Source: a virus. Taken from it: a stretch of 52,845 bases of DNA. Location: IMG/VR virus record IMGVR_UViG_3300025009_000138, positions 1-52,845 of that record, one strand, 5' to 3'. The translations under genes and the position numbers were made by a program. Below the pieces are notes generated by a model, which was not told the origin of the DNA, ran no database searches, and worked only from the letters and a program-made list of their open reading frames with translations. Positions 1 through 52,845 of the stretch are shown here, in pieces (positions within the stretch are counted from its first letter, which is position 1; each line of letters opens with the position of its first letter).

Positions 1-140
1 CCCCCATCCGCTTCGTTTATTGCAAGAGATTGTCCAGCAGCAGAAGGCTTCCACAATAACTTACGTATTTTGACTTGGCCTGTTGAGATAGCGGCGGCGG
101 TATCCAATGTCCATACATGCGAATCGTATACATTAGCCAT
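1..140 (-). CDS. Small structural-type protein, N-terminal part (continues at 52719)
   Basis: The gene starts at ATG 138-140 and reads leftwards off the window. After circularisation it continues from 52719 to a stop at 52578, giving a 92-residue protein that begins MANVYDSHVWTLDTAAAIS. The start overlaps the stop of the preceding holin-like gene. The composition (short beta-strand-like segments, Gly/Ala/Thr-rich, ending GGYLYVYFA) resembles small virion proteins encoded near tail or head genes, but I do not recognise a named family. The single mismatch at position 3 falls on a third codon position and leaves Gly unchanged. Confidence 0.8.
   Translation of the reverse strand, partial: MANVYDSHVWTLDTAAAISTGQVKIRKLLWKPSAAGQSLAINEADG
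4..129. repeat. Left copy of the 126-bp terminal overlap
   Basis: These 126 bases are identical to 52720-52845. Position 3 differs (c against a at 52719), while positions 1-2 match again. A gene reads continuously through the joined ends, so the overlap closes the contig into a circle. It may be an assembler overlap of a circular or circularly permuted genome, or a short real direct terminal repeat; sequence alone cannot decide. Confidence 0.95.
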
Positions 141-375
141 TTACCTTCTCCTCTTTTACCGTGCTCTCTTCTTTACCTTTTTGAGCGTATTTCCACCCAA
201 GCGAGCCTAACAACATAACTATGTCAGTTGCACCAATTGCGGGGAGAGAACCAGAGCGAATAACAACACTAAACCATCCTATCATGTACACAAACACGAT
301 AAAAGTTACGACAACGCGCATTTGTGAACCATCGCCATTATTTTCAGTGAACACGCTCTTAACAAAAGCCCCCAT
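133..375 (-). CDS. Holin-like small membrane protein
   Basis: An 80-residue protein with two predicted membrane segments (about residues 20-39, RVVVTFIVFVYMIGWFSVVI, and 46-62), a short loop and a highly charged Lys/Glu C-terminus, which is the layout of a class II holin. I chose ATG 375 because GGGGGAG lies just upstream; an in-frame GTG at 390 would add five residues. It is the last gene of a run of small membrane and lipoprotein genes downstream of the terminase genes and is translationally coupled to the next gene (ATGGCTAA overlap). A holin role is inferred from size, topology and position; a general small membrane protein cannot be excluded. Confidence 0.55.
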   Translation of the reverse strand: MGAFVKSVFTENNGDGSQMRVVVTFIVFVYMIGWFSVVIRSGSLPAIGATDIVMLLGSLGWKYAQKGKEESTVKEEKVNG

Positions 376-422
376 TTTCTCCCCCTGCACTTATTGCAAC
401 CTAATTCGACTTGACGCCCTTA

Positions 423-659
423 CTATTTCACAAGCTCCTCTCCCTGCGTCGAACACCAAATGGCAACAATGGCCTGTGCCGCATCAAGCGTCCACCTGTA
501 CCGCTCGATCTGCTTTGCATTACCTGACACAACCGCCGCGTCATAAGCAACTTGAGCACTTGCAAGAGCCTTTTGCCCACTTGCACACTGAGTTGTCGAA
601 CACGCTGAAAGCCCTGCTACCAAAGCCAAGCACATTACCATACCTGCAATTCTTTTCAT
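423..659 (-). CDS. Small lipoprotein, candidate outer-membrane spanin
   Basis: 78 residues. A signal peptide of about 19 residues ends in the lipobox LSAC, so the mature protein would begin with an acylated Cys20. The rest is Ala-rich and helical, with two further Cys residues (25 and 69). The start overlaps the stop of the upstream 49-residue lipoprotein gene by ATGA, and AAAGGGG precedes it. A lipoprotein beside a holin-like gene suggests an o-spanin-like role in outer-membrane disruption, but it lacks the proline-rich body typical of Rz1, so this is tentative. Confidence 0.65.
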   Translation of the reverse strand: MKRIAGMVMCLALVAGLSACSTTQCASGQKALASAQVAYDAAVVSGNAKQIERYRWTLDAAQAIVAIWCSTQGEELVK

Positions 660-805
660 TTAGATCCCCTTTCAATACAAATAAGTCTCTGAAAAGGCTC
701 CATAGGATTATGGGGCCACGAACACCCAAACAACAAAAACAATCCAATACCCGCCAAAACAAAGCAAGAGATAAAACGCTTCACAAGTCCTTTTCTCGTC
801 GCCAT
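656..805 (-). CDS. 49-residue lipoprotein-like peptide
   Basis: ATG 803-805 is preceded by a strong GGAGAGAGA ribosome site. The peptide has a basic N-terminus (MATRKGLVKR), a hydrophobic stretch (VLAGIGLFLLFG) and then Cys28, forming the lipobox-like LLFGC, followed by a 21-residue tail starting SWPHNPMEPF. The stop overlaps the start of the next lipoprotein gene by ATGA. Two overlapping small lipoprotein genes in a lysis-type cluster recall nested spanin pairs. It may be the partner of the 78-residue protein, but no coiled coil typical of an inner-membrane spanin is visible. Confidence 0.6.
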   Translation of the reverse strand: MATRKGLVKRFISCFVLAGIGLFLLFGCSWPHNPMEPFQRLICIERGSK

Positions 806-868
806 TCTCTCTCCTCTTAGAAAGAGTGAAGAGGATTATCCCTCTCCACCCTCACATCACGTTACGCT

Positions 869-1039
869 CTACACACCCGGAGGCTTCTTTGTCGGGCGAT
901 GAATCCCTCCACTATTCCCCGCGTTACCGAGTTTCTTGTTCGCGGTAGGACCAGGCAAGATCTTGCTCTTCACACCACTTTTCGCGCCTTCATTGTTCGA
1001 GCGCTCGCTATACGAAGCTTTTCCAACAGACTGAGACAT
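869..1039 (-). CDS. Small basic hydrophilic protein (56 residues), unknown
   Basis: Starts at ATG 1037-1039 behind AAGGAGGTGATAAGC, one of the strongest ribosome sites in the window. The product begins MSQSVGKASYSERSNNEGAK and is Gly/Ser/Lys-rich without hydrophobic segments, ending KKPPGV. It lies between a membrane protein gene and the lipoprotein pair. I do not recognise it; the very strong ribosome site is the main evidence that it is expressed. Confidence 0.6.
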   Translation of the reverse strand: MSQSVGKASYSERSNNEGAKSGVKSKILPGPTANKKLGNAGNSGGIHRPTKKPPGV

Positions 1040-1060
1040 GCTTATCACCTCCTTTCGTTT

Positions 1061-1246
1061 TCACTTTTTGAGTAATAAAACGACAAGATTCATGATTACC
1101 ACAATCAACGTCAACACTACCCCCGTCATGGTTTTAGTTGCCCTGTCCCTAAGTATGTTTATCACCTCCCATTGCTCCTTATCCGAGCGTTCCAATTGAT
1201 CCAAGGTTGCGCACACTTTTCCGTGTTCTGCACCGCAATTTGCCAC
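1061..1246 (-). CDS. Small tail-anchored membrane protein, haemolysin XhlA-like
   Basis: 61 residues starting at GTG 1244-1246 behind GGGAGGTGATAA. Residues 1-38 are charged and helical and could form a coiled coil (LDQLERSDKEQWEVINILRD). Residues about 41-59 are one membrane segment followed by KK. This layout matches the XhlA type of lysis accessory protein, which works with a holin at the cytoplasmic membrane. The position among holin-like and lipoprotein genes supports a lysis role, but similarity is judged from layout only. Confidence 0.55.
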   Translation of the reverse strand: MANCGAEHGKVCATLDQLERSDKEQWEVINILRDRATKTMTGVVLTLIVVIMNLVVLLLKK

Positions 1247-1275
1247 TTATCACCTCCCTTCAATTACTTACTAAA

Positions 1276-1944
1276 TCAAACAGCTTCTTGTAACTCCAAA
1301 TCACGAATGCGTTTCTCAATGATATGAGGTGCAACACCAGTATTACGTAAATACGCCGCGAGTTGTAAGACTTCAGAAGATTTCTGTTGTTGCTTAGGGC
1401 GACGAGGGAGGAGAGCGATAGCTGAAGCGAGAGCGTCTATGATGTCCATTGTACGCGCAGTAGGAAAACCCTCAATCTCTTGTTTCAAATCGTCTAATCC
1501 ATCTCGCACCAACAAACGTCCGCTGTTTATGATAGGCTCAATACGAGTACGAATGCGAAATTCCTTATCCACTTTTGTTGATTGGTATACTGCTATGATT
1601 GCGGGATTGTTGAGTTGTTTACGCGCTTCCTCGCGCACACCTTCACCATATAACTCCTGTAAACCGTTTGCTTCTATGCCCATTATGCGCGGTTGCCAAG
1701 TTTCATAAGTGCGAATTATGCGATTGCAAAGAGATGTAGGAGAAATGCGCCCTGCCCATGCAGAGAGAACGAATACGCGCATGAGATAGTCTACACCGAT
1801 TATAACGATTGCTTGGCGTGCACCTTCAACGGAGCGACGATTCTTGAGTTTAGACGCGGCAAGATCTACAAAACCGTACTTATCAAGGTGGATAAGCTGA
1901 GTGTGCTTAGTATCAAGATCAATTTTAGGAGGATTCGTGCTCAT
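1276..1944 (-). CDS. terL: Terminase large subunit, separate nuclease domain
   Basis: 222 residues forming an RNase H-fold headful-nuclease domain with no ATPase domain. Catalytic-type acidic residues are visible: D27 in VDLAASK, E91 in MGIEANG and D167/D170 in MDIIDALAS. IVIIGVDY (about 46-53), ISPTSLCNRI and the YETWQPRIMGIE stretch fit the core of terminase nucleases. The ATPase lies in a separate upstream gene, with an 84-residue gene between. ATG 1944 overlaps the stop of that gene (ATGA), so translation is coupled. The split falls just before the first catalytic aspartate. The domain should cut the packaged concatemer and probably acts in complex with the ATPase subunit. Confidence 0.85.
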   Translation of the reverse strand: MSTNPPKIDLDTKHTQLIHLDKYGFVDLAASKLKNRRSVEGARQAIVIIGVDYLMRVFVLSAWAGRISPTSLCNRIIRTYETWQPRIMGIEANGLQELYGEGVREEARKQLNNPAIIAVYQSTKVDKEFRIRTRIEPIINSGRLLVRDGLDDLKQEIEGFPTARTMDIIDALASAIALLPRRPKQQQKSSEVLQLAAYLRNTGVAPHIIEKRIRDLELQEAV

Positions 1945-2195
1945 TTATTATCACTCCTCAAACCGTGCTCCAACCCCAATTTGTACCAGCGTACATCATG
2001 TTCCCGTAACTTACCTTTACACAACGAACACTCATATGTAGAATCAAACGGTCTATCAAAAGTGTCCACGAAATTGTGAGGACCAATACACCCGTTCAAT
2101 CTTTTGTTGTTCTCTACGACCTCTATATAGATATCATGTATAGCTTTTCTTGACACTCCAGAAGCTTTATGTAAAACATCAATGACATTCGCCAT
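1941..2195 (-). CDS. Small zinc-ribbon-like protein between the two terminase genes
   Basis: 84 residues. The N-terminal half is helical. The C-terminal half has CIGPHNF and then YECSLCKGKL (a C-x2-C pair), followed by VRWYKLGLEHG. That order recalls small phage zinc-binding proteins of unknown function. It starts five bases beyond the stop of the terminase ATPase gene, and its stop overlaps the start of the nuclease gene. It is not a homing endonuclease: no HNH, GIY-YIG or LAGLIDADG motif is present. It might bridge or regulate the two terminase halves; this is inference. Confidence 0.75.
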   Translation of the reverse strand: MANVIDVLHKASGVSRKAIHDIYIEVVENNKRLNGCIGPHNFVDTFDRPFDSTYECSLCKGKLREHDVRWYKLGLEHGLRSDNK

Positions 2196-2199
2196 TTAA

Positions 2200-3411
2200 C
2201 TAACTCCGAAAGCGAAAAAACTCCGAACGCCCTTTACTTAAATACGCATCTAACATGTGAGACGTTAATTTAGCTCCACGAGGCATACCAGAGCTGCCCA
2301 ATTCAGCATCTTCTACACTATTGAGAGACTCTTGTATCTTCATGTCCCTATCATCAAAAGCGAATATAATGTTCTGGTTATCGTCTATTTGGAACATGCG
2401 CACTTTAGACATGTCAAAGTCAACGAGAGCAGGATCGAATGCCTGATTCATGTAGATAAGGGGAAATAATGAACCAAATTGAGTGCGAAGTTCCTCTACC
2501 TTTTCAAGAGAATTATACTCAGGAAGAATAGGCACCATATTTCCGTCATTATCAGGCTCTACAATGCTGCGAATCATCCATTCAACAGTAGGATCGTTGT
2601 CTATGATGTATTGATACAAGTCATATACTGCCCAACGTGTGCCTATGATCCATTCGAGTGATTGTAAACCTGTACTTTCCTCGTATGACTCAAGCAATGC
2701 ACGAGAAGCGACGTGCCACTCAATAGCAGTTTCCATCACTGTTGGAGAACTACGGGCTTCGAGAGAGATTAGATCATCCTTGAGTATTACATTTGGACGA
2801 GCACCCGTGATTGCGCCTCCAACACCTATCGCCATCACTGTTGGTTCGGGATATTCCACCTTACGAGGGACTATCATCTCATTCTCGGACCACTTCTTGC
2901 TATCCCTGCGTGGATTATCCCAACAACGATGAGGCCAAAGAGTGCGAATGAGTTTGTTCGATTCAAATGCGGTTTCGATAACACGCACATGCTTTTGTGA
3001 ACGACCTACAGTCTCACACGCTAGGAGGATACGACATTCACTACCTTCCATGTTAGGAAAGTATATGTTCGTGTCCGGTGATTGTATTATGATGTGAACA
3101 GGAAGACAATGCGACACTACACTGGTCTTAAAATGCTCACGCGGAAGCAATAAGCCTTTACGATATGGAACGCGATTTTGTAAGAATTTACACACGGGAA
3201 GATGTAAACTTGGAGCTAACTTACGCCCCATGATCGACTTCCCGAAGAAGTACAAATCACGTTCCGCAGCTAAACGAAGAGTCTTAATAAAAGACCCATC
3301 GGGATATTCAGGAGCGCCCGCCTGGAAGGGGATGCCGGAGGGAGAGACACACACCTCCTCCCAGGTTTGTTGGGCGCTCATTTTATGTAAATCGGATAGT
3401 TTAATGCCCAT
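2200..3411 (-). CDS. terL: Terminase large subunit, separate ATPase domain
   Basis: 403 residues, the DNA-packaging motor ATPase. A Walker A-type loop PREHFKTS lies at about 90-97 and a Walker B-type motif VILKDDLI at about 208-215, preceded by the typical GVGGAITGARPN stretch. IIGTRWAVYDLY (about 260-272) fits the coupling region. A full terminase runs on into the nuclease, but here translation stops after a linker-like tail ending SEFFRFRS, and the nuclease is encoded two genes downstream. The start lies directly after the small terminase stop. Confidence 0.88.
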   Translation of the reverse strand: MGIKLSDLHKMSAQQTWEEVCVSPSGIPFQAGAPEYPDGSFIKTLRLAAERDLYFFGKSIMGRKLAPSLHLPVCKFLQNRVPYRKGLLLPREHFKTSVVSHCLPVHIIIQSPDTNIYFPNMEGSECRILLACETVGRSQKHVRVIETAFESNKLIRTLWPHRCWDNPRRDSKKWSENEMIVPRKVEYPEPTVMAIGVGGAITGARPNVILKDDLISLEARSSPTVMETAIEWHVASRALLESYEESTGLQSLEWIIGTRWAVYDLYQYIIDNDPTVEWMIRSIVEPDNDGNMVPILPEYNSLEKVEELRTQFGSLFPLIYMNQAFDPALVDFDMSKVRMFQIDDNQNIIFAFDDRDMKIQESLNSVEDAELGSSGMPRGAKLTSHMLDAYLSKGRSEFFRFRS

Positions 3412-3413
3412 CG

Positions 3414-4061
3414 TTAGTATTCACCCTCTCCTGTACGTTGGGCAAGTAGTTCTTCAAGGGATAACGCTTCATGTTGGGGCGGAAACGATACCAAACACGC
3501 TCCATCCCCTCCAAGAGCATCACTAACGTCACTAACCAAACTAGAACTATTATCATCACTTTGAGCATCACTAAACTCCACATCTAATACGTCCACACCA
3601 GCAGCACGAAATAACTCCGAGTGCCCTGCTTCCATCGCCGCTTTCAAGATATTCTCCATCAAAGGTGCTTCAATGGTAACGGAAGAGTGTATGTCAACTT
3701 GCGATTCGCGTGTGTGCTTAGGTGCATCCGGTGCGCGATCTAAGATATCTACCGCTGCTTGTCTTCTCACCGCTGGAGATATTTCAACATTTGAGTGTAT
3801 GCTCTGTAACGTGTTAAATGCTTCAATAGCTTCTTCGTTAAAGAGCTGCACTAATCTACTCACGGTGTTTGATGTTTTGTCGATGATTTGTTCAGAGAGT
3901 TGTTTGCGAAGGGAGTCTTGCAATAAGCGAAACTCAGGTTGAGTATTCCACTTATAGATAGTGGCAGGTGCGATATTAAGTGCGGCAGCCGTATTTGTGC
4001 AGTTATGTCCCTGTATAAGCATGTGTGCCGCGAGTCTTTGAATGTCTTTTATCTCTGACAC
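3414..4061 (-). CDS. terS: Terminase small subunit
   Basis: 215 residues. The N-terminus holds a helix-turn-helix (NTAAALNIAPATIYKWN, about 23-39), typical of small terminases that recognise the packaging site. A long helical region (LQDSLRKQLSEQIIDKTSNTVSRL, first part) follows and could mediate oligomerisation. The C-terminal third is acidic and Ser-rich. The start is GTG 4059-4061 without a clear ribosome site. It directly precedes the terminase ATPase gene, the usual order. Confidence 0.82.
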   Translation of the reverse strand: MSEIKDIQRLAAHMLIQGHNCTNTAAALNIAPATIYKWNTQPEFRLLQDSLRKQLSEQIIDKTSNTVSRLVQLFNEEAIEAFNTLQSIHSNVEISPAVRRQAAVDILDRAPDAPKHTRESQVDIHSSVTIEAPLMENILKAAMEAGHSELFRAAGVDVLDVEFSDAQSDDNSSSLVSDVSDALGGDGACLVSFPPQHEALSLEELLAQRTGEGEY

Positions 4062-4189
4062 AATAAATATCCAATATTTTCACGTTGTTAAGCCTCTTTT
4101 ACCCTAAAATTCAACAATTTCACACGATAAGGGAAACACAAAACATGATGTAAATCAAGAAAAAAGTGTGATAAAGTAAAAGATTTTGC
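4062..4189 (-). promoter_or_regulatory. Candidate late control region upstream of terS
   Basis: This 128-base AT-rich gap lies upstream of the terminase genes. On the minus strand it carries CTTTTTTCTTGATTT at about 4150-4165, like the TTTTTTCTTGACT element at 12259-12269, and TTGAAT with a possible TTAACA 17 bases on. The plus strand has CAACAATTTCACA (4112-4124), a 13-mer that recurs at 12204-12216 upstream of the RHH regulator gene. No strong sigma70 -10 box is evident, so a late promoter needing an activator is possible. Confidence 0.35.
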
Positions 4190-4816
4190 TTATGTGGAGG
4201 GATTGAGGGGAGGAAGATCTGAAACACGAGATGCGGCTTGGCAATAGATATTCTTGAGAAGCTTGAGCTGCCTGATCGAAAGGTGCCCACGTTCCTTAAA
4301 CCCATACTCTCCAATCTCAAGCGACTCCACAAGCTCAGATTCTTTCGTTGTAAGCTCGCCATAAGGCATGTGCTCAAAGATCCACGCAACGAACAATCGA
4401 GGCTTTAAGGAGGCTTCTAGCTTCTGTAGATCCTGTAAGATGTTTTTGCGTACAAACGACACGGAGCGCATGAGGCACTTGTTCTGAAATAGGCAGTACA
4501 TGTACCAGTGTCCCATGTAACCAATATCGAACTCACAACATTGAGCTCCCTGGCAACGAGAAGGAACCCTAGCGTCCGGGTGGAGAGGAGGACGGGGAGG
4601 AGATGTATGGTCCGCATGGAAGGACAGATCCACCCCGGAGAAGCGCAAGTCCTTTAGATCGTTCCCCTCATCGTCATAGGTTGCGGGGTAATCCATGGGG
4701 ACTCGCGGGACTCCAGGCGTATGAGGAGTCTCAGGAGGTATGACGCGGGGCTTGCGCTCCTCTGGAGGGATACATTCAGTACCAGGGAAATCCTCCCAAT
4801 CAAAGCTACGCGCCAT
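4190..4816 (-). CDS. Cys-rich protein of unknown function
   Basis: 208 residues starting at ATG 4816 behind CAGGAGGACGTAGA. The N-terminal 85 residues are Pro-rich and probably disordered. Residues about 87-114 contain five Cys (CQGAQCCEFDIGYMGHWYMY and CLFQNKC), which could bind zinc or another metal. The C-terminal part is helical and charged. It sits between the recombinase pair and terS on the late strand. I recognise no family. Its C-terminus runs up to the candidate late control region. Confidence 0.7.
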   Translation of the reverse strand: MARSFDWEDFPGTECIPPEERKPRVIPPETPHTPGVPRVPMDYPATYDDEGNDLKDLRFSGVDLSFHADHTSPPRPPLHPDARVPSRCQGAQCCEFDIGYMGHWYMYCLFQNKCLMRSVSFVRKNILQDLQKLEASLKPRLFVAWIFEHMPYGELTTKESELVESLEIGEYGFKERGHLSIRQLKLLKNIYCQAASRVSDLPPLNPST

Positions 4817-4850
4817 TCTACGTCCTCCTGAAAAATAGTGAAAAAAGTTC

Positions 4851-4880
4851 TTGCGTTTGAGATGTGGAGTGTGCTAAAGT
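4851..4880 (+). promoter_or_regulatory. Candidate sigma70-type promoter, antisense to the recombinase
   Basis: TTGCGT (4851-4856), an 18-base spacer and TAAAGT (4875-4880). Immediately upstream is AGTGAAAAAAGT (4837-4848), identical to the 12-mer in front of the promoter at 13606. It points rightwards, away from the gene starting at 4816 and into the opposite strand of the 94-residue gene and the serine recombinase. No plus-strand gene with a ribosome site follows before 6097, so the transcript would be antisense RNA or a long leader. Confidence 0.45.
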
Positions 4881-4918
4881 GTGCTCCGTCCGGCGGTAAA
4901 TTAGAATGCTCCCGCGAC

Positions 4919-5203
4919 TCACTCTCCTTTTTGCGCTATCATTGCGTTTTGATGGAGTTTTTCGCTCTTGTCTCGCGCTGGGAGCACAAAAATATAGGGC
5001 GATCTACCGGCGATATCGCATTCGATGCAGTACCAGTATTCAATTGGTTCGTTTGGAGCCTCATACCAGCCCCACCTAAGTAGCTTAGAGTAACATCGAG
5101 TGCAATGTGGTATGACAATTCCATTTGCAAGAATGCTCCAACGACGCGCTTTTCCTGCATCGACACTTAATAACCACCCCCTATGACCGTAAGGCAACCC
5201 CAT
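4919..5203 (-). CDS. Small protein with two CxxC pairs
   Basis: 94 residues from ATG 5201-5203, behind AAAGGAGAAGTGAG that overlaps the end of the recombinase gene. CTRC and CIEC, about 27 residues apart, with aromatic residues between them (WGWYEAP, EYWYC), look like a four-Cys zinc ribbon. Tight coupling to the recombinase suggests coordinate expression; an excisionase or accessory role is possible but unsupported by sequence. Confidence 0.65.
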   Translation of the reverse strand: MGLPYGHRGWLLSVDAGKARRWSILANGIVIPHCTRCYSKLLRWGWYEAPNEPIEYWYCIECDIAGRSPYIFVLPARDKSEKLHQNAMIAQKGE

Positions 5204-5204
5204 C

Positions 5205-5903
5205 TCACTTCTCCTTTTTCTTTCCGTACGTTCTCGTAATGTTCTGCACCACATCCGCCGTAAACGCTTTTCCACTTATTGTCTCGTATCCCTCCTTGTT
5301 AAGTTGGTCCGCTATTTGTTGGTATGTGCTCCCTTGTGTACGCAATTCCGCTATAAGTGCTACTACAGCAGGGTTAAGCTCTTTGTACCCCTTACGCCCT
5401 TCACATTTACCTGATTCGTTCGACTTCGCCTTTCGCTGCCGAGCGACTTTGAGCTTTTCCACGAGCATTGATTTGTCGAACTCAGCGACCGCTCCTAACA
5501 CCTGCCTGATGAACTTACGTGTAGGGTCGGTGGAGAGGAGGTCCGGGCCTTCAAGCGCCGATATGAGCCCTATGCCATGCTTCTGGAGATCTTTTATGAT
5601 CCCCTCTTGCACCATTAGATCTCGGGAGAGGCGGTCTAAGCGCTCGATGATGATGGTCTTGATTCCGTGACCGTTCTGCTCCAGGTCGTATAGAAGCTCC
5701 GCTAGAACTTGGCGCTCTTCTAAAGTACCCGAAACTCCCTCTTCTCTGTATTCGCGCTCGATGGAGATGTTATTGTGGGAGGCATATTCCTGGATGGCGG
5801 CGAGCTGGCGAGGAAAACCATCTCCAGATATTTGCCCGGCTCCACTTACCCTCATGTACGCGAATGCTTTCTTGATTCCCTTGTCTTCCATCCTGGCTTC
5901 CAC
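5205..5903 (-). CDS. Serine recombinase (resolvase/invertase family)
   Basis: 232 residues. The catalytic domain begins AFAYMRVSGAG with the nucleophilic Ser of RVS. It continues with the arginine-bearing ERLDRLSRDLMVQ and IRQVLGAVAEFDKSM, the usual order in serine recombinases. A short C-terminal part (about 175-232) contains a helix-turn-helix-like TYQQIADQLNKEGY for DNA binding. The size fits small resolvases or invertases, not large serine integrases. I chose GTG 5901-5903 because AGGAG lies seven bases upstream; ATG 5891 and ATG 5951 are alternatives. It may integrate the phage, resolve multimers or invert DNA; no attachment site was found. Confidence 0.85.
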   Translation of the reverse strand: MEARMEDKGIKKAFAYMRVSGAGQISGDGFPRQLAAIQEYASHNNISIEREYREEGVSGTLEERQVLAELLYDLEQNGHGIKTIIIERLDRLSRDLMVQEGIIKDLQKHGIGLISALEGPDLLSTDPTRKFIRQVLGAVAEFDKSMLVEKLKVARQRKAKSNESGKCEGRKGYKELNPAVVALIAELRTQGSTYQQIADQLNKEGYETISGKAFTADVVQNITRTYGKKKEK

Positions 5904-5967
5904 CCTAGCTCTCCTCTCTTTCTGCGCGTTCTTTTCTGTTACCTTCATCATAACGTACTTTTTATGC

Positions 5968-5995
5968 TTGTCAACGGAAAAATACGTGTTAGAAT
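5968..5995 (+). promoter_or_regulatory. Early rightward promoter
   Basis: TTGTCA (5968-5973), 16-base spacer, TAGAAT (5990-5995). It lies in the divergent gap between the recombinase (leftward) and the first rightward gene at 6097. The match to sigma70 consensus is good at both boxes. Confidence 0.6.
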
Positions 5996-6096
5996 GTGGA
6001 AAATGTAGAAAGTGGAGGAGGCGAGGAAAATGAGAAAGAGCGCGAAGAGAGTAGTAAAAATCACAATCTACACACTTTAACGAGGGAGGAAAGACT

Positions 6097-6474
6097 GTGC
6101 AAGATTTCACAAAGCAAAAAGAAGGGCCGGGAAGATTTTTGAGCGTGTCAGAGACGGAGACAGAAATTAACGCTCCGAACTCTGAAATCTTGGCGCTCAC
6201 AAGGAAAATCGTGGAGCAAAATGGCAAAGTGCTGGAGATGAATGAGAGATTGTTGGCCTTGCTCACATCTCCCTCATTTCTTGAGGATGACGAAGCGCTG
6301 GAATATTCCGGTAACACAGAAGACAGAATACGCGAAACATTAGAATGGTTACGCAACATCGGAAAAGAGGAAGTTGCAGAGATTCGATCACGAGAGGCGG
6401 CAGAGCAAATCATGAAAGAGATAGACAGACAAGCAACACCAACTTGGAATACAGAAATAAAGGAGGAACACTAA
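6097..6474 (+). CDS. First early gene, coiled-coil protein of unknown function
   Basis: 125 residues from GTG 6097 behind GAGGGAGGAAAGACT. The product is acidic and strongly helical, with heptad-like leucine spacing around 30-60 (ALTRKIVEQNGKVLEMNERL), and has no Cys or membrane segment. As the first gene after the rightward promoter it is likely expressed immediately after infection, when host-takeover proteins are made. No family recognised. Confidence 0.65.
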   Translation: MQDFTKQKEGPGRFLSVSETETEINAPNSEILALTRKIVEQNGKVLEMNERLLALLTSPSFLEDDEALEYSGNTEDRIRETLEWLRNIGKEEVAEIRSREAAEQIMKEIDRQATPTWNTEIKEEH

Positions 6475-6475
6475 A

Positions 6476-6538
6476 ATGGACGTTTGGACAATTCTCATGA
6501 TCGTGATTTTTGTGCTGTGCGTTCTCGGGGATAGCTAA
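6476..6538 (+). CDS. 20-residue membrane peptide
   Basis: Starts at ATG 6476-6478 behind AAAGGAGGAACACTAA and overlaps the preceding stop. Nearly the whole peptide (DVWTILMIVIFVLCVLG) is a single membrane span. The strong ribosome site and the similar 25-residue membrane peptide at 9744 support translation; the function is unknown. Confidence 0.5.
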   Translation: MDVWTILMIVIFVLCVLGDS

Positions 6539-6594
6539 GTAGAGCTAGAACAGCACCACACACCAAAAACACGCAACATTTCTACACTTCCCAT

Positions 6595-6632
6595 GGAGCG
6601 GCTATTTCCCAGCGCTCCTTTTCTTTTTCTTT
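6595..6632 (+). terminator. Rho-independent terminator after the first early genes
   Basis: GGAGCG (6595-6600) pairs with CGCTCC (6613-6618), giving a 6-bp GC-rich stem with a 12-base loop, followed by the T-rich tail TTTTCTTTTTC. It would stop or attenuate transcription before the long non-coding region. Confidence 0.6.
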
Positions 6633-6754
6633 TCCGCAAATTCCATCAAATCTACTCCATTCGATCCAATCCTGCGCATTTATCCCTGATAATTCCTCCA
6701 AAACTCCCATATTCACTCCACACCTGCGCAAAAGTGCACTTTCTGAAAGTTCTA

Positions 6755-6890
6755 AGTTGCTGATTTTACTACATCAACTCTACACATACACCCCAATCAC
6801 ACTTGTAACATGTTGAATTCGTTACACGCATTCACTCTACACCACATCACACGTATAGGTTATTGAATTTGCTACAATACAAGATGCTCA
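6755..6890 (+). repeat. Iteron-like degenerate repeats
   Basis: Two 31-base copies (6796-6826 and 6846-6876) match at 23 positions: both begin ATCACAC and end TTGAATT-x-G-x-TACA. Each is preceded by CATC/CATT-CACTCTACAC-like sequence, so the unit is about 50 bp. A third, weaker copy ends near 6780 (CTACATCAACTCTACAC). Spaced near-repeats like these often bind a replication initiator or regulator. Confidence 0.5.
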
Positions 6891-7199
6891 AAAATTTACT
6901 ACGCGCAAATTAGGGGACCTTCCGGTCATGTGTGAAAGCGCTTGGGGGGCTACCCCGGCCTTAATCTCACGTCTCCAGGACATTCGAGCGCTCACCTACC
7001 CTAGCCATCCCGATTCCCGCGCTGAGTATGTAATACAACACGCTACAGGCACCCCTCAAACACCCGCACGTGGATTTCTACAGAAAAGAACGTGCTCCAC
7101 TGCCAGGACCGAAAAAACGTTGCACGGGTAAGTTGTCGAATTCCTTATGCTTTCTCCAACAAAACCGCACGTACTGTATCCTGTCGTATACTTTCCGAC

Positions 7200-7237
7200 G
7201 GGCTTTCGTTTAACGCGATTTCAAAATCCGAAAGCCC
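7200..7237 (+). other. Large hairpin in the non-coding region
   Basis: GGGCTTTCG (7200-7208) pairs perfectly with CGAAAGCCC (7229-7237). Inside, GATT (7217-7220) and AATC (7225-7228) close a TCAA loop, leaving an 8-base bulge (7209-7216) on one side. No T tract follows, so it is not a standard terminator. It could be an origin or priming structure, or part of a small RNA. Confidence 0.5.
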
Positions 7238-7347
7238 TACAGTGTATATAGGCCGCGCCTGGAAAAATGTTAGGCAAGGCTCCGCCAGTTTCAAAAAAAC
7301 ATACCCCCGCCCGCCCACGCCATAGACACCAATCTAAGAGTTACATG

Positions 7348-7400
7348 AGAATGATAATGATTATTATTATGTGTGGATGTATATATATTATATATATTCT
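7348..7400. other. AT-rich tract, possible unwinding element
   Basis: The stretch runs from ATGATAATGATTATTATTATG to ATATATATTATATATATTC with almost no G/C. It sits beside the hairpin and repeats of the non-coding region and would melt easily. Confidence 0.4.
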
Positions 7401-7666
7401 TTTCTTGTGCTCTGGCGTGGTCGCGGAAGGGTCCATGTTTTGCCCCTTACTCTATACATGAAAACAGAGTACCATTCAGATAGTTACGTGCTTTGTACCT
7501 TATACGGGAGGTGTACGAGAGCGTTTTGTGCGTGCGGTTTTTGAGGAATTAGCATAGTAGATTCGGGTAGTTAGAGAATAAGCGTTTACAACACGTGGGG
7601 AAGTGTTATTTTAGGGAATACATTTTAGTGAGCGAGAAAACAGCGAACAGAAAAGGAGCACAAGAA

Positions 7667-8008
7667 ATGAGTCTGAACAGCAAGAACAGAATCAAGCAAG
7701 AGCTGTGTATTGCGACGGCAAGGAAAAGCGGGCATGTGCCGTGTTATGGAGCTGGGAGTATTTTGTGTCCCTCGTGTGAGCTTTACAAAGCACCTCCAAT
7801 CAAAACGAGAGCAGTGTACGGACTGGGGAAAAAGCTTAAAGCGCTTGGAGAGTCTCAGCTCGATCATGCCCTAAGAATCGTGTTGTTTGATTTGTATAAG
7901 CTGCGGGGAAAGTATGACCAGGATAGCAGATCAAAGCACGCGTGGCTTATTGAGCGAAAACATGAGCTAGAAGCCAAAATCGCCGCAAGAAATGCGAGAG
8001 GTAGGTAA
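7667..8008 (+). CDS. Small Cys-motif basic protein, unknown
   Basis: 113 residues from ATG 7667 behind AAAAGGAGCACAAGAA. Residues about 23-36 (CYGAGSILCPSCELY) carry three Cys in a zinc-finger-like spacing. The rest is basic and helical (HELEAKIAARNARGR at the C-terminus). It is the first gene after the non-coding region. Nucleic-acid binding is plausible from charge and the Cys motif; no family recognised. Confidence 0.65.
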   Translation: MSLNSKNRIKQELCIATARKSGHVPCYGAGSILCPSCELYKAPPIKTRAVYGLGKKLKALGESQLDHALRIVLFDLYKLRGKYDQDSRSKHAWLIERKHELEAKIAARNARGR

Positions 8009-8069
8009 AATAAAATAGACGATTTTAGTAAGTAGGGGAATTTGCTAGGAAAGTGTGTATAGAAAATGC

Positions 8070-8097
8070 TTGACATTAGGGGTGGAATGTTTAAAAT
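8070..8097 (+). promoter_or_regulatory. Early promoter upstream of the small-gene cluster
   Basis: TTGACA (8070-8075), 16-base spacer and TAAAAT (8092-8097). The -35 box is perfect and the -10 box differs at one position. It would drive the gene run from 8145. Confidence 0.65.
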
Positions 8098-8144
8098 TAG
8101 TATACCATCAAGTATTTAATAATTGTTCTCGAATGGAGAGCGAA

Positions 8145-8333
8145 ATGAGAGAAGAAGGTTTACATACGTGGAAAGGGAAAGCGAAAGACTCTAAGGGATG
8201 TGAGTTTCCTTATGAGTGTTTCCAGATAACGGATTATATACACGGTCAAACTAAGCTGTATGTGTGTCCGTGGTGGCCGGAAGATAAGTTTAACACGCTG
8301 GGAGAATTGAAAGCGTTTGTGAGTGAGAAATAG
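8145..8333 (+). CDS. 62-residue early protein, unknown
   Basis: Starts at ATG 8145-8147, four bases after GGAGAGCGA. An in-frame ATG at 8133 is less well placed. The product begins MREEGLHTWKGKAKDSKGCE and contains CEFPYEC and a WW pair (CPWWPEDKF), with no membrane segment. It lies directly downstream of the promoter at 8070. No family recognised. Confidence 0.6.
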   Translation: MREEGLHTWKGKAKDSKGCEFPYECFQITDYIHGQTKLYVCPWWPEDKFNTLGELKAFVSEK

Positions 8334-8370
8334 AGCAAACGCGATAAACAACGAAAAGGGGGGTCAAAAA

Positions 8371-8682
8371 ATGACAAAGGAACAAGTAGAACAAACATAC
8401 GCAAGCTTAGTGAGTTTCGCTCGCTCCGGATTTTACGGAAAGATGAGCGCTAAGGAACAACGCGCTCGATTCGGTTTTGTCCTTTTTGGCAAGAAAACTA
8501 TTCAGCCCAAAACAGAATCGGACGGTAGCGTATGGTTTGACTTATACACAACTACATTAAGCGGTGATTATGATGTTATAGGTTACAACGTGCGACAATG
8601 TGTCAAGGCTATAGAAGACAAGATCAAGCTGGGACGCGGTTGTGGAATATCAAGAGACGTAATGCTGAATTGTGAAAAGTAA
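8371..8682 (+). CDS. 103-residue early protein, unknown
   Basis: Starts at ATG 8371 behind AAAAGGGGGGTCAAAAA. It is a mixed alpha/beta, soluble protein beginning MTKEQVEQTYASLVSFARSG. No motif recognised. It is part of the 8.1-11.8 kb run of short genes, each with its own purine-rich ribosome site, typical of phage host-takeover regions. Confidence 0.6.
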   Translation: MTKEQVEQTYASLVSFARSGFYGKMSAKEQRARFGFVLFGKKTIQPKTESDGSVWFDLYTTTLSGDYDVIGYNVRQCVKAIEDKIKLGRGCGISRDVMLNCEK

Positions 8683-8712
8683 CAATCACGATAAACATCG
8701 AAAGGGGAGAAC

Positions 8713-8925
8713 ATGAGCGAAAAAAGGGTACAAACACAAATCGAAATCGTAAACGAGCACATAGATGAAATGTTGTACAACATTGCGAACGCCACCAATA
8801 CCGAATGGCAACAAGTGTACAAATTTCAGGCTCTTTCCATGCTGCATTTGTCCATCAAGTTAGGAATCATCCCGGAAGAGGAAAGAAACACTTATCTTGG
8901 GCGCATTGTCAATGCCGTTTCCTAA
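8713..8925 (+). CDS. 70-residue helical early protein
   Basis: Starts at ATG 8713 behind GAAAGGGGAGAAC. It is almost entirely helical (IEIVNEHIDEMLYNIANA) and acidic. A hairpin (8929-8960) follows the stop directly. No family recognised. Confidence 0.62.
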   Translation: MSEKRVQTQIEIVNEHIDEMLYNIANATNTEWQQVYKFQALSMLHLSIKLGIIPEEERNTYLGRIVNAVS

Positions 8926-8928
8926 TTT

Positions 8929-8960
8929 CCCCCTACGCTCTCTTAACCGGGAGCGCGGGG
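8929..8960 (+). other. GC-rich hairpin without T tail
   Basis: CCCC-TA-CGCTC (8929-8940) can pair with GAGCG-C-GGGG (8951-8960) around a 10-base loop. No T run follows, so it may act as an attenuator or RNA-processing/stability element between two early genes and not as a full terminator. Confidence 0.35.
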
Positions 8961-9009
8961 AGAAGGTAGGCGAAGCAGGCGACAACCGCAACAAAAAGGA
9001 GAAACTAAC

Positions 9010-9144
9010 ATGAGAACATTCCTATTCCTAAGTTATCTGTACTATCAAAGGGGATTACTTCGTTTTAACTATAAAAAAGTACCCGCATGGCTAGATGCTG
9101 CAATTGACAGGGTAGAATGTGTACTTGGATTTTGCGAAATATAA
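9010..9144 (+). CDS. 44-residue early peptide
   Basis: Starts at ATG 9010-9012 behind AAAAAGGAGAAACTAAC. The N-terminus is hydrophobic and aromatic (MRTFLFLSYLYYQRG), then turns basic and helical. It could associate with the membrane. Support is the excellent ribosome site and its place in a tightly packed gene run. Confidence 0.5.
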   Translation: MRTFLFLSYLYYQRGLLRFNYKKVPAWLDAAIDRVECVLGFCEI

Positions 9145-9159
9145 AAGGGGGGCGAACTC

Positions 9160-9738
9160 ATGAGCACACATCAAAACGCCGGAATCGACTACGGCATGGG
9201 GAGCACGAACATAGATCACGAAACCGGGATAAGGCATGGAGTTATCCCAGCGCACGCGGTAGGTGAGACGTGGTATGAGAGGAGTGTGGCACGATATGAA
9301 GAGCCTACTTGTTCCGAGTGTGGGAATGAAGTTGTGGAGTATGATGATGATAAGCACTCGGATTATGATTTGAGCACGATAGACGATTTTGTATGCGAAC
9401 AATGTAAGGGGAGTTACAAAGCGGATCACTGTTACCCAGACGAGCCTAATTCATTCTCGTATTTCGGTGATGGATATATCGCAGATCAAGAAGCTGGGAG
9501 TTATGCCACCAGTGACGACATTTTCATCACGAAATCACCCTATTTCACCTACGAGGCTTTTTGTTCGCCTTGCGCTCCTGGCGCGGGATATCTACTCGAT
9601 GCGATGGATGAGGATATGGGGATCAAGGCGTATTGCTTCGGGCACGATTGGTTTTGGGATACTGAGGCGAAACGTGCGCCTTATAACGTGTATAGCGTCG
9701 AAACGGGTGAGCTTGTGGAACCTGAGAAAGAGGAGTAA
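9160..9738 (+). CDS. Conserved phage zinc-ribbon-like protein
   Basis: 192 residues, behind AAAAGGGGGGCGAACTC. The N-terminal GIDYGMGSTNIDHETGIRHG is a stretch I know from many phage hypothetical proteins. A Cys-rich zone follows: CSECG (about 51-55), CEQC (about 79-82) and CSPC (about 133-136). The arrangement suggests one or two zinc ribbons. The protein is acidic overall. Function unknown. Confidence 0.75.
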   Translation: MSTHQNAGIDYGMGSTNIDHETGIRHGVIPAHAVGETWYERSVARYEEPTCSECGNEVVEYDDDKHSDYDLSTIDDFVCEQCKGSYKADHCYPDEPNSFSYFGDGYIADQEAGSYATSDDIFITKSPYFTYEAFCSPCAPGAGYLLDAMDEDMGIKAYCFGHDWFWDTEAKRAPYNVYSVETGELVEPEKEE

Positions 9739-9743
9739 CAAGC

Positions 9744-9821
9744 ATGTTTGCTCTTTACCTCTGCATGTTTTGGGCTCTTGGGCTGCTTGCGTCGGTTCTT
9801 GTGGCGCGGGCTTTGTTCTAA
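9744..9821 (+). CDS. 25-residue membrane peptide
   Basis: Starts at ATG 9744-9746 behind GAGGAGTAACAAGC. Essentially the whole peptide (MFALYLCMFWALGLLASVLV) is one membrane span ending RALF. It is the second tiny single-span peptide of the early region, comparable to the one at 6476. Confidence 0.5.
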   Translation: MFALYLCMFWALGLLASVLVARALF

Positions 9822-9847
9822 ACGCGGATAAAATGGGAGATTTAAAT

Positions 9848-10120
9848 ATGGGAGCACCGAAACCGTATAATGGACACCATTGTTGGAATTGCTGGAATGT
9901 GGCGCTGTGGATTAGCAACGATGAGGGACTATATAACTTGGCTGTGGAATATGTTCACAAGGTCAAGCGCGGGCGAATTGATAAGTACGGAAAAGAGCGG
10001 CCGTACACGTTCACGCGAGCGGCGTATGCGCTCCAAAGCATGTTACCCGAGAGAACACCCGACGGAGCGCGGTACACTATAAAGGCACTCACAAGCGCTC
10101 TGATTGGATTAGCGGAATAA
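9848..10120 (+). CDS. 90-residue conserved phage-type protein
   Basis: Starts at ATG 9848-9850 behind GGGAGATTTAAAT. It begins MGAPKPYNGHHCWNCWNVAL, with a CWNC pair, followed by helical segments (YNLAVEYVHKVKRG) and DGARYTIKALTSALIGLAE. The style resembles small conserved phage proteins that may bind nucleic acid. An in-frame ATG 15 bases upstream is possible but sits on the ribosome site. Confidence 0.65.
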   Translation: MGAPKPYNGHHCWNCWNVALWISNDEGLYNLAVEYVHKVKRGRIDKYGKERPYTFTRAAYALQSMLPERTPDGARYTIKALTSALIGLAE

Positions 10121-10146
10121 ACTACTACCATAAAGGAGTAACGAAA

Positions 10147-10413
10147 ATGGCTAGATTTTATGCGGAAATCATAGGAATCGGGGGAAAAGCTACACATACT
10201 TCCACCAAGAATAGCGGAATGCGTGCTCATGTGCGTGGATGGGAGATTGGTGCTCGTGTAGTGATGTCTACACATGGATACGGTGCGGATGTTGTGGACG
10301 TTTGCACGGTGTACCTCACCAGCGGCAGCAATGGCGGAAAGAGCGATAAGTGTATATGGAGCGGCACGCGAGCGGATTTTGATGCGCTTGTGGGAGAAAG
10401 AAAAGAGGGGTGA
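10147..10413 (+). CDS. Conserved small phage protein, unknown
   Basis: 88 residues behind AAAGGAGTAACGAAA. It is predominantly beta: MARFYAEIIGIGGKATHTST, then KNSGMRAHVRGWEIGARVVM and VTSGSNGG-like YLTSGSNGG. This pattern is familiar from small proteins in many unrelated phages, but I know no function for it. Confidence 0.7.
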   Translation: MARFYAEIIGIGGKATHTSTKNSGMRAHVRGWEIGARVVMSTHGYGADVVDVCTVYLTSGSNGGKSDKCIWSGTRADFDALVGERKEG

Positions 10414-10416
10414 AAT

Positions 10417-11127
10417 ATGGAAAAAGAAAAAGAAATGCGGATAGTATCACATATCCTGGAATATTGTGATACGCATGATATTGACATGGATTACTATACA
10501 GGTTGCGCTGAATGGGGATATGATGACCAACCCGTGTTAGCGGCAAACTGGAATGGCCCCGGAGTATATGAAGAAAACCACAAAGACTCTGAATGGGGAA
10601 TGCAACAATACAAGAACAAGCAAACACTCGAAAAACTCTCGCATATAATCGACAAAATGGAACACGTTTCGCTCGAATGGTCCGACGAATGGGCAGGTTG
10701 CGCTAACTGTGGAAAAGCTGTTCGTACTAGTCCAGATTCGTATTCCTGGCAAGCTTCGTGGGTATGGGCCTATGATAGTGAGATCGTATGTCGTGAATGC
10801 TGGGAAGGGGCGATAAACGACATTATCGAATTCTACCACAACAATTCACGTAAGGCTCTTCCCAGCGCTTTTGTCCCACTACTTGAAAAAGAGGGATTCA
10901 CGGGATGGCAAAAGGCAAAGGACGCGGAAACCGGGGAATGTACAGAGTATGAAACGGGTTTTCATGCGTATCAAAATGATAATCCGAAGGAAGTGTTCAA
11001 AGCGATCAAAGAGGAGTCGGCAAATTGGGAAATAGTGTTCGTGATAACCGGAGTCGGGCAATTTGACATTTCGTGGACTGCTTATGTGAGAAAAAACCTT
11101 GATAGTGAGGAAACCCAACAATTCTAG
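10417..11127 (+). CDS. 236-residue early protein with a four-Cys zinc site
   Basis: Starts three bases after the previous stop, behind AGAGGGGTGAAAT. CANCGK (about 94-99) and CRECW (about 124-128) form a likely zinc ribbon. The N-terminal half is acidic and aromatic; the C-terminal part ends in a beta-rich segment (VFVITGVGQFDISWTAYV). It is the largest protein of the early cluster. No family recognised. Confidence 0.65.
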   Translation: MEKEKEMRIVSHILEYCDTHDIDMDYYTGCAEWGYDDQPVLAANWNGPGVYEENHKDSEWGMQQYKNKQTLEKLSHIIDKMEHVSLEWSDEWAGCANCGKAVRTSPDSYSWQASWVWAYDSEIVCRECWEGAINDIIEFYHNNSRKALPSAFVPLLEKEGFTGWQKAKDAETGECTEYETGFHAYQNDNPKEVFKAIKEESANWEIVFVITGVGQFDISWTAYVRKNLDSEETQQF

Positions 11128-11136
11128 CCACTTGGA

Positions 11137-11189
11137 GCAGGCGTGCTATATATTGTAGCGCAGGAATAGAGCATATCTAGCACGCCTGC
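11137..11189. repeat. 53-bp element with perfect 12-bp inverted repeats
   Basis: GCAGGCGTGCTA (11137-11148) and TAGCACGCCTGC (11178-11189) are perfect inverted repeats around a 29-base centre. The element fills the gap between two early genes. There is no T tail and no tRNA fold. It could be an RNA stability hairpin, a protein-binding site or a recombination site. The serine recombinase makes the last attractive, but nothing in the sequence proves it. Confidence 0.6.
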
Positions 11190-11212
11190 GGCAAGAGTGC
11201 AAGGGGGAAATT

Positions 11213-11422
11213 ATGAGAGGAAAAAGAATGCTTTACGTGAGCCAATATGGGAATATCTGGTACGCTTCAACGGTCGGGGAGCTTTGTGAAAAGCTGGGAT
11301 ACTCAGTAAAGTCGGCTCGACGCATGTATCGGGACAAGAAAAATGGTTCCAGCGTGCATGTGGGATACGTGATCGGTGGGTTTTGGTTAACAGCTTATGT
11401 GCCTTATGAAGGGAAAGCATAA
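11213..11422 (+). CDS. 69-residue early protein, unknown
   Basis: Behind CAAGGGGGAAATT. The product begins MRGKRMLYVSQYGNIWYAST and contains TVGELCEKLGYSVKSARRMY, which could be a helix-turn-helix-like element with a basic second helix, then a beta-rich C-terminus. Possible DNA-binding protein; low certainty on function. Confidence 0.62.
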   Translation: MRGKRMLYVSQYGNIWYASTVGELCEKLGYSVKSARRMYRDKKNGSSVHVGYVIGGFWLTAYVPYEGKA

Positions 11423-11423
11423 T

Positions 11424-11543
11424 ATGGAGCTGCTTTTACTCGTCGGACTTCCAGGAAGCGCCGTGCTTTATCTGGCAGGGAATCGAGTGCTTAGGTTCGT
11501 TGGCGCTTGTGGCTTGTTTGGAACGTGCGTGTTGTTATTGTAG
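11424..11543 (+). CDS. 39-residue membrane peptide
   Basis: ATG 11424-11426 overlaps the end of the preceding gene region and is preceded by GAAGGGAAAGCATAAT. Two short hydrophobic segments (ELLLLVGLPGSAVLYLAG and FVGACGLFGTCVLLL) flank an Arg pair, so it may form a membrane hairpin. Function unknown. Confidence 0.45.
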   Translation: MELLLLVGLPGSAVLYLAGNRVLRFVGACGLFGTCVLLL

Positions 11544-11559
11544 AATAGGAGTGTATGCA

Positions 11560-11772
11560 ATGGCTGAAAAACGTATCGTGTACTTACTCAAAGATAGGCA
11601 AGAGCGCTTTAATTTGAAACGTGCATGGTTTGTGAACGCATGGCGTTTAGTCGATAAAAACGGAAATGATGTTGTTCAACCTTGGGCCAACACAAAAGGC
11701 GAAGCACTCGAGACAGCCAAAGCGCTTGGTTTTCTTGTGCTAGGAATGTACAATCCGCCCCACATTCTATAG
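11560..11772 (+). CDS. 70-residue early protein, unknown
   Basis: Starts at ATG 11560 behind ATAGGAGTGTATGCA. It begins MAEKRIVYLLKDRQERFNLK and is a compact alpha/beta protein with WANTKGEALETAKALGF near the end. A terminator follows 27 bases after the stop. No family recognised. Confidence 0.62.
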   Translation: MAEKRIVYLLKDRQERFNLKRAWFVNAWRLVDKNGNDVVQPWANTKGEALETAKALGFLVLGMYNPPHIL

Positions 11773-11798
11773 CGCTCATTCGCCGTTTGCTTTTCATC

Positions 11799-11830
11799 GC
11801 GCTCGCTTCCACTAGGAGCGCTTTCCTTTG
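11799..11830 (+). terminator. Rho-independent terminator ending the small-gene cluster
   Basis: GCGCTC (11799-11804) pairs with GAGCGC (11816-11821) around an 11-base loop, followed by TTTCCTTTG. The T tail is interrupted, so termination may be partial. It separates the small early genes from the regulator/replication block. Confidence 0.5.
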
Positions 11831-11871
11831 TCCTTTTCTTGGCCGTTTTTCGTGCCTAGGAGGCATGTTCC

Positions 11872-12183
11872 ATGATTACCTTAAATCTGTTACCATCCGC
11901 GTCAGCTCCAGCCCTAGAACCTTCAATAAGCACGTTCACGCCTGGATACCGCCAAGCGCTCAACGCCTTACGCCTCATCGGTCGTATCGCCCAGCTCCGG
12001 GCACTCGATAAACGCCGGGCAGCTCTCCCCTCGATCATCTCACAACACGTTCATATTCCAATCGAGGTCCAAGTTCTATCGAGCGCGCACGTATACTTAA
12101 CGGACCTAGATCCTATCCCACGCCCACCCTGCACGCGCCCGCGCCCCTCCATCATACGAAGAAGGAGAAAATCAATTGGTTGA
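11872..12183 (+). CDS. 103-residue Pro-rich basic protein, unknown
   Basis: Behind AGGAGGCATGTTCC. The N-terminal half is helical (YRQALNALRLIGRIAQLRAL). The C-terminal part is Pro/Arg-rich (PIPRPPCTRPRPSIIRRRRK). The charge pattern suggests nucleic-acid binding. Its last bases overlap the first copy of the AATTGGTTGAG direct repeat. A non-coding leader cannot be fully excluded, but the ribosome site is very good. Confidence 0.5.
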   Translation: MITLNLLPSASAPALEPSISTFTPGYRQALNALRLIGRIAQLRALDKRRAALPSIISQHVHIPIEVQVLSSAHVYLTDLDPIPRPPCTRPRPSIIRRRRKSIG

Positions 12184-12201
12184 GTTTTTTCTCGCAACAT
12201 T
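12174..12201 (+). repeat. Direct repeat copy 1 upstream of the RHH regulator
   Basis: 28 bases beginning AATTGGTTGAG and containing TTTTCTCG and AAC. They match 24 of 28 positions with 12345-12372, 171 bp downstream. This copy overlaps the end of the 103-residue gene. Paired repeats around the leader of a ribbon-helix-helix gene are good operator candidates. Confidence 0.6.
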
Positions 12202-12263
12202 TCCAACAATTTCACATACTTAACACGCTATGAAAAAATCTTACATCTGCATTACGTTTTTTC

Positions 12264-12293
12264 TTGACTCGGCTTTGCTATACATGCTACGCT
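12264..12293 (+). promoter_or_regulatory. Possible promoter between the direct repeats
   Basis: TTGACT (12264-12269), preceded by a T run (TTTTTTC), with an 18-base spacer to the weak TACGCT (12288-12293). It lies between the two AATTGGTTGAG repeats. The second repeat itself also contains TTGAGC with TAGAAA 17 bases on, an alternative. Only one box is convincing. Confidence 0.35.
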
Positions 12294-12344
12294 TCACAAT
12301 ACGGGAGGGAGAACCGCATAGCACTTCGTTTTGACCCTCCTCTT

Positions 12345-12372
12345 AATTGGTTGAGCGTTTTCTCGAAACTTT
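12345..12372 (+). repeat. Direct repeat copy 2 upstream of the RHH regulator
   Basis: The second AATTGGTTGAG copy, 24 bp before the regulator start. It differs from copy 1 at four positions. Its closeness to the start codon fits an operator that blocks transcription of the regulator gene. Confidence 0.6.
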
Positions 12373-12395
12373 ATAGAAACCTTGGAGCCTTCAAA

Positions 12396-12623
12396 ATGTC
12401 CAAAGCAAATGTAAATACCCAAACAAAGAATCCTCCTCTTCCACAACTCAAAGAGCCTACAATGAACTGGAGCACCCGCAATCTCTCCACGGATCTACAC
12501 AAGCGCATGGTAGTGCTCTCAGAAAGTCGCGGAATGAAGATGTACGCTCTCATGAACGCAGCGCTCAAGATCGGTCTACATGAAATCGAGCAAGGAGAGG
12601 GAAAAAAGGAGGTAGAAGAGTAA
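12396..12623 (+). CDS. Ribbon-helix-helix regulator (Arc/CopG-like)
   Basis: 75 residues, start ATG 12396 behind TTGGAGCCTTCAAA. After a disordered N-terminus, residues about 25-67 fit a ribbon-helix-helix fold: a polar strand (WSTRNLST), helix A (DLHKRMVVLSESRG) and helix B (MYALMNAALKIGLHE). Such proteins bind operators as dimers through the strand. Direct repeats lie upstream and a nuclease gene overlaps its stop, so it probably autoregulates and controls the replication operon. Confidence 0.7.
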   Translation: MSKANVNTQTKNPPLPQLKEPTMNWSTRNLSTDLHKRMVVLSESRGMKMYALMNAALKIGLHEIEQGEGKKEVEE

Positions 12624-13567
12624 TGGCACCCGCATTCCGTGTATCAAACAGCTCGCTTCAATGCTACTCTAAGTGCTTGACATGCGCACTCCTCAAGTAT
12701 GGTTTGTGCCTTTGTGTACCCGAGAAAGCTGCACCTCTTCTAGCGGGGAAAGCCGGACACGCTGGGCATGAACATTACTTCAAACACAATGGAGATGTTC
12801 AAGGGGCATTAGACGTGTTCCAGCGCTTATATATAGAATATAACATAGATAACGTCACCACGGAAGAACGCTTGAAATACGCGAATACAAGCATCATATT
12901 CGCCTACTACCTCGAAACACATCCACTTGAGAGCTTTCCCTTTATCACATTCCCTGAACTAATTGAAGTCACGCGGTTTGAAGCGTTGGACGACAATGGG
13001 GATTTCGTGTTTCATTCTGTGTTGGACATGATAGTACAAGAGCGTGCCACAGGAATGGTGAATGTGCTCGACCACAAATTCACACATCGCTTATCTGATT
13101 GGTGGCTCGGAAAGTGGAAGCTCTCTCCGCAGCTCACAGGATATATATGGAGCGCTAGGCGAGCCGTTCAGAATACGATAGTACATGGAGCATACATAAA
13201 CGCAATCGCTCAAGGGCTGCTCCCAGGAAGTACGAGAGATGCTAAATGCACGAAACACGGACGCAAGTACAGCGAGTGCCGCAAACACCACTCAGACTTT
13301 GCTCTCTTCACCAGCACACGCTCAGAGTATGCGCTGATAGAGTGGCGCAAGAGAGCAATCAATACTGCGAAAGCGTTCAAGTATCTTCTTGATAATTTCA
13401 GCACAGTAGATGCGCTTTACTACGTACCTATGGATGGACAAGAAAAAGATGCGTGTGTGTTTTGTGAATTTAATAAGTTTTGCGCTGCTGATCGACCGCG
13501 AGAGTGGATAGGCACTATATTGCAAACGCGCCCGGATATAACGAGTATGTATTTTGAGAATGGTTGA
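12623..13567 (+). CDS. Cas4/RecB-like PD-(D/E)XK nuclease with Fe-S-type cysteines
   Basis: 314 residues; the start overlaps the regulator stop (TAATG). The N-terminal YSKCLTCALLKYGLC and C-terminal CVFCEFNKFC place Cys residues at both ends, as in the iron-sulphur nucleases of the Cas4/AddB type. The active site is visible as GKAGHAGHEHY, then LDMIVQE (Asp) and VLDHKF (variant of the ExK motif). Such nucleases process DNA ends in recombination. Its neighbours (Sak4-like ATPase, SSB-like protein) suggest a phage recombination system. Confidence 0.75.
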   Translation: MAPAFRVSNSSLQCYSKCLTCALLKYGLCLCVPEKAAPLLAGKAGHAGHEHYFKHNGDVQGALDVFQRLYIEYNIDNVTTEERLKYANTSIIFAYYLETHPLESFPFITFPELIEVTRFEALDDNGDFVFHSVLDMIVQERATGMVNVLDHKFTHRLSDWWLGKWKLSPQLTGYIWSARRAVQNTIVHGAYINAIAQGLLPGSTRDAKCTKHGRKYSECRKHHSDFALFTSTRSEYALIEWRKRAINTAKAFKYLLDNFSTVDALYYVPMDGQEKDACVFCEFNKFCAADRPREWIGTILQTRPDITSMYFENG

Positions 13568-13605
13568 GAAAAGTGTGTGTGATGTGGCATAAGTGAAAAA
13601 AGTGC

Positions 13606-13634
13606 TTGACATTGTATGAATGCGTGTGTAACAT
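13606..13634 (+). promoter_or_regulatory. Strong sigma70-type promoter for the replication genes
   Basis: TTGACA (13606-13611), 17-base spacer, TAACAT (13629-13634). Directly upstream is AGTGAAAAAAGT (13592-13603), identical to the 12-mer in front of the promoter at 4851. It sits in the gap after the nuclease gene and drives the DHH gene and those downstream. Confidence 0.7.
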
Positions 13635-13698
13635 CCTAGTTAACATGGTGAGCATAGCAACAATCAGCCTTAACAACTAACACATCGGAGGGAGAACG

Positions 13699-14730
13699 AT
13701 GGCAATAGGTGACGGAAAGACATACGTGTTTTATCACTCAGCAGATTTGGATGGCTTGTGCTCTGGTGCAATCGCAAAGCACTTCATCCCACACGCTATC
13801 ATGATGCCTATTAACTACGGAGATGTGTTCCCTTGGCACATCCTCACGCCCAATGATGAAGTGCTGATGTTGGACTTCTCGCTCAGTCCCGCAGAGATGT
13901 TGCGTTTGGCTAACACGGTTGCGCTCTTTCATTGGATCGACCATCACGATACCGCTATCAGGTCCATCGAGCCCGTATTCCGTGACGCTGGTATGGTGTT
14001 GCTTGGATTGCGTAACAATGAACAGGAGCCCGCGAATAAGCGTGCAGCTTGTGAGCTTGCTTGGGAGTACATGGCACCCAGCAAAACTGGAAAGACTCCT
14101 ACACCCGCTGCCGTTACCCTCCTCGGTGCATATGACACGTGGCGTTATGTGGGCACGGAAGATGAGCAAGACGTGTGGGCGTTCCAACTTCGGATGCGCT
14201 TAGAAGAGCTGAACCCTGTGATGTGGGAGGATTGTAAGGATATGTGGTGTAGCCTTTTCACTCCTCCCGATCCTGAGCAACCTTGGGATGATTCGCCTTG
14301 GAGTCTTATCACTGAGGGATATATTCTCGCTCGCTTCGACCAGCAGCAGAAAATGAAGTACGCAAAGAGCTATGCGTTTGAGGCGGATTTCGTTACACCT
14401 TGCATAGATCCGAGTTGCTTATGTAGGATAGGATTTTCTTCCACTGTAAATTGCTCCGCACAACTTTACAAGGTGCTCGCCATCAACCTCGGCCACACCA
14501 ACTCCAAGATATTCGATAGCGTCCCGAACCGTGATCAATACGCTTTCTTCGTCTCTTTCGTCCGGCGCTCGGATGCACGTTGGAACGTGTCTCTCTACGG
14601 AAACCCTCCACACAGTGATGTACACGTAGGAGAAGTGGCGAAGTTGTTTGGAGGTGGTGGACACAAAGGCGCGGCAGGGTTTAACTGTACTACTGAAAAT
14701 CTTCTCTTTATTATAAGCACTAGAGACTAG
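13699..14730 (+). CDS. DHH/DHHA1 family phosphoesterase
   Basis: 343 residues behind ATCGGAGGGAGAACG. The metal-binding motifs are clear: HSADLDGLCSG near the N-terminus, LMLDFS, HWIDHHDT (the DHH signature) and the C-terminal DHHA1 motif GGGGHKGAAGF. Family members hydrolyse short oligonucleotides, cyclic dinucleotides or single-stranded DNA. In a phage replication block, clearing nanoRNA, RecJ-like repair or degradation of defence signalling nucleotides are all possible. The sequence does not distinguish these. Confidence 0.85.
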   Translation: MAIGDGKTYVFYHSADLDGLCSGAIAKHFIPHAIMMPINYGDVFPWHILTPNDEVLMLDFSLSPAEMLRLANTVALFHWIDHHDTAIRSIEPVFRDAGMVLLGLRNNEQEPANKRAACELAWEYMAPSKTGKTPTPAAVTLLGAYDTWRYVGTEDEQDVWAFQLRMRLEELNPVMWEDCKDMWCSLFTPPDPEQPWDDSPWSLITEGYILARFDQQQKMKYAKSYAFEADFVTPCIDPSCLCRIGFSSTVNCSAQLYKVLAINLGHTNSKIFDSVPNRDQYAFFVSFVRRSDARWNVSLYGNPPHSDVHVGEVAKLFGGGGHKGAAGFNCTTENLLFIISTRD

Positions 14731-14741
14731 AGGGTAAAACC

Positions 14742-15098
14742 ATGAACTTGCGCCCAACAATCAACCCGCGTTTCCTCTGTCCACAACATCTCAACGGTGC
14801 TCACTATGAACACCACAAGCACGAGAAGAAGTGGACCGTGAAGAAGATGCACCCAGGAAAGTACCTGACCAATCATTGCTTCGAGCCGGCCAACTATAAA
14901 ACGAGACATGACGAGCTGGTGGCGGAAATGCTACGGCGTGGAGGGAACCACAACTCTCCCATTGAACAACCGGATTTCTCGTATTTGGAAGCGTGGGAGC
15001 GAGAATGGAAAGCTGATCCAGTTCAAGCGCGGCTTGCTCTTATGAACCGCTGTTGGGATTGTCGGCAAGCGATAATGCGCAATTGGACTATAAACTAA
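14742..15098 (+). CDS. Pyrimidine dimer DNA glycosylase-like protein (T4 endonuclease V family)
   Basis: 118 residues. RFLCPQHLNGAHYEHHKH aligns with the active-site region of T4 endonuclease V: Q15-H16-L17 and the catalytic Glu at position 23 coincide. LVAEMLRRGGNHNSPI is the other family signature. The enzyme cuts the glycosylic bond at UV-induced pyrimidine dimers. Residue 2 is Asn, while the T4 enzyme uses Thr2 as its N-terminal nucleophile, so the chemistry may differ. It lies among replication and repair genes. Confidence 0.75.
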   Translation: MNLRPTINPRFLCPQHLNGAHYEHHKHEKKWTVKKMHPGKYLTNHCFEPANYKTRHDELVAEMLRRGGNHNSPIEQPDFSYLEAWEREWKADPVQARLALMNRCWDCRQAIMRNWTIN

Positions 15099-15126
15099 CT
15101 TCACGCAAGAAATGAAGGAGCACACA

Positions 15127-15921
15127 TTGTCAGAATCGACACCTATAATATACCCACCTAAACACTGGCTCTTGTACTCAGACAGCGGCGCTGGTAAGTC
15201 CACCATGGCAGCAACATTCCCCAAACCCATGCTCGTGTGGATGTTTGATCCATTCGGTAAAGACGAACCTTACTTACGCGGCTCTCAAAGTGTAGGAGAT
15301 CTGCAAACATACCCGCTCAACATTGGAGGCATTGGAGAAGCGCAAATAGTATATCGCGACGTTCAACACGTAGATGGGCTCTTGCGTATCGAGTATTACC
15401 ATGACGTGAATATCAAGCAACCCACTGCGTACATGCGCTTTCAAACGCGCTTTGATACACTCTTCCCGAATGAGCTTACATGGTGGAAAACGGTAGCGCT
15501 TGACTCCATCACGTTCATGGAAAAACTCGCTCGTAAGTGGGACCAGTACGTGTTGAACCCCACCGCTAAAGATCCTCGTAAATGGTTCGGCGCGTCCACG
15601 GATTTGCTCGAAGAGATGTTGATGTTGCGCTTCGCCGGGCTCCCCATGAACGTGATAGCGATTGCGCACATTGACACCGAGAAAGATGATGTACATGGTT
15701 TACTTGTCAGAAACCCTTCTGCGCCTGGTAGATTACGGAGGGATCTATCCACGGCATACAGCGAGATTTACAGACTTTACATTGGAGACGATGGGAAAGG
15801 AGGGAAAGTACACGCGGCTCAAACACGGTCGGATAATTTGTTCAATGCACAGACGCATATTGACGCACCGAATCCGTGTTGGCCTACATATGAAGCGCTT
15901 TGGCAAAACTATGGAAAGTGA
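15127..15921 (+). CDS. Sak4-like RecA-fold ATPase (AAA_24)
   Basis: 264 residues from TTG 15127, chosen because AAGGAG lies six bases upstream; ATG 15112 would add five residues but lacks a ribosome site. The Walker A motif SDSGAGKST lies at about 16-24 and the Walker B-type strand TVALDSIT near 125. Phage Sak4 proteins are single-strand annealing recombinases that act with the phage SSB. The SSB-like gene follows one gene downstream, which supports the assignment. Confidence 0.8.
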   Translation: MSESTPIIYPPKHWLLYSDSGAGKSTMAATFPKPMLVWMFDPFGKDEPYLRGSQSVGDLQTYPLNIGGIGEAQIVYRDVQHVDGLLRIEYYHDVNIKQPTAYMRFQTRFDTLFPNELTWWKTVALDSITFMEKLARKWDQYVLNPTAKDPRKWFGASTDLLEEMLMLRFAGLPMNVIAIAHIDTEKDDVHGLLVRNPSAPGRLRRDLSTAYSEIYRLYIGDDGKGGKVHAAQTRSDNLFNAQTHIDAPNPCWPTYEALWQNYGK

Positions 15922-15932
15922 AGGAGTTTAAA

Positions 15933-16154
15933 ATGGCTAGGGTAAAAGTTACACGTATAATACATTACGAAGGAGAAGAAGAATGGGTGGAACGTGTACT
16001 TGAACGCTCTTTACCTGACGGAGATCACTTGTTAGGAGGATCAAAAGGAACAATATTTATTCGCAGCATTAATGAATCAGAAGTACCTATAGGGTTACAA
16101 GATGTACGCATGTACGCTGCACACTTCCTAAAGATGGACGAAACCCCCGATTAA
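15933..16154 (+). CDS. 73-residue acidic protein, unknown
   Basis: Starts at ATG 15933 behind GAAGGAGTTTAAA. It is beta-rich at the N-terminus (MARVKVTRIIHYEGEEEWVE), acidic, and followed by SLPDGDHLLGG. It lies between the Sak4-like ATPase and the SSB-like gene and may be a recombination accessory, judged from position only. Confidence 0.65.
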   Translation: MARVKVTRIIHYEGEEEWVERVLERSLPDGDHLLGGSKGTIFIRSINESEVPIGLQDVRMYAAHFLKMDETPD

Positions 16155-16172
16155 AGAAGGAGATACACAACA

Positions 16173-17183
16173 ATGAGCAACGGACAAGACAAACGAGTAA
16201 ATTGGAACGATATCCCGGACACAATGATGCTCCCCGCAGGCAAAATCCTCCTCCAGATCACGGAGATTGAAGAAGTTGTATCGGGCTCCGGGAAGCTCAT
16301 GTACAAGCACAAACTTACTGCATTCGAGCCCGCTGAAGTCGCTGGCATGATCCACTTCGAGAATTTTGTGATCGGTACGGATGATGACCCTCTCGCGGAC
16401 TCTCCCAACACTTGGAGAGCGAGCATCGGCGCTAAACGCATGAAGAACACGTACACCAAAGCGCGTGTGCCGTTCTCTGAGAGCATGTTCGCCACGATAG
16501 CGGCGGCTCGCGGAGCCATGTTCATCGGTAAGACCGTGGTGAAGAAGGACAACGACCCGAACAGCAGATACTTTGGGCAGGAGAGCACGAATATCACGAC
16601 ATGTTACGCGGTCGGTGAAGTGGTGCCTGCGTTGGAGGGGAATGCTCCGAGTGTCGGTGATGTTGGCACAAGTCCTGGATTGCCTACGATGCCAACTGCT
16701 CCCACAGCTCCCGCTCCTATACCCGCTGCTGCTCCCGGTCCTGCTCTTGCTCCCACGATAGCGGCTCCCGCACCGCCCGCACCCGTCGCTCCCCTTGTAG
16801 CGCCTGCCGCTCCGGTTAAGCAAATGACCGTGAAAGCGCAGGGCACGTATGAGCAGTACATCGGAGCCGGGTGGAACGATGCGCAGTTGATTGAGCACGG
16901 ATTTATGGAAATGGTGAATCCTACACCTGCTCCCGTTGTTGCGCCCGTGATGACGCCCGCGCCCGCGCCTCCTACAATGGCTCCTCCTGTACTTGCTCCA
17001 AGCTTGGCTCCGAGCCCCGCTACGCCTGTAGTGGCCGCTCCCACGGTAAACGCAGCTCCCACGGGAGAAGCATGTACCATGTGCCCGCTGTGCAAGACCG
17101 CGATTCCCAATTCGCAGTTCGCTATGCACGTGCCTGCGTGTAGCGCACAGAGAGCGGCGGCAGCAGCGAGTGGGTTGAAGTAA
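16173..17183 (+). CDS. SSB-like DNA-binding protein with Pro/Ala linkers and C-terminal zinc finger
   Basis: 336 residues. Residues about 1-155 form a compact domain resembling the phage single-strand-binding/DUF669 type that partners Sak4. Two long Pro/Ala-rich linkers flank a module YEQYIGAGWNDAQLIEHGFM (about 228-247). The C-terminus holds CTMCPLC and HVPAC, a CCHC zinc-finger-like site. It likely coats single-stranded DNA and recruits partners. It is long for a phage SSB because of the linkers. Confidence 0.68.
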   Translation: MSNGQDKRVNWNDIPDTMMLPAGKILLQITEIEEVVSGSGKLMYKHKLTAFEPAEVAGMIHFENFVIGTDDDPLADSPNTWRASIGAKRMKNTYTKARVPFSESMFATIAAARGAMFIGKTVVKKDNDPNSRYFGQESTNITTCYAVGEVVPALEGNAPSVGDVGTSPGLPTMPTAPTAPAPIPAAAPGPALAPTIAAPAPPAPVAPLVAPAAPVKQMTVKAQGTYEQYIGAGWNDAQLIEHGFMEMVNPTPAPVVAPVMTPAPAPPTMAPPVLAPSLAPSPATPVVAAPTVNAAPTGEACTMCPLCKTAIPNSQFAMHVPACSAQRAAAAASGLK

Positions 17184-17212
17184 TACATGACACATACGCA
17201 GGAGCACTTCAA

Positions 17213-18250
17213 ATGAGCATTGTACTCTGTAAAAACTGTTACACCACTCACTACGAACACACCCAGCACATCCCCTTCGCTGCTGTTCCTGCGTATGTGT
17301 TTTACCGCATCTGCACAATCTGTCAACGCATGCACGACGCAAAACAGTTCGAGATCGAAATAAATGGTGACATCCCTCCTCATATATGCTACGGTCTTGA
17401 CACTGACCCTGCTCGTATGCGTTTGGACTATGTTGGATGGGATAACTCACGCGGGGTTAAGGGATTTATATGTCGTGGGTGCGGGAAAGGGTATTGGTGT
17501 GACATTGATAAAATTCCCCGTGAACCTGGCGCACTAAGGGAGGTGGAGCCCGAAGAAGAGAAGTTGTTCGCTGAGATGTTTGGACAGCATAGAAGAAATG
17601 GCGGAATTGAAACGCTGGATAAGATAGAGCTTAAACGAAAAGGAGGAGAGAATGCGATGATAAGAGTGCGATACAACGAACAAACAGGACAGATGGAAAC
17701 GTATGATGATGGATTGGGAGACGCTTGTGTAACTCCTGCGCCTTCTCCATCACACACGTTCACCACAGTACCGCCCGGTGTTCCGATTCAAGAAGTGATG
17801 GCGGCTCCCACAAGTGTTGCACCTGTACCCGCGCCCGAACCTGCGCAAGAACAACCACTTCCAATCAAGGAAGACATCGCGCCTGAAATGCTCCACGCTG
17901 CTCGCCAAGTCCTGCAACAAGTTATCATGCTCACTGTAGGCATAGAAAAAGCTACCACGGCGCGGCAACAGATGAGAGACGCAATCGCTATCATGACGTG
18001 CCCGTACAGCGTGCGCGACTTGCTCACTCGTGGGGATGGCCCGCAAGATACCGTGGTCGTGGTGAGCGTGACAGGGGGTGAGACAGATTTGGAATACTAT
18101 CAAGTACACGGGCGTGTGTACTCTCCAAAAACAAAACGCTTGGGTAAGAAGGTGTTTCGGGTGTACACGCAAAAGTATCAATGGCGAATGCTCTCTGAGA
18201 AATACGAAGGAAAGTTGGAGGAAGTGACAGAGCAGCACGAGTATGGATAA
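17213..18250 (+). CDS. Zinc-binding multi-domain protein, unknown
   Basis: 345 residues behind CAGGAGCACTTCAA. The N-terminal 110 residues contain three Cys pairs (CKNC, CTIC and CRGCGKGYWC), suggesting a double zinc ribbon. A Pro/Ala/Glu-rich linker (about 180-225) follows. The C-terminal 110 residues include a helical segment and a beta-rich tail. The layout (zinc domain, Pro/Ala linker, folded tail) echoes its upstream neighbour, so the two may work together in DNA metabolism. Confidence 0.6.
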   Translation: MSIVLCKNCYTTHYEHTQHIPFAAVPAYVFYRICTICQRMHDAKQFEIEINGDIPPHICYGLDTDPARMRLDYVGWDNSRGVKGFICRGCGKGYWCDIDKIPREPGALREVEPEEEKLFAEMFGQHRRNGGIETLDKIELKRKGGENAMIRVRYNEQTGQMETYDDGLGDACVTPAPSPSHTFTTVPPGVPIQEVMAAPTSVAPVPAPEPAQEQPLPIKEDIAPEMLHAARQVLQQVIMLTVGIEKATTARQQMRDAIAIMTCPYSVRDLLTRGDGPQDTVVVVSVTGGETDLEYYQVHGRVYSPKTKRLGKKVFRVYTQKYQWRMLSEKYEGKLEEVTEQHEYG

Positions 18251-18270
18251 AATGGAGAACGGAGGGAGAA

Positions 18271-18627
18271 GTGTCCGAAAGTACCCAAAATAAAACGGAG
18301 ATGTTGTACTTGCGAGGTGTCGAATGCACCGTTCCAAGTTATGGGGAAGATCAAAGTGGGTATGTGGTACACGCAGATAGAGAAAAGGGTATCACTATTC
18401 ACAGTTTGGAAACTGATAGCCCTATTTTTTGTCTGAACAAGGAGCACATGTCACAAATGCGCTGTAAGGACAAGAATAGGATATATCACGAGTGCTTTAC
18501 TGAGATTGTAAAAGATGTGGAGAAAGGAGAAAAAATAAAAATTTACGTGTTCCATAAGCAGAAGGGGAGAATATCGCAGGCAGAATACAATCCGTTTCAT
18601 TCTTCTCAATCGTGTGCGTATAGATAG
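18271..18627 (+). CDS. 118-residue protein, unknown
   Basis: Starts at GTG 18271 behind ACGGAGGGAGAA. It is beta-rich at first, then helical, with scattered Cys but no clear metal site. No family recognised. It is part of the continuous replication operon. Confidence 0.6.
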   Translation: MSESTQNKTEMLYLRGVECTVPSYGEDQSGYVVHADREKGITIHSLETDSPIFCLNKEHMSQMRCKDKNRIYHECFTEIVKDVEKGEKIKIYVFHKQKGRISQAEYNPFHSSQSCAYR

Positions 18628-18684
18628 CGCACAAAAACAACAACGCTTAACAATACACATCTACATTAGAAGGAGAACAAGACA

Positions 18685-19140
18685 ATGCAAATTGGCGAAA
18701 TCCAAAAAGGACTCGTACTTCCCCCCAAACCGGAGAATGTTGCTTTCGGTGCAACTCCCAAGTATCCGTTCGACGACATGGTGCCGGGCGATTCGCTTCC
18801 CATTACGCCCACCATCACCCTCCCGCAGACTGTTACGCTCCCGGGTGGCTTGGTGCAGCAGGTTCCCGGAGACACGGAAGCGGACATCAAGAAGAAGGTG
18901 AAAGCGCTCTATGTGAATGTGTGTAGTGCTGTCAAGAGGTACGCAAGAAAAGCGGAGAACGCCGCGAAGCGCTTTGAAGTGCGGAAGTTCTCAGATGGTG
19001 TGCGGGTGTGGCGTGTGGAGGATGTGCCCGTGGTTGTGGAAACGCCGCCTGCTCCTCCTGTTGCTCCTACTCCCGCCACCGCCGTGCCTCCCCCTCCCGC
19101 GCCGCCCACAGAGAGTGCGAAGGGAGGTAAGAAGAAGTAG
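18685..19140 (+). CDS. Conserved small phage protein, putative DNA-binding
   Basis: 151 residues behind AGAAGGAGAACAAGACA. The core resembles small phage proteins with KYPFDDMVPGDSL, then VKRYARKAENAAKRFEVRKF and GVRVWRVE: a basic helix followed by a beta hairpin. The C-terminus is a Pro/Ala tail ending GGKKK. This third Pro/Ala-tailed protein in the operon precedes the polymerase. DNA binding is inferred from charge and layout. Confidence 0.65.
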   Translation: MQIGEIQKGLVLPPKPENVAFGATPKYPFDDMVPGDSLPITPTITLPQTVTLPGGLVQQVPGDTEADIKKKVKALYVNVCSAVKRYARKAENAAKRFEVRKFSDGVRVWRVEDVPVVVETPPAPPVAPTPATAVPPPPAPPTESAKGGKKK

Positions 19141-19235
19141 CCACGCAACACTACCAATTTTGATTATTGCCCGCAGATGTAAAGAGCAAAGAGTCTGTAA
19201 ATAACCCCTAAACGCTATGAAAGGAGGTGATAACA

Positions 19236-19292
19236 ATGAGAGATTCCCTGTGTTTGTTCTTAATGACCGCAACTGACGTTTATAAGAGATAG
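19236..19292 (+). CDS. 18-residue peptide with a consensus ribosome site
   Basis: AAGGAGGTGATAACA precedes ATG 19236. The peptide is MRDSLCLFLMTATDVYKR. Such a strong site before so short a frame suggests a leader peptide or translational regulator ahead of the polymerase; it may equally be a gene remnant. Confidence 0.35.
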   Translation: MRDSLCLFLMTATDVYKR

Positions 19293-19338
19293 TCAGGGCA
19301 GTCGCCGGCATCATTGAGAAAAGTGTAGGAGCCTAAAA

Positions 19339-19452
19339 ATGAACGCCAAAAAACCGTGTATAAGGCACGAACCACTACCAGGACGCGCCGCCTTAATTGT
19401 CGGAGTCCTCACCGACCTCTATAAAAAGTCGTGTTTAGCTCAAGACGCTTGA
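19339..19452 (+). CDS. 37-residue peptide upstream of the polymerase
   Basis: Starts at ATG 19339-19341 behind GTAGGAGCCTAAAA. It begins MNAKKPCIRHEPLPGRAALI and ends KKSCLAQDA: basic and soluble with a short hydrophobic middle. Only the ribosome site and position support it. Confidence 0.4.
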   Translation: MNAKKPCIRHEPLPGRAALIVGVLTDLYKKSCLAQDA

Positions 19453-19510
19453 AAAAGTAGCGTACACACATACAGCAAACGCGCACACTAGAAAGAAGAA
19501 TACGATAACA

Positions 19511-21319
19511 ATGACATCCTCCCGTGTATCACAACAACTCGCTTCAGTAAGTGCCGCTAGAATGGCTCGTCCCGTTCCCGCTGAAGGACCGCTCTCCGCA
19601 CGCATCGCAATAATTGGAGAAGCGCCTGGTAGAACTGAGCGGAACGTCATGCGCCCCTTTGTCGGAGCCTCCGGCAATCTCCTCAAGCGCATGTGGGCAG
19701 ATCCCTCCATAACAGCACTTGTCCCTACTCCGATACGCCGGGAGGATGTTTACATTGACAATTTCTGCCCGTGGCTACCCGAATCACGTCATATAGAATC
19801 CCTCTCGGAACAGGAGATGATAGAATGCCGCAACGCACTCCTAGAACGGCTTGCGCGTCTCTCTTCGCCCGTTGTGATTGTGCCCACAGGGAATTACGCT
19901 TGCTGGGCGCTCGTAGGGAAAGGGAATGTAAAGGGTGTGAAGCTCCCGAAGATGGACAAGGTAGGGATAACATCTCTTCGCGGCTCGATATATGCACTTC
20001 AGTTGAATGGGCGCGTGGTAAAAGTGATCCCTACGCTACATCCATCCGCCGTATTCAATCGAGGTTCGCGTAGTGTGGGCGCTACGAAAGGATCGTTGGA
20101 AAAGCGGAGTGTATGCGATTGGCGAAGGATAGCGATTGAGTCTCTTTATGAAGGATTCAACGAACCCAGGCGCATACATTGCGTTGATCCAATGGAACAA
20201 GAAGTAGCAGCGTTCTATAATCTTATGCGAGACAACCCTGAGTGCGCTTTCTCTGTAGACATTGAAAACCGTAAATCGCCAATATACATGGATTGTATCG
20301 GATTTGCGCATGATCCCTGCTGGAGCTTGACGATACGCTTAGACACTAAAAAGCACCGCGAAACGTTCAATCCTTGGGTACGCGCTATCCTCGATCTCCC
20401 AAACCCTAAGATATTTCAGAATGGCTTGTACGATAATTATTGGCTCCATCATCCTACATACAACATGCCTGTGCGCAACTACGCATGGGATATAATGTAC
20501 ATGCACCATTGCTTTGAGCCTGTAGATTCGCATGATTTAAACTACATCAGCTCAATTTACCTACCCTTTCACCAACACTGGAAGGACATGATTAAAGGAG
20601 ATGAGGATGGCGAAACTGGACTATCCTCATCGTATCATGCGGAAGATTTGGAAACCCGTTGGCGTTACAATGGCCTGGATTGTTGTATTACTCGTGAATT
20701 GCTTCCCTATCTTTATAATGACCTTGCTAACAATAGTAGTGGGGATAACATGCTTGGTTTGTATTTTGCTCACTACCAAGCGCTCTACGAACCCCTCATC
20801 GCAACCATGCTCCACGGAATCAGGATTGACGAAACACAACGAGCACGATTGTATGCGTCCGTCATTGACCAGTGCGTATGGCTCCGAGAACTCCTCACTA
20901 CATACGCTGGAGAAGACCTATACGCTAAGACAGATTTCAGCCGCACCAAGCTCCTGCGGTTGTTCCACGAAACGCTGGGACTTCCCACCAAAACGAAGAT
21001 GACCAAGAAAAAAGATGGAAGCAGAAGTCCCAGCGCTGCTCTCGACAACACAGCACTCGCTAAATACGCGCATCAGTACCCCGAGAAATGCGAAGAGATT
21101 GTATCCATGATCGTGCAGCACCGTGGGAAAGCGAAGCTCCTTACGTGGCTTGAGAAAGATAAGATAGATAAAGATGGGCGCGTGCGTTGTCAGTACACAA
21201 TGAATACGGAAGCTATGCGCTTGAGTAGCAAGTCGAATCCCATGCGCACAGGATACAATTTGCAGAATACAGATAGGGATATACGAGAGATGTATGTACC
21301 AGATATGTTTGATTATTAG
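19511..21319 (+). CDS. Family A DNA polymerase, N-terminal gene with fused uracil-glycosylase-like and 3'-5' exonuclease domains
   Basis: 602 residues. Residues about 30-185 resemble family 4/5 uracil-DNA glycosylases: GEAPGRTERNVMRPFVGASG and the IPTLHPSAVF motif. Residues about 245-395 are the proofreading exonuclease: D250/E252 (SVDIEN), N304/D308 (QNGLYDN) and Y386/D390 (YNGLD). The rest is the polymerase thumb and start of the palm. It stops right after REMYVPD plus four residues, exactly where motif A should follow. The rest of the palm and the fingers are encoded separately at 21559. The two products should assemble into one enzyme. Confidence 0.85.
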   Translation: MTSSRVSQQLASVSAARMARPVPAEGPLSARIAIIGEAPGRTERNVMRPFVGASGNLLKRMWADPSITALVPTPIRREDVYIDNFCPWLPESRHIESLSEQEMIECRNALLERLARLSSPVVIVPTGNYACWALVGKGNVKGVKLPKMDKVGITSLRGSIYALQLNGRVVKVIPTLHPSAVFNRGSRSVGATKGSLEKRSVCDWRRIAIESLYEGFNEPRRIHCVDPMEQEVAAFYNLMRDNPECAFSVDIENRKSPIYMDCIGFAHDPCWSLTIRLDTKKHRETFNPWVRAILDLPNPKIFQNGLYDNYWLHHPTYNMPVRNYAWDIMYMHHCFEPVDSHDLNYISSIYLPFHQHWKDMIKGDEDGETGLSSSYHAEDLETRWRYNGLDCCITRELLPYLYNDLANNSSGDNMLGLYFAHYQALYEPLIATMLHGIRIDETQRARLYASVIDQCVWLRELLTTYAGEDLYAKTDFSRTKLLRLFHETLGLPTKTKMTKKKDGSRSPSAALDNTALAKYAHQYPEKCEEIVSMIVQHRGKAKLLTWLEKDKIDKDGRVRCQYTMNTEAMRLSSKSNPMRTGYNLQNTDRDIREMYVPDMFDY

Positions 21320-21331
21320 GAGGAGATGAGC

Positions 21332-21547
21332 ATGAAACTCACCAAAAAATATAAAGCAGACGTTGAGAAGGCTTTGCGATGCGCTGAGAAGGGTGAAGCG
21401 TATCATTGGCCTACTATTGCTGCAATTCTCGCGGATGAAATAAAGAGGTTAAGAAGAGAGCGAGATTCTACTTTGGTTGTTTGCCCTATTTGCTCCGGGG
21501 AAGGTTGTTCCTTTTGTGTTGTAGAAAATGAAGATATCACTGAATAA
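21332..21547 (+). CDS. Small zinc-motif protein between the two polymerase genes
   Basis: 71 residues from ATG 21332, seven bases after AGGAGG; an ATG at 21326 sits too close to the ribosome site. A helical, basic N-terminus is followed by CPICSGEGCSFC (C-x2-C-x4-C-x2-C). No homing-endonuclease motif is present. The arrangement matches the terminase locus, where a small Cys-pair protein also separates two halves of an enzyme. It may help the halves assemble, or be a remnant of the element that caused the split. Confidence 0.7.
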   Translation: MKLTKKYKADVEKALRCAEKGEAYHWPTIAAILADEIKRLRRERDSTLVVCPICSGEGCSFCVVENEDITE

Positions 21548-21558
21548 GGCAACTTCTA

Positions 21559-22380
21559 ATGACTCTTCGCCCTGGAATATTCGTTGAAGTGGACTTATCT
21601 ATCGCTGAAGATCGTGTCTGTCGCATGTGGACTCGTGCGCCTCGCCAAATAGAGATAGCGCGTATGCACCCTTCACAGTTCGATGGGCACCGCTATAACG
21701 CATCTATGATCTTCAATAAGCAACAAGCGGACGTAACGAAAGAAGAACGTTTCTTGGGTAAAGTAGTCTCGCATGGAGCTGAGAGGGGAATGAGTGGGCA
21801 AAAGCTCTCTGATAAGCTCCTCGTAGATCATGACATAGTGATGTCCCCTAAGCAATGCCAGGCGCTTATCAATAAGTTCCTGCACGAGAACCACGAGATA
21901 AGAGACATCTTCTTTCCTGAAATACGCAATGAGATCATGATGAAGCGCGAACTCCGCAATCCATTTGGCGCTCGCTGGCGTGTTCCATATGGCACTCTTG
22001 ATGATGATATATACCGTCGTGCATACTCATTTCCGATGCAATCAAGTGTCGCTCAGATTATGAATCTATGGGGATTTCTACCTACATATCATTACCTCAA
22101 GTCTATGCGCAGTAAGATCAACTTGCAAAGGCACGATGCTATAATCGTTTCCTGTCACCCACACGAAGCATATGATGTAGCGTGCTTTATATTACGCAGC
22201 GTAGAGCGCCCTGTAGTATATCCAGGCGGAAATGAGATGATAATATGGGGAACGATAAAGATAGGGCGTAATGATAAAGAAGGATATGAGTGGAAATCTC
22301 TTCCCACACAAGCGCAGTTTGAGGAAGTGATGTGGAGCATTATTGAGAAGGATGACGAACGTTTAAGATTGGCTGCTTGA
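21559..22380 (+). CDS. Family A DNA polymerase, C-terminal gene (palm/fingers catalytic domain)
   Basis: 273 residues starting only 11 residues before motif A: VEVDLSIAEDR (D12, E17). Motif B is RFLGKVVSHGAERG (R64, K68), with His72 and Arg76 where Pol I enzymes usually have Phe/Tyr and Tyr. Motif C is QRHDAIIV (H192, D193). All three catalytic motifs are therefore present and the enzyme should be active with the N-terminal gene product. Joining the halves gives the expected VPD-PGIFVEVDLS flow. The ribosome site is weak (AAGG), so expression may depend on coupling. Confidence 0.85.
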   Translation: MTLRPGIFVEVDLSIAEDRVCRMWTRAPRQIEIARMHPSQFDGHRYNASMIFNKQQADVTKEERFLGKVVSHGAERGMSGQKLSDKLLVDHDIVMSPKQCQALINKFLHENHEIRDIFFPEIRNEIMMKRELRNPFGARWRVPYGTLDDDIYRRAYSFPMQSSVAQIMNLWGFLPTYHYLKSMRSKINLQRHDAIIVSCHPHEAYDVACFILRSVERPVVYPGGNEMIIWGTIKIGRNDKEGYEWKSLPTQAQFEEVMWSIIEKDDERLRLAA

Positions 22381-22395
22381 AAGGAGCTTAACACA

Positions 22396-22602
22396 ATGTA
22401 CGAACAAGAAGAAGAATGTTGCCCTGGATATTACGTACCTGCACCTCCTAGCAAACACGACACATACGCATACTCGTTCGATTATAAGTGGTACGCTTCA
22501 ATCAACGGGCAACTTAAGCTTATCCCTGTGCAAGTGAGCAATCGAGAAGAAGCGTTAGAGCAAGCGCAAATTATGAATAAGGAGACGCATACAAATGGCT
22601 AA
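22396..22602 (+). CDS. 68-residue protein, unknown
   Basis: Behind AAAGGAGCTTAACACA. The N-terminus has EEECCPGYYVPAPPSKHD, then a beta-rich middle (DYKWYASINGQLKLIPVQVS). Its end overlaps the next gene by eight bases. No family recognised. Confidence 0.6.
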   Translation: MYEQEEECCPGYYVPAPPSKHDTYAYSFDYKWYASINGQLKLIPVQVSNREEALEQAQIMNKETHTNG

Positions 22603-22954
22603 TGATAAAGACATCCAAAAATTTCTCTCCACATTCCCTCCCGAAGTCCAAGCAATGATTCGGGACTTCTCTCGTTTGCGCATAGAGCACCAGGCACTCA
22701 TCCAAAAGCACAACGCTACATTTGCGCAGTATAAGTCTCTCCACGCTGCCATGATCGTGCTCTTGAAACGTGCTCCCGAACGCACCATCACCATACAGAA
22801 TGAAGACTTCGAGGGTATCTTGTTTGACGAGTACAACATTGCTTTGCACATGAACACTCTAACCAAAGATTTTGTGTTTAAACTGATTCATAAGAGCGAG
22901 ACGCCGGGCGTAGAGTTTGAGATGCCTGCAAGTGAGGGTGACGCGATACACTAA
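22595..22954 (+). CDS. 119-residue coiled-coil-type protein, unknown
   Basis: Its ribosome site (AAGGAG) lies inside the preceding gene. The first 60 residues are helical with heptad-like spacing (RDFSRLRIEHQALIQKHNAT), followed by an alpha/beta C-terminus. No family recognised. Confidence 0.62.
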   Translation: MANDKDIQKFLSTFPPEVQAMIRDFSRLRIEHQALIQKHNATFAQYKSLHAAMIVLLKRAPERTITIQNEDFEGILFDEYNIALHMNTLTKDFVFKLIHKSETPGVEFEMPASEGDAIH

Positions 22955-22974
22955 TATATCAAGGAGCTTCTATA

Positions 22975-23157
22975 ATGAATGAACACGATTGGATCTATGA
23001 GCTGGCACGGAAGGCATACGAGGCATACTGTGAATCGACGGGATGGAAAAGCGCGATCACTGGCGCAGACCTTCCCCCATTTGATAACTGCCCCGGAGCT
23101 GTCAAGAAAGGTTGGGTTGCCGTTGCCGAGAAAATGCTTTGGGAGATTGGAAGATAA
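22975..23157 (+). CDS. 60-residue protein, unknown
   Basis: Behind AAGGAGCTTCTATA. It reads ELARKAYEAYCESTGWKSAI then LPPFDNCPGAVKKGWVAVAE. The W-x-x-V-A helix at the end is common in small phage proteins of unknown role. Its stop overlaps the next start (TAATG). Confidence 0.62.
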   Translation: MNEHDWIYELARKAYEAYCESTGWKSAITGADLPPFDNCPGAVKKGWVAVAEKMLWEIGR

Positions 23158-23492
23158 TGGCCCGCAAACCACGTTACCCTGAACGCCCTGCAACTCACGC
23201 CTGCGACGAGTGCGGCGAGATTAAACCCTTTGACGAGTACCACTTTCCTTATGGTAATCATAATATGTGGGGTCTTCGCTTTAAGTGTCGCGTATGCGTA
23301 GGAATCACGTACAGAGGACCGGCAGCAGCTAAAGAGGAGTCCCCACATAGGTATTGCAGGAAATGTGGTGCGCGGTTGTCTATATATAACACCACGAAAG
23401 AGTGTTGGAGTCATTCTGTAGAAGATAAGAAACAAAATGCTGAATGGACTCCTGTGTATCAACATGTTCCTAAATATGTTGCATTGATTTAG
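23157..23492 (+). CDS. 111-residue double zinc-ribbon protein
   Basis: Starts at ATG 23157, overlapping the previous stop, behind GGAAGATA. The first site is CDECG and CRVC; the second is CRKCG with a later Cys (KECW). HFPYGNHNMWGLRFKCRVC lies between. The pattern is that of small phage zinc-binding proteins, sometimes related to HNH-type folds, but no HNH catalytic motif is visible. Confidence 0.65.
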   Translation: MARKPRYPERPATHACDECGEIKPFDEYHFPYGNHNMWGLRFKCRVCVGITYRGPAAAKEESPHRYCRKCGARLSIYNTTKECWSHSVEDKKQNAEWTPVYQHVPKYVALI

Positions 23493-23507
23493 TTTTAAGG
23501 ATCAGCC

Positions 23508-24152
23508 ATGTCTTATGTTCTTCTTGATTTGTTTTGTGGCGCGGGTGGTGCTGCTATGGGGTATCATCAAGCAGGATTTAATATAGTGGGTGTAGATAAT
23601 AAACCACAACCAAGATTTCCTTTTGCTTTTATACAAGCGGACGCAATAGAATTTTGTGCTCAATACGGTCACTTATTTCACGCTATTCACGCAAGTCCTC
23701 CTTGTCAAAGCTTTTCAACTTTAACGTCTTTGACAAGCACCAAGAAACATTTGAACCTCATTTCTCCTATGCGTGATGCTCTTAAACAGACAAAAGTACC
23801 TTACGTAATAGAGAACGTGACCACGGCTCCTTTATTAAATCCAATTATATTATGTGGAACCTCTTTTGGTTTGGAAACAATTAGACATCGTTTGTTTGAA
23901 TCGAACATTTTATTGTGCGCTCCTCCTAAATGTAAACACGATAACCTAACATTGTACTCAATTCTAACAAAGTCTTGTAGACGTGCCGGCGATCTTCGTG
24001 GTCCTTCTAGTCATGCTGTAGGTAAAAGAGTAATGCAAATCGATTGGATGACACAGCACGAATTGGGAGAAGCAATACCTCCAGCTTATACGAAATATAT
24101 TGGCAAGCAGCTAATGACCTATTTGAATAACAACAAGCACCTAAGTAAGTAA
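23508..24152 (+). CDS. DNA (cytosine-5) methyltransferase, minimal form
   Basis: 214 residues behind AAGGATCAGCC. C5-MTase motifs appear in order: DLFCGAGGAAMG (SAM binding), SPPCQSFS with the catalytic Cys, VIENV, RHRLFES and a C-terminal AIPPAYTKYIG (motif X). The gap between motifs VIII and X is only about 60 residues, so the target-recognition region is very short for the family. It probably methylates phage DNA and may protect it from host restriction. No cognate endonuclease lies nearby. Confidence 0.85.
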   Translation: MSYVLLDLFCGAGGAAMGYHQAGFNIVGVDNKPQPRFPFAFIQADAIEFCAQYGHLFHAIHASPPCQSFSTLTSLTSTKKHLNLISPMRDALKQTKVPYVIENVTTAPLLNPIILCGTSFGLETIRHRLFESNILLCAPPKCKHDNLTLYSILTKSCRRAGDLRGPSSHAVGKRVMQIDWMTQHELGEAIPPAYTKYIGKQLMTYLNNNKHLSK

Positions 24153-24216
24153 TAATCTATTTTATACATACACTAACACACCACCCACAACATAATTCCT
24201 ATGGAGGGCACTGCGC

Positions 24217-25653
24217 GTGCATCTACCATTGAATAATATAGGATTACCCGTTCCGCCGTCTATTCCTATCTTATCGCCTCCACCTCCACCTCCATCTAAC
24301 GTGGCGGCTACGTACTATGCTAACGTCTCTAACCTATGTACACCTATACCTCCACCTCCTCCCTCTTATACGCACAGCATAGTAGAGCGCACCACAAATA
24401 TCATAGAACTATTCCTACACATGTACTGTTACGTGCCCGAGCAAACCCAAACACCCAAAAGCTATCTCTATTGGTCTGCGCTTACAATGATCGCCGCATC
24501 CGTACAAGACCGCTTCTATATAGAGAAATTCAAGTACAAACGCATCAAACCCAACATATATACCCTCCTCGTAGGACCGTCCGGTTTAGGAAAAGATTTC
24601 AGCATAGATATCCTCAAGCGCTACGTGGAACCTCACAACGACGTAGTGCGCTTGTATGATGGAAAGCTCACCCACGCATACTTTTGGGATTTCCTCGCGG
24701 ACAAAAAGAAGGGCTCCACCAAAAAGAACATCGAAAAAGCGGCTACCGCCCTCCTCATAACGCCCGAACTCAAGCATTCTCTCGGCTCCAAGGGGCAGCT
24801 CGCGGACGCTTTCATAGCCCAAATGACGGCGCTGTATGACAAGGAAGGGATAGCTAATGACGGCTCCCGCATGTGGGGAGGCTCGATCCTACGTGATCCC
24901 TGTATCACATGGATTGGCGGCACCACGCAAGAGTGGTTATTCGAGACAATCTCCCAGCAAGAGATCGCCGGTGGATATGCTGCCCGTGTAAATTGGATCG
25001 TGGAGGATTACGCTGTTGAGCGCATCCGCCCGGAGCCCGTGTACCCGCCCGATTTCGAGGAAGTGCATCAATACCTACTCGCCCGCATAACCGCTTTAGT
25101 ATATTCCCCCGGTTGCGAGATGCGCTTATCTCCAGAAGCCCGCGCCTGGCATAATGAGTGGATAAACGAGCGTGAGATCCCCGAGGATCAACTTATGCTT
25201 CCCACATTCCACCGTGAGCCCGTGCTTGTGTTGAAGCTTTCCATTTTATTTTGCCTCGCGGATGGAAAAACCTTTGAAATTTCTCAGGCGCATATCGAAC
25301 AAGCGACTAACTGTGTGGAAGAACTACGTATAACGCACTTACCCAAATTATTGTATGCTGCCGGACGCTCTCCACGCATGCTTGATATTACGCATGTGGA
25401 AGCGGTTTTACGAGGAGCCCCGGAGCACACTTTGGATAGAACGATGCTTCTACGCAGGGTACACTCACGAGGGATGGATAGCACGAGGTTGAGCGCTGCA
25501 CTTATGGATCTACAACAAGCCGGGATAGTGGAACAGAAAGTGATAAATAGGATACAAATGTTTACATGGAAAGAGACAGCGCGAGCGGAGAAGAGGCTTG
25601 CGAAGATGAAAAGGAAGAGTATTATTGGATTTGGAATAGGAGGAATTAAATAA
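24217..25653 (+). CDS. DUF3987-like helicase/ATPase
   Basis: 478 residues from GTG 24217, behind ATGGAGGGCACTGCGC. The N-terminal 55 residues contain two polyproline runs (six and five Pro). The ATPase core has the Walker A motif [11 protein letters not shown] (about 117-127), then [11 protein letters not shown] and [12 protein letters not shown]. Layout and size fit the DUF3987/YfjI-type ATPases used by many phages as replicative helicases. A C-terminal winged-helix-like part ([20 protein letters not shown]) follows. It is the best replicative helicase candidate in the window. Confidence 0.72.
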
Positions 25654-25654
25654 A

Positions 25655-25816
25655 ATGGAAAAAGAATATTATTGCTCATTTTGTGGTAAGTCAAATAAAG
25701 AAGTATTTGCGTTAATCACAGGGGAGAAAGATGTAAATATTTGTAGTGAATGTGTTTTTCTTTGTGTTCAACGCATTGGAGGATATGTGTTATCAAAAAA
25801 ACAAAAAACGTTGTAG
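25655..25816 (+). CDS. Free-standing ClpX-type zinc-binding domain
   Basis: 53 residues, start ATG 25655 after [27 protein letters not shown] and then [11 protein letters not shown] match the N-terminal C4 zinc domain of ClpX almost residue for residue (CSFCGKS, EV, LI-x-G, IC-x-ECV-x-LC). No AAA+ domain follows. In ClpX this domain dimerises and binds substrates and adaptors such as SspB. A phage copy alone could bind ClpX or compete for its partners. Confidence 0.85.
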
Positions 25817-25886
25817 AGGATGTGCAATTTGATAAGGATTAACGCCGGGACTTGCGAGGGTGTTGAAGAAATAGGAAGGGTCTGAG

Positions 25887-26573
25887 ATGCGATATTTAGG
25901 AGGTAAAATTAAGATAGGAAAACGTATAGGGGATGTTCTTAATGCAATTCCTTGCACGCTATATATAGAACCTTTTTGTGGTTCTTGTGGAGTATCTCAA
26001 CACATCACACATCCCTATAAAATTCTTAGCGACTATAACGCCTACTTGATAACGATGTGGAGAGCTTTGCAATTAGGTTGGCAACCTCCTGATAGAATAG
26101 ATGAGGATACTTATCAAAGATATAAGAACTCTCCCGTTGTAGAAGATCCTTTAACAGCTTTCATTGCTTTTGGATGTAGTTTTGCGGGTAAGTGGTTTGG
26201 AGGATATGCCAGAAGCGGTTCTCGTAACTATGCACAAAACGCTAGAAACAGTTTGCTTAAACGAATCAACAAACTAAAAAACGCAACATTCATATCCTTA
26301 AATTATGTAGAGTGGAGTTTCACTAAAGGCGCTCTTATCTATTGCGATCCTCCCTATAGAAACACAACACAATACGATGCTGTAGATTCTTTTGACTTCG
26401 ACTTATTTTGGGATCTTATGCGTTTATGGTCCCAACAAAACACTGTAATAATCTCCGAATATACAGCACCAAAAGATTTCAAATGTATCGCTCAATATCC
26501 AACACGTACAGACATGCACACAACAAACAAAGAAGACAATGCAAGAATAGAATGTCTATACGTGTTGGAATAA
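25887..26573 (+). CDS. DNA adenine methyltransferase (D12 class, Dam-like)
   Basis: 228 residues behind AGGAAGGGTCTGAG. It has RYLGGKIKIG at the N-terminus, EPFCGSCGV (SAM binding) and CDPPYRNTTQYDA (the DPPY catalytic motif), which are the D12-class signatures. It modifies N6 of adenine, likely to evade restriction or to regulate phage DNA functions. It is the last gene of the rightward unit; its stop lies two bases from the convergent late gene. Confidence 0.85.
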   Translation: MRYLGGKIKIGKRIGDVLNAIPCTLYIEPFCGSCGVSQHITHPYKILSDYNAYLITMWRALQLGWQPPDRIDEDTYQRYKNSPVVEDPLTAFIAFGCSFAGKWFGGYARSGSRNYAQNARNSLLKRINKLKNATFISLNYVEWSFTKGALIYCDPPYRNTTQYDAVDSFDFDLFWDLMRLWSQQNTVIISEYTAPKDFKCIAQYPTRTDMHTTNKEDNARIECLYVLE

Positions 26574-26575
26574 TA

Positions 26576-28909
26576 CTAAGGACCAACAGGCATTCCCCCC
26601 TGCCCACCACCCAAGAGCCCTTGAGCACCCTGCGCTTGCTGTTGCATCATCATCTGCGCTGCTCTCGCCTGTTCCTGCTCCCGTTGCTTCTTCATCTCCG
26701 CAACTTTCCTAGGCGTGCCCAAGTAAAACTCCCCACCGTCCCGCGCCTCACTCATCTCCGCGATCCCCGCCGCCATCAAGTTCTGCACCGCCGTTACATA
26801 CCGACTGCTCGCCGGTCCCGCAAGCACTCCATCCAGCACGCCCTGAGCAAACTTGGGATTCCGAAACAACCGCCCGAGCCCGGCCGCACTCATCCCGATT
26901 GCCAACAACGACTTAGCGGCGCTCCCGGCCACTTCCGCATTCCCGCTGATCCCTGAAAACATCGCCGTCGCAAGCAACCCACTCTCCATCATCCGGGGCA
27001 CCATTCTATCCGTCATTTTAACGTCTGTGAGGTACGCGCCCGCATTGACCACCTTATTCCAAGTGTCCACGTCCTGTGCTCCAAAAAGCTTTAATTTGGA
27101 CGCTACAGGATACTTCTCGAAAGTCTTGACCGCTTGCACTGAATTGTAGGAGCCGGTCGCTTCAGTGAACGCGTCCGCCAGCATCAAATACCGCAACGGA
27201 GCTTTCACACCATCCTCAAAACTTGGGAGCTTTGCCGCGCCTTTGGGGGACAATCCTTCAAATCCACCCGTGCCCAACTTCCACACGCGCTCAAGTTGGT
27301 CAATAGCGTCCGGGAGTTTGCCAGGTTGCAACACGAACGCGCTCAACGCTGATGGATTGTTCTTCAGCTTGGTAACGATACTCTTTGCAAGCGCCTGCTC
27401 ATGCACACCCTTACTCACCGCGCTAAACGTTTCCGCAGTTGCAAACGCCGCCAACGCATCATCGCCCGCCTGCTGTTGAATTTCGTCATAAATTACATTG
27501 TTTATTTTGTCCGTTGCACCGCTCAACCCCTTGAACTTTCCTTGCTTACCTTTGCTCGCTTTGATCCCACTCACCACATCTCGTTTTGCTTGAATCAAAT
27601 CTTCGATAGGTATTTGCGGTAATTCTGCCCTTGATTCCGTTACACCTCGTTGCGCCCACTCCTCATCAAACTTCAATGCGTCAAGTTGCGTCTGCAATCT
27701 ATCTTCAAGCAATGTAGGCTTATTTACAGCGCCCGGCATGACACTTGTATTTTCACGTATTCCACGTAACTTACTCTCAAGCTCTGCGATTTGAGCACTA
27801 CGCGTTTCAGCCGACAACGGAGACTTCATATTCGCAGCATGTTTTACAGGACGCTCATTCAAGAAGTTCTCTGGCATGTACTTCTCAAGCGCCTTATACG
27901 CAGGACCAATCTCTTCTGTGTCCTTAAACTTAGACATTTCCACAAGTAATTCTCTAGCGTTTTCATAAGGCACCTTCACCTTCCCCGCATAATACCCTTC
28001 CGCCTTCTGATAAAACGCCGTCTTCGTTTGGTCGATCCACGCGTCCATTCCACCACTTATGATCCTACCCGAACTCTCCTCCGTCGGCCCAAGCAACATC
28101 GCCCGGATGGAGTTTCCCAGCGTAATTGCGTCCGTTTTTGCGCCCACACTCTCCATCATACCATCATACACTTCTCTAATCGCCGCAAGCTTGGTTGCGT
28201 TATCTTTCTGAAACAGCGCACTCTCCCGCGTACTCCCGCGCAAATATCCTCCCACAAATTTTGCAAGTGGTGACGCGTCCGGGCGCATATCAGGAGTAAG
28301 TTCCATTCCCTTACTCTTCAGCACTTCCCCAGCGCTCATACCCATTTCATCCAATGCGGTCAACGATTTGAACGAACTGTCCCTAAGCAATCCTCGTGCA
28401 AGCGCTCTCCCAGCTACCGGAGCAACCACCCCAAAAGCAGCATCCCAAGTCGCGGCACTCACACCATCCCGCACCATATCATCTAAACTCTTGGAATTGT
28501 CCAATCCTGACGCGCCGAACGTCCCCAGCCCTGTCACGGCGGCATTAGTTAGAACGCTTGCCACGGGTGCCAATTCCGGCCCTAGAAACGCAAACGCGCT
28601 TGGCGGTGCAGCGAGCCCAACCGCAAGAGGCAATCCGTATTGAAGAGCCATACTTGTAATTTGGTCCCGACGTTTTTGTGGCTGTTCAGCGACTTGAGCA
28701 GCTAACTGATCGGCGGCACCCGCTTGTATGGCACTTTTTAGTGCGTCCGGGAACACTTGCCCTTCACTCTGTATGCTCTCCATCGGCGGCACCTGCACTC
28801 CACTTGGATCAAAGCGCACGCTTGGCACCCCACTTTCATTGACGTTTATCTCCGCGCCCTTGGGAGCGTTCTTCAACAACTCCATTGCACCTTTAGGATC
28901 GAATGGCAT
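26576..28909 (-). CDS. Large virion protein, putative DNA-ejection protein
   Basis: 777 residues. Several Ala/Gly-rich hydrophobic stretches (around 95-150 and 640-690) could insert into a membrane. A long helical centre and a Gln/Met/Ala-rich C-terminus ending GGQGGMPVGP follow. It is the last gene of the late unit, directly after the transglycosylase-containing protein. This size and place are typical of internal or ejection proteins of short-tailed phages. No specific family recognised. Confidence 0.6.
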   Translation of the reverse strand: MPFDPKGAMELLKNAPKGAEINVNESGVPSVRFDPSGVQVPPMESIQSEGQVFPDALKSAIQAGAADQLAAQVAEQPQKRRDQITSMALQYGLPLAVGLAAPPSAFAFLGPELAPVASVLTNAAVTGLGTFGASGLDNSKSLDDMVRDGVSAATWDAAFGVVAPVAGRALARGLLRDSSFKSLTALDEMGMSAGEVLKSKGMELTPDMRPDASPLAKFVGGYLRGSTRESALFQKDNATKLAAIREVYDGMMESVGAKTDAITLGNSIRAMLLGPTEESSGRIISGGMDAWIDQTKTAFYQKAEGYYAGKVKVPYENARELLVEMSKFKDTEEIGPAYKALEKYMPENFLNERPVKHAANMKSPLSAETRSAQIAELESKLRGIRENTSVMPGAVNKPTLLEDRLQTQLDALKFDEEWAQRGVTESRAELPQIPIEDLIQAKRDVVSGIKASKGKQGKFKGLSGATDKINNVIYDEIQQQAGDDALAAFATAETFSAVSKGVHEQALAKSIVTKLKNNPSALSAFVLQPGKLPDAIDQLERVWKLGTGGFEGLSPKGAAKLPSFEDGVKAPLRYLMLADAFTEATGSYNSVQAVKTFEKYPVASKLKLFGAQDVDTWNKVVNAGAYLTDVKMTDRMVPRMMESGLLATAMFSGISGNAEVAGSAAKSLLAIGMSAAGLGRLFRNPKFAQGVLDGVLAGPASSRYVTAVQNLMAAGIAEMSEARDGGEFYLGTPRKVAEMKKQREQEQARAAQMMMQQQAQGAQGLLGGGQGGMPVGP

Positions 28910-28910
28910 T

Positions 28911-30890
28911 TTATTTTCCCTCCCCTACCACCTTCCACGATTTGATATCCAACTTTGGCCCACCAAGATACTCCGCAGATCCACCTTTTCCATCCGGGTA
29001 CACTTGTCCAATTTGCAATCCTGGATCTGCTTTCCGCGTCATTCCATCCGTTATGCCACCAGCACCCGCGCCACTACCCTGCAACGTTTCCAACAACGCA
29101 TTGGCTTTTTCAGCGGGCATCGCATTCACTTGATCCATTGTATACCCCGCCCTCTCCCACGCTCCCTTATTCGCTTTCGCCGCACCCTCGATGTAATCCT
29201 GAAACGCTCTCAAGTTTGTCAGATACTCAACAGGTTGCGAGCCCATCTTTGGTATCAACTTCTCGGCAATCTTGATTTCTCTATCACTGAGTTGCTTACC
29301 TCGCGTGTCGTACATGCTCTCTGTCAACTGCGCTGTCAAGTTACGCAACTCGATTCGATCCGGTTGTGCAAACGCATCAAAACTATCCCCCACTTCTCGC
29401 AAGAACTCCATCTTCCCGACCAACGCTATATCCTTGTTTATATGCTTTGCGAAGATACTCTTGATACGATCAATTCTATCAAGCACTTTTTGAGTAGCAC
29501 CAAGCTCCTTTACACCTTCTCCGGGGATCAGTCTACGCTTCTCCGCTTCTGTAGCTTTAACGATTCCCGCTTGCCTCTCCGCTTCGATCTGCGCAGGCGT
29601 TTTCATCTCTCCAGCACCGCCTGCTCCAGTGCTTACAGGCACAGTTTCGACTCTTGCCTCTTCCTGCTTCTTCCACCCGGCACCCGTAGCAGCTATTCCT
29701 TGTTGCTCAATCGGGGTATACGCAGTCTTCACGCCCGAGCCCACAATCTTGACCATCCCTGACATTGGATCATACGTGGTAGCAATACTCTGCCCCGTGG
29801 TTTCATCTTTGTCAATCTTATGTACAGGGTCCATCCCCGCCGCCTTCGCCCATTTCCCTGTTAGAAACTGGAGCTGTTGCGGTCCTTGCAATAGAGAAAA
29901 CGCCTGCGATTCCCTCTCATCCATCGTAGGCATCTTGAATTGCAAGTTCAACTTCGGAGAGCCCGAGCCCGCGTCCGTCACCGTGAACGTAGCCCCCATC
30001 GGAAGGTTGAGCGTAGGAGGCGCGAGGTGTACACCATTTCGTGTTGGTTGTTGCCCTTGTCCCTGGCCCATTGCCGCCAACACTTTACTTCGATACCCCG
30101 GTACATCATACGCCGCACCCTGGTCATTCACTCCCGTTGTGATCTTCGTATTCGGGTCCATCGTCTGCCAATAATTCGCAACACCTTCCGGCCCATGTCC
30201 CGCTTGAAGTAACTCATTTATACGCCACTTTGCCACCTTGTCTTCGTTCTCAGGAGTTTGCTTCAATACAACGCTATTACCTTGTGTCGCTCCCGTGTAC
30301 GCTTTCGATTCCATCTCCCACGTCTTAGGGCGAAATTGGTAGGCACCGTAACTATCCTCACCCATCTGACTTACCACGTTCTTACCACCGCTCGATTCTA
30401 CTTGTTTAATAGCGTTTGCGATGGACTCGGTGAGAGGGTGATATCCGGGCGTTCCTGCACTCGTTGGAGCTGCGTTTGCGCCTTTCATCGGAGCGCCCAA
30501 CGTCATCTGTTGTGCTTGTGCAGGTTGTGGTACTGCTTGTATCCCTGCATCCCCCATCTGAGGTTGCGCTTGTGTTTGTTGTCCTCCTACCCCTACACCC
30601 CCCACGACTCCTCCCACAAGCTGCCTCACAAAATCCTGTACACCCTTCCCATAATTCGCCTGCTCCTGCGCTTTCTTATACGTGTTCCTCCCATACCCTT
30701 CAATCAAAGGATCTCCATATTGCGCCCCCACATTCGCAAGCCACGTAGTCTGATCCGGCGTCAGATCCCCCTTCTTTATCATCTCATGCGCAGTCTTGAT
30801 GTGCTCTTGGCGTGTAGCGGTTTCCGCCGCTTGTTCATTCTGCTTCTTCAAAAGCATATTATGTATAAGCATTTCAATGATGCCTGCCAT
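28911..30890 (-). CDS. Virion protein with lytic transglycosylase domain
   Basis: 659 residues; ATG 30890 follows GGAGGTGCTGAGT. After a helical N-terminus and a Gln/Pro/Gly-rich linker, residues about 165-295 form a lysozyme-like domain: ESIANAIKQVESSGG with the catalytic Glu, and SYGAYQFRPKTW. The protein probably travels in the virion and opens the peptidoglycan during DNA ejection. The long C-terminal region is helical. No separate endolysin gene is evident elsewhere, so this may be the only muralytic enzyme encoded. Confidence 0.8.
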   Translation of the reverse strand: MAGIIEMLIHNMLLKKQNEQAAETATRQEHIKTAHEMIKKGDLTPDQTTWLANVGAQYGDPLIEGYGRNTYKKAQEQANYGKGVQDFVRQLVGGVVGGVGVGGQQTQAQPQMGDAGIQAVPQPAQAQQMTLGAPMKGANAAPTSAGTPGYHPLTESIANAIKQVESSGGKNVVSQMGEDSYGAYQFRPKTWEMESKAYTGATQGNSVVLKQTPENEDKVAKWRINELLQAGHGPEGVANYWQTMDPNTKITTGVNDQGAAYDVPGYRSKVLAAMGQGQGQQPTRNGVHLAPPTLNLPMGATFTVTDAGSGSPKLNLQFKMPTMDERESQAFSLLQGPQQLQFLTGKWAKAAGMDPVHKIDKDETTGQSIATTYDPMSGMVKIVGSGVKTAYTPIEQQGIAATGAGWKKQEEARVETVPVSTGAGGAGEMKTPAQIEAERQAGIVKATEAEKRRLIPGEGVKELGATQKVLDRIDRIKSIFAKHINKDIALVGKMEFLREVGDSFDAFAQPDRIELRNLTAQLTESMYDTRGKQLSDREIKIAEKLIPKMGSQPVEYLTNLRAFQDYIEGAAKANKGAWERAGYTMDQVNAMPAEKANALLETLQGSGAGAGGITDGMTRKADPGLQIGQVYPDGKGGSAEYLGGPKLDIKSWKVVGEGK

Positions 30891-30926
30891 ACTCAGCACC
30901 TCCAATCATTGTAGAACACTTTGCAC

Positions 30927-31736
30927 TTACACTACTTCCCCATTACCACGCACAAAACTCTCCACGGAAGCGCCCAGCCTATCAAACACCCACATCCACG
31001 CCGCAGTCAACGGAAGAAACATTATACCTATCCTACCCTGCCCATAATACCACTTTCCGAAACTTATCATGGGCATCGTCATGAACACGCGCACGGCACG
31101 CTTCCAAATACTCGACCTTCGCATCCTTGGTACAAGCACTTCGGACAACATACAATACCCTCTACGATTCTCCGCAGTTATCCTCTCTTCCCTGAACCTT
31201 CTCACTACAGGGTCAAGATACCCATCCTCCGCTTCCAGGAAGATAAAGCAACATATGTTAGATGCCCCCTGTACAACACTTCCACCGAAACCTTTACTTG
31301 ATCCATACCTACTCGCATCAGCCTGCGCGGAGTTTCCCAATCCCTGCATTGCCACGCTTTGCTGTCCCGTTAGAAAATTGGGGATTTGTTGTAACAACGT
31401 GCTCATGATGTTGGAGGGTATTGCCGCCGTTGTTTGATTTCCGCTCATCTCCGCTTGCGCTTTAACGTTCTGCCCATATGGAGTACCCCCCAAACCCGAA
31501 GAGGACAAATTATCTCCAATACTACGTAACGTATCACTCGTAGCTTTCTTGCTCTGTTCTGTGGCACTCTGTATGATTGGGATCTGCGCGGCAGGAGTCC
31601 CACCCTTCAAGTAATCCTGCAACATGCCCAAGTAACTCATGCGAGCAGGCTTACTCTCTTTCGCAAACGATTTTGCCAGATCTGCCATTGCATCACTGGA
31701 ACCACCAGCTCCACTTTTTCCTCCACCTCCACCCAT
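30927..31736 (-). CDS. Virion-associated protein, putative internal protein
   Basis: 269 residues behind CAAAGGAGTGTGAA. The N-terminal 160 residues are Gly/Ser/Gln-rich and low complexity (MGGGGGKSGAGGSSDAMADL). Then comes NICCFIFLEAEDGYLDPVV and RRGYCMLSEVLVPRMRRS, a stretch found in small internal or tail proteins of many podoviruses. A hydrophobic segment near 230 follows. It lies next to the ejection-type proteins. Confidence 0.62.
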   Translation of the reverse strand: MGGGGGKSGAGGSSDAMADLAKSFAKESKPARMSYLGMLQDYLKGGTPAAQIPIIQSATEQSKKATSDTLRSIGDNLSSSGLGGTPYGQNVKAQAEMSGNQTTAAIPSNIMSTLLQQIPNFLTGQQSVAMQGLGNSAQADASRYGSSKGFGGSVVQGASNICCFIFLEAEDGYLDPVVRRFREERITAENRRGYCMLSEVLVPRMRRSSIWKRAVRVFMTMPMISFGKWYYGQGRIGIMFLPLTAAWMWVFDRLGASVESFVRGNGEVV

Positions 31737-31801
31737 TTCACACTCCTTTGCGTATTTATGTATTTATGTATAATTGTGTTTACACTTAAAGCCGTCTATT
31801 A

Positions 31802-32329
31802 CTATACTTGAATCTTAAAATCTGGTAAGTCCTCAATAAGATATCTATACTTACTCTTCTCAAGCACTACCACCCAAGCATCTTCTCCATCCCACAATCC
31901 AGGAATCTTACCCACCACATCATATCCCATATGCTTATGAGATTTTATCAACCTTTCCTGCTTCGTTATTCCAATGATCGTGCTCACGTACTTAAACACA
32001 TATGAATATATATACGACACCAAACGCGCCGCTGCTCGACTCTTCCTACAATCGCTCCTCACCCACAACGACACGCTAGGTAAAGACATAAACAAATCTA
32101 TCCACGCGACAACATACACTTCGCCCACCGAATCCAGCGCATACAACACAACATCTTGTTTACGCATCAACTCCATGAAAGCTCCTGGAGTATGTGCGTT
32201 TTTCAAAAATACCTTCTCCAAATCGCCATCCATACTCATCCTAGCCCACCATCTATAAAATAATAAATCCTCTTGTGTGGTGCGCTCATATGTGTACATT
32301 GTCAATTCGTCATCTAAAGGAATGGGCAT
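31802..32329 (-). CDS. GNAT-fold acetyltransferase-like internal protein
   Basis: 175 residues from ATG 32329 behind GGAGATTACAA. The middle and C-terminus look like a GNAT fold: VYVVAWIDLFMSLPSVSLWV, then RAAARLVSYIYSYVF and the substrate-side SHKHMGYDVVGKI. Short-tailed phages often carry such an acetyltransferase-like gene among internal-protein genes. Activity is unproven. Confidence 0.6.
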   Translation of the reverse strand: MPIPLDDELTMYTYERTTQEDLLFYRWWARMSMDGDLEKVFLKNAHTPGAFMELMRKQDVVLYALDSVGEVYVVAWIDLFMSLPSVSLWVRSDCRKSRAAARLVSYIYSYVFKYVSTIIGITKQERLIKSHKHMGYDVVGKIPGLWDGEDAWVVVLEKSKYRYLIEDLPDFKIQV

Positions 32330-32366
32330 TTGTAATCTCCATCTATTGCTCAACGCATTTAATACA

Positions 32367-34805
32367 TTAACACGGCCTCACATCATATTCCACTCCAAAC
32401 ATTTCCACTTGCGCCGTTAAACTCCCGTACAATCTAACACCCACATAATTACACACCAAATCAAGCGAAAGCTCGTGAATCATCCGACTCGCGCACACAA
32501 CACACGTACTCAACCTCACCACACCATCCAACAACACTTCCACATTTAATGCTTGCCCACCCGTATTAACGTCAATCAACACCCGATCCACCACAACTAA
32601 CTTATCGCTGCTCAAGCGTTCGTGTGCTACTTCCACATCAAACACAATCGCCTCTCCTCCATCATCCAACATTCCAACTTTATCAAAATCCCACACACCA
32701 TTTCCAACATCTCCACCCGCCACCGCTAAAACATCAACATCACTCTCATAATACAACGTTCCAAATCCGACTCCACACTCTCTCCAAGTACCGTTTGTCA
32801 TGTTATGCGCAAAAGTATTAACTCCATTCGATATTATATACTCGTCTCTTGCAAACGTCGCCGCAGTACCAACGAATGCGCTCAACCCTAATTCTGAAAT
32901 ACTCTCTCCTCGAAAAATCTTACTCAACGCATCGAAGCCCATTAAAGGCGCAGAAGCTCCGTTGAACAATCGCACTCCTCCCACCGCTTGATATGCTATT
33001 CCTTGTGGAGTACCTACAACAGTTCCAGGATACTTAGTTCCAGGCACCCCTTGCACTTCTCTATATAAATATGGATTGTTTCCATAAATCAAATAAACAC
33101 GCTCTTTGCTAAAAGCGTACAACGCGCCATTCCACAAACACAACATCTGTAGCGCATTATCGCTATCATTCGATACATTTACGAAACCCGTACAAGCTTC
33201 AGGGCGTCCGATTGGAGAATAATACACCCTCCCTCGTTTACCTGTTGCTTTCGATAACCAAAACAACGACGCATTATACGGACCAACTACAACACCAAAT
33301 GTAGCTTCGGGTTTGATATTATCTAGGGGTAACTCTTCCGTACCAAGCACCGTAGCACTGTCTCGACTGTCCAAGAAATACCCATCCGCTACGTCATCAT
33401 CAAAAGTAGTTGTACCATTTGCGACTTCTCCAGCTTTCCAAAACAATGCACCATTTCCTACAGTGCGCCATATCTCCACAAAATCAACCTGAGTATCCGC
33501 AGACACCGGCAAATTAGCGAGTGCCACAGGCTGTCTCTTAACATTTTTGAGCATAACAGCGGTACTATTAGGATTGCTTCGATGTCCAGTGGAGCTATTT
33601 TTGAATGTGATGTGATACTTATAATTCCCCAATAATCCAGCGCCACCAATCATGCGCAAATCGTCCAAATACACTACAGCACCGCCATTAGTATTAGTTT
33701 TAAACGTGAACTTGACCGCCTGCACATCGTCCCACCCATAGTTACCTTCGCCCTGGCGCTTAAACGTGTTCTTGGCAATGCGCATTCTCTTCCATCGGTT
33801 CTGTTCAGGAGGAAGTACACCCTGCTGTAATTTCTGCAACACGTTCTGGTATACACCGTTGTACGATCCGTCATATGTAGCACGCCGCGTATTAGGTGTT
33901 TGTGGTATGTCAGTTGATACAGCATCCACAGGGCGATAATTGGCTGTCGTATCTGCCTCAGTTTCCGGCGAATCCACTAACTCGTGATCCCCAAAACCCG
34001 CAACATCCTCCGCGCCCGTTTCAGTCTCTTCGTCTCTTGTATAGTTAAATTGTTGCGTGAACACATCAGCAGCGAAAGTTGTATTGCCCAACGAAAAGTC
34101 AAGCTGTACCATATCCAAATTGTCCGGGAAATCTACCCGAATCCAAAATGTTATGAAGTCCTCTTTTGTACTGTCATCAACCGCAGAGAACATGGACAAA
34201 TCAATGGTGTTGTTTTTCGTGCAATATCCTGTGACATTCTCCACGAGAGTACATTTCATTGAATTTGTGCCTTCGTGCTTGATAGTAGCTTCGTCCGCTA
34301 ATGTAACAGACGTACCAGCCCAAGCAGCAGCATTATCGAACGCTTCAATCGCTTTATATAACCGAGTACCTTTAGCCGCCGTGAATCCGTTTGAAGGAGG
34401 ATCAATCCCCCAATTGGACACCGCGCCTAACTTATCGACCTTGTACAAAGCCCCTCCACCACTTACGAACAAATAATCCTCTTTGTCTAAAGTAGGAGGC
34501 ATGGACGCGAAATATAGGGTAGCTCCAGATAATCCAGTTAAAACGCTTACACCATTACGATACAGAACTGTTCCTACTCCATGAAAGTCTGTTCCATTGA
34601 ACCTGTGCAAACTATGAGCAGGAGCGGTATATGTATACAACACTTCGCTACCGTTACGAGAGCGCATGGATTTAGTGCGTACTGCGTTTAATCCACACGC
34701 CCGGCGTAACTTATTAGGTTCGAGTACGTCAGGAGGACACGACACAGACAAACCACCATCAAAATCTCTTTTAGTAATGCGCGTAACACCATCTCTCTTG
34801 CTCAT
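32367..34805 (-). CDS. Large tail/hub protein (putative)
   Basis: 812 residues, mostly beta-structure. The N-terminus resembles podoviral tail tube/stabilisation proteins: DFDGGLSVSCPPDVLEPNKL and TKSMRSRNGSEVLYTYTAP, with repeated beta-propeller-like segments later (GNYKYHITFKNSSTGHRSNP, YLIYGNNPYLYREVQGVPGT). It lies between the collar fibre and the internal proteins. A tail hub or nozzle protein is the likely role. Confidence 0.62.
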   Translation of the reverse strand: MSKRDGVTRITKRDFDGGLSVSCPPDVLEPNKLRRACGLNAVRTKSMRSRNGSEVLYTYTAPAHSLHRFNGTDFHGVGTVLYRNGVSVLTGLSGATLYFASMPPTLDKEDYLFVSGGGALYKVDKLGAVSNWGIDPPSNGFTAAKGTRLYKAIEAFDNAAAWAGTSVTLADEATIKHEGTNSMKCTLVENVTGYCTKNNTIDLSMFSAVDDSTKEDFITFWIRVDFPDNLDMVQLDFSLGNTTFAADVFTQQFNYTRDEETETGAEDVAGFGDHELVDSPETEADTTANYRPVDAVSTDIPQTPNTRRATYDGSYNGVYQNVLQKLQQGVLPPEQNRWKRMRIAKNTFKRQGEGNYGWDDVQAVKFTFKTNTNGGAVVYLDDLRMIGGAGLLGNYKYHITFKNSSTGHRSNPNSTAVMLKNVKRQPVALANLPVSADTQVDFVEIWRTVGNGALFWKAGEVANGTTTFDDDVADGYFLDSRDSATVLGTEELPLDNIKPEATFGVVVGPYNASLFWLSKATGKRGRVYYSPIGRPEACTGFVNVSNDSDNALQMLCLWNGALYAFSKERVYLIYGNNPYLYREVQGVPGTKYPGTVVGTPQGIAYQAVGGVRLFNGASAPLMGFDALSKIFRGESISELGLSAFVGTAATFARDEYIISNGVNTFAHNMTNGTWRECGVGFGTLYYESDVDVLAVAGGDVGNGVWDFDKVGMLDDGGEAIVFDVEVAHERLSSDKLVVVDRVLIDVNTGGQALNVEVLLDGVVRLSTCVVCASRMIHELSLDLVCNYVGVRLYGSLTAQVEMFGVEYDVRPC

Positions 34806-34821
34806 ATCAATGTCGTCCTCT

Positions 34822-35580
34822 CTATGCAGTCCTTTTCCAAAAGTACACTACAATATAAGGAGGTAACTGATCTGTAGGCGTAGGGTCACTCGCCGGAACC
34901 GTGTTAAAAGACGCTGGATCGACTGGATGAGTATGTGTATCCGTTGCAACGGTCGTTCCTGCGCCTGCTTGAACCGCTACAGTAGCACTAGGAGCCCCAC
35001 TCACTGTACTAGGAACATCAATAGCATGAGCGTGCGTTTTAGCCCCACCTGTACCTTCCGCTATTCCAAAGTCTGGATCTGCCGCTAAATACCCTGCTAG
35101 CACACGCCCAGCACCAAACGCTGTCCACGTTCCATATTTCAAATACGTCGCTGGATTTGTGCCAGTAGTGTTTATCTCAATTGAGCCAATCGGCCTTTTG
35201 AGCAATCCAACAGCTTGTTGCACCAACTTATCAACCTGATCTAACGTGACATACTCATCACGCGCCACAGCTTTGTGTGACGCAACACGAAAATTGATAC
35301 GAGCCACTGAAGATCCGGTAGACCTATAAATGCTATGCTTCTTCAGCGCCCTACGTGTTACTATTTCATCGTCTGCTTTAAAGGCTCCAACATTACGCAG
35401 ACGTTTATTACCCATGTCAATATCCTTACCTTGCACAAAACTCAGCGCATCTGTTCCTTTTAACGCTGCTAACTCTGCGCTTATTTCTAAAAGCTGCCTG
35501 TTTAATTCAATAGTTAATTGTCGCAAGGAATTTATGGAATTATCAGAGGGAGGATTGATGTTGTAAAATTCTTTAGGCAT
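34822..35580 (-). CDS. Tail fibre/collar-domain protein
   Basis: 252 residues. After a helical N-terminus (SINSLRQLTIELNRQLLEIS) the centre has KDIDMGNKRLRNVGAFKADD, a repeat common in fibre shafts. The C-terminus is a phage collar domain: GSIEINTTGTNPATYLKYGT, then GAGRVLAG and HAHAIDVP/HTHPV histidine motifs, as in receptor-binding tips of the T4 gp12 type. It probably contacts the host surface. Confidence 0.75.
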   Translation of the reverse strand: MPKEFYNINPPSDNSINSLRQLTIELNRQLLEISAELAALKGTDALSFVQGKDIDMGNKRLRNVGAFKADDEIVTRRALKKHSIYRSTGSSVARINFRVASHKAVARDEYVTLDQVDKLVQQAVGLLKRPIGSIEINTTGTNPATYLKYGTWTAFGAGRVLAGYLAADPDFGIAEGTGGAKTHAHAIDVPSTVSGAPSATVAVQAGAGTTVATDTHTHPVDPASFNTVPASDPTPTDQLPPYIVVYFWKRTA

Positions 35581-35610
35581 TTTAAGGTCACCCCATATAC
35601 GCGATTACTC

Positions 35611-36243
35611 CTACTCCACCTTAAATTCAACACCAACATACGCATATAACCACTGCGCCAAAGCTAAGCACGCTTCCGCATACGTCTCGTCTTGCTTAGG
35701 GGAAGGACGCACAAACTCACGCCACAACACCTCATGCGCAATAGCCAGAGCTAACCAATCAGGGATAGTGTCCTCGTTATCCGCAAAGTTACTCGAAGCA
35801 TACAAAGCTGCACACGCATAATCAGGATAATCTTCTCCAAAGGGCGCACCGAATAGGAAAATGAAATCATCGCTGTTGTTCGTGGGCGTAGGGTACAATC
35901 GAAAAGTGTTAGGCTCCTTCTCTATAGCCAAGTCTACCCCATATACGCTAGGAGTCCCGGTTGCTGCCTTCCAGGTCTTTCCCTTAATGCTCTCCAACTC
36001 CTGCCACGTCGAACGACACAACTCTTTATCGTTGTAGAACACTGCAACAGGACGCACGCACTTATCGGGGAACACATACTCATTCGTACCTGCTACCATC
36101 GCAATCAATTCACAATCTATCAACACGTCTGCTTCTCGTGCAATACGGTCTATTGTCTCGTCATAGTACGTTCCAATAGTAGCCGCTTCTGCACGATTAC
36201 GAGAAAGCTCTTGAACGAGAGTAAGAATCTCAAGCTTTGTCAT
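35611..36243 (-). CDS. Head-tail adaptor-like protein (second of two)
   Basis: 210 residues from ATG 36243. It is helical at both ends with a beta centre (EYVFPDKCVRPVAVFYNDKE, FRLYPTP), the layout of the small adaptor/tail-tube A-type proteins of short-tailed phages. The start overlaps the end of the preceding gene. Assigned by layout and position between capsid and tail genes. Confidence 0.55.
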   Translation of the reverse strand: MTKLEILTLVQELSRNRAEAATIGTYYDETIDRIAREADVLIDCELIAMVAGTNEYVFPDKCVRPVAVFYNDKELCRSTWQELESIKGKTWKAATGTPSVYGVDLAIEKEPNTFRLYPTPTNNSDDFIFLFGAPFGEDYPDYACAALYASSNFADNEDTIPDWLALAIAHEVLWREFVRPSPKQDETYAEACLALAQWLYAYVGVEFKVE

Positions 36244-36805
36244 TTGCTTTTTCTCCCTCTCCACCGCCTATGTACTTCAGCGCGGCATAATTCCCGCCCC
36301 TCACACTCATCACCATCTCTGCAACGCGCAACACCTCGTGCATCTCGTCATCACCTACTTCCAACGCTGTACCATCCTCTTCCAACTTATTGCAGAGCTT
36401 ACTATACAATACGCTCACCGAATACGCGGTTGCTACTCCAGGCCAAATTATGAAGTGCGTTCTACCTATCTTTGACCACACACGCGCTGTAGTTCCTGTT
36501 TGTCGGAACCACCCGCTGCTCATGAGCCAAAGCTGCCTCCAATTCGCTAAATGTATCAAGCGTACTTCACTCTTCTCAATACGTACGATATCAATAGCGT
36601 TCGGGAAAGTGGTGCGTAAATCGTATATAATCTGATATGGAGACGTATTGAATGCTTCTTCCACGAGCACATACTGCTTACGAGCATTCACCATGCGTTG
36701 TGCTTTGCTCAAGACATCCAACATAAACACATCGCTGTGAGGTACGACTCCCTCTGTGCGGGTACGTTTACGAAGTAAGTCAATCCATTCATGCGCCTGG
36801 CTCAT
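36230..36805 (-). CDS. Head-tail adaptor-like protein (first of two)
   Basis: 191 residues from ATG 36805 behind GGGAGGACATGAAAGT; its first bases overlap the previous stop. It is again helix-beta-helix, with IIYDLRTTFPNAIDIVRIEK and HFIIWPGVATAYSVSVLYSK. The similar architecture to its downstream neighbour suggests successive connector rings. No specific family recognised. Confidence 0.5.
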   Translation of the reverse strand: MSQAHEWIDLLRKRTRTEGVVPHSDVFMLDVLSKAQRMVNARKQYVLVEEAFNTSPYQIIYDLRTTFPNAIDIVRIEKSEVRLIHLANWRQLWLMSSGWFRQTGTTARVWSKIGRTHFIIWPGVATAYSVSVLYSKLCNKLEEDGTALEVGDDEMHEVLRVAEMVMSVRGGNYAALKYIGGGEGEKANDKA

Positions 36806-37218
36806 ACTTTCATGTCCTCCCACACAACATTTTCAAGCGTGCGAATCACACCATGTACAGCCTCTTGAAACTCCTCTGGTTGCGCCCAGCGACATTCCGC
36901 AATGTGTTGAACACGAGCAAGCAACAATTCGCATACTTCATGAAAAGCGCTTTTGCGAACATTAACGACATCAATCTCCTCACCATCCCACGAAACAGCA
37001 AGCGTAATGACGGCAAGACGTGATGACATCTTATATGCTATACACGCCCTACAATCCCTCGTGTTGTCGTTGTCTTCGTGTAAAAAACGTACTTGCCATC
37101 CGTACAAGCCGAATCGTTTTAGCCAATAATTTGCTTCGTTCTTGAACCACTCAAAATGTTCTGCCGTTGTTACCTCTTTCTTCTCTTCTAATCCCCCATT
37201 ATTTATAGCCTCACTCAT
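36802..37218 (-). CDS. Metallopeptidase-like protein with altered HExxH site
   Basis: 138 residues from ATG 37218 behind GGGAGAGCTTATC. The order (WLKRFGLYGWQVRFLHED, ACIAYKMSSRLAVITLAVSW, AFHEVCELLLARV) matches phage SprT-like zinc-metalloprotease proteins, whose helix carries HExxH. Here it reads HEVCE, so the second His is Glu and proteolysis is doubtful. It lies among adaptor genes. Confidence 0.55.
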   Translation of the reverse strand: MSEAINNGGLEEKKEVTTAEHFEWFKNEANYWLKRFGLYGWQVRFLHEDNDNTRDCRACIAYKMSSRLAVITLAVSWDGEEIDVVNVRKSAFHEVCELLLARVQHIAECRWAQPEEFQEAVHGVIRTLENVVWEDMKV

Positions 37219-38213
37219 GATAAGCTCTCCCATCCAGCTACAACGTGATCCCTAGCCGTCATTATATCCCTACCCCCACCCGACATATCCCTTATTGAAC
37301 CCAAAATAAACGCAATATCGTCCAACCCCCTATCACTCGCAATCGCCTGTTGTACATAATCATTCTTCCACATCGTATTTTGCCGCTGCGCCCAATTACT
37401 GTACATCGCCGCAGCTTCCAACTTCCCCGCATCCGCCATCATAACCGCTTTATGCTGATACGCATTCACCATCGCACCGTACTTCAACAGATCCACATCC
37501 AAGAACGCCGGAAAGTAATCCGTCAACTCCAACCGCGCAATGTCCTCCCAATACGTGTACGCAATAACTTCAACCTCTTTCGCGGGCGGGTATATCTCAA
37601 CAATACGGGCGGTTTTGCTTGTATCCATCCCAACTTCTACAACAATGCTACAATTTCCCCCAATCGCAGGCCGGGATGGATAACTCGCGTTCAATTGATC
37701 CAAGTGCATTCTTGTCAGAGGAGCCAACCTCCGCGTATGCACAAACTCCCCAAGCCACCTTGCACTAATTCCGAGCAAGTGATTCCGCTTAACGAGCTTG
37801 TATGTCCCACCCGCTGCTACGTCACTCTCTCCAAAACTACTCTTCAACGTCATGTTCGCGCCAACGATAGAATCCAATTCATACCACGCCGTTCTCGTGC
37901 GAAAGAACCACCCATCCACCACGAGAGAAAGCCCCACGGTGAACGCCGCAACCCACGCTGCTTGCGCTGTTGCATCACCTACAACAACAGCGCTTCCACG
38001 AGTCGCCATGATCGTACCAGCTTCAACATACGCAGGAAGAGTCAAATACCCAAGCTTCCGCGTTTGTCTGAACCTAGCTGTACGCACAAGCTCAACGTAC
38101 CGATCATAGATCCAATCAGCGGCAAGCAACATCTTATCACCGTTCTTCGCATCATACAAATTGGCGTCGAGCAACACTCTCTTGGCTACTTCTTCCACCG
38201 TGGCGCGAGGCAT
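37215..38213 (-). CDS. Connector/adaptor-type virion protein
   Basis: 332 residues behind GGAGGAAATGTC. The N-terminal helix (ATVEEVAKRVLLDANLYD), the beta centre including VGLSLVVDGWFFRTRTAWYE, the Pro-rich turn ARIVEIYPPAKEVEVIAYTY and the helical C-terminus are typical of phage neck/adaptor proteins. It is the first gene after the capsid block in transcription order. Confidence 0.55.
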   Translation of the reverse strand: MPRATVEEVAKRVLLDANLYDAKNGDKMLLAADWIYDRYVELVRTARFRQTRKLGYLTLPAYVEAGTIMATRGSAVVVGDATAQAAWVAAFTVGLSLVVDGWFFRTRTAWYELDSIVGANMTLKSSFGESDVAAGGTYKLVKRNHLLGISARWLGEFVHTRRLAPLTRMHLDQLNASYPSRPAIGGNCSIVVEVGMDTSKTARIVEIYPPAKEVEVIAYTYWEDIARLELTDYFPAFLDVDLLKYGAMVNAYQHKAVMMADAGKLEAAAMYSNWAQRQNTMWKNDYVQQAIASDRGLDDIAFILGSIRDMSGGGRDIMTARDHVVAGWESLS

Positions 38214-38225
38214 GACATTTCCTCC

Positions 38226-38435
38226 CTAAGAAAAAATCTTACGCTGCCGAGTCGGTTTCATGGACGCTTTTTTTGGAAGCCCTTTTTCCGGCGTGCCCGC
38301 GAACTTCTCCAACGCTTGCATTGACATTTTGGACATCGCCGCTGCTGGTCCCTTCCCCGAAAGCGTCTTGCTCGCCTTCTTCGCTCCCATCGCTACTCCC
38401 GCCGCTTTCCTCTGCTGCTTCGATTTCGCTGGCAT
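38226..38435 (-). CDS. DUF3008-like small basic protein
   Basis: 69 residues from ATG 38435 behind TTGGAGGTGTATGTAACG. It begins MPAKSKQQRKAAGVAMGAKK and has SMQALEKFAGTPEKGLPKK, the pattern of the DUF3008 phage family. It is very basic and may bind DNA in the capsid. The whole gene lies inside the 3' part of the 106-residue gene in another frame. Confidence 0.72.
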   Translation of the reverse strand: MPAKSKQQRKAAGVAMGAKKASKTLSGKGPAAAMSKMSMQALEKFAGTPEKGLPKKASMKPTRQRKIFS

Positions 38436-38559
38436 CGTTACATACACCTCCAATCATTTCACTCACCACGCGCACCGAGCACTTACCGCGTTCAGGCACG
38501 AAAATAGCACACTCAGCGGTACACTCAGTAAGCGCCCAAGGACACTTCATTCCAACCAT
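38239..38559 (-). CDS. 106-residue Cys-rich protein whose 3' end overlaps the DUF3008-like gene
   Basis: ATG 38559 follows AAAAGGAGGTATGTGTA. The N-terminus MKCPWALTECTAECAIFVPE and then GKCSV is a familiar small phage protein with four Cys. From about residue 42 on, the frame continues without a stop across nearly the entire DUF3008-like gene, giving an acidic Ser/Gly/Glu-rich tail. If the start is used, about 197 bases are read in two frames. Confidence 0.6.
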   Translation of the reverse strand: MVGMKCPWALTECTAECAIFVPERGKCSVRVVSEMIGGVCNDASEIEAAEESGGSSDGSEEGEQDAFGEGTSSGDVQNVNASVGEVRGHAGKRASKKSVHETDSAA

Positions 38560-38599
38560 TACACATACCTCCTTTTCACTCTACATCCACTCACTCACT

Positions 38600-40456
38600 T
38601 TACGGCAAGTTCGCCCCAGCGATTGTAGCGCCGTCAGTCACACGCTGAAAGAGCATCGTAATCGTGGCGACACCTGCACCAGTACCCGCGTTATCGTCGC
38701 CATGGATGTACACAATCTTCCCTGGCTCCAAATACACAGGCAAGTAATCCGTGGTGCTGTCCTCTTCCGCGTTCCAAGAGACATTCGCACCAAGCCCAGC
38801 AGTCGCCTCCAAAATAATAGGCGCGGCAGCTCCCGTTTTACCTGCCGCATTATCCACGGAAAACTCAATGTTGGTAGGATTGGCGAGCCCCGTAGCGTCC
38901 GTATTAATGAACACGTTTACCAACACCAGCCCACCAGATGACGCACCCGTGATAGCGCCCGCGACTTGTGTATTGTTCGGAATGCTACTCGACGTGACAG
39001 AGGATGTTACCATCAAATACTCACCACTCTTACCCGCGTTCAAGTGCTCCAAGCGCTCAAACACAGAACCATCTCGATTCGACGCAACCGTGCCCGTATC
39101 CATCGCATTATCGGCGTCATTCACACCAATTGCGCCAAGCACAGAGGTTGCCGCGTCTACAGGAGTCGTACCGTTCGTACCCAACGCATCCACGAGCGAT
39201 TTACTGTCTGCGAGCTGCGTACCAAGCGCCGTACCGCCCGAAGCAACAAATCGCGCCAAAGATCCCGCAGTAGGATTTATCGGCAACGTAGCATCGCCAA
39301 TCGTGGTAGTATCTACAAGAATAGCAGCGATTTCCGTATCCAAAAAATCGTCAATCGTAGTAATCGCCGCATCTCGTGCAATACCCTCCGTGACGAGCTG
39401 TTTAATGTACGCCATGATGGTATCAGTGTTAGTGACAGCACCCGACGCCGCAGCATCCGTCAACGTACCCAACAAACTATCCGCTGGTACAATCTGTCCA
39501 CCTGTATCAATTCCACTTGAGTACAAGTTGCCCAAGCAATACATACTACCAGGATCAAGTGACGTGGCATACGCATTGGTGTACAAGCGGTTATCCACAA
39601 TCATACCTGTTGCCGTGCTTGTAAACTCAATCGCATGTTGCCCAGCAGTAGCGTTTGAGATAACGTTACGTGCAATGATCCAATCCAAATCCGCTTTATT
39701 AGACCAGATCCCCGACACCGCAAAGTTACCCCAAACGAAGTTATCGAGCACTTTCCATCCAACGTTTACACCCGTACCCGCTTCAAGAAAGTGATTCGTG
39801 AGGGATGTTGCGGCACCGTAATACGTACAGTTAATGATGGTGCCGTTATCCGCCCCACTCGCCAGATCAACTGCATCCAAAAACTCGAACGTGGCTGTGG
39901 TAGGTTTCGGGAAATCGCAGTTCTTCAACATGAAGTTATCCCCGCCAACCTCTACCGCAATGCCCTTCACGATATCGGAAATACCCGCGAGAAAGCGCAC
40001 ATTCTCAATCGTGACATTCGCGGCACCAACCGCAACCGTGGCATCCGTATCCGCAAACGTGAACGTGGGGCGATTCGCACCTTCTCCCAAGCCCACGATA
40101 CGCACACCCGCCACGTCTACATCAAAGCCATCCGCCGCCGTGAAGCTCTCCGCGTGCCCAGGCGCAACGAAAATGATGTCGCCATTACTCGCGGTACACC
40201 TTCCAATAGCATAGTCCAACGTGGCGAAGGGTTTATCATATGTTCCGTTATCCGCAGAGTCCCGCCGCGCCTCATGCCCGCTATCCACAAAGTACACATT
40301 CCCGGTAGTGGTATACTCCCCGCTGCCAATCTGAGGAGTACCAGCGGAAATCACCATGTCAAACGCTGTGGGTGCCGCGTACAACGCTGGAGTACCCAAC
40401 AGACATGCACACAACACACCGAGCCAAGCAACCTTCCAAACCCTAAGCTTCTTCAT
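38600..40456 (-). CDS. Secreted or virion beta-helix protein with signal peptide
   Basis: 618 residues behind AGAAAGGAGGTGTAAGCGC. MKKLRVWKVAWLGVLCACLL then GTPALYA-APT is a classic Sec signal peptide with cleavage after about residue 28. Residues about 50-320 look like a right-handed beta-helix (NVTIENVRFLAG, NGTIINCTYYG, repeated N-x-ghi strands). The C-terminal part is Asp/Thr/Ala-rich and ends in a beta domain. It lies between the major capsid and connector genes, which makes a signal peptide surprising. Possible roles are a surface fibre or an exported adhesin. Confidence 0.65.
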   Translation of the reverse strand: MKKLRVWKVAWLGVLCACLLGTPALYAAPTAFDMVISAGTPQIGSGEYTTTGNVYFVDSGHEARRDSADNGTYDKPFATLDYAIGRCTASNGDIIFVAPGHAESFTAADGFDVDVAGVRIVGLGEGANRPTFTFADTDATVAVGAANVTIENVRFLAGISDIVKGIAVEVGGDNFMLKNCDFPKPTTATFEFLDAVDLASGADNGTIINCTYYGAATSLTNHFLEAGTGVNVGWKVLDNFVWGNFAVSGIWSNKADLDWIIARNVISNATAGQHAIEFTSTATGMIVDNRLYTNAYATSLDPGSMYCLGNLYSSGIDTGGQIVPADSLLGTLTDAAASGAVTNTDTIMAYIKQLVTEGIARDAAITTIDDFLDTEIAAILVDTTTIGDATLPINPTAGSLARFVASGGTALGTQLADSKSLVDALGTNGTTPVDAATSVLGAIGVNDADNAMDTGTVASNRDGSVFERLEHLNAGKSGEYLMVTSSVTSSSIPNNTQVAGAITGASSGGLVLVNVFINTDATGLANPTNIEFSVDNAAGKTGAAAPIILEATAGLGANVSWNAEEDSTTDYLPVYLEPGKIVYIHGDDNAGTGAGVATITMLFQRVTDGATIAGANLP

Positions 40457-40482
40457 GCGCTTACACCTCCTTTCTCAGGCGC

Positions 40483-41379
40483 TTAACCCGTGCTGCCGTA
40501 CACCCCACGAGGAGTAGCCACACCCTGGGTATGCCGCTGATACGCCGTCGCCACCGCGCTCTTCGTCCGGGGATCGTCAAAGCAATCGAAGATCGGATAG
40601 TCCCTCCACAAGAAGTTCAGGTCATGCTCCCCCTTCTCAGCGAGCGCGAACCATGCCGTCTGACTCGTGAAGTAGTGCCCGATGAACACTTTCAGATCCT
40701 CGTCCAGCAGCGCATTGATTTCATTTTGCGCCGTATAGGGCTTTCCACTCGAACCAAGGATTTCACGCGCCACGAACTTCTTGGCGTAGTGAATCGCAAT
40801 CATGGCAGGAGCCATTTGACGAGGCATGTTTCGCTCATCCGTCATGCCCTCGAAAGTGACGGTCATGTTCTGGAGTCCCGTGATACTGAGCCCGATTTCC
40901 GGGGAAGGACGATTCGCATACGTGGTAGCGTCGATACGAGCATGTGCTGTGTTGAAGAGCGTGCTCGCCGTAAAGCCTGCCGTAACCGAAGTGAAGCCAT
41001 TGTTCATCACAGAGAAAGCGTCCACTTCCTGACGATTCCGAGACGCCCGCGCAAGCCCCTTCACCATCTCCGCGAGTACGCCGTACAGCTCATCCCGCCA
41101 CGCTTCCCAGGAGATTTCCACCGCCAAGCCAAACGGAGTCGCTTCATACTGCTTCGTTCCGCCAATGAGAATTTCGTCCAGCGTAAACTGGCGCATTTCA
41201 TCCTTCGCTGGCATCGTACCCAGCCCTGACACTTGCTGATCGGTGACGGGGTTGTATTCCATTTCCGACACGTTGAAGATCATCGGGTGCTCAAGAGGAC
41301 GCTCCTTACCCGTTTCGTAGTACACTTTCCGCAGATCCGGCGCTATCAATGCCGCGATATACCCTCTGTTGATCGCCAT
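40483..41379 (-). CDS. Major capsid protein
   Basis: 298 residues. FTLDEILIGGTKQYEATPFG then LAVEISWEAWRDELYGVLAE, followed by a helical stretch (GLARASRNRQEVDAFSVMNN), are features of HK97-fold capsid proteins of the Mu gpT-related kind: an E-loop-like region, spine helix and C-terminal P/A-domain strands. Position downstream of scaffold and decoration genes supports it. Confidence 0.75.
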   Translation of the reverse strand: MAINRGYIAALIAPDLRKVYYETGKERPLEHPMIFNVSEMEYNPVTDQQVSGLGTMPAKDEMRQFTLDEILIGGTKQYEATPFGLAVEISWEAWRDELYGVLAEMVKGLARASRNRQEVDAFSVMNNGFTSVTAGFTASTLFNTAHARIDATTYANRPSPEIGLSITGLQNMTVTFEGMTDERNMPRQMAPAMIAIHYAKKFVAREILGSSGKPYTAQNEINALLDEDLKVFIGHYFTSQTAWFALAEKGEHDLNFLWRDYPIFDCFDDPRTKSAVATAYQRHTQGVATPRGVYGSTG

Positions 41380-41447
41380 ACTCGCTAACCTTTCTTCTCC
41401 CCCCGGAAAAGTAGAACAAGTTCACAATACCTGCCGAAGCGTAACAA

Positions 41448-41942
41448 TTACGTGCGGCTGAAGATGGTGTAGTTCTCCTTGAACACAAACTTCACACGAC
41501 CGTTGAGCGTACCCACCGCGTCAATGAAATCGACGATGGTGACTTCGGGGGCGCTTGTGTCCGCCTTGTTGATGTACCAATTGAGCGTACTACCGTCCAC
41601 TTGCAAACCAAACGAAGAATACATATCCGTTTGCGCAATGACCGCTGATGCCGCACTTGCATGATGTACCTGCGCCTCGAAAACGACACCAGGCAAAGGA
41701 GGTACGAACTCCAACGATTGCCCGCGTGTGGTGTTCTTACCGTTTCTCTGCGCAACGCCCACGATTGTACCCGCCGCCATGTTCGCGGCACCCGTCACGA
41801 GATACCCAGCGCTTGAGCTTGCCCCACGCACAATAGGAGCACCCCTCTCAAACGTCTGACTCGCCCCTTCCAATCCCTTCAACATGGGAATGGAGGGGAG
41901 CCCAATCAACTCACTTACCTTGATGCTTTGCGTAACTGCCAT
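41448..41942 (-). CDS. Capsid decoration/stabilisation protein (putative)
   Basis: 164 residues behind GCAAAGGAGGTAACGCAAA. It is beta-rich, with an Ala/Gly-rich core (RGASSSAGYLVTGAANMAAG) and VKFVFKENYTIFSRT at the end. It immediately precedes the major capsid gene, the usual place of head decoration proteins. Confidence 0.55.
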   Translation of the reverse strand: MAVTQSIKVSELIGLPSIPMLKGLEGASQTFERGAPIVRGASSSAGYLVTGAANMAAGTIVGVAQRNGKNTTRGQSLEFVPPLPGVVFEAQVHHASAASAVIAQTDMYSSFGLQVDGSTLNWYINKADTSAPEVTIVDFIDAVGTLNGRVKFVFKENYTIFSRT

Positions 41943-41985
41943 TTTGCGTTACCTCCTTTGCTTATCCACGTTCTCTTCTTCTCAT

Positions 41986-42819
41986 TCAATACGTCACCAC
42001 TTGCACATTCTTACCGAACAAGTTGTCTCTATATTCTTCGTTCTCCGGTATCACCTCCTTCCATGTTTCGTCACCTATACGACGCGCGTGTGAAAGCCAT
42101 TCAAACATGATACGATTCTTAAGCCAGGGACGTTGTAGATGTTGCGGTTGTGGATGTGGAGCACGAAGCTCGAACATATCGTAGAATTGATCCTCAAAGT
42201 GCAGATCATCGTCATTTGGAATACCCCATTTAGAGGAGGGACACACCGCATCCATTTCTGTGCAACCCTTCTTCAAAAGCACCTTCCAACCAGCATCCGC
42301 GATACGCTCCTTCAGCAAAGCCTGTTCCACCAAACCCTTAACCTCCTGCCCTTCTTCCATACTCTGACAATAGAAAAACGCTGCATACCTTGCGCCTGTA
42401 TAATCGCGCCTATCCACACCAAGCTTACCATGCAAGTGCCCCACCCGACACAACATGCGCATTACAGGATACCACTGAAACAACGCCTTCACCGTGGGCA
42501 TAGTCACGACTACCTTATGACAGTATGTGCGGCAATACGCCGGGATGAACGAATGATCCATCAACACACTGAACAGCACATCCTTCCACAAATAACAATG
42601 CATATCCACGTTCACGTTCGGATGCGGCACGAATATCCAAGGACCGTCGAAGTAGCCCATAAGATTCTTTTGCTCAAACAGTCCTTCATCATTTATCGCC
42701 CACCCCTGCTGCATGAGTGTATGCACTCGATTCACCAAGTTACTGTTCCACCAAATACCCTTATCCCAACGTTCTTCAATGGACTTAGGTTTGAAGTTCG
42801 GAAAGTATTTCTCTAACAT
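41986..42819 (-). CDS. 277-residue protein in the head module, unknown
   Basis: Behind GCGGAGGGAGAACGCGA. It is rich in aromatic residues, Cys and His (CRTYCHKVVV, HLHGKLGVDRRDYTGARYAA), soluble and alpha/beta. It lies between the Tad2-like gene and the decoration gene. I recognise no family. An enzyme-like composition is the only hint. Confidence 0.55.
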   Translation of the reverse strand: MLEKYFPNFKPKSIEERWDKGIWWNSNLVNRVHTLMQQGWAINDEGLFEQKNLMGYFDGPWIFVPHPNVNVDMHCYLWKDVLFSVLMDHSFIPAYCRTYCHKVVVTMPTVKALFQWYPVMRMLCRVGHLHGKLGVDRRDYTGARYAAFFYCQSMEEGQEVKGLVEQALLKERIADAGWKVLLKKGCTEMDAVCPSSKWGIPNDDDLHFEDQFYDMFELRAPHPQPQHLQRPWLKNRIMFEWLSHARRIGDETWKEVIPENEEYRDNLFGKNVQVVTY

Positions 42820-42850
42820 TCGCGTTCTCCCTCCGCGTTAAAGCGTCCTG

Positions 42851-43066
42851 TTAATCTACCACGTCCCAATCATCCGCAAACAAGTCCGACATTGAAGGCA
42901 CCCAAGGCACAATATCCCCTTGACTATTTTTAAGGCAAAGAATTTTCCTGCCAAAATCCTCACTATATCGCAACTCCGCATATTGATTAGGCCCATTCCA
43001 CCCACTTCGAGCAACCTTATTGCCACCCTTGAGATAGTTCAATGCTCCCTCAAACGAAAAAGACAT
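42851..43066 (-). CDS. Tad2-like (DUF2829) anti-Thoeris candidate
   Basis: 71 residues behind AGAGGAGAGTGTT. FEGALNYLKGGNKVARSGWN then G, followed by VPWVPSMSDLFADDWDVVD, is the DUF2829 signature (GWNG near the N-terminus; PW-x2-S-x2-D-x-x-A-x-DW near the end). Members of this family, now called Tad2, sequester the cyclic ADP-ribose-type signal of the Thoeris defence and so block it. Length and all main signature residues fit. It sits in the late head operon. Confidence 0.82.
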   Translation of the reverse strand: MSFSFEGALNYLKGGNKVARSGWNGPNQYAELRYSEDFGRKILCLKNSQGDIVPWVPSMSDLFADDWDVVD

Positions 43067-43077
43067 AACACTCTCCT

Positions 43078-43857
43078 CTATTGCCCTACACCCAACCCAA
43101 GCACCGTCCCATCCTTCAACATCTTATCAAGCTGCTGTTGCGCCCCCATCCTCGCGTACAACTCCCTAGCACTCTCCTTGTACCCAGGCGCACGCTTTTG
43201 AATGAAAGCTATCCGATCTTCCGCTTGCTCCTCATCCAGCAACTTGATAGCGTTCCTCGTCTTGTTGTTTCGCTTGTTCTTCTCGTCCATCTCACGCACC
43301 GCATCCGTGGACTCCCCAGCTTGACGCGCACGCACCCATTCCTGATAACGTGCTTCCAACTCGCTACGATCCTTCAACCGGCGCATCAAGATAGTATCGC
43401 CCAACCGAATGTGCCCGTTCACATCAATCAACTCTTCCATCCCTCGCGCTTCAGGCATCGATCTGTCCACGATCTGCCACCCAATAGGCATAGGCCCGCG
43501 ATTGGTGCTCACCACAAGAGACTTGGACATATTGATCTGAAGCCCTCCATTGCCCGTGTACTCGTACTTGTAATCATACTCGTTCTGAGCATTCGGGATA
43601 GAAGAAGCGCTTGAAGCGAGCTGAAAACGAATCTCACGATCCGGTTCCAAAATACGCTCATCCACTTTGAACGCGCCTGTTTCGTTTGCAAGTGTCTCAG
43701 CGGCTTCTTCAAGAGTATCCTGACGTGCTCTCAACACTTCGTCTCGCTCGTGTCCGGGAGGAGGGAGCGCTGCTTCCGCCTGCTGTACGAGCGCATCATG
43801 ATTCTGATCCACGGTATCCACATCCAACAAACTCGGTTTCTTCTTTACGTCTGCCAT
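43078..43857 (-). CDS. 259-residue head-module protein, unknown
   Basis: From ATG 43857, behind AGGTAGAGAAC. The N-terminus is acidic and helical (NHDALVQQAEAALPPPGHER). The centre has a beta-rich part (YDYKYEYTGNGGLQINMSKS) and the C-terminus is basic and helical. Position between scaffold-like and Tad2-like genes suggests a virion or assembly protein. Confidence 0.55.
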   Translation of the reverse strand: MADVKKKPSLLDVDTVDQNHDALVQQAEAALPPPGHERDEVLRARQDTLEEAAETLANETGAFKVDERILEPDREIRFQLASSASSIPNAQNEYDYKYEYTGNGGLQINMSKSLVVSTNRGPMPIGWQIVDRSMPEARGMEELIDVNGHIRLGDTILMRRLKDRSELEARYQEWVRARQAGESTDAVREMDEKNKRNNKTRNAIKLLDEEQAEDRIAFIQKRAPGYKESARELYARMGAQQQLDKMLKDGTVLGLGVGQ

Positions 43858-43880
43858 GTTCTCTACCTCTCCCTCCTCTG

Positions 43881-44714
43881 TTAGTGCAAATATGCCTCGT
43901 GCTCTTTGCAATACTTCTCCCAGCTCTCGTACCCGCGATGACGCAGTTCATCTTCCACGGTGCGACCTTTATACCTCAACGCCTCAATTCCTTCTTTGCC
44001 CCACACATCTTCAGGCGTAGGAAGCTTTTTTGCGACTGCTTCATCATGCGCACTACGGAAAGCTTCACTCGCGTTCGTGTCTCCGGTGATCACACTCACT
44101 GTGGATTCCCGCAAAATCTTCTCGCGGTCAAGCTGCTGAATCTTCGCCAGATTCCTTCCGACCGCGATATCGTACGCTAGCTTCTGAGCGTCCGGAGAAA
44201 TCTGTGCAGCAGGCCCCATCTGCTGAAGCGCCGTGTCGATATCGTTCTTGAGGATATCGTAGTAGGGAAGCGTCGAGAGTTGTTGTTTCATGAGGCTTCC
44301 AATGGCTCCTACACCCGCCGTTTGGATCTGCTGAATATTCCCCAGCATCTCCCGACGCATACGCTCCTGATCCGCCTTGTGACGCTTCGAGATGATTGCG
44401 GCGGCTCCAGCTCCTCCATTCTCCACCGCTGCGTTATATTGCTCGTCTGTCACGTCCTCGATAGCGGGTAGCGTAGTAGTAGTGACGGTCTGCGCGGGTT
44501 GTTTTTCCGCACCCGGAGTCGCCACATTCGAGAGCGATTGAATCTGACTCATCAACGTGGTCTGGAACGCGCTGAATTGATCCATCGTGACGAACGTGGG
44601 CGTTGCAGGTGTTTGGGAATCGGCAAGCGTATCAGAAGGTTTTTGCTCCTCTACGCCCTGTGTCCCCGGATTCGTACTGCCTGCCAAGGTGTCTCTTTTC
44701 CTGCCGAAGAACAT
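43881..44714 (-). CDS. Scaffold-like assembly protein
   Basis: 277 residues behind AGAGGAGAGACAAA. A Thr/Pro/Gln-rich, disordered N-terminus (to about 85) is followed by long charged helices (ISKRHKADQERMRREMLGNI, GRNLAKIQQLDREKILREST). It lies between portal and major capsid genes. The layout fits capsid scaffolding proteins. Confidence 0.6.
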   Translation of the reverse strand: MFFGRKRDTLAGSTNPGTQGVEEQKPSDTLADSQTPATPTFVTMDQFSAFQTTLMSQIQSLSNVATPGAEKQPAQTVTTTTLPAIEDVTDEQYNAAVENGGAGAAAIISKRHKADQERMRREMLGNIQQIQTAGVGAIGSLMKQQLSTLPYYDILKNDIDTALQQMGPAAQISPDAQKLAYDIAVGRNLAKIQQLDREKILRESTVSVITGDTNASEAFRSAHDEAVAKKLPTPEDVWGKEGIEALRYKGRTVEDELRHRGYESWEKYCKEHEAYLH

Positions 44715-44937
44715 TTTGTCTCTCCTCTATCTCATTGATCTCTACAAAAGCTGCCAAGTCTCTTAACGCTTCCATCTTACCGTTTATCTGTAAAGCTTTG
44801 GCGTGAGACTCAACGATTACTTTATTCTGTTCTACCTGATACTGCAAGACACGATGCTCCAAGAACTTCTTGAAACTTCGCATTGCAACATCGTCCCTCT
44901 TCAAACACTCTAGCCACTCCAAATTTTCTGCATCCAC
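44632..44937 (-). CDS. 101-residue helical protein downstream of the portal
   Basis: Starts at GTG 44937, behind GGGAGATTAAAGT that overlaps the portal stop region. It is almost wholly helical and charged (LKRDDVAMRSFKKFLEHRVL, LRDLAAFVEINEIEERQN). Its last 83 bases overlap the scaffold-like gene. Possibly a portal-associated or assembly chaperone; no family recognised. Confidence 0.6.
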   Translation of the reverse strand: MDAENLEWLECLKRDDVAMRSFKKFLEHRVLQYQVEQNKVIVESHAKALQINGKMEALRDLAAFVEINEIEERQNVLRQEKRHLGRQYESGDTGRRGAKTF

Positions 44938-44940
44938 ACT

Positions 44941-46914
44941 TTAATCTCCCTCTGTTGTAGTATTCTCGTTAGGTTCGCCACCATCTACTCCACCACCACC
45001 TAGCAAAGCACTCAAAGCTTCAGCAATACCTCCACCCTGCGCACCTTCTTCACCACCCTCCCCATTCCCTGCACCGACGCTCATACTTTGCACCATCTGC
45101 ACAAGCGACTGCAACACACCCTTATTCACTTGCAACGAATCGATTTCTTTATCCATCTCAATCACAAACGTTGCAGGATCGCGTATAGAGTCAAACGTCC
45201 TAAGCGCACGATCCACCAATTCACCCGTAGAGTGCGCAATCTTCTTGGCGACTTCCGCGACTTCTGGAGGTGTAGTAGGTTGCGCAGCGAGCATGATCAA
45301 CTCTACCGCACGCTGATAATACTGAGCGAGAGTGTTAAGCAATGCCATGTGATCTTGACGCTCCTGCATCTTATTCTGAGCAGCGCTTGTACTCGTCAAC
45401 TCCATTGGCACATTCTCGTCAAACTTGGGATCTGCGAGCATCATACACACACGCGCACCATCATCAGCACCTAGTACGTCAAGAATGTGCTGCATCACAC
45501 GTTGCTCACCTGCCATGATACGTTCTTGATAACGATAAAGTGCTTGCTTGACGGCGTTCCCTAAACACTTTCGCACGTCGTCAAATGCAGGAGTGAAGCG
45601 CTTGCTCACTTGTTGCATCATCGTAAGCGCTGTGATACCTGGAGTACGAGATCCCAATACCTGCGATGGACGAGGAGTGTTCATATCATTCACTCCAACA
45701 CGACGCTCACTCATACTAACCGTGGTTGCAAGAGCCTGCGCAACACCTGTATACTCACGCCCCATATCCGCTACTTCAACATCATTCTTAGGATCGGAAC
45801 AAAACGTTACTTTATTCGGGAAAATGCGCATATTCTCAGGCACGGAACCGTGTTTTGCGAAGTAATGCTTACAGTTGTTGATGATCGCCGCAAGTACCCA
45901 TTGATTGTACAACTCGGTAGCGCTCTCTTGAAACGGCTTAATCATTTCAAGTATTCCAATACCCCCGAATACGTGCGCCCTCTTTTGATAAAACATCTCC
46001 TCCACAGGGCGCCTATCATACGGATTGTACGAGAGCTTCAACACCTTTCGAGAGGTACGATCAAATACACAGAACAGATCCTCCGCAATCCCGTCTCCGT
46101 CAATATCAAAGAAAGGGTACACCTCAATGATTTCGTACAGATAATCATATCCTACACTTGAAGCAGCACGTCCTAGCGTTTCCCTTCTTTGCCGCACCCA
46201 ATCAATGTTGCCCGCTTTAGCAACGCGCTCGTTGTTATCTCCCAAGTCCCATTTATTCACCTTCGCTCTCCCCATCAACTCCTGTTCCGTCAACCAAAAG
46301 CGTATTCCTATCCATCGCATCTCCTGCAAGCTACGAGTGATGGACGGCGGACAAATCAAGTTCTCAATAGGCAACGAGCGAATCTTGGGACCAAATGACA
46401 ACACCTTCCGCGCTTTGTTCTTCTTCACAGTCTCCACAAACGGCACATACAACGCACCGCTACCAAGCTGAATATCGTCAAGAATGCTATCATCAGATGC
46501 TTGTCGTATATCCAACTCATTCGGCACCATCCAATCCACCCAACGCTGCATAGCTTTCTTGCTTTTCTCGGCATCCTCAGCGAGTAAATCAACCCCTTTA
46601 GGAACACTACGCACTGTAATGAAGGGATCTGCGCTGAAAATAGCGTCGATCATCTGCGCATACTGCACATCCGCGTAGATAGCCCCCAACGTAACCTCGA
46701 AATTTGGGGCATTCTCAATAGGCCAATCTTTGAACGGGAACTTTGGCACACCCTCATACAAGCGCATACACTCTCGCCACGTTTGCTCTAACACGTTACG
46801 AGAAGCGAAAGCATTTTCAATCTCTGTGGATATCCATTGCTCAAATTGTTGTATCGCGTCCTCACTAAAGGACGATACCACCGCTTTACTATGCACTTCT
46901 ACAATTTGTGCCAT
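44941..46914 (-). CDS. Portal protein
   Basis: 657 residues. The N-terminal FPFKDWPIENAPNFEVTLGA, then MIDAIFSADPFITVRSVPKG, a beta/helical core (IGIRFWLTEQELMGRAKVNK) and the long helix region near 420-520 (QVSKRFTPAFDDVRKCLGNA) match podoviral-type portals. The C-terminal tail is Gly/Glu/Asn-rich. It is the first gene of the head-assembly order and forms the 12-subunit DNA entry channel. Confidence 0.8.
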   Translation of the reverse strand: MAQIVEVHSKAVVSSFSEDAIQQFEQWISTEIENAFASRNVLEQTWRECMRLYEGVPKFPFKDWPIENAPNFEVTLGAIYADVQYAQMIDAIFSADPFITVRSVPKGVDLLAEDAEKSKKAMQRWVDWMVPNELDIRQASDDSILDDIQLGSGALYVPFVETVKKNKARKVLSFGPKIRSLPIENLICPPSITRSLQEMRWIGIRFWLTEQELMGRAKVNKWDLGDNNERVAKAGNIDWVRQRRETLGRAASSVGYDYLYEIIEVYPFFDIDGDGIAEDLFCVFDRTSRKVLKLSYNPYDRRPVEEMFYQKRAHVFGGIGILEMIKPFQESATELYNQWVLAAIINNCKHYFAKHGSVPENMRIFPNKVTFCSDPKNDVEVADMGREYTGVAQALATTVSMSERRVGVNDMNTPRPSQVLGSRTPGITALTMMQQVSKRFTPAFDDVRKCLGNAVKQALYRYQERIMAGEQRVMQHILDVLGADDGARVCMMLADPKFDENVPMELTSTSAAQNKMQERQDHMALLNTLAQYYQRAVELIMLAAQPTTPPEVAEVAKKIAHSTGELVDRALRTFDSIRDPATFVIEMDKEIDSLQVNKGVLQSLVQMVQSMSVGAGNGEGGEEGAQGGGIAEALSALLGGGGVDGGEPNENTTTEGD

Positions 46915-46921
46915 TCTGACA

Positions 46922-47647
46922 TTATCCTTTATGAGTGTTACTTTTCGCTAATAGAGCATCCAGCGCTCGACGCTCTTCACTATTTTTTAGGTGCATCGGA
47001 GCCCACATGGCCACCCCGCCGAATTTGAGCCGCCGGATCTCCGCGATCTGACGCTCCATATTGGGCAACCACGCGGCATCTGATTTTCGCCACCTCGGAT
47101 CAGTGTGGGTAACGATGCCCATAAGCGTCTTCCTGAGTTTGACAGGCCCCAGGTTGTAGCGCTCCGCGAAGTCCGCGAAGTCCAGCCGCCCCTCTTCGCT
47201 CCGGTACAGCTCAGGGGAAACCAGATCACAGAACCGATACAACATGGAAACGGTCCCTGAGTCGTTGTTGACCGTGGCATTTCCAACCCAAACATGGACG
47301 AGCTTTCCAGGACACCGCACTCGAAACTTCTTGAGCGCCTGTTTCAACTTAGCAAACCGCTCGGGCGTCAAAGTCCCAAGCAAGATTTCGTCCAGACTCA
47401 CACCGTCGCACTCGCCCTGCGCTGCCGCGATCATGGCATTTCGGAGCACACCGTCCTCGTCAAGCATCGTGTTGGCGTAGACAGTATGGAGAATTTTCTT
47501 TCCCTGGTCGCGCCTGAATTTCTTCTGTGTATCACTTCCCTGAATAGGGAGAATCGTCACGATATCGACACTCTCCATGTCCCATGGCTCGGTAATCATG
47601 GGCTGTTGCTCGTACCTTTTGGGCCAGCAGTACGATAGGACTTGCAT
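46922..47647 (-). CDS. TIM-barrel/glycosidase-like protein (putative)
   Basis: 241 residues behind TTGAGGAGAATCGA. Features such as VDIVTILPIQGS, AAAQGECDGVSLDEILLGTL, VHVWVGNATVNNDSGTVSML and FGGVAMWAPMHL look like successive beta-alpha units of a TIM barrel, with Asp/Glu at strand ends (DGVSLDE) as in glycoside hydrolases. No signal peptide. It lies in the surface-protein cassette, so glycan processing is plausible but unproven. Confidence 0.45.
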   Translation of the reverse strand: MQVLSYCWPKRYEQQPMITEPWDMESVDIVTILPIQGSDTQKKFRRDQGKKILHTVYANTMLDEDGVLRNAMIAAAQGECDGVSLDEILLGTLTPERFAKLKQALKKFRVRCPGKLVHVWVGNATVNNDSGTVSMLYRFCDLVSPELYRSEEGRLDFADFAERYNLGPVKLRKTLMGIVTHTDPRWRKSDAAWLPNMERQIAEIRRLKFGGVAMWAPMHLKNSEERRALDALLAKSNTHKG

Positions 47648-47657
47648 TCGATTCTCC

Positions 47658-49016
47658 TCAATTCATACTGACGTAGCGCATCCAGTCCCACAGTGAACTT
47701 ATGATTATGGGACGATGGGCCGGTGGAATGGTGTAGACTATTACGAGCTTGGGCCGGTTTTCTGCCGTTGCGTCGTCTGAGGTAGAAAACTGGTATGAAT
47801 CGTCTGTTTCTGTGTCAGCTTTTATAAGCCACCCATTCCCGAGATCTAATCCGAACTTTGTGGTGGGGGTAAGGGCGAAATTTTTAAACTCATTTAACGT
47901 TTCAGTTGACGAAAACGCCCGTGAGCCAATATCTGTTTGTTCGCAGTCGTCAGTATGAAATGCCCCAGCCGTTGACCAGTTACTTGCCGTGGCCCAAATA
48001 TTCCATGTCACTTCCGCTTCAACCCATGCCCTTTTCAACCGATAAACTCTAAACGTCCTGGCATTTGACGAGTAATCCGTAACGGCATAAAGGCTAAGTG
48101 TAGTAGACGATATGATAGCATTTGTGGGCAAAGTAGAGAGATCGAATTTAATAGCTGACCTATAAACTGTCGATCCAGTATTAAACTCTCCCACATGTAT
48201 GGTAGTTGCCGATCCATAATTAGTGCTCGGAGCAACATCCAAAAAAACAGCATCATACCCTGCCCCGTCCGGTTGAAGCGTCAATGTAGGATCGACCACA
48301 GGCCGATTCATTCCCGTGAGATCCGGTAGCGTGAACAGGATGTAATGCTGGCCGTCCACGCTCACAAACTGATTCGTGATCTTCCGAACATCTCCAGGAT
48401 TGGCAGCATCATAGGCTACGGGAGCCCGCAGAACCGACACGACTTTCTCTCCATCCTTGATGAGCGTCCCCGAGCGAGTAAGCCCTTGCAGCCCAACCGG
48501 AAAGGCGAATTGCCCATCCCTTGGGAGCCACCCACCAAGAAGCTCAATGTCCAGTTTCATGAAATGGCCGGCGTGAACGATGGAGAGAAGCGCGTTCGGG
48601 TTCGTCCATGTGAGTTTGTTGCCGGCTTTCGTTGGCCCGGTGAACGCCGGTTTGATCCACATACCAGAGGCGTTCTTTACGAGCGGAGCGCCAATCTCCA
48701 TGTACTTCGAGTCGTCACCCGGAATAGGGTATATTCGCCGCATTCCATCGGGCGCCATTTTAACTCTGAGCTTCGAGGTCGTAACGACGTTGGGAAATTC
48801 GGCATCTCCATCGCTCCAGGCCGTTGATATCCGCTGAAGCTTCCCTTGCGCGTCCTTGAAAGCAATAGGGGCACTGTGAATCGTGGTTCGATACTGACCG
48901 CCGCCAATCGCTTCCGTCTCCGAAAACTCACCGGATATCTCGGGAGCAGCTAGAACCGGAAAGGTGAGAAGCAGGCAGAAAAGAAATGCTAATCCGTGCG
49001 CGTAAACTCGAAACAT
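47658..49016 (-). CDS. Secreted DNRLRE-domain protein
   Basis: 452 residues behind CAGGAGCGACGGT. Residues 1-24 (MFRVYAHGLAFLFCLLLTFP then VLA-APE) are a Sec signal peptide. After a beta-rich N-terminal part, residues about 245-435 fit the DNRLRE (CBM96-type) domain: DVAPSTNYGSATTIHVGEFN, FDLSTLPTNAIISSTTLSLY, WVEAEVTWNIWATASNW and PKLVIVYTI. These domains bind polysaccharides on bacterial extracellular proteins and are rare in phages. Exported surface or glycan-binding protein. Confidence 0.72.
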   Translation of the reverse strand: MFRVYAHGLAFLFCLLLTFPVLAAPEISGEFSETEAIGGGQYRTTIHSAPIAFKDAQGKLQRISTAWSDGDAEFPNVVTTSKLRVKMAPDGMRRIYPIPGDDSKYMEIGAPLVKNASGMWIKPAFTGPTKAGNKLTWTNPNALLSIVHAGHFMKLDIELLGGWLPRDGQFAFPVGLQGLTRSGTLIKDGEKVVSVLRAPVAYDAANPGDVRKITNQFVSVDGQHYILFTLPDLTGMNRPVVDPTLTLQPDGAGYDAVFLDVAPSTNYGSATTIHVGEFNTGSTVYRSAIKFDLSTLPTNAIISSTTLSLYAVTDYSSNARTFRVYRLKRAWVEAEVTWNIWATASNWSTAGAFHTDDCEQTDIGSRAFSSTETLNEFKNFALTPTTKFGLDLGNGWLIKADTETDDSYQFSTSDDATAENRPKLVIVYTIPPAHRPIIISSLWDWMRYVSMN

Positions 49017-49606
49017 ACCGTCGCTCCTGTAATCGTTGCCGCCGCGTCCACGTTCACCACGTACCAGTCGCCCGCCGCGCCCGCCGCTTCGCCGGCATCG
49101 AAGCTCGTAATTTCAAAGTAGTTGTCTGCCGAAGCATCGGCTATGGCCGGTTCGGTTGCCGTGTCAAATGGGCTGTCGGCGTCGGTCAATGCTGCCAAGC
49201 CAGTGGTAGCCCCTGGAGCATCCACCCATATATCTATGGTCATCGAACCGACCACCGCATATGTCGTAAGGATGACCTTTGTCAACGTATGCGGGAACGT
49301 TACCTCGAAAGCCGTATTCCAGTGCGTCCCGGTAGAAATTGCGGCAACATAGTCCCCAACAGGAACACATGCCACCACGGAAGTCGTCGATGATGTAAGT
49401 TTGGCCACTGGCACCGATGCTGCCGTGAGGACCGACCCCTCCAGGGTATCGTTGTCCGTTCCGTCTCCGGCCACTCGATCAGGATCAAAGTCGTTGCTGG
49501 TAGCCGACTCAAAATCCGAGCTCGGCCCGATCTGGACAATGGTCGCGGAGAAACACGTTGAGGCAATAAGACTCAGGCAAAACAGGAACACCAATATTTT
49601 CTTCAT
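48989..49606 (-). CDS. Secreted small beta protein with signal peptide
   Basis: 205 residues from ATG 49606, nine bases after GGAG; ATG 49612 is an alternative. MKKILVFLFCLSLIASTCFS, then ATIVQ, is a clear Sec signal peptide. The mature protein is acidic and beta-rich with a jelly-roll-like pattern (VTFPHTLTKVILTTYAVVGS, MTIDIWVDAPGATTGLAALT). Its end overlaps the start of the DNRLRE gene by 28 bases. It could be a small carbohydrate-binding or adhesin-like protein. Confidence 0.62.
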   Translation of the reverse strand: MKKILVFLFCLSLIASTCFSATIVQIGPSSDFESATSNDFDPDRVAGDGTDNDTLEGSVLTAASVPVAKLTSSTTSVVACVPVGDYVAAISTGTHWNTAFEVTFPHTLTKVILTTYAVVGSMTIDIWVDAPGATTGLAALTDADSPFDTATEPAIADASADNYFEITSFDAGEAAGAAGDWYVVNVDAAATITGATVCFEFTRTD

Positions 49607-49631
49607 GTTCATTCTCTCCTTTGACATTACC

Positions 49632-52487
49632 TCAGTTCAAAACTGCCGCGAAAAAGTTCTGTGCAACCACATCCGCACCATTGGCACACTCGCCGGTAAA
49701 CTTAAGGGCCTTTGCTCCGCTTATCGCTTCCGTGGCCGCGATGCCCATATAGTTGGTATCGCCGTCTGCATTATGGAATGTGCCGTACATCATTTGCGTG
49801 GCCGCGCCAGTCACCAGGATAAATCCCCTAAACCACCAATCCCCTTCAGTGGTCGTTCCAGAGAGCAACGTAAAAGCCGTGGTCCCGAAGTACAATTTGA
49901 TCGTGTGGTTACCCGCCGTGCCGGTAACCGTGCCGGTTGCCTCGATATCAATCTTTGAATCCGTTTTGAGCATCGCCGCCGTAAGCGTCGTGGCAACCAT
50001 GAGGTTGTCTTCGCCGGTGCCAGAGCTTGGAACAGACGTCACGGATTTATACCAAGTCCTGCCGCCAATATACGACTTCTCCGCCAAGTTAGGCCGCAGT
50101 AGTCCGCCCGTAACCGTGGCGCTGCTCAGTGACCGATCAAGCGTGATCGAGCTCGGCTCCCCCGTCGTCGCCACTTCGCGGATGATGGCCCAATCCGTCG
50201 TTACGCCGGCCGCGTCAAGAAAATTGGCGGCGGCAAAGGCTCCATTTGCAACGGCCCCGTCCGTGTCGATCTGGATTGCCCTCCCAACCGTAAGCCCTTC
50301 CTTGGCCCCGGCACCATCCCCAGCAACAACGGACATTGTAAACTCACCGTTGGTAATAGTTCCTTCACTCCAGTCCTGTAGGGCGTCGGGTTGCACGTCT
50401 CCGGGCTCGACTCCATTAAGGTCAACGAGTGATCCCGAGCCGGGTTCGGTGGCTTGCCATCCAACTAACCCCCCGGAATTCGCCTTGGTCGGATCATCGT
50501 TTAGAAAGACGTGCCCCTTTGGAATGACTCTTGTGTAATTGGCCCCGTCTCCAGAACGATCAAGCGTAATTCCAGGGTGGAGATGGTCCTGAATGTCAAG
50601 CCTTGAAAGGACGGACTGAGACGCGATGTGAATTTGCTTTGTTACGGTGTCATAATCCAAATCAAGCTTTGGGAGTTTGTTCCCTCTGAACGTCCCGTCA
50701 GAAGGAGCACCGCTGAACTGAAACATATAGCCGACGTATGCCGGGGCCGTTGCGCCCTGGTAACTCAACAACTCGCAACCCTGAACATTGAGCGCCGTTG
50801 CATCTTTGAGGTATGCGATATATCGTTTGGACGAATATGAGAAATGCTGTCCGTAAAGGTTCAGTATAGTGGAATAATAACCGTCGCCATTGATTCGAAT
50901 ATGAGCATCCCCACCGTCCGAATCCCCATTCGATTCCCAATAATGAGAACCACCAATAATGGTCACCATCTGCCCAAATTGCGCGCTCAATCCATAGCCA
51001 GTGACCGGAGAGGAGTAGTTACCGGCGTATCTACCACAAAGCTCAATCCAGCAGTTTATCAGGCTGAGGTTGTCACCGTAATATTCCGCATAGATTCCGC
51101 CCACGTTACACGTACTGATTTTGCTGTTCTCTAGCGTTGTTCCATTCCACTTCCCATAGGTCTTCATCCCCCATTTTGCCGTCGAGATCGTGAGATCTCG
51201 AAGCTTGGCGTAATAGAGATCATTGGCGATGTAGATGCCGGTTCCAAAACCGATAATGCTTACGTTCTCAATTTTCGCAGACTTGGCGTTGTAGAAATTC
51301 AATCCCACCGTTAAAGGATTGGTCTCGTTGTCCGGCGTAGCGTCCCCAGTGGTGTACGGTCCCGAGAGTCGAATTCCGGTGATGGCCCCCGAGAAGTCCA
51401 GGTTGCTCCCGTCCCCGTTTCTGAAATCAATCGCTGTTCCTGTACCGGTGTATTTGATCTGCCCGCCACCCCCGCCAGTGACCGTATTGAACGTTCCAGT
51501 CTGTGAGCTGCCCACATGCCCACGAAGCCATATGGGATAGTTCGTTGTTCCGTTGTTCGGCCATATCAACGTGGAAGCGATCAACGAAACTCCATTATGA
51601 TCCAGAATGCCGCCCGTTGCAGGGAATGCGTCTAGGGCGCACTGCCAGGCGTTGGCGTCGTCTTCCGTTCCGCCAAAACCTGGCCCAAACATTTCAGGAT
51701 AAATCACAACAGGATCAGCGAACACCACTCCACCTGGTTGTGTACTAAATAACTGACGATTCTCGTATTTTACAGATGCGCCAAAAGTAAATGTTAAAAT
51801 GTTAGTGGATGTTGAAGTAAGTATAGCATTCGGAAGAGCGCTATACACCATTTTTGCTGGGACTGTTCTTGGAGCTGTGAGCGCTTCAGAACGAGCAAGA
51901 ACTATTTCAGATGCAGGAGGAGCATTAGCAATAGCACTCTCAAAAGATCCATACGCCTCTGTGGATACTACCCCACCAGACCTAAGATCCTCTACAGCAG
52001 TAATCGCCGCTCCACTCGTGTCCACACGCATTAAACGCACTGTGTAGGAAGGTGTTACAGGCTCGGCAGCACCCGCTACCATTTCAGCGAATACTATATG
52101 CGTTGCGCGTGTTACAGTAGCTCCTGCAATCGTTATTGTACGCGCTGAATCGTAGTCAGCGTACACATATGTACGAGTGGAGGCTGTGTACGTATGCGAA
52201 AAAGCATCCTTATATACGTAATATCCGCCAGGAAACGCAGTAAGCGCGGAGATTGTATGCGCAAGGGTACCGGATGTTGCGCCTATGCCTCCTTGAAGAG
52301 TGTATCCTGAATATTTCTTTTGAAAGCGTGCAGCATTCTCACCTTTAAGAAAAGCTTGCAGAGTGGTAAGGAATGTGGAGTCACTTACGGGGAGAGTATT
52401 AATTGTTTGAGTTGCGCCCCATATTAATGAAGCAGTTAGGAAGATTACAATGAAAGATTCTAGGATGCGCTGCCGCCATGTTTTCAC
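49632..52487 (-). CDS. Large beta-helix tail-spike-like protein with signal peptide
   Basis: 951 residues from GTG 52487 behind GGAGGAGGGTATAAC. The N-terminus MKTWRQRILESFIVIFLTAS then LIWGATQT is a signal peptide or anchor. Residues about 30-260 are a distinct beta-rich head. From about 262 on, GPGFGGTEDDANAWQCALDA opens a pectate-lyase-like right-handed beta-helix (IENVSIIGFGTGIYIANDLY, NSKISTCNVGGIYAEYYGDN) typical of depolymerase spikes. The last 170 residues form a separate beta domain. It is probably a receptor-binding or capsule-degrading spike, unusual in carrying a signal peptide. Confidence 0.72.
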   Translation of the reverse strand: MKTWRQRILESFIVIFLTASLIWGATQTINTLPVSDSTFLTTLQAFLKGENAARFQKKYSGYTLQGGIGATSGTLAHTISALTAFPGGYYVYKDAFSHTYTASTRTYVYADYDSARTITIAGATVTRATHIVFAEMVAGAAEPVTPSYTVRLMRVDTSGAAITAVEDLRSGGVVSTEAYGSFESAIANAPPASEIVLARSEALTAPRTVPAKMVYSALPNAILTSTSTNILTFTFGASVKYENRQLFSTQPGGVVFADPVVIYPEMFGPGFGGTEDDANAWQCALDAFPATGGILDHNGVSLIASTLIWPNNGTTNYPIWLRGHVGSSQTGTFNTVTGGGGGQIKYTGTGTAIDFRNGDGSNLDFSGAITGIRLSGPYTTGDATPDNETNPLTVGLNFYNAKSAKIENVSIIGFGTGIYIANDLYYAKLRDLTISTAKWGMKTYGKWNGTTLENSKISTCNVGGIYAEYYGDNLSLINCWIELCGRYAGNYSSPVTGYGLSAQFGQMVTIIGGSHYWESNGDSDGGDAHIRINGDGYYSTILNLYGQHFSYSSKRYIAYLKDATALNVQGCELLSYQGATAPAYVGYMFQFSGAPSDGTFRGNKLPKLDLDYDTVTKQIHIASQSVLSRLDIQDHLHPGITLDRSGDGANYTRVIPKGHVFLNDDPTKANSGGLVGWQATEPGSGSLVDLNGVEPGDVQPDALQDWSEGTITNGEFTMSVVAGDGAGAKEGLTVGRAIQIDTDGAVANGAFAAANFLDAAGVTTDWAIIREVATTGEPSSITLDRSLSSATVTGGLLRPNLAEKSYIGGRTWYKSVTSVPSSGTGEDNLMVATTLTAAMLKTDSKIDIEATGTVTGTAGNHTIKLYFGTTAFTLLSGTTTEGDWWFRGFILVTGAATQMMYGTFHNADGDTNYMGIAATEAISGAKALKFTGECANGADVVAQNFFAAVLN

Positions 52488-52577
52488 GTTATACCCTCCT
52501 CCTAAGTTTACTCATTATACGAAGCAAATTCTCCAAACAAGAATAAAAACAGTCACAGCGACACATACACAATAAAC

Positions 52578-52845
52578 TTACGCGAAGTAAACGTAGAGAT
52601 ACCCTCCCGCCGTCAACGTAGCAAGAGTTATTCCATCAAACCACTGACCCTCAACAAAATCAAGCTCTTGCTCACCAGCGGGCGCAGCAGCACTAGACGT
52701 AGCAGTCCAAATTTCTCCACCATCCGCTTCGTTTATTGCAAGAGATTGTCCAGCAGCAGAAGGCTTCCACAATAACTTACGTATTTTGACTTGGCCTGTT
52801 GAGATAGCGGCGGCGGTATCCAATGTCCATACATGCGAATCGTAT
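52578..52845 (-). CDS. Small structural-type protein, C-terminal part (starts at 140 of the left end)
   Basis: This is the remainder of the 92-residue gene whose ATG lies at 138-140 of the left end. The visible part ends DGITLATLTAGGYLYVYFA at the stop 52578. A TTG at 52821-52823 is in frame but is not the true start, since the frame continues upstream to a good ATG after circularisation. It lies directly upstream of the large spike gene in transcription order. Confidence 0.8.
   Translation of the reverse strand, partial: YDSHVWTLDTAAAISTGQVKIRKLLWKPSAAGQSLAINEADGGEIWTATSSAAAPAGEQELDFVEGQWFDGITLATLTAGGYLYVYFA
52720..52845. repeat. Right copy of the 126-bp terminal overlap
   Basis: Identical to 4-129; see the left copy. 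It shows that the genome unit is about 52,719 bp if the overlap is counted once. Confidence 0.95.

Follow-up and report, generated by a model that had tools for sequence, protein, structure and literature searches.

Predicted Sec signal peptides on fibre- and spike-type proteins of a tailed virus, and on tail nozzles of other phages, suggest export of distal tail parts

The stretch of DNA analysed here (the window) spans a whole IMG/VR virus record of 52,845 bases. A late block on its minus strand carries the portal and major capsid genes and the four genes to which an earlier note on this DNA had assigned Sec signal peptides (SPs), as follows.

38600-40456, minus strand: right-handed beta-helix protein, 618 aa including the SP, directly downstream of the major capsid gene (AF2, Foldseek)
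40376-40456, minus strand: predicted SP of this product, 27 codons, to LYA-AP (or TPA-LY), exact site uncertain (heuristic, AF2, dN)
40483-41379, minus strand: major capsid protein, no SP by the heuristic (Pfam Phage_capsid_4, E 1e-8; PHROG major head protein, E 1e-3)
44941-46914, minus strand: portal protein, no SP by the heuristic (Pfam SU10_portal, E 5e-21)
47658-49016, minus strand: 452-aa SP protein with a C-terminal DNRLRE/CBM96/Disaggr_repeat domain at residues 260-426 (Pfam; NCBIfam NF033679, E 4e-23)
48948-49016, minus strand: predicted SP of this product, 23 codons, VLA-AP (heuristic)
48989-49606, minus strand: 205-aa SP protein (phmmer match to a protein of contig L007)
49544-49606, minus strand: predicted SP of this product, 21 codons, FSA-TI (heuristic, L007 homologue)
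49632-52487, minus strand: 951-aa beta-helix protein, tailspike-like (Pfam Beta_helix, E 1e-6)
52416-52487, minus strand: predicted SP of this product, 24 codons, IWG-AT (heuristic, L007 homologue)

SPs were predicted with a heuristic of our own, which looked for a basic n-region, an uncharged, nine-residue hydrophobic core and small residues at positions -3 and -1; it was applied to 52 chosen CDS, each in-frame ATG, GTG or TTG within the first 40 codons being tried. Exactly four CDS were positive, 38600-40456, 47658-49016, 48989-49606 and 49632-52487, and no head gene was among them, so the four late genes proposed in the earlier note were recovered, as heuristic predictions, from ORFs present at these places on the minus strand. 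All four products had the basic n-region and uncharged core within their first 25 residues. The Ala-x-Ala-like cleavage sites that the same note had seen in at least three proved weaker than stated: a textbook A/V-x-A site was clear only in 47658-49016 (VLA-AP), the others reading LYA-AP (or TPA-LY), FSA-TI and IWG-AT. A strict lipobox, [LVI][ASTVI][GAS]C, as expected of a superinfection-exclusion lipoprotein, was absent from the end of the hydrophobic core in the four N-termini as read by eye. A resolvase (5205-6413) gave a weak call from an internal start, only under a looser start window. In controls the heuristic was positive for 342/10400 shuffled N-termini (3.3%), for 168/10400 samples of whole-protein composition (1.6%) and for 21/190 non-CDS ORFs (11%); because of the last figure a single SP call carries little weight, and the argument is built on comparison.

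Shine-Dalgarno-like sequences were noted 5' of the SP start codons of 38600-40456 (AAAGGAGGTG), 49632-52487 (TTAGGAGGAG) and 47658-49016 (CAGGAG), and for 48989-49606 the start at 49606 (MKKILV...) is plausible beside a longer alternative at 49627. The product of 38600-40456, for which Pfam gave no match, was modelled by AF2 with a helix at residues 2-20, low confidence from there to about residue 40 and a confident beta-helix at approximately residues 41-315, the overall mean pLDDT of 57.5 reflecting a poor C-terminal half; its top Foldseek matches were rhamnogalacturonan lyase and phage tailspikes. Relatives found for the product of 47658-49016 were partial matches to the DNRLRE-type domain only. 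This gene forms a block upstream of the portal gene with 48989-49606 and 49632-52487, and the gene immediately before the portal is different in the nearest relative of the window. The window proteins tested included no phrog_376 nozzle, and the unknown proteins of the window gave no Pfam match. The window proteins scanned gave no terminase match and an ORF at 52578-52844 is cut by the record end, which indicates that the record may be incomplete. The 602-aa protein encoded at 19511-21319 combines a uracil-DNA-glycosylase domain with a weak 3'-5' exonuclease match.

The SPs of the window were compared with those of close relatives. Between the window and L004 (the contig of L002; 93% identity to the window in the portal and 99% in the capsid protein), 14 of the first 32 residues of the beta-helix protein differ, as against 24 of the remaining 586. 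Correspondingly, dN was 0.288 for SP codons 1-32, 0.018 for codons 33-330 and 0.034 for codons 331-618, while dS was similar in the three parts (0.61, 0.50 and 0.66, respectively). The basic start and hydrophobic core were kept despite this change of letters, and divergence of SP letters ahead of a nearly constant mature part is what is expected of a cleaved SP. Judged from these codons, the leader region of 38600-40456 is translated and is evolving freely in its letters. The mature N-terminus of the 48989-49606 product is common to a longer SP protein of L007 (phmmer E approximately 1e-17, residues 11-73 of the 212-aa reading), the gene for which directly follows the L007 spike; the two have unlike SPs, an identical FSA-T junction and a similar mature start. 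Similarly, the 49632-52487 product is 79% identical over residues 231-951 to a protein of the same IMG/VR phage contig, the homologue having an unlike N-terminal domain, again behind an SP.

The family of the capsid-adjacent beta-helix protein was collected with a profile (A1) of the 38600-40456 core without its SP, which gave 437 IMG/VR relatives, 80 of which were kept. An SP was present at 20 of the 80 loci, or about a quarter (21 were called; L062, positive by the heuristic, was relabelled false by eye). Family members without an SP begin with sequence resembling the mature start of the SP kind, e.g., FPNGVTSFGVP...TTGNVFFVDS, and a version without an SP, annotated as lacto-N-biosidase, also adjoins the capsid gene of the Manatee Spring podovirus (MW202647). 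SP versions were 331-1447 aa in length, longer than most of those without (mostly 297-336 aa). In a tree of 76 rows, from which 14 near-duplicate or partial rows of 90 had been left out, 16 SP rows formed one all-SP clade (support 99) in which the SP was kept over long branches, and four SP rows lay elsewhere. At least three SP changes were forced on this tree (parsimony 4) and two were found on a nozzle tree (96 nozzles dereplicated to 49 at 80% identity), results that lowered the standing of many independent SP gains, a candidate that had been considered. Other plus-strand ORFs with SPs were more frequent in the 20 SP loci (32/200) than in the 60 loci without (39/649, many of these positives being weak internal starts; Fisher p 3e-5). 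The SP beta-helix gene at 8371-10869 of L006 carries a single in-frame TAG at 9211-9213, which is either an error or recoding.

Phages reached through this family carried SPs on tail proteins of assigned class. An SP gene of L006 was identified as the tail nozzle (phrog_376), with residue 25, right behind the SP, corresponding to profile position 3; full-length matches to this profile were obtained for L006 (E 9e-169), L086 (E 1e-180), L128 (E 1e-209) and L142 (E 3e-178), those of L128 and L142 likewise starting behind the SP (residue 28 at profile position 4 and residue 21 at position 5, respectively). Tailspikes with SPs showed the same arrangement, residue 22 of the L124 protein corresponding to position 2 of phrog_13893 and residue 21 of the L139 protein to position 3 of phrog_1640. 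When SP nozzles were matched to nozzles of cultured or named phages, all 60 matches listed, out of 190 records, started within residues 21-26 of the SP nozzle; the nozzles of epsilon15, HTVC010P and vir555 have no SP. The capsid family of the window is not that of the nozzle-SP phages.

A search of a collection of genomes from 84,980 species with profile A1 gave seven loci on six contigs, among which an SP beta-helix was found only on the 44.7-kb contig JAQTMR010000018 (contig C18 of G001), binned as Phycisphaerae. A 127-bp end repeat indicates that this contig is probably a complete circular phage. Its SP genes encode the capsid-adjacent beta-helix protein, two unknowns, a tailspike (phrog_2234 and phrog_1640) and the nozzle (phrog_376, E 1e-180), and no SP was called on its terminase, portal, capsid, gene after the capsid, adaptor (phrog_394) or three genes after the nozzle. 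Other SP calls on this contig were a lipoprotein-like gene (39120-39743) and weak ones, among them 26590-27102; its candidate lysis genes had no Pfam match. The lipoprotein-like gene has a counterpart at 5573-6112 of L013; in both of these SP phages, which are unlike each other, it lies between portal and capsid, and the mature parts appeared similar by eye.

The C18 phage and its MAG have tRNA-Met and short interspersed repeats in common, weak evidence of a link; no clear CRISPR spacer was found in the two 20-kb stretches of the 44.7 kb searched. An attempt at host matching by SP style gave no clear difference between three MAG samples and the phage set. Nozzle SPs throughout the Planctomycetota were rejected, since phrog_376 was found in 13/392 genomes and, among the N-termini of the loci read, a nozzle SP only on the G001 contig; phrog_376 was absent from five other MAGs. 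Likewise rejected was the occurrence of the window capsid protein in this phylum (only 2/392 weak matches). Of the contigs that the A1 search gave, L091 and L092 had one SP-like gene each. A small late gene with an SP-like start was seen in L003 (vir526, 12533-13048) and L119 (vir555, 4869-5384), two viruses assigned to Methanomicrobiales. Two ORFs of L040 (305-553 and 873-1415) start with RRxFLK Tat-like motifs, the second running by eye into terminase-like sequence. Radical-SAM-like ORFs, recognized by eye from a CNLRCPRC-type motif, lie between virion genes in L018 (14090-14881), L006 (5132-5962) and L007 (7651-8613).

The distribution of SPs among protein classes was counted in three sets. 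In 28 contigs chosen for having an SP protein, only ORFs with their own start being counted, SPs were found in none of 62 ORFs of the head, adaptor and internal classes (adaptor 0/14, major capsid protein 0/17, portal 0/16, gp14-like 0/9, gp15-like 0/3, gp16-like 0/1, cement-like 0/2) and in one of five large terminases (L018, doubtful, an SP-like stretch inside a gene overlap). Counts for the tail proteins of these contigs were 15/18 nozzle ORFs, 4/6 tailspikes and 21/22 beta-helix proteins, the nozzle and beta-helix figures being inflated by selection; an SP preceded the nozzle in 12 of the 28. Mixed cases were L154 and L029, with an SP on the beta-helix protein and none on the nozzle. In the first set, SPs were noted on 9/25 nozzles, 0/19 adaptors, 0/43 capsids, 0/10 gp14-like proteins, 1/33 portals (an internal start) and 1/12 terminases. 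The nozzle census was performed with a profile (A4) of nozzle cores without SP and covered at least 80 IMG/VR loci chosen regardless of SP. Among the loci listed, 11/80 nozzle ORFs had an SP; these included three contigs already known and two near-duplicate pairs, and the call on L122 is doubtful because the leader lies far ahead of the nozzle domain. No SP was found, among the loci listed, on adaptor (0/73), portal (0/28), capsid (0/5) or terminase by three models (0/16, 0/16 and 0/1), while gp14-like proteins gave 2/62 (Ala-rich and weak) and tailspike-type proteins 3/12.

Cleavage sites were evaluated on N-termini picked on the hydrophobic core alone. A loose c-region site (A/V/S/T-x-A/G) was present in 65 of 88, compared with 50.0 +/- 3.8 in shuffles (0/1000 as high); in the same N-termini the strict [AV]xA motif was not enriched (26 against 20.6, 80/1000 shuffles as high). 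At +1 of the phage SP set, Gln was outside the six commonest residues. Cysteines per 100 residues were 1.87 in SP and 2.54 in SP-less beta-helix proteins, and 0.91 and 0.74 in the corresponding nozzles (p 0.08); exported versions are thus not enriched in cysteine and give no sign of disulfides, so that a disulfide hypothesis was unsupported and was set aside.

Divided or repeated nozzles also carried leaders. The nozzle of L019 is cut at phrog_376 position 92/93 into two ORFs, each with its own SP, which in the second piece is a separate basic, hydrophobic leader; an additional, partial nozzle in L125 (profile 479-549 plus a C-terminal part) likewise opens with a hydrophobic leader, and L025 has two N-terminal nozzle copies with unlike SPs. 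A leader on each nozzle piece is as predicted by delivery to a compartment. Three SP-like starts of L019, leaders of the nozzle pieces (18197-20550) among them, are made of repeats: the DNA of one leader contains, and that of a second resembles, a CTCTGTG-type repeat, and the third is a short AGATTTAAGATTTC-like repeat. In 400 kb of chromosome from the Phycisphaerae MAG, 9 copies of the CTCTGTG-type repeat were counted, and in 275 kb and 161 kb from two other MAGs none. The L019 leaders indicate that hydrophobic leaders can arise cheaply, and such repeats are provisionally regarded as one source of new SPs.

The usual view is that tailed phages are put together entirely in the cytoplasm, and in podovirus assembly the nozzle, spikes and fibres are added last. 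In this phage and across a broader set of uncultivated short-tailed phages, SPs on outer tail parts (spikes, fibres and, in some, the nozzle) and their lack on head parts suggest that part of the tail leaves the cytoplasm before the particle is finished. In the mechanism proposed, Sec SPs would direct receptor-binding spike- and fibre-type proteins through the cytoplasmic membrane, joined by the nozzle in other phages of the set. The head, portal, adaptor and internal (ejection) proteins would carry no SP, with assembly and DNA packaging in the cytoplasm. Since the exported parts are those added last, the tail would be completed where the two pools meet, either on a membrane-docked head or upon rupture of the membrane during lysis. 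Gene position and homologues that lack an SP suggest that the products of 38600-40456 and 49632-52487 are virion parts. For the window the claim is narrower than for the set, namely four putatively exported proteins of fibre or spike type, that is, SP fibres or spikes and no SP nozzle.

Export of the distal tail is favoured because the SP products lie outside and are added last while head, adaptor and ejection-type proteins lack SPs. Somewhat probably, then, the N-termini are true Sec SPs, receptor-binding or distal tail proteins are exported and the particle is completed outside the cytoplasm, at the envelope or on lysis; export, cleavage, presence in the virion and the place and time of joining are presumptive. 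Against this were counted the weak strict motif, the lack of cysteine enrichment, a window in which none of the proteins tested is a phrog_376 nozzle and the capsid family is a different one, the mixed cases L154 and L029, the L018 terminase and the repeat-made leaders of L019, and also that a DNA-filled head would have to wait without its nozzle. The wider proposition of two-compartment tailed phages, with DNA-filled heads and adaptor built in the cytoplasm, Sec exporting the nozzle, spikes and fibres, joining at the membrane or at lysis, and new SPs arising even from in-frame repeats as in L019, is put forward tentatively, as a possibility that may well fail.

The earlier note starts from the premise that SPs are normally missing from phage virion proteins. 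PMC6199706, in the part of that article considered, is in line with this and uses lack of SPs in support of a phage origin of variable proteins. Of the two suggestions in the note, the better supported was that assembly may involve the envelope, given the virion-type homologues and the SPs before nozzle (phrog_376) and tailspikes and not before head, adaptor or internal proteins. The other suggestion, display on the infected cell, may apply to the four window proteins, one of which has a carbohydrate-binding-type DNRLRE/CBM96 domain, but gives no account of SPs on the nozzle. The corresponding alternative, that these four are exported and are not virion parts, being carbohydrate-binding or -cleaving proteins secreted or displayed for superinfection block, glycan change or as decoys, is considered unlikely. 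In its favour, the fold matches of the beta-helices include secreted polysaccharide lyases alongside tailspikes, the CBM96/DNRLRE domain is present in the 47658-49016 product, three of the four genes form the block upstream of the portal, where the adjoining gene differs in the nearest relative, and Porphyromonas gingivalis phages have exported proteins of unknown function (PMC10367356, in the part considered). However, most members of the beta-helix family beside the capsid gene have no SP, so that in other phages they presumably stay in the cytoplasm, and SPs on tailspikes with tail-attachment N-domains, as on the nozzle, are not accounted for.

Hydrophobic N-termini that are not export signals, and that are kept in or clipped from cytoplasmic particles as membrane-piercing tips, oligomerisation peptides or phage-protease propeptides, are thought quite unlikely. 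In favour of this reading, the tips of nozzles and spikes come into contact with the membrane when a phage infects. For capsid proteins of P. gingivalis phages, the part of PMC10367356 considered suggests that their SP-like starts are cut by the prohead protease. Yet the leaders stand on proteins unlike in position and fold, their letters turn over fast without loss of the basic n-region or the hydrophobic core, the loose c-region site is enriched, the second piece of the split nozzle has its own copy, though away from the nozzle N-terminus, and capsid and adaptor never carry a leader in the 28 SP contigs. An origin by chance or through faulty annotation (starts set upstream, reading in a shifted frame or functionless repeat-born leaders), to which the 11% of positive non-CDS ORFs, the three repeat-encoded L019 leaders and the L018 terminase leader within an overlap would conform, is very improbable in view of an SP maintained along the long branches of a 16-row clade, ribosome-binding-like sites at window SP starts and, with one caller, adaptors at 0/92 (19 + 73) as against nozzles at 9/25 and 11/80 (loci listed).

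Should distal tail parts indeed be exported, one would need to reconsider in what order and where these phages are assembled, it would be an error to annotate such genes as secreted proteins of the host, and a late checkpoint keeping progeny incomplete before release would have a natural explanation. The Lentisphaerae phage zth2-2 (PMC11361711, in the part considered), a candidate model of chronic release, was rejected, its nozzle and spike having no SP. SPs are known on lysis proteins of tailed phages, e.g., an endolysin (PMC8951688, in the part considered), and titles and abstract openings of literature on nozzle, tail or virion SPs of tailed phages, subscription journals and preprints aside, report no nozzle or spike with an SP.

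Compared with bacterial substrates of Sec and signal peptidase I, the proteins described here share the basic n-region, the hydrophobic core, fast letter turnover and, clearly only in 47658-49016, small residues before the junction; they differ in lying in a virion gene block of a tailed phage, in a consensus site that is weak in three of four and in that cleavage is only predicted. The nozzles of the relatives are full-length homologues of the tail nozzle, or tail tubular protein B (phrog_376; gp12 of epsilon15, gp13 of HTVC010P), in the same order beside the adaptor, and differ in the SP before them in 12 of the 28 SP contigs, which is lacking in epsilon15, HTVC010P and vir555. The phages of P. 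gingivalis (PMC10367356, in the part considered) likewise have proteins with Sec SPs adapted to host secretion; there the SPs are on capsid proteins, spanins and unknowns and follow the Bacteroidetes Q rule, whereas here they are on nozzle, spikes and fibres. The window, with its portal and major capsid genes, falls outside the Inoviridae, the filamentous phages whose coat proteins have SPs and whose assembly takes place at the membrane. With these the proposed view would share virion proteins that are Sec substrates and a particle finished at the envelope, the difference being that here the phages are dsDNA tailed phages with SPs only on distal tail parts and never on the capsid protein.
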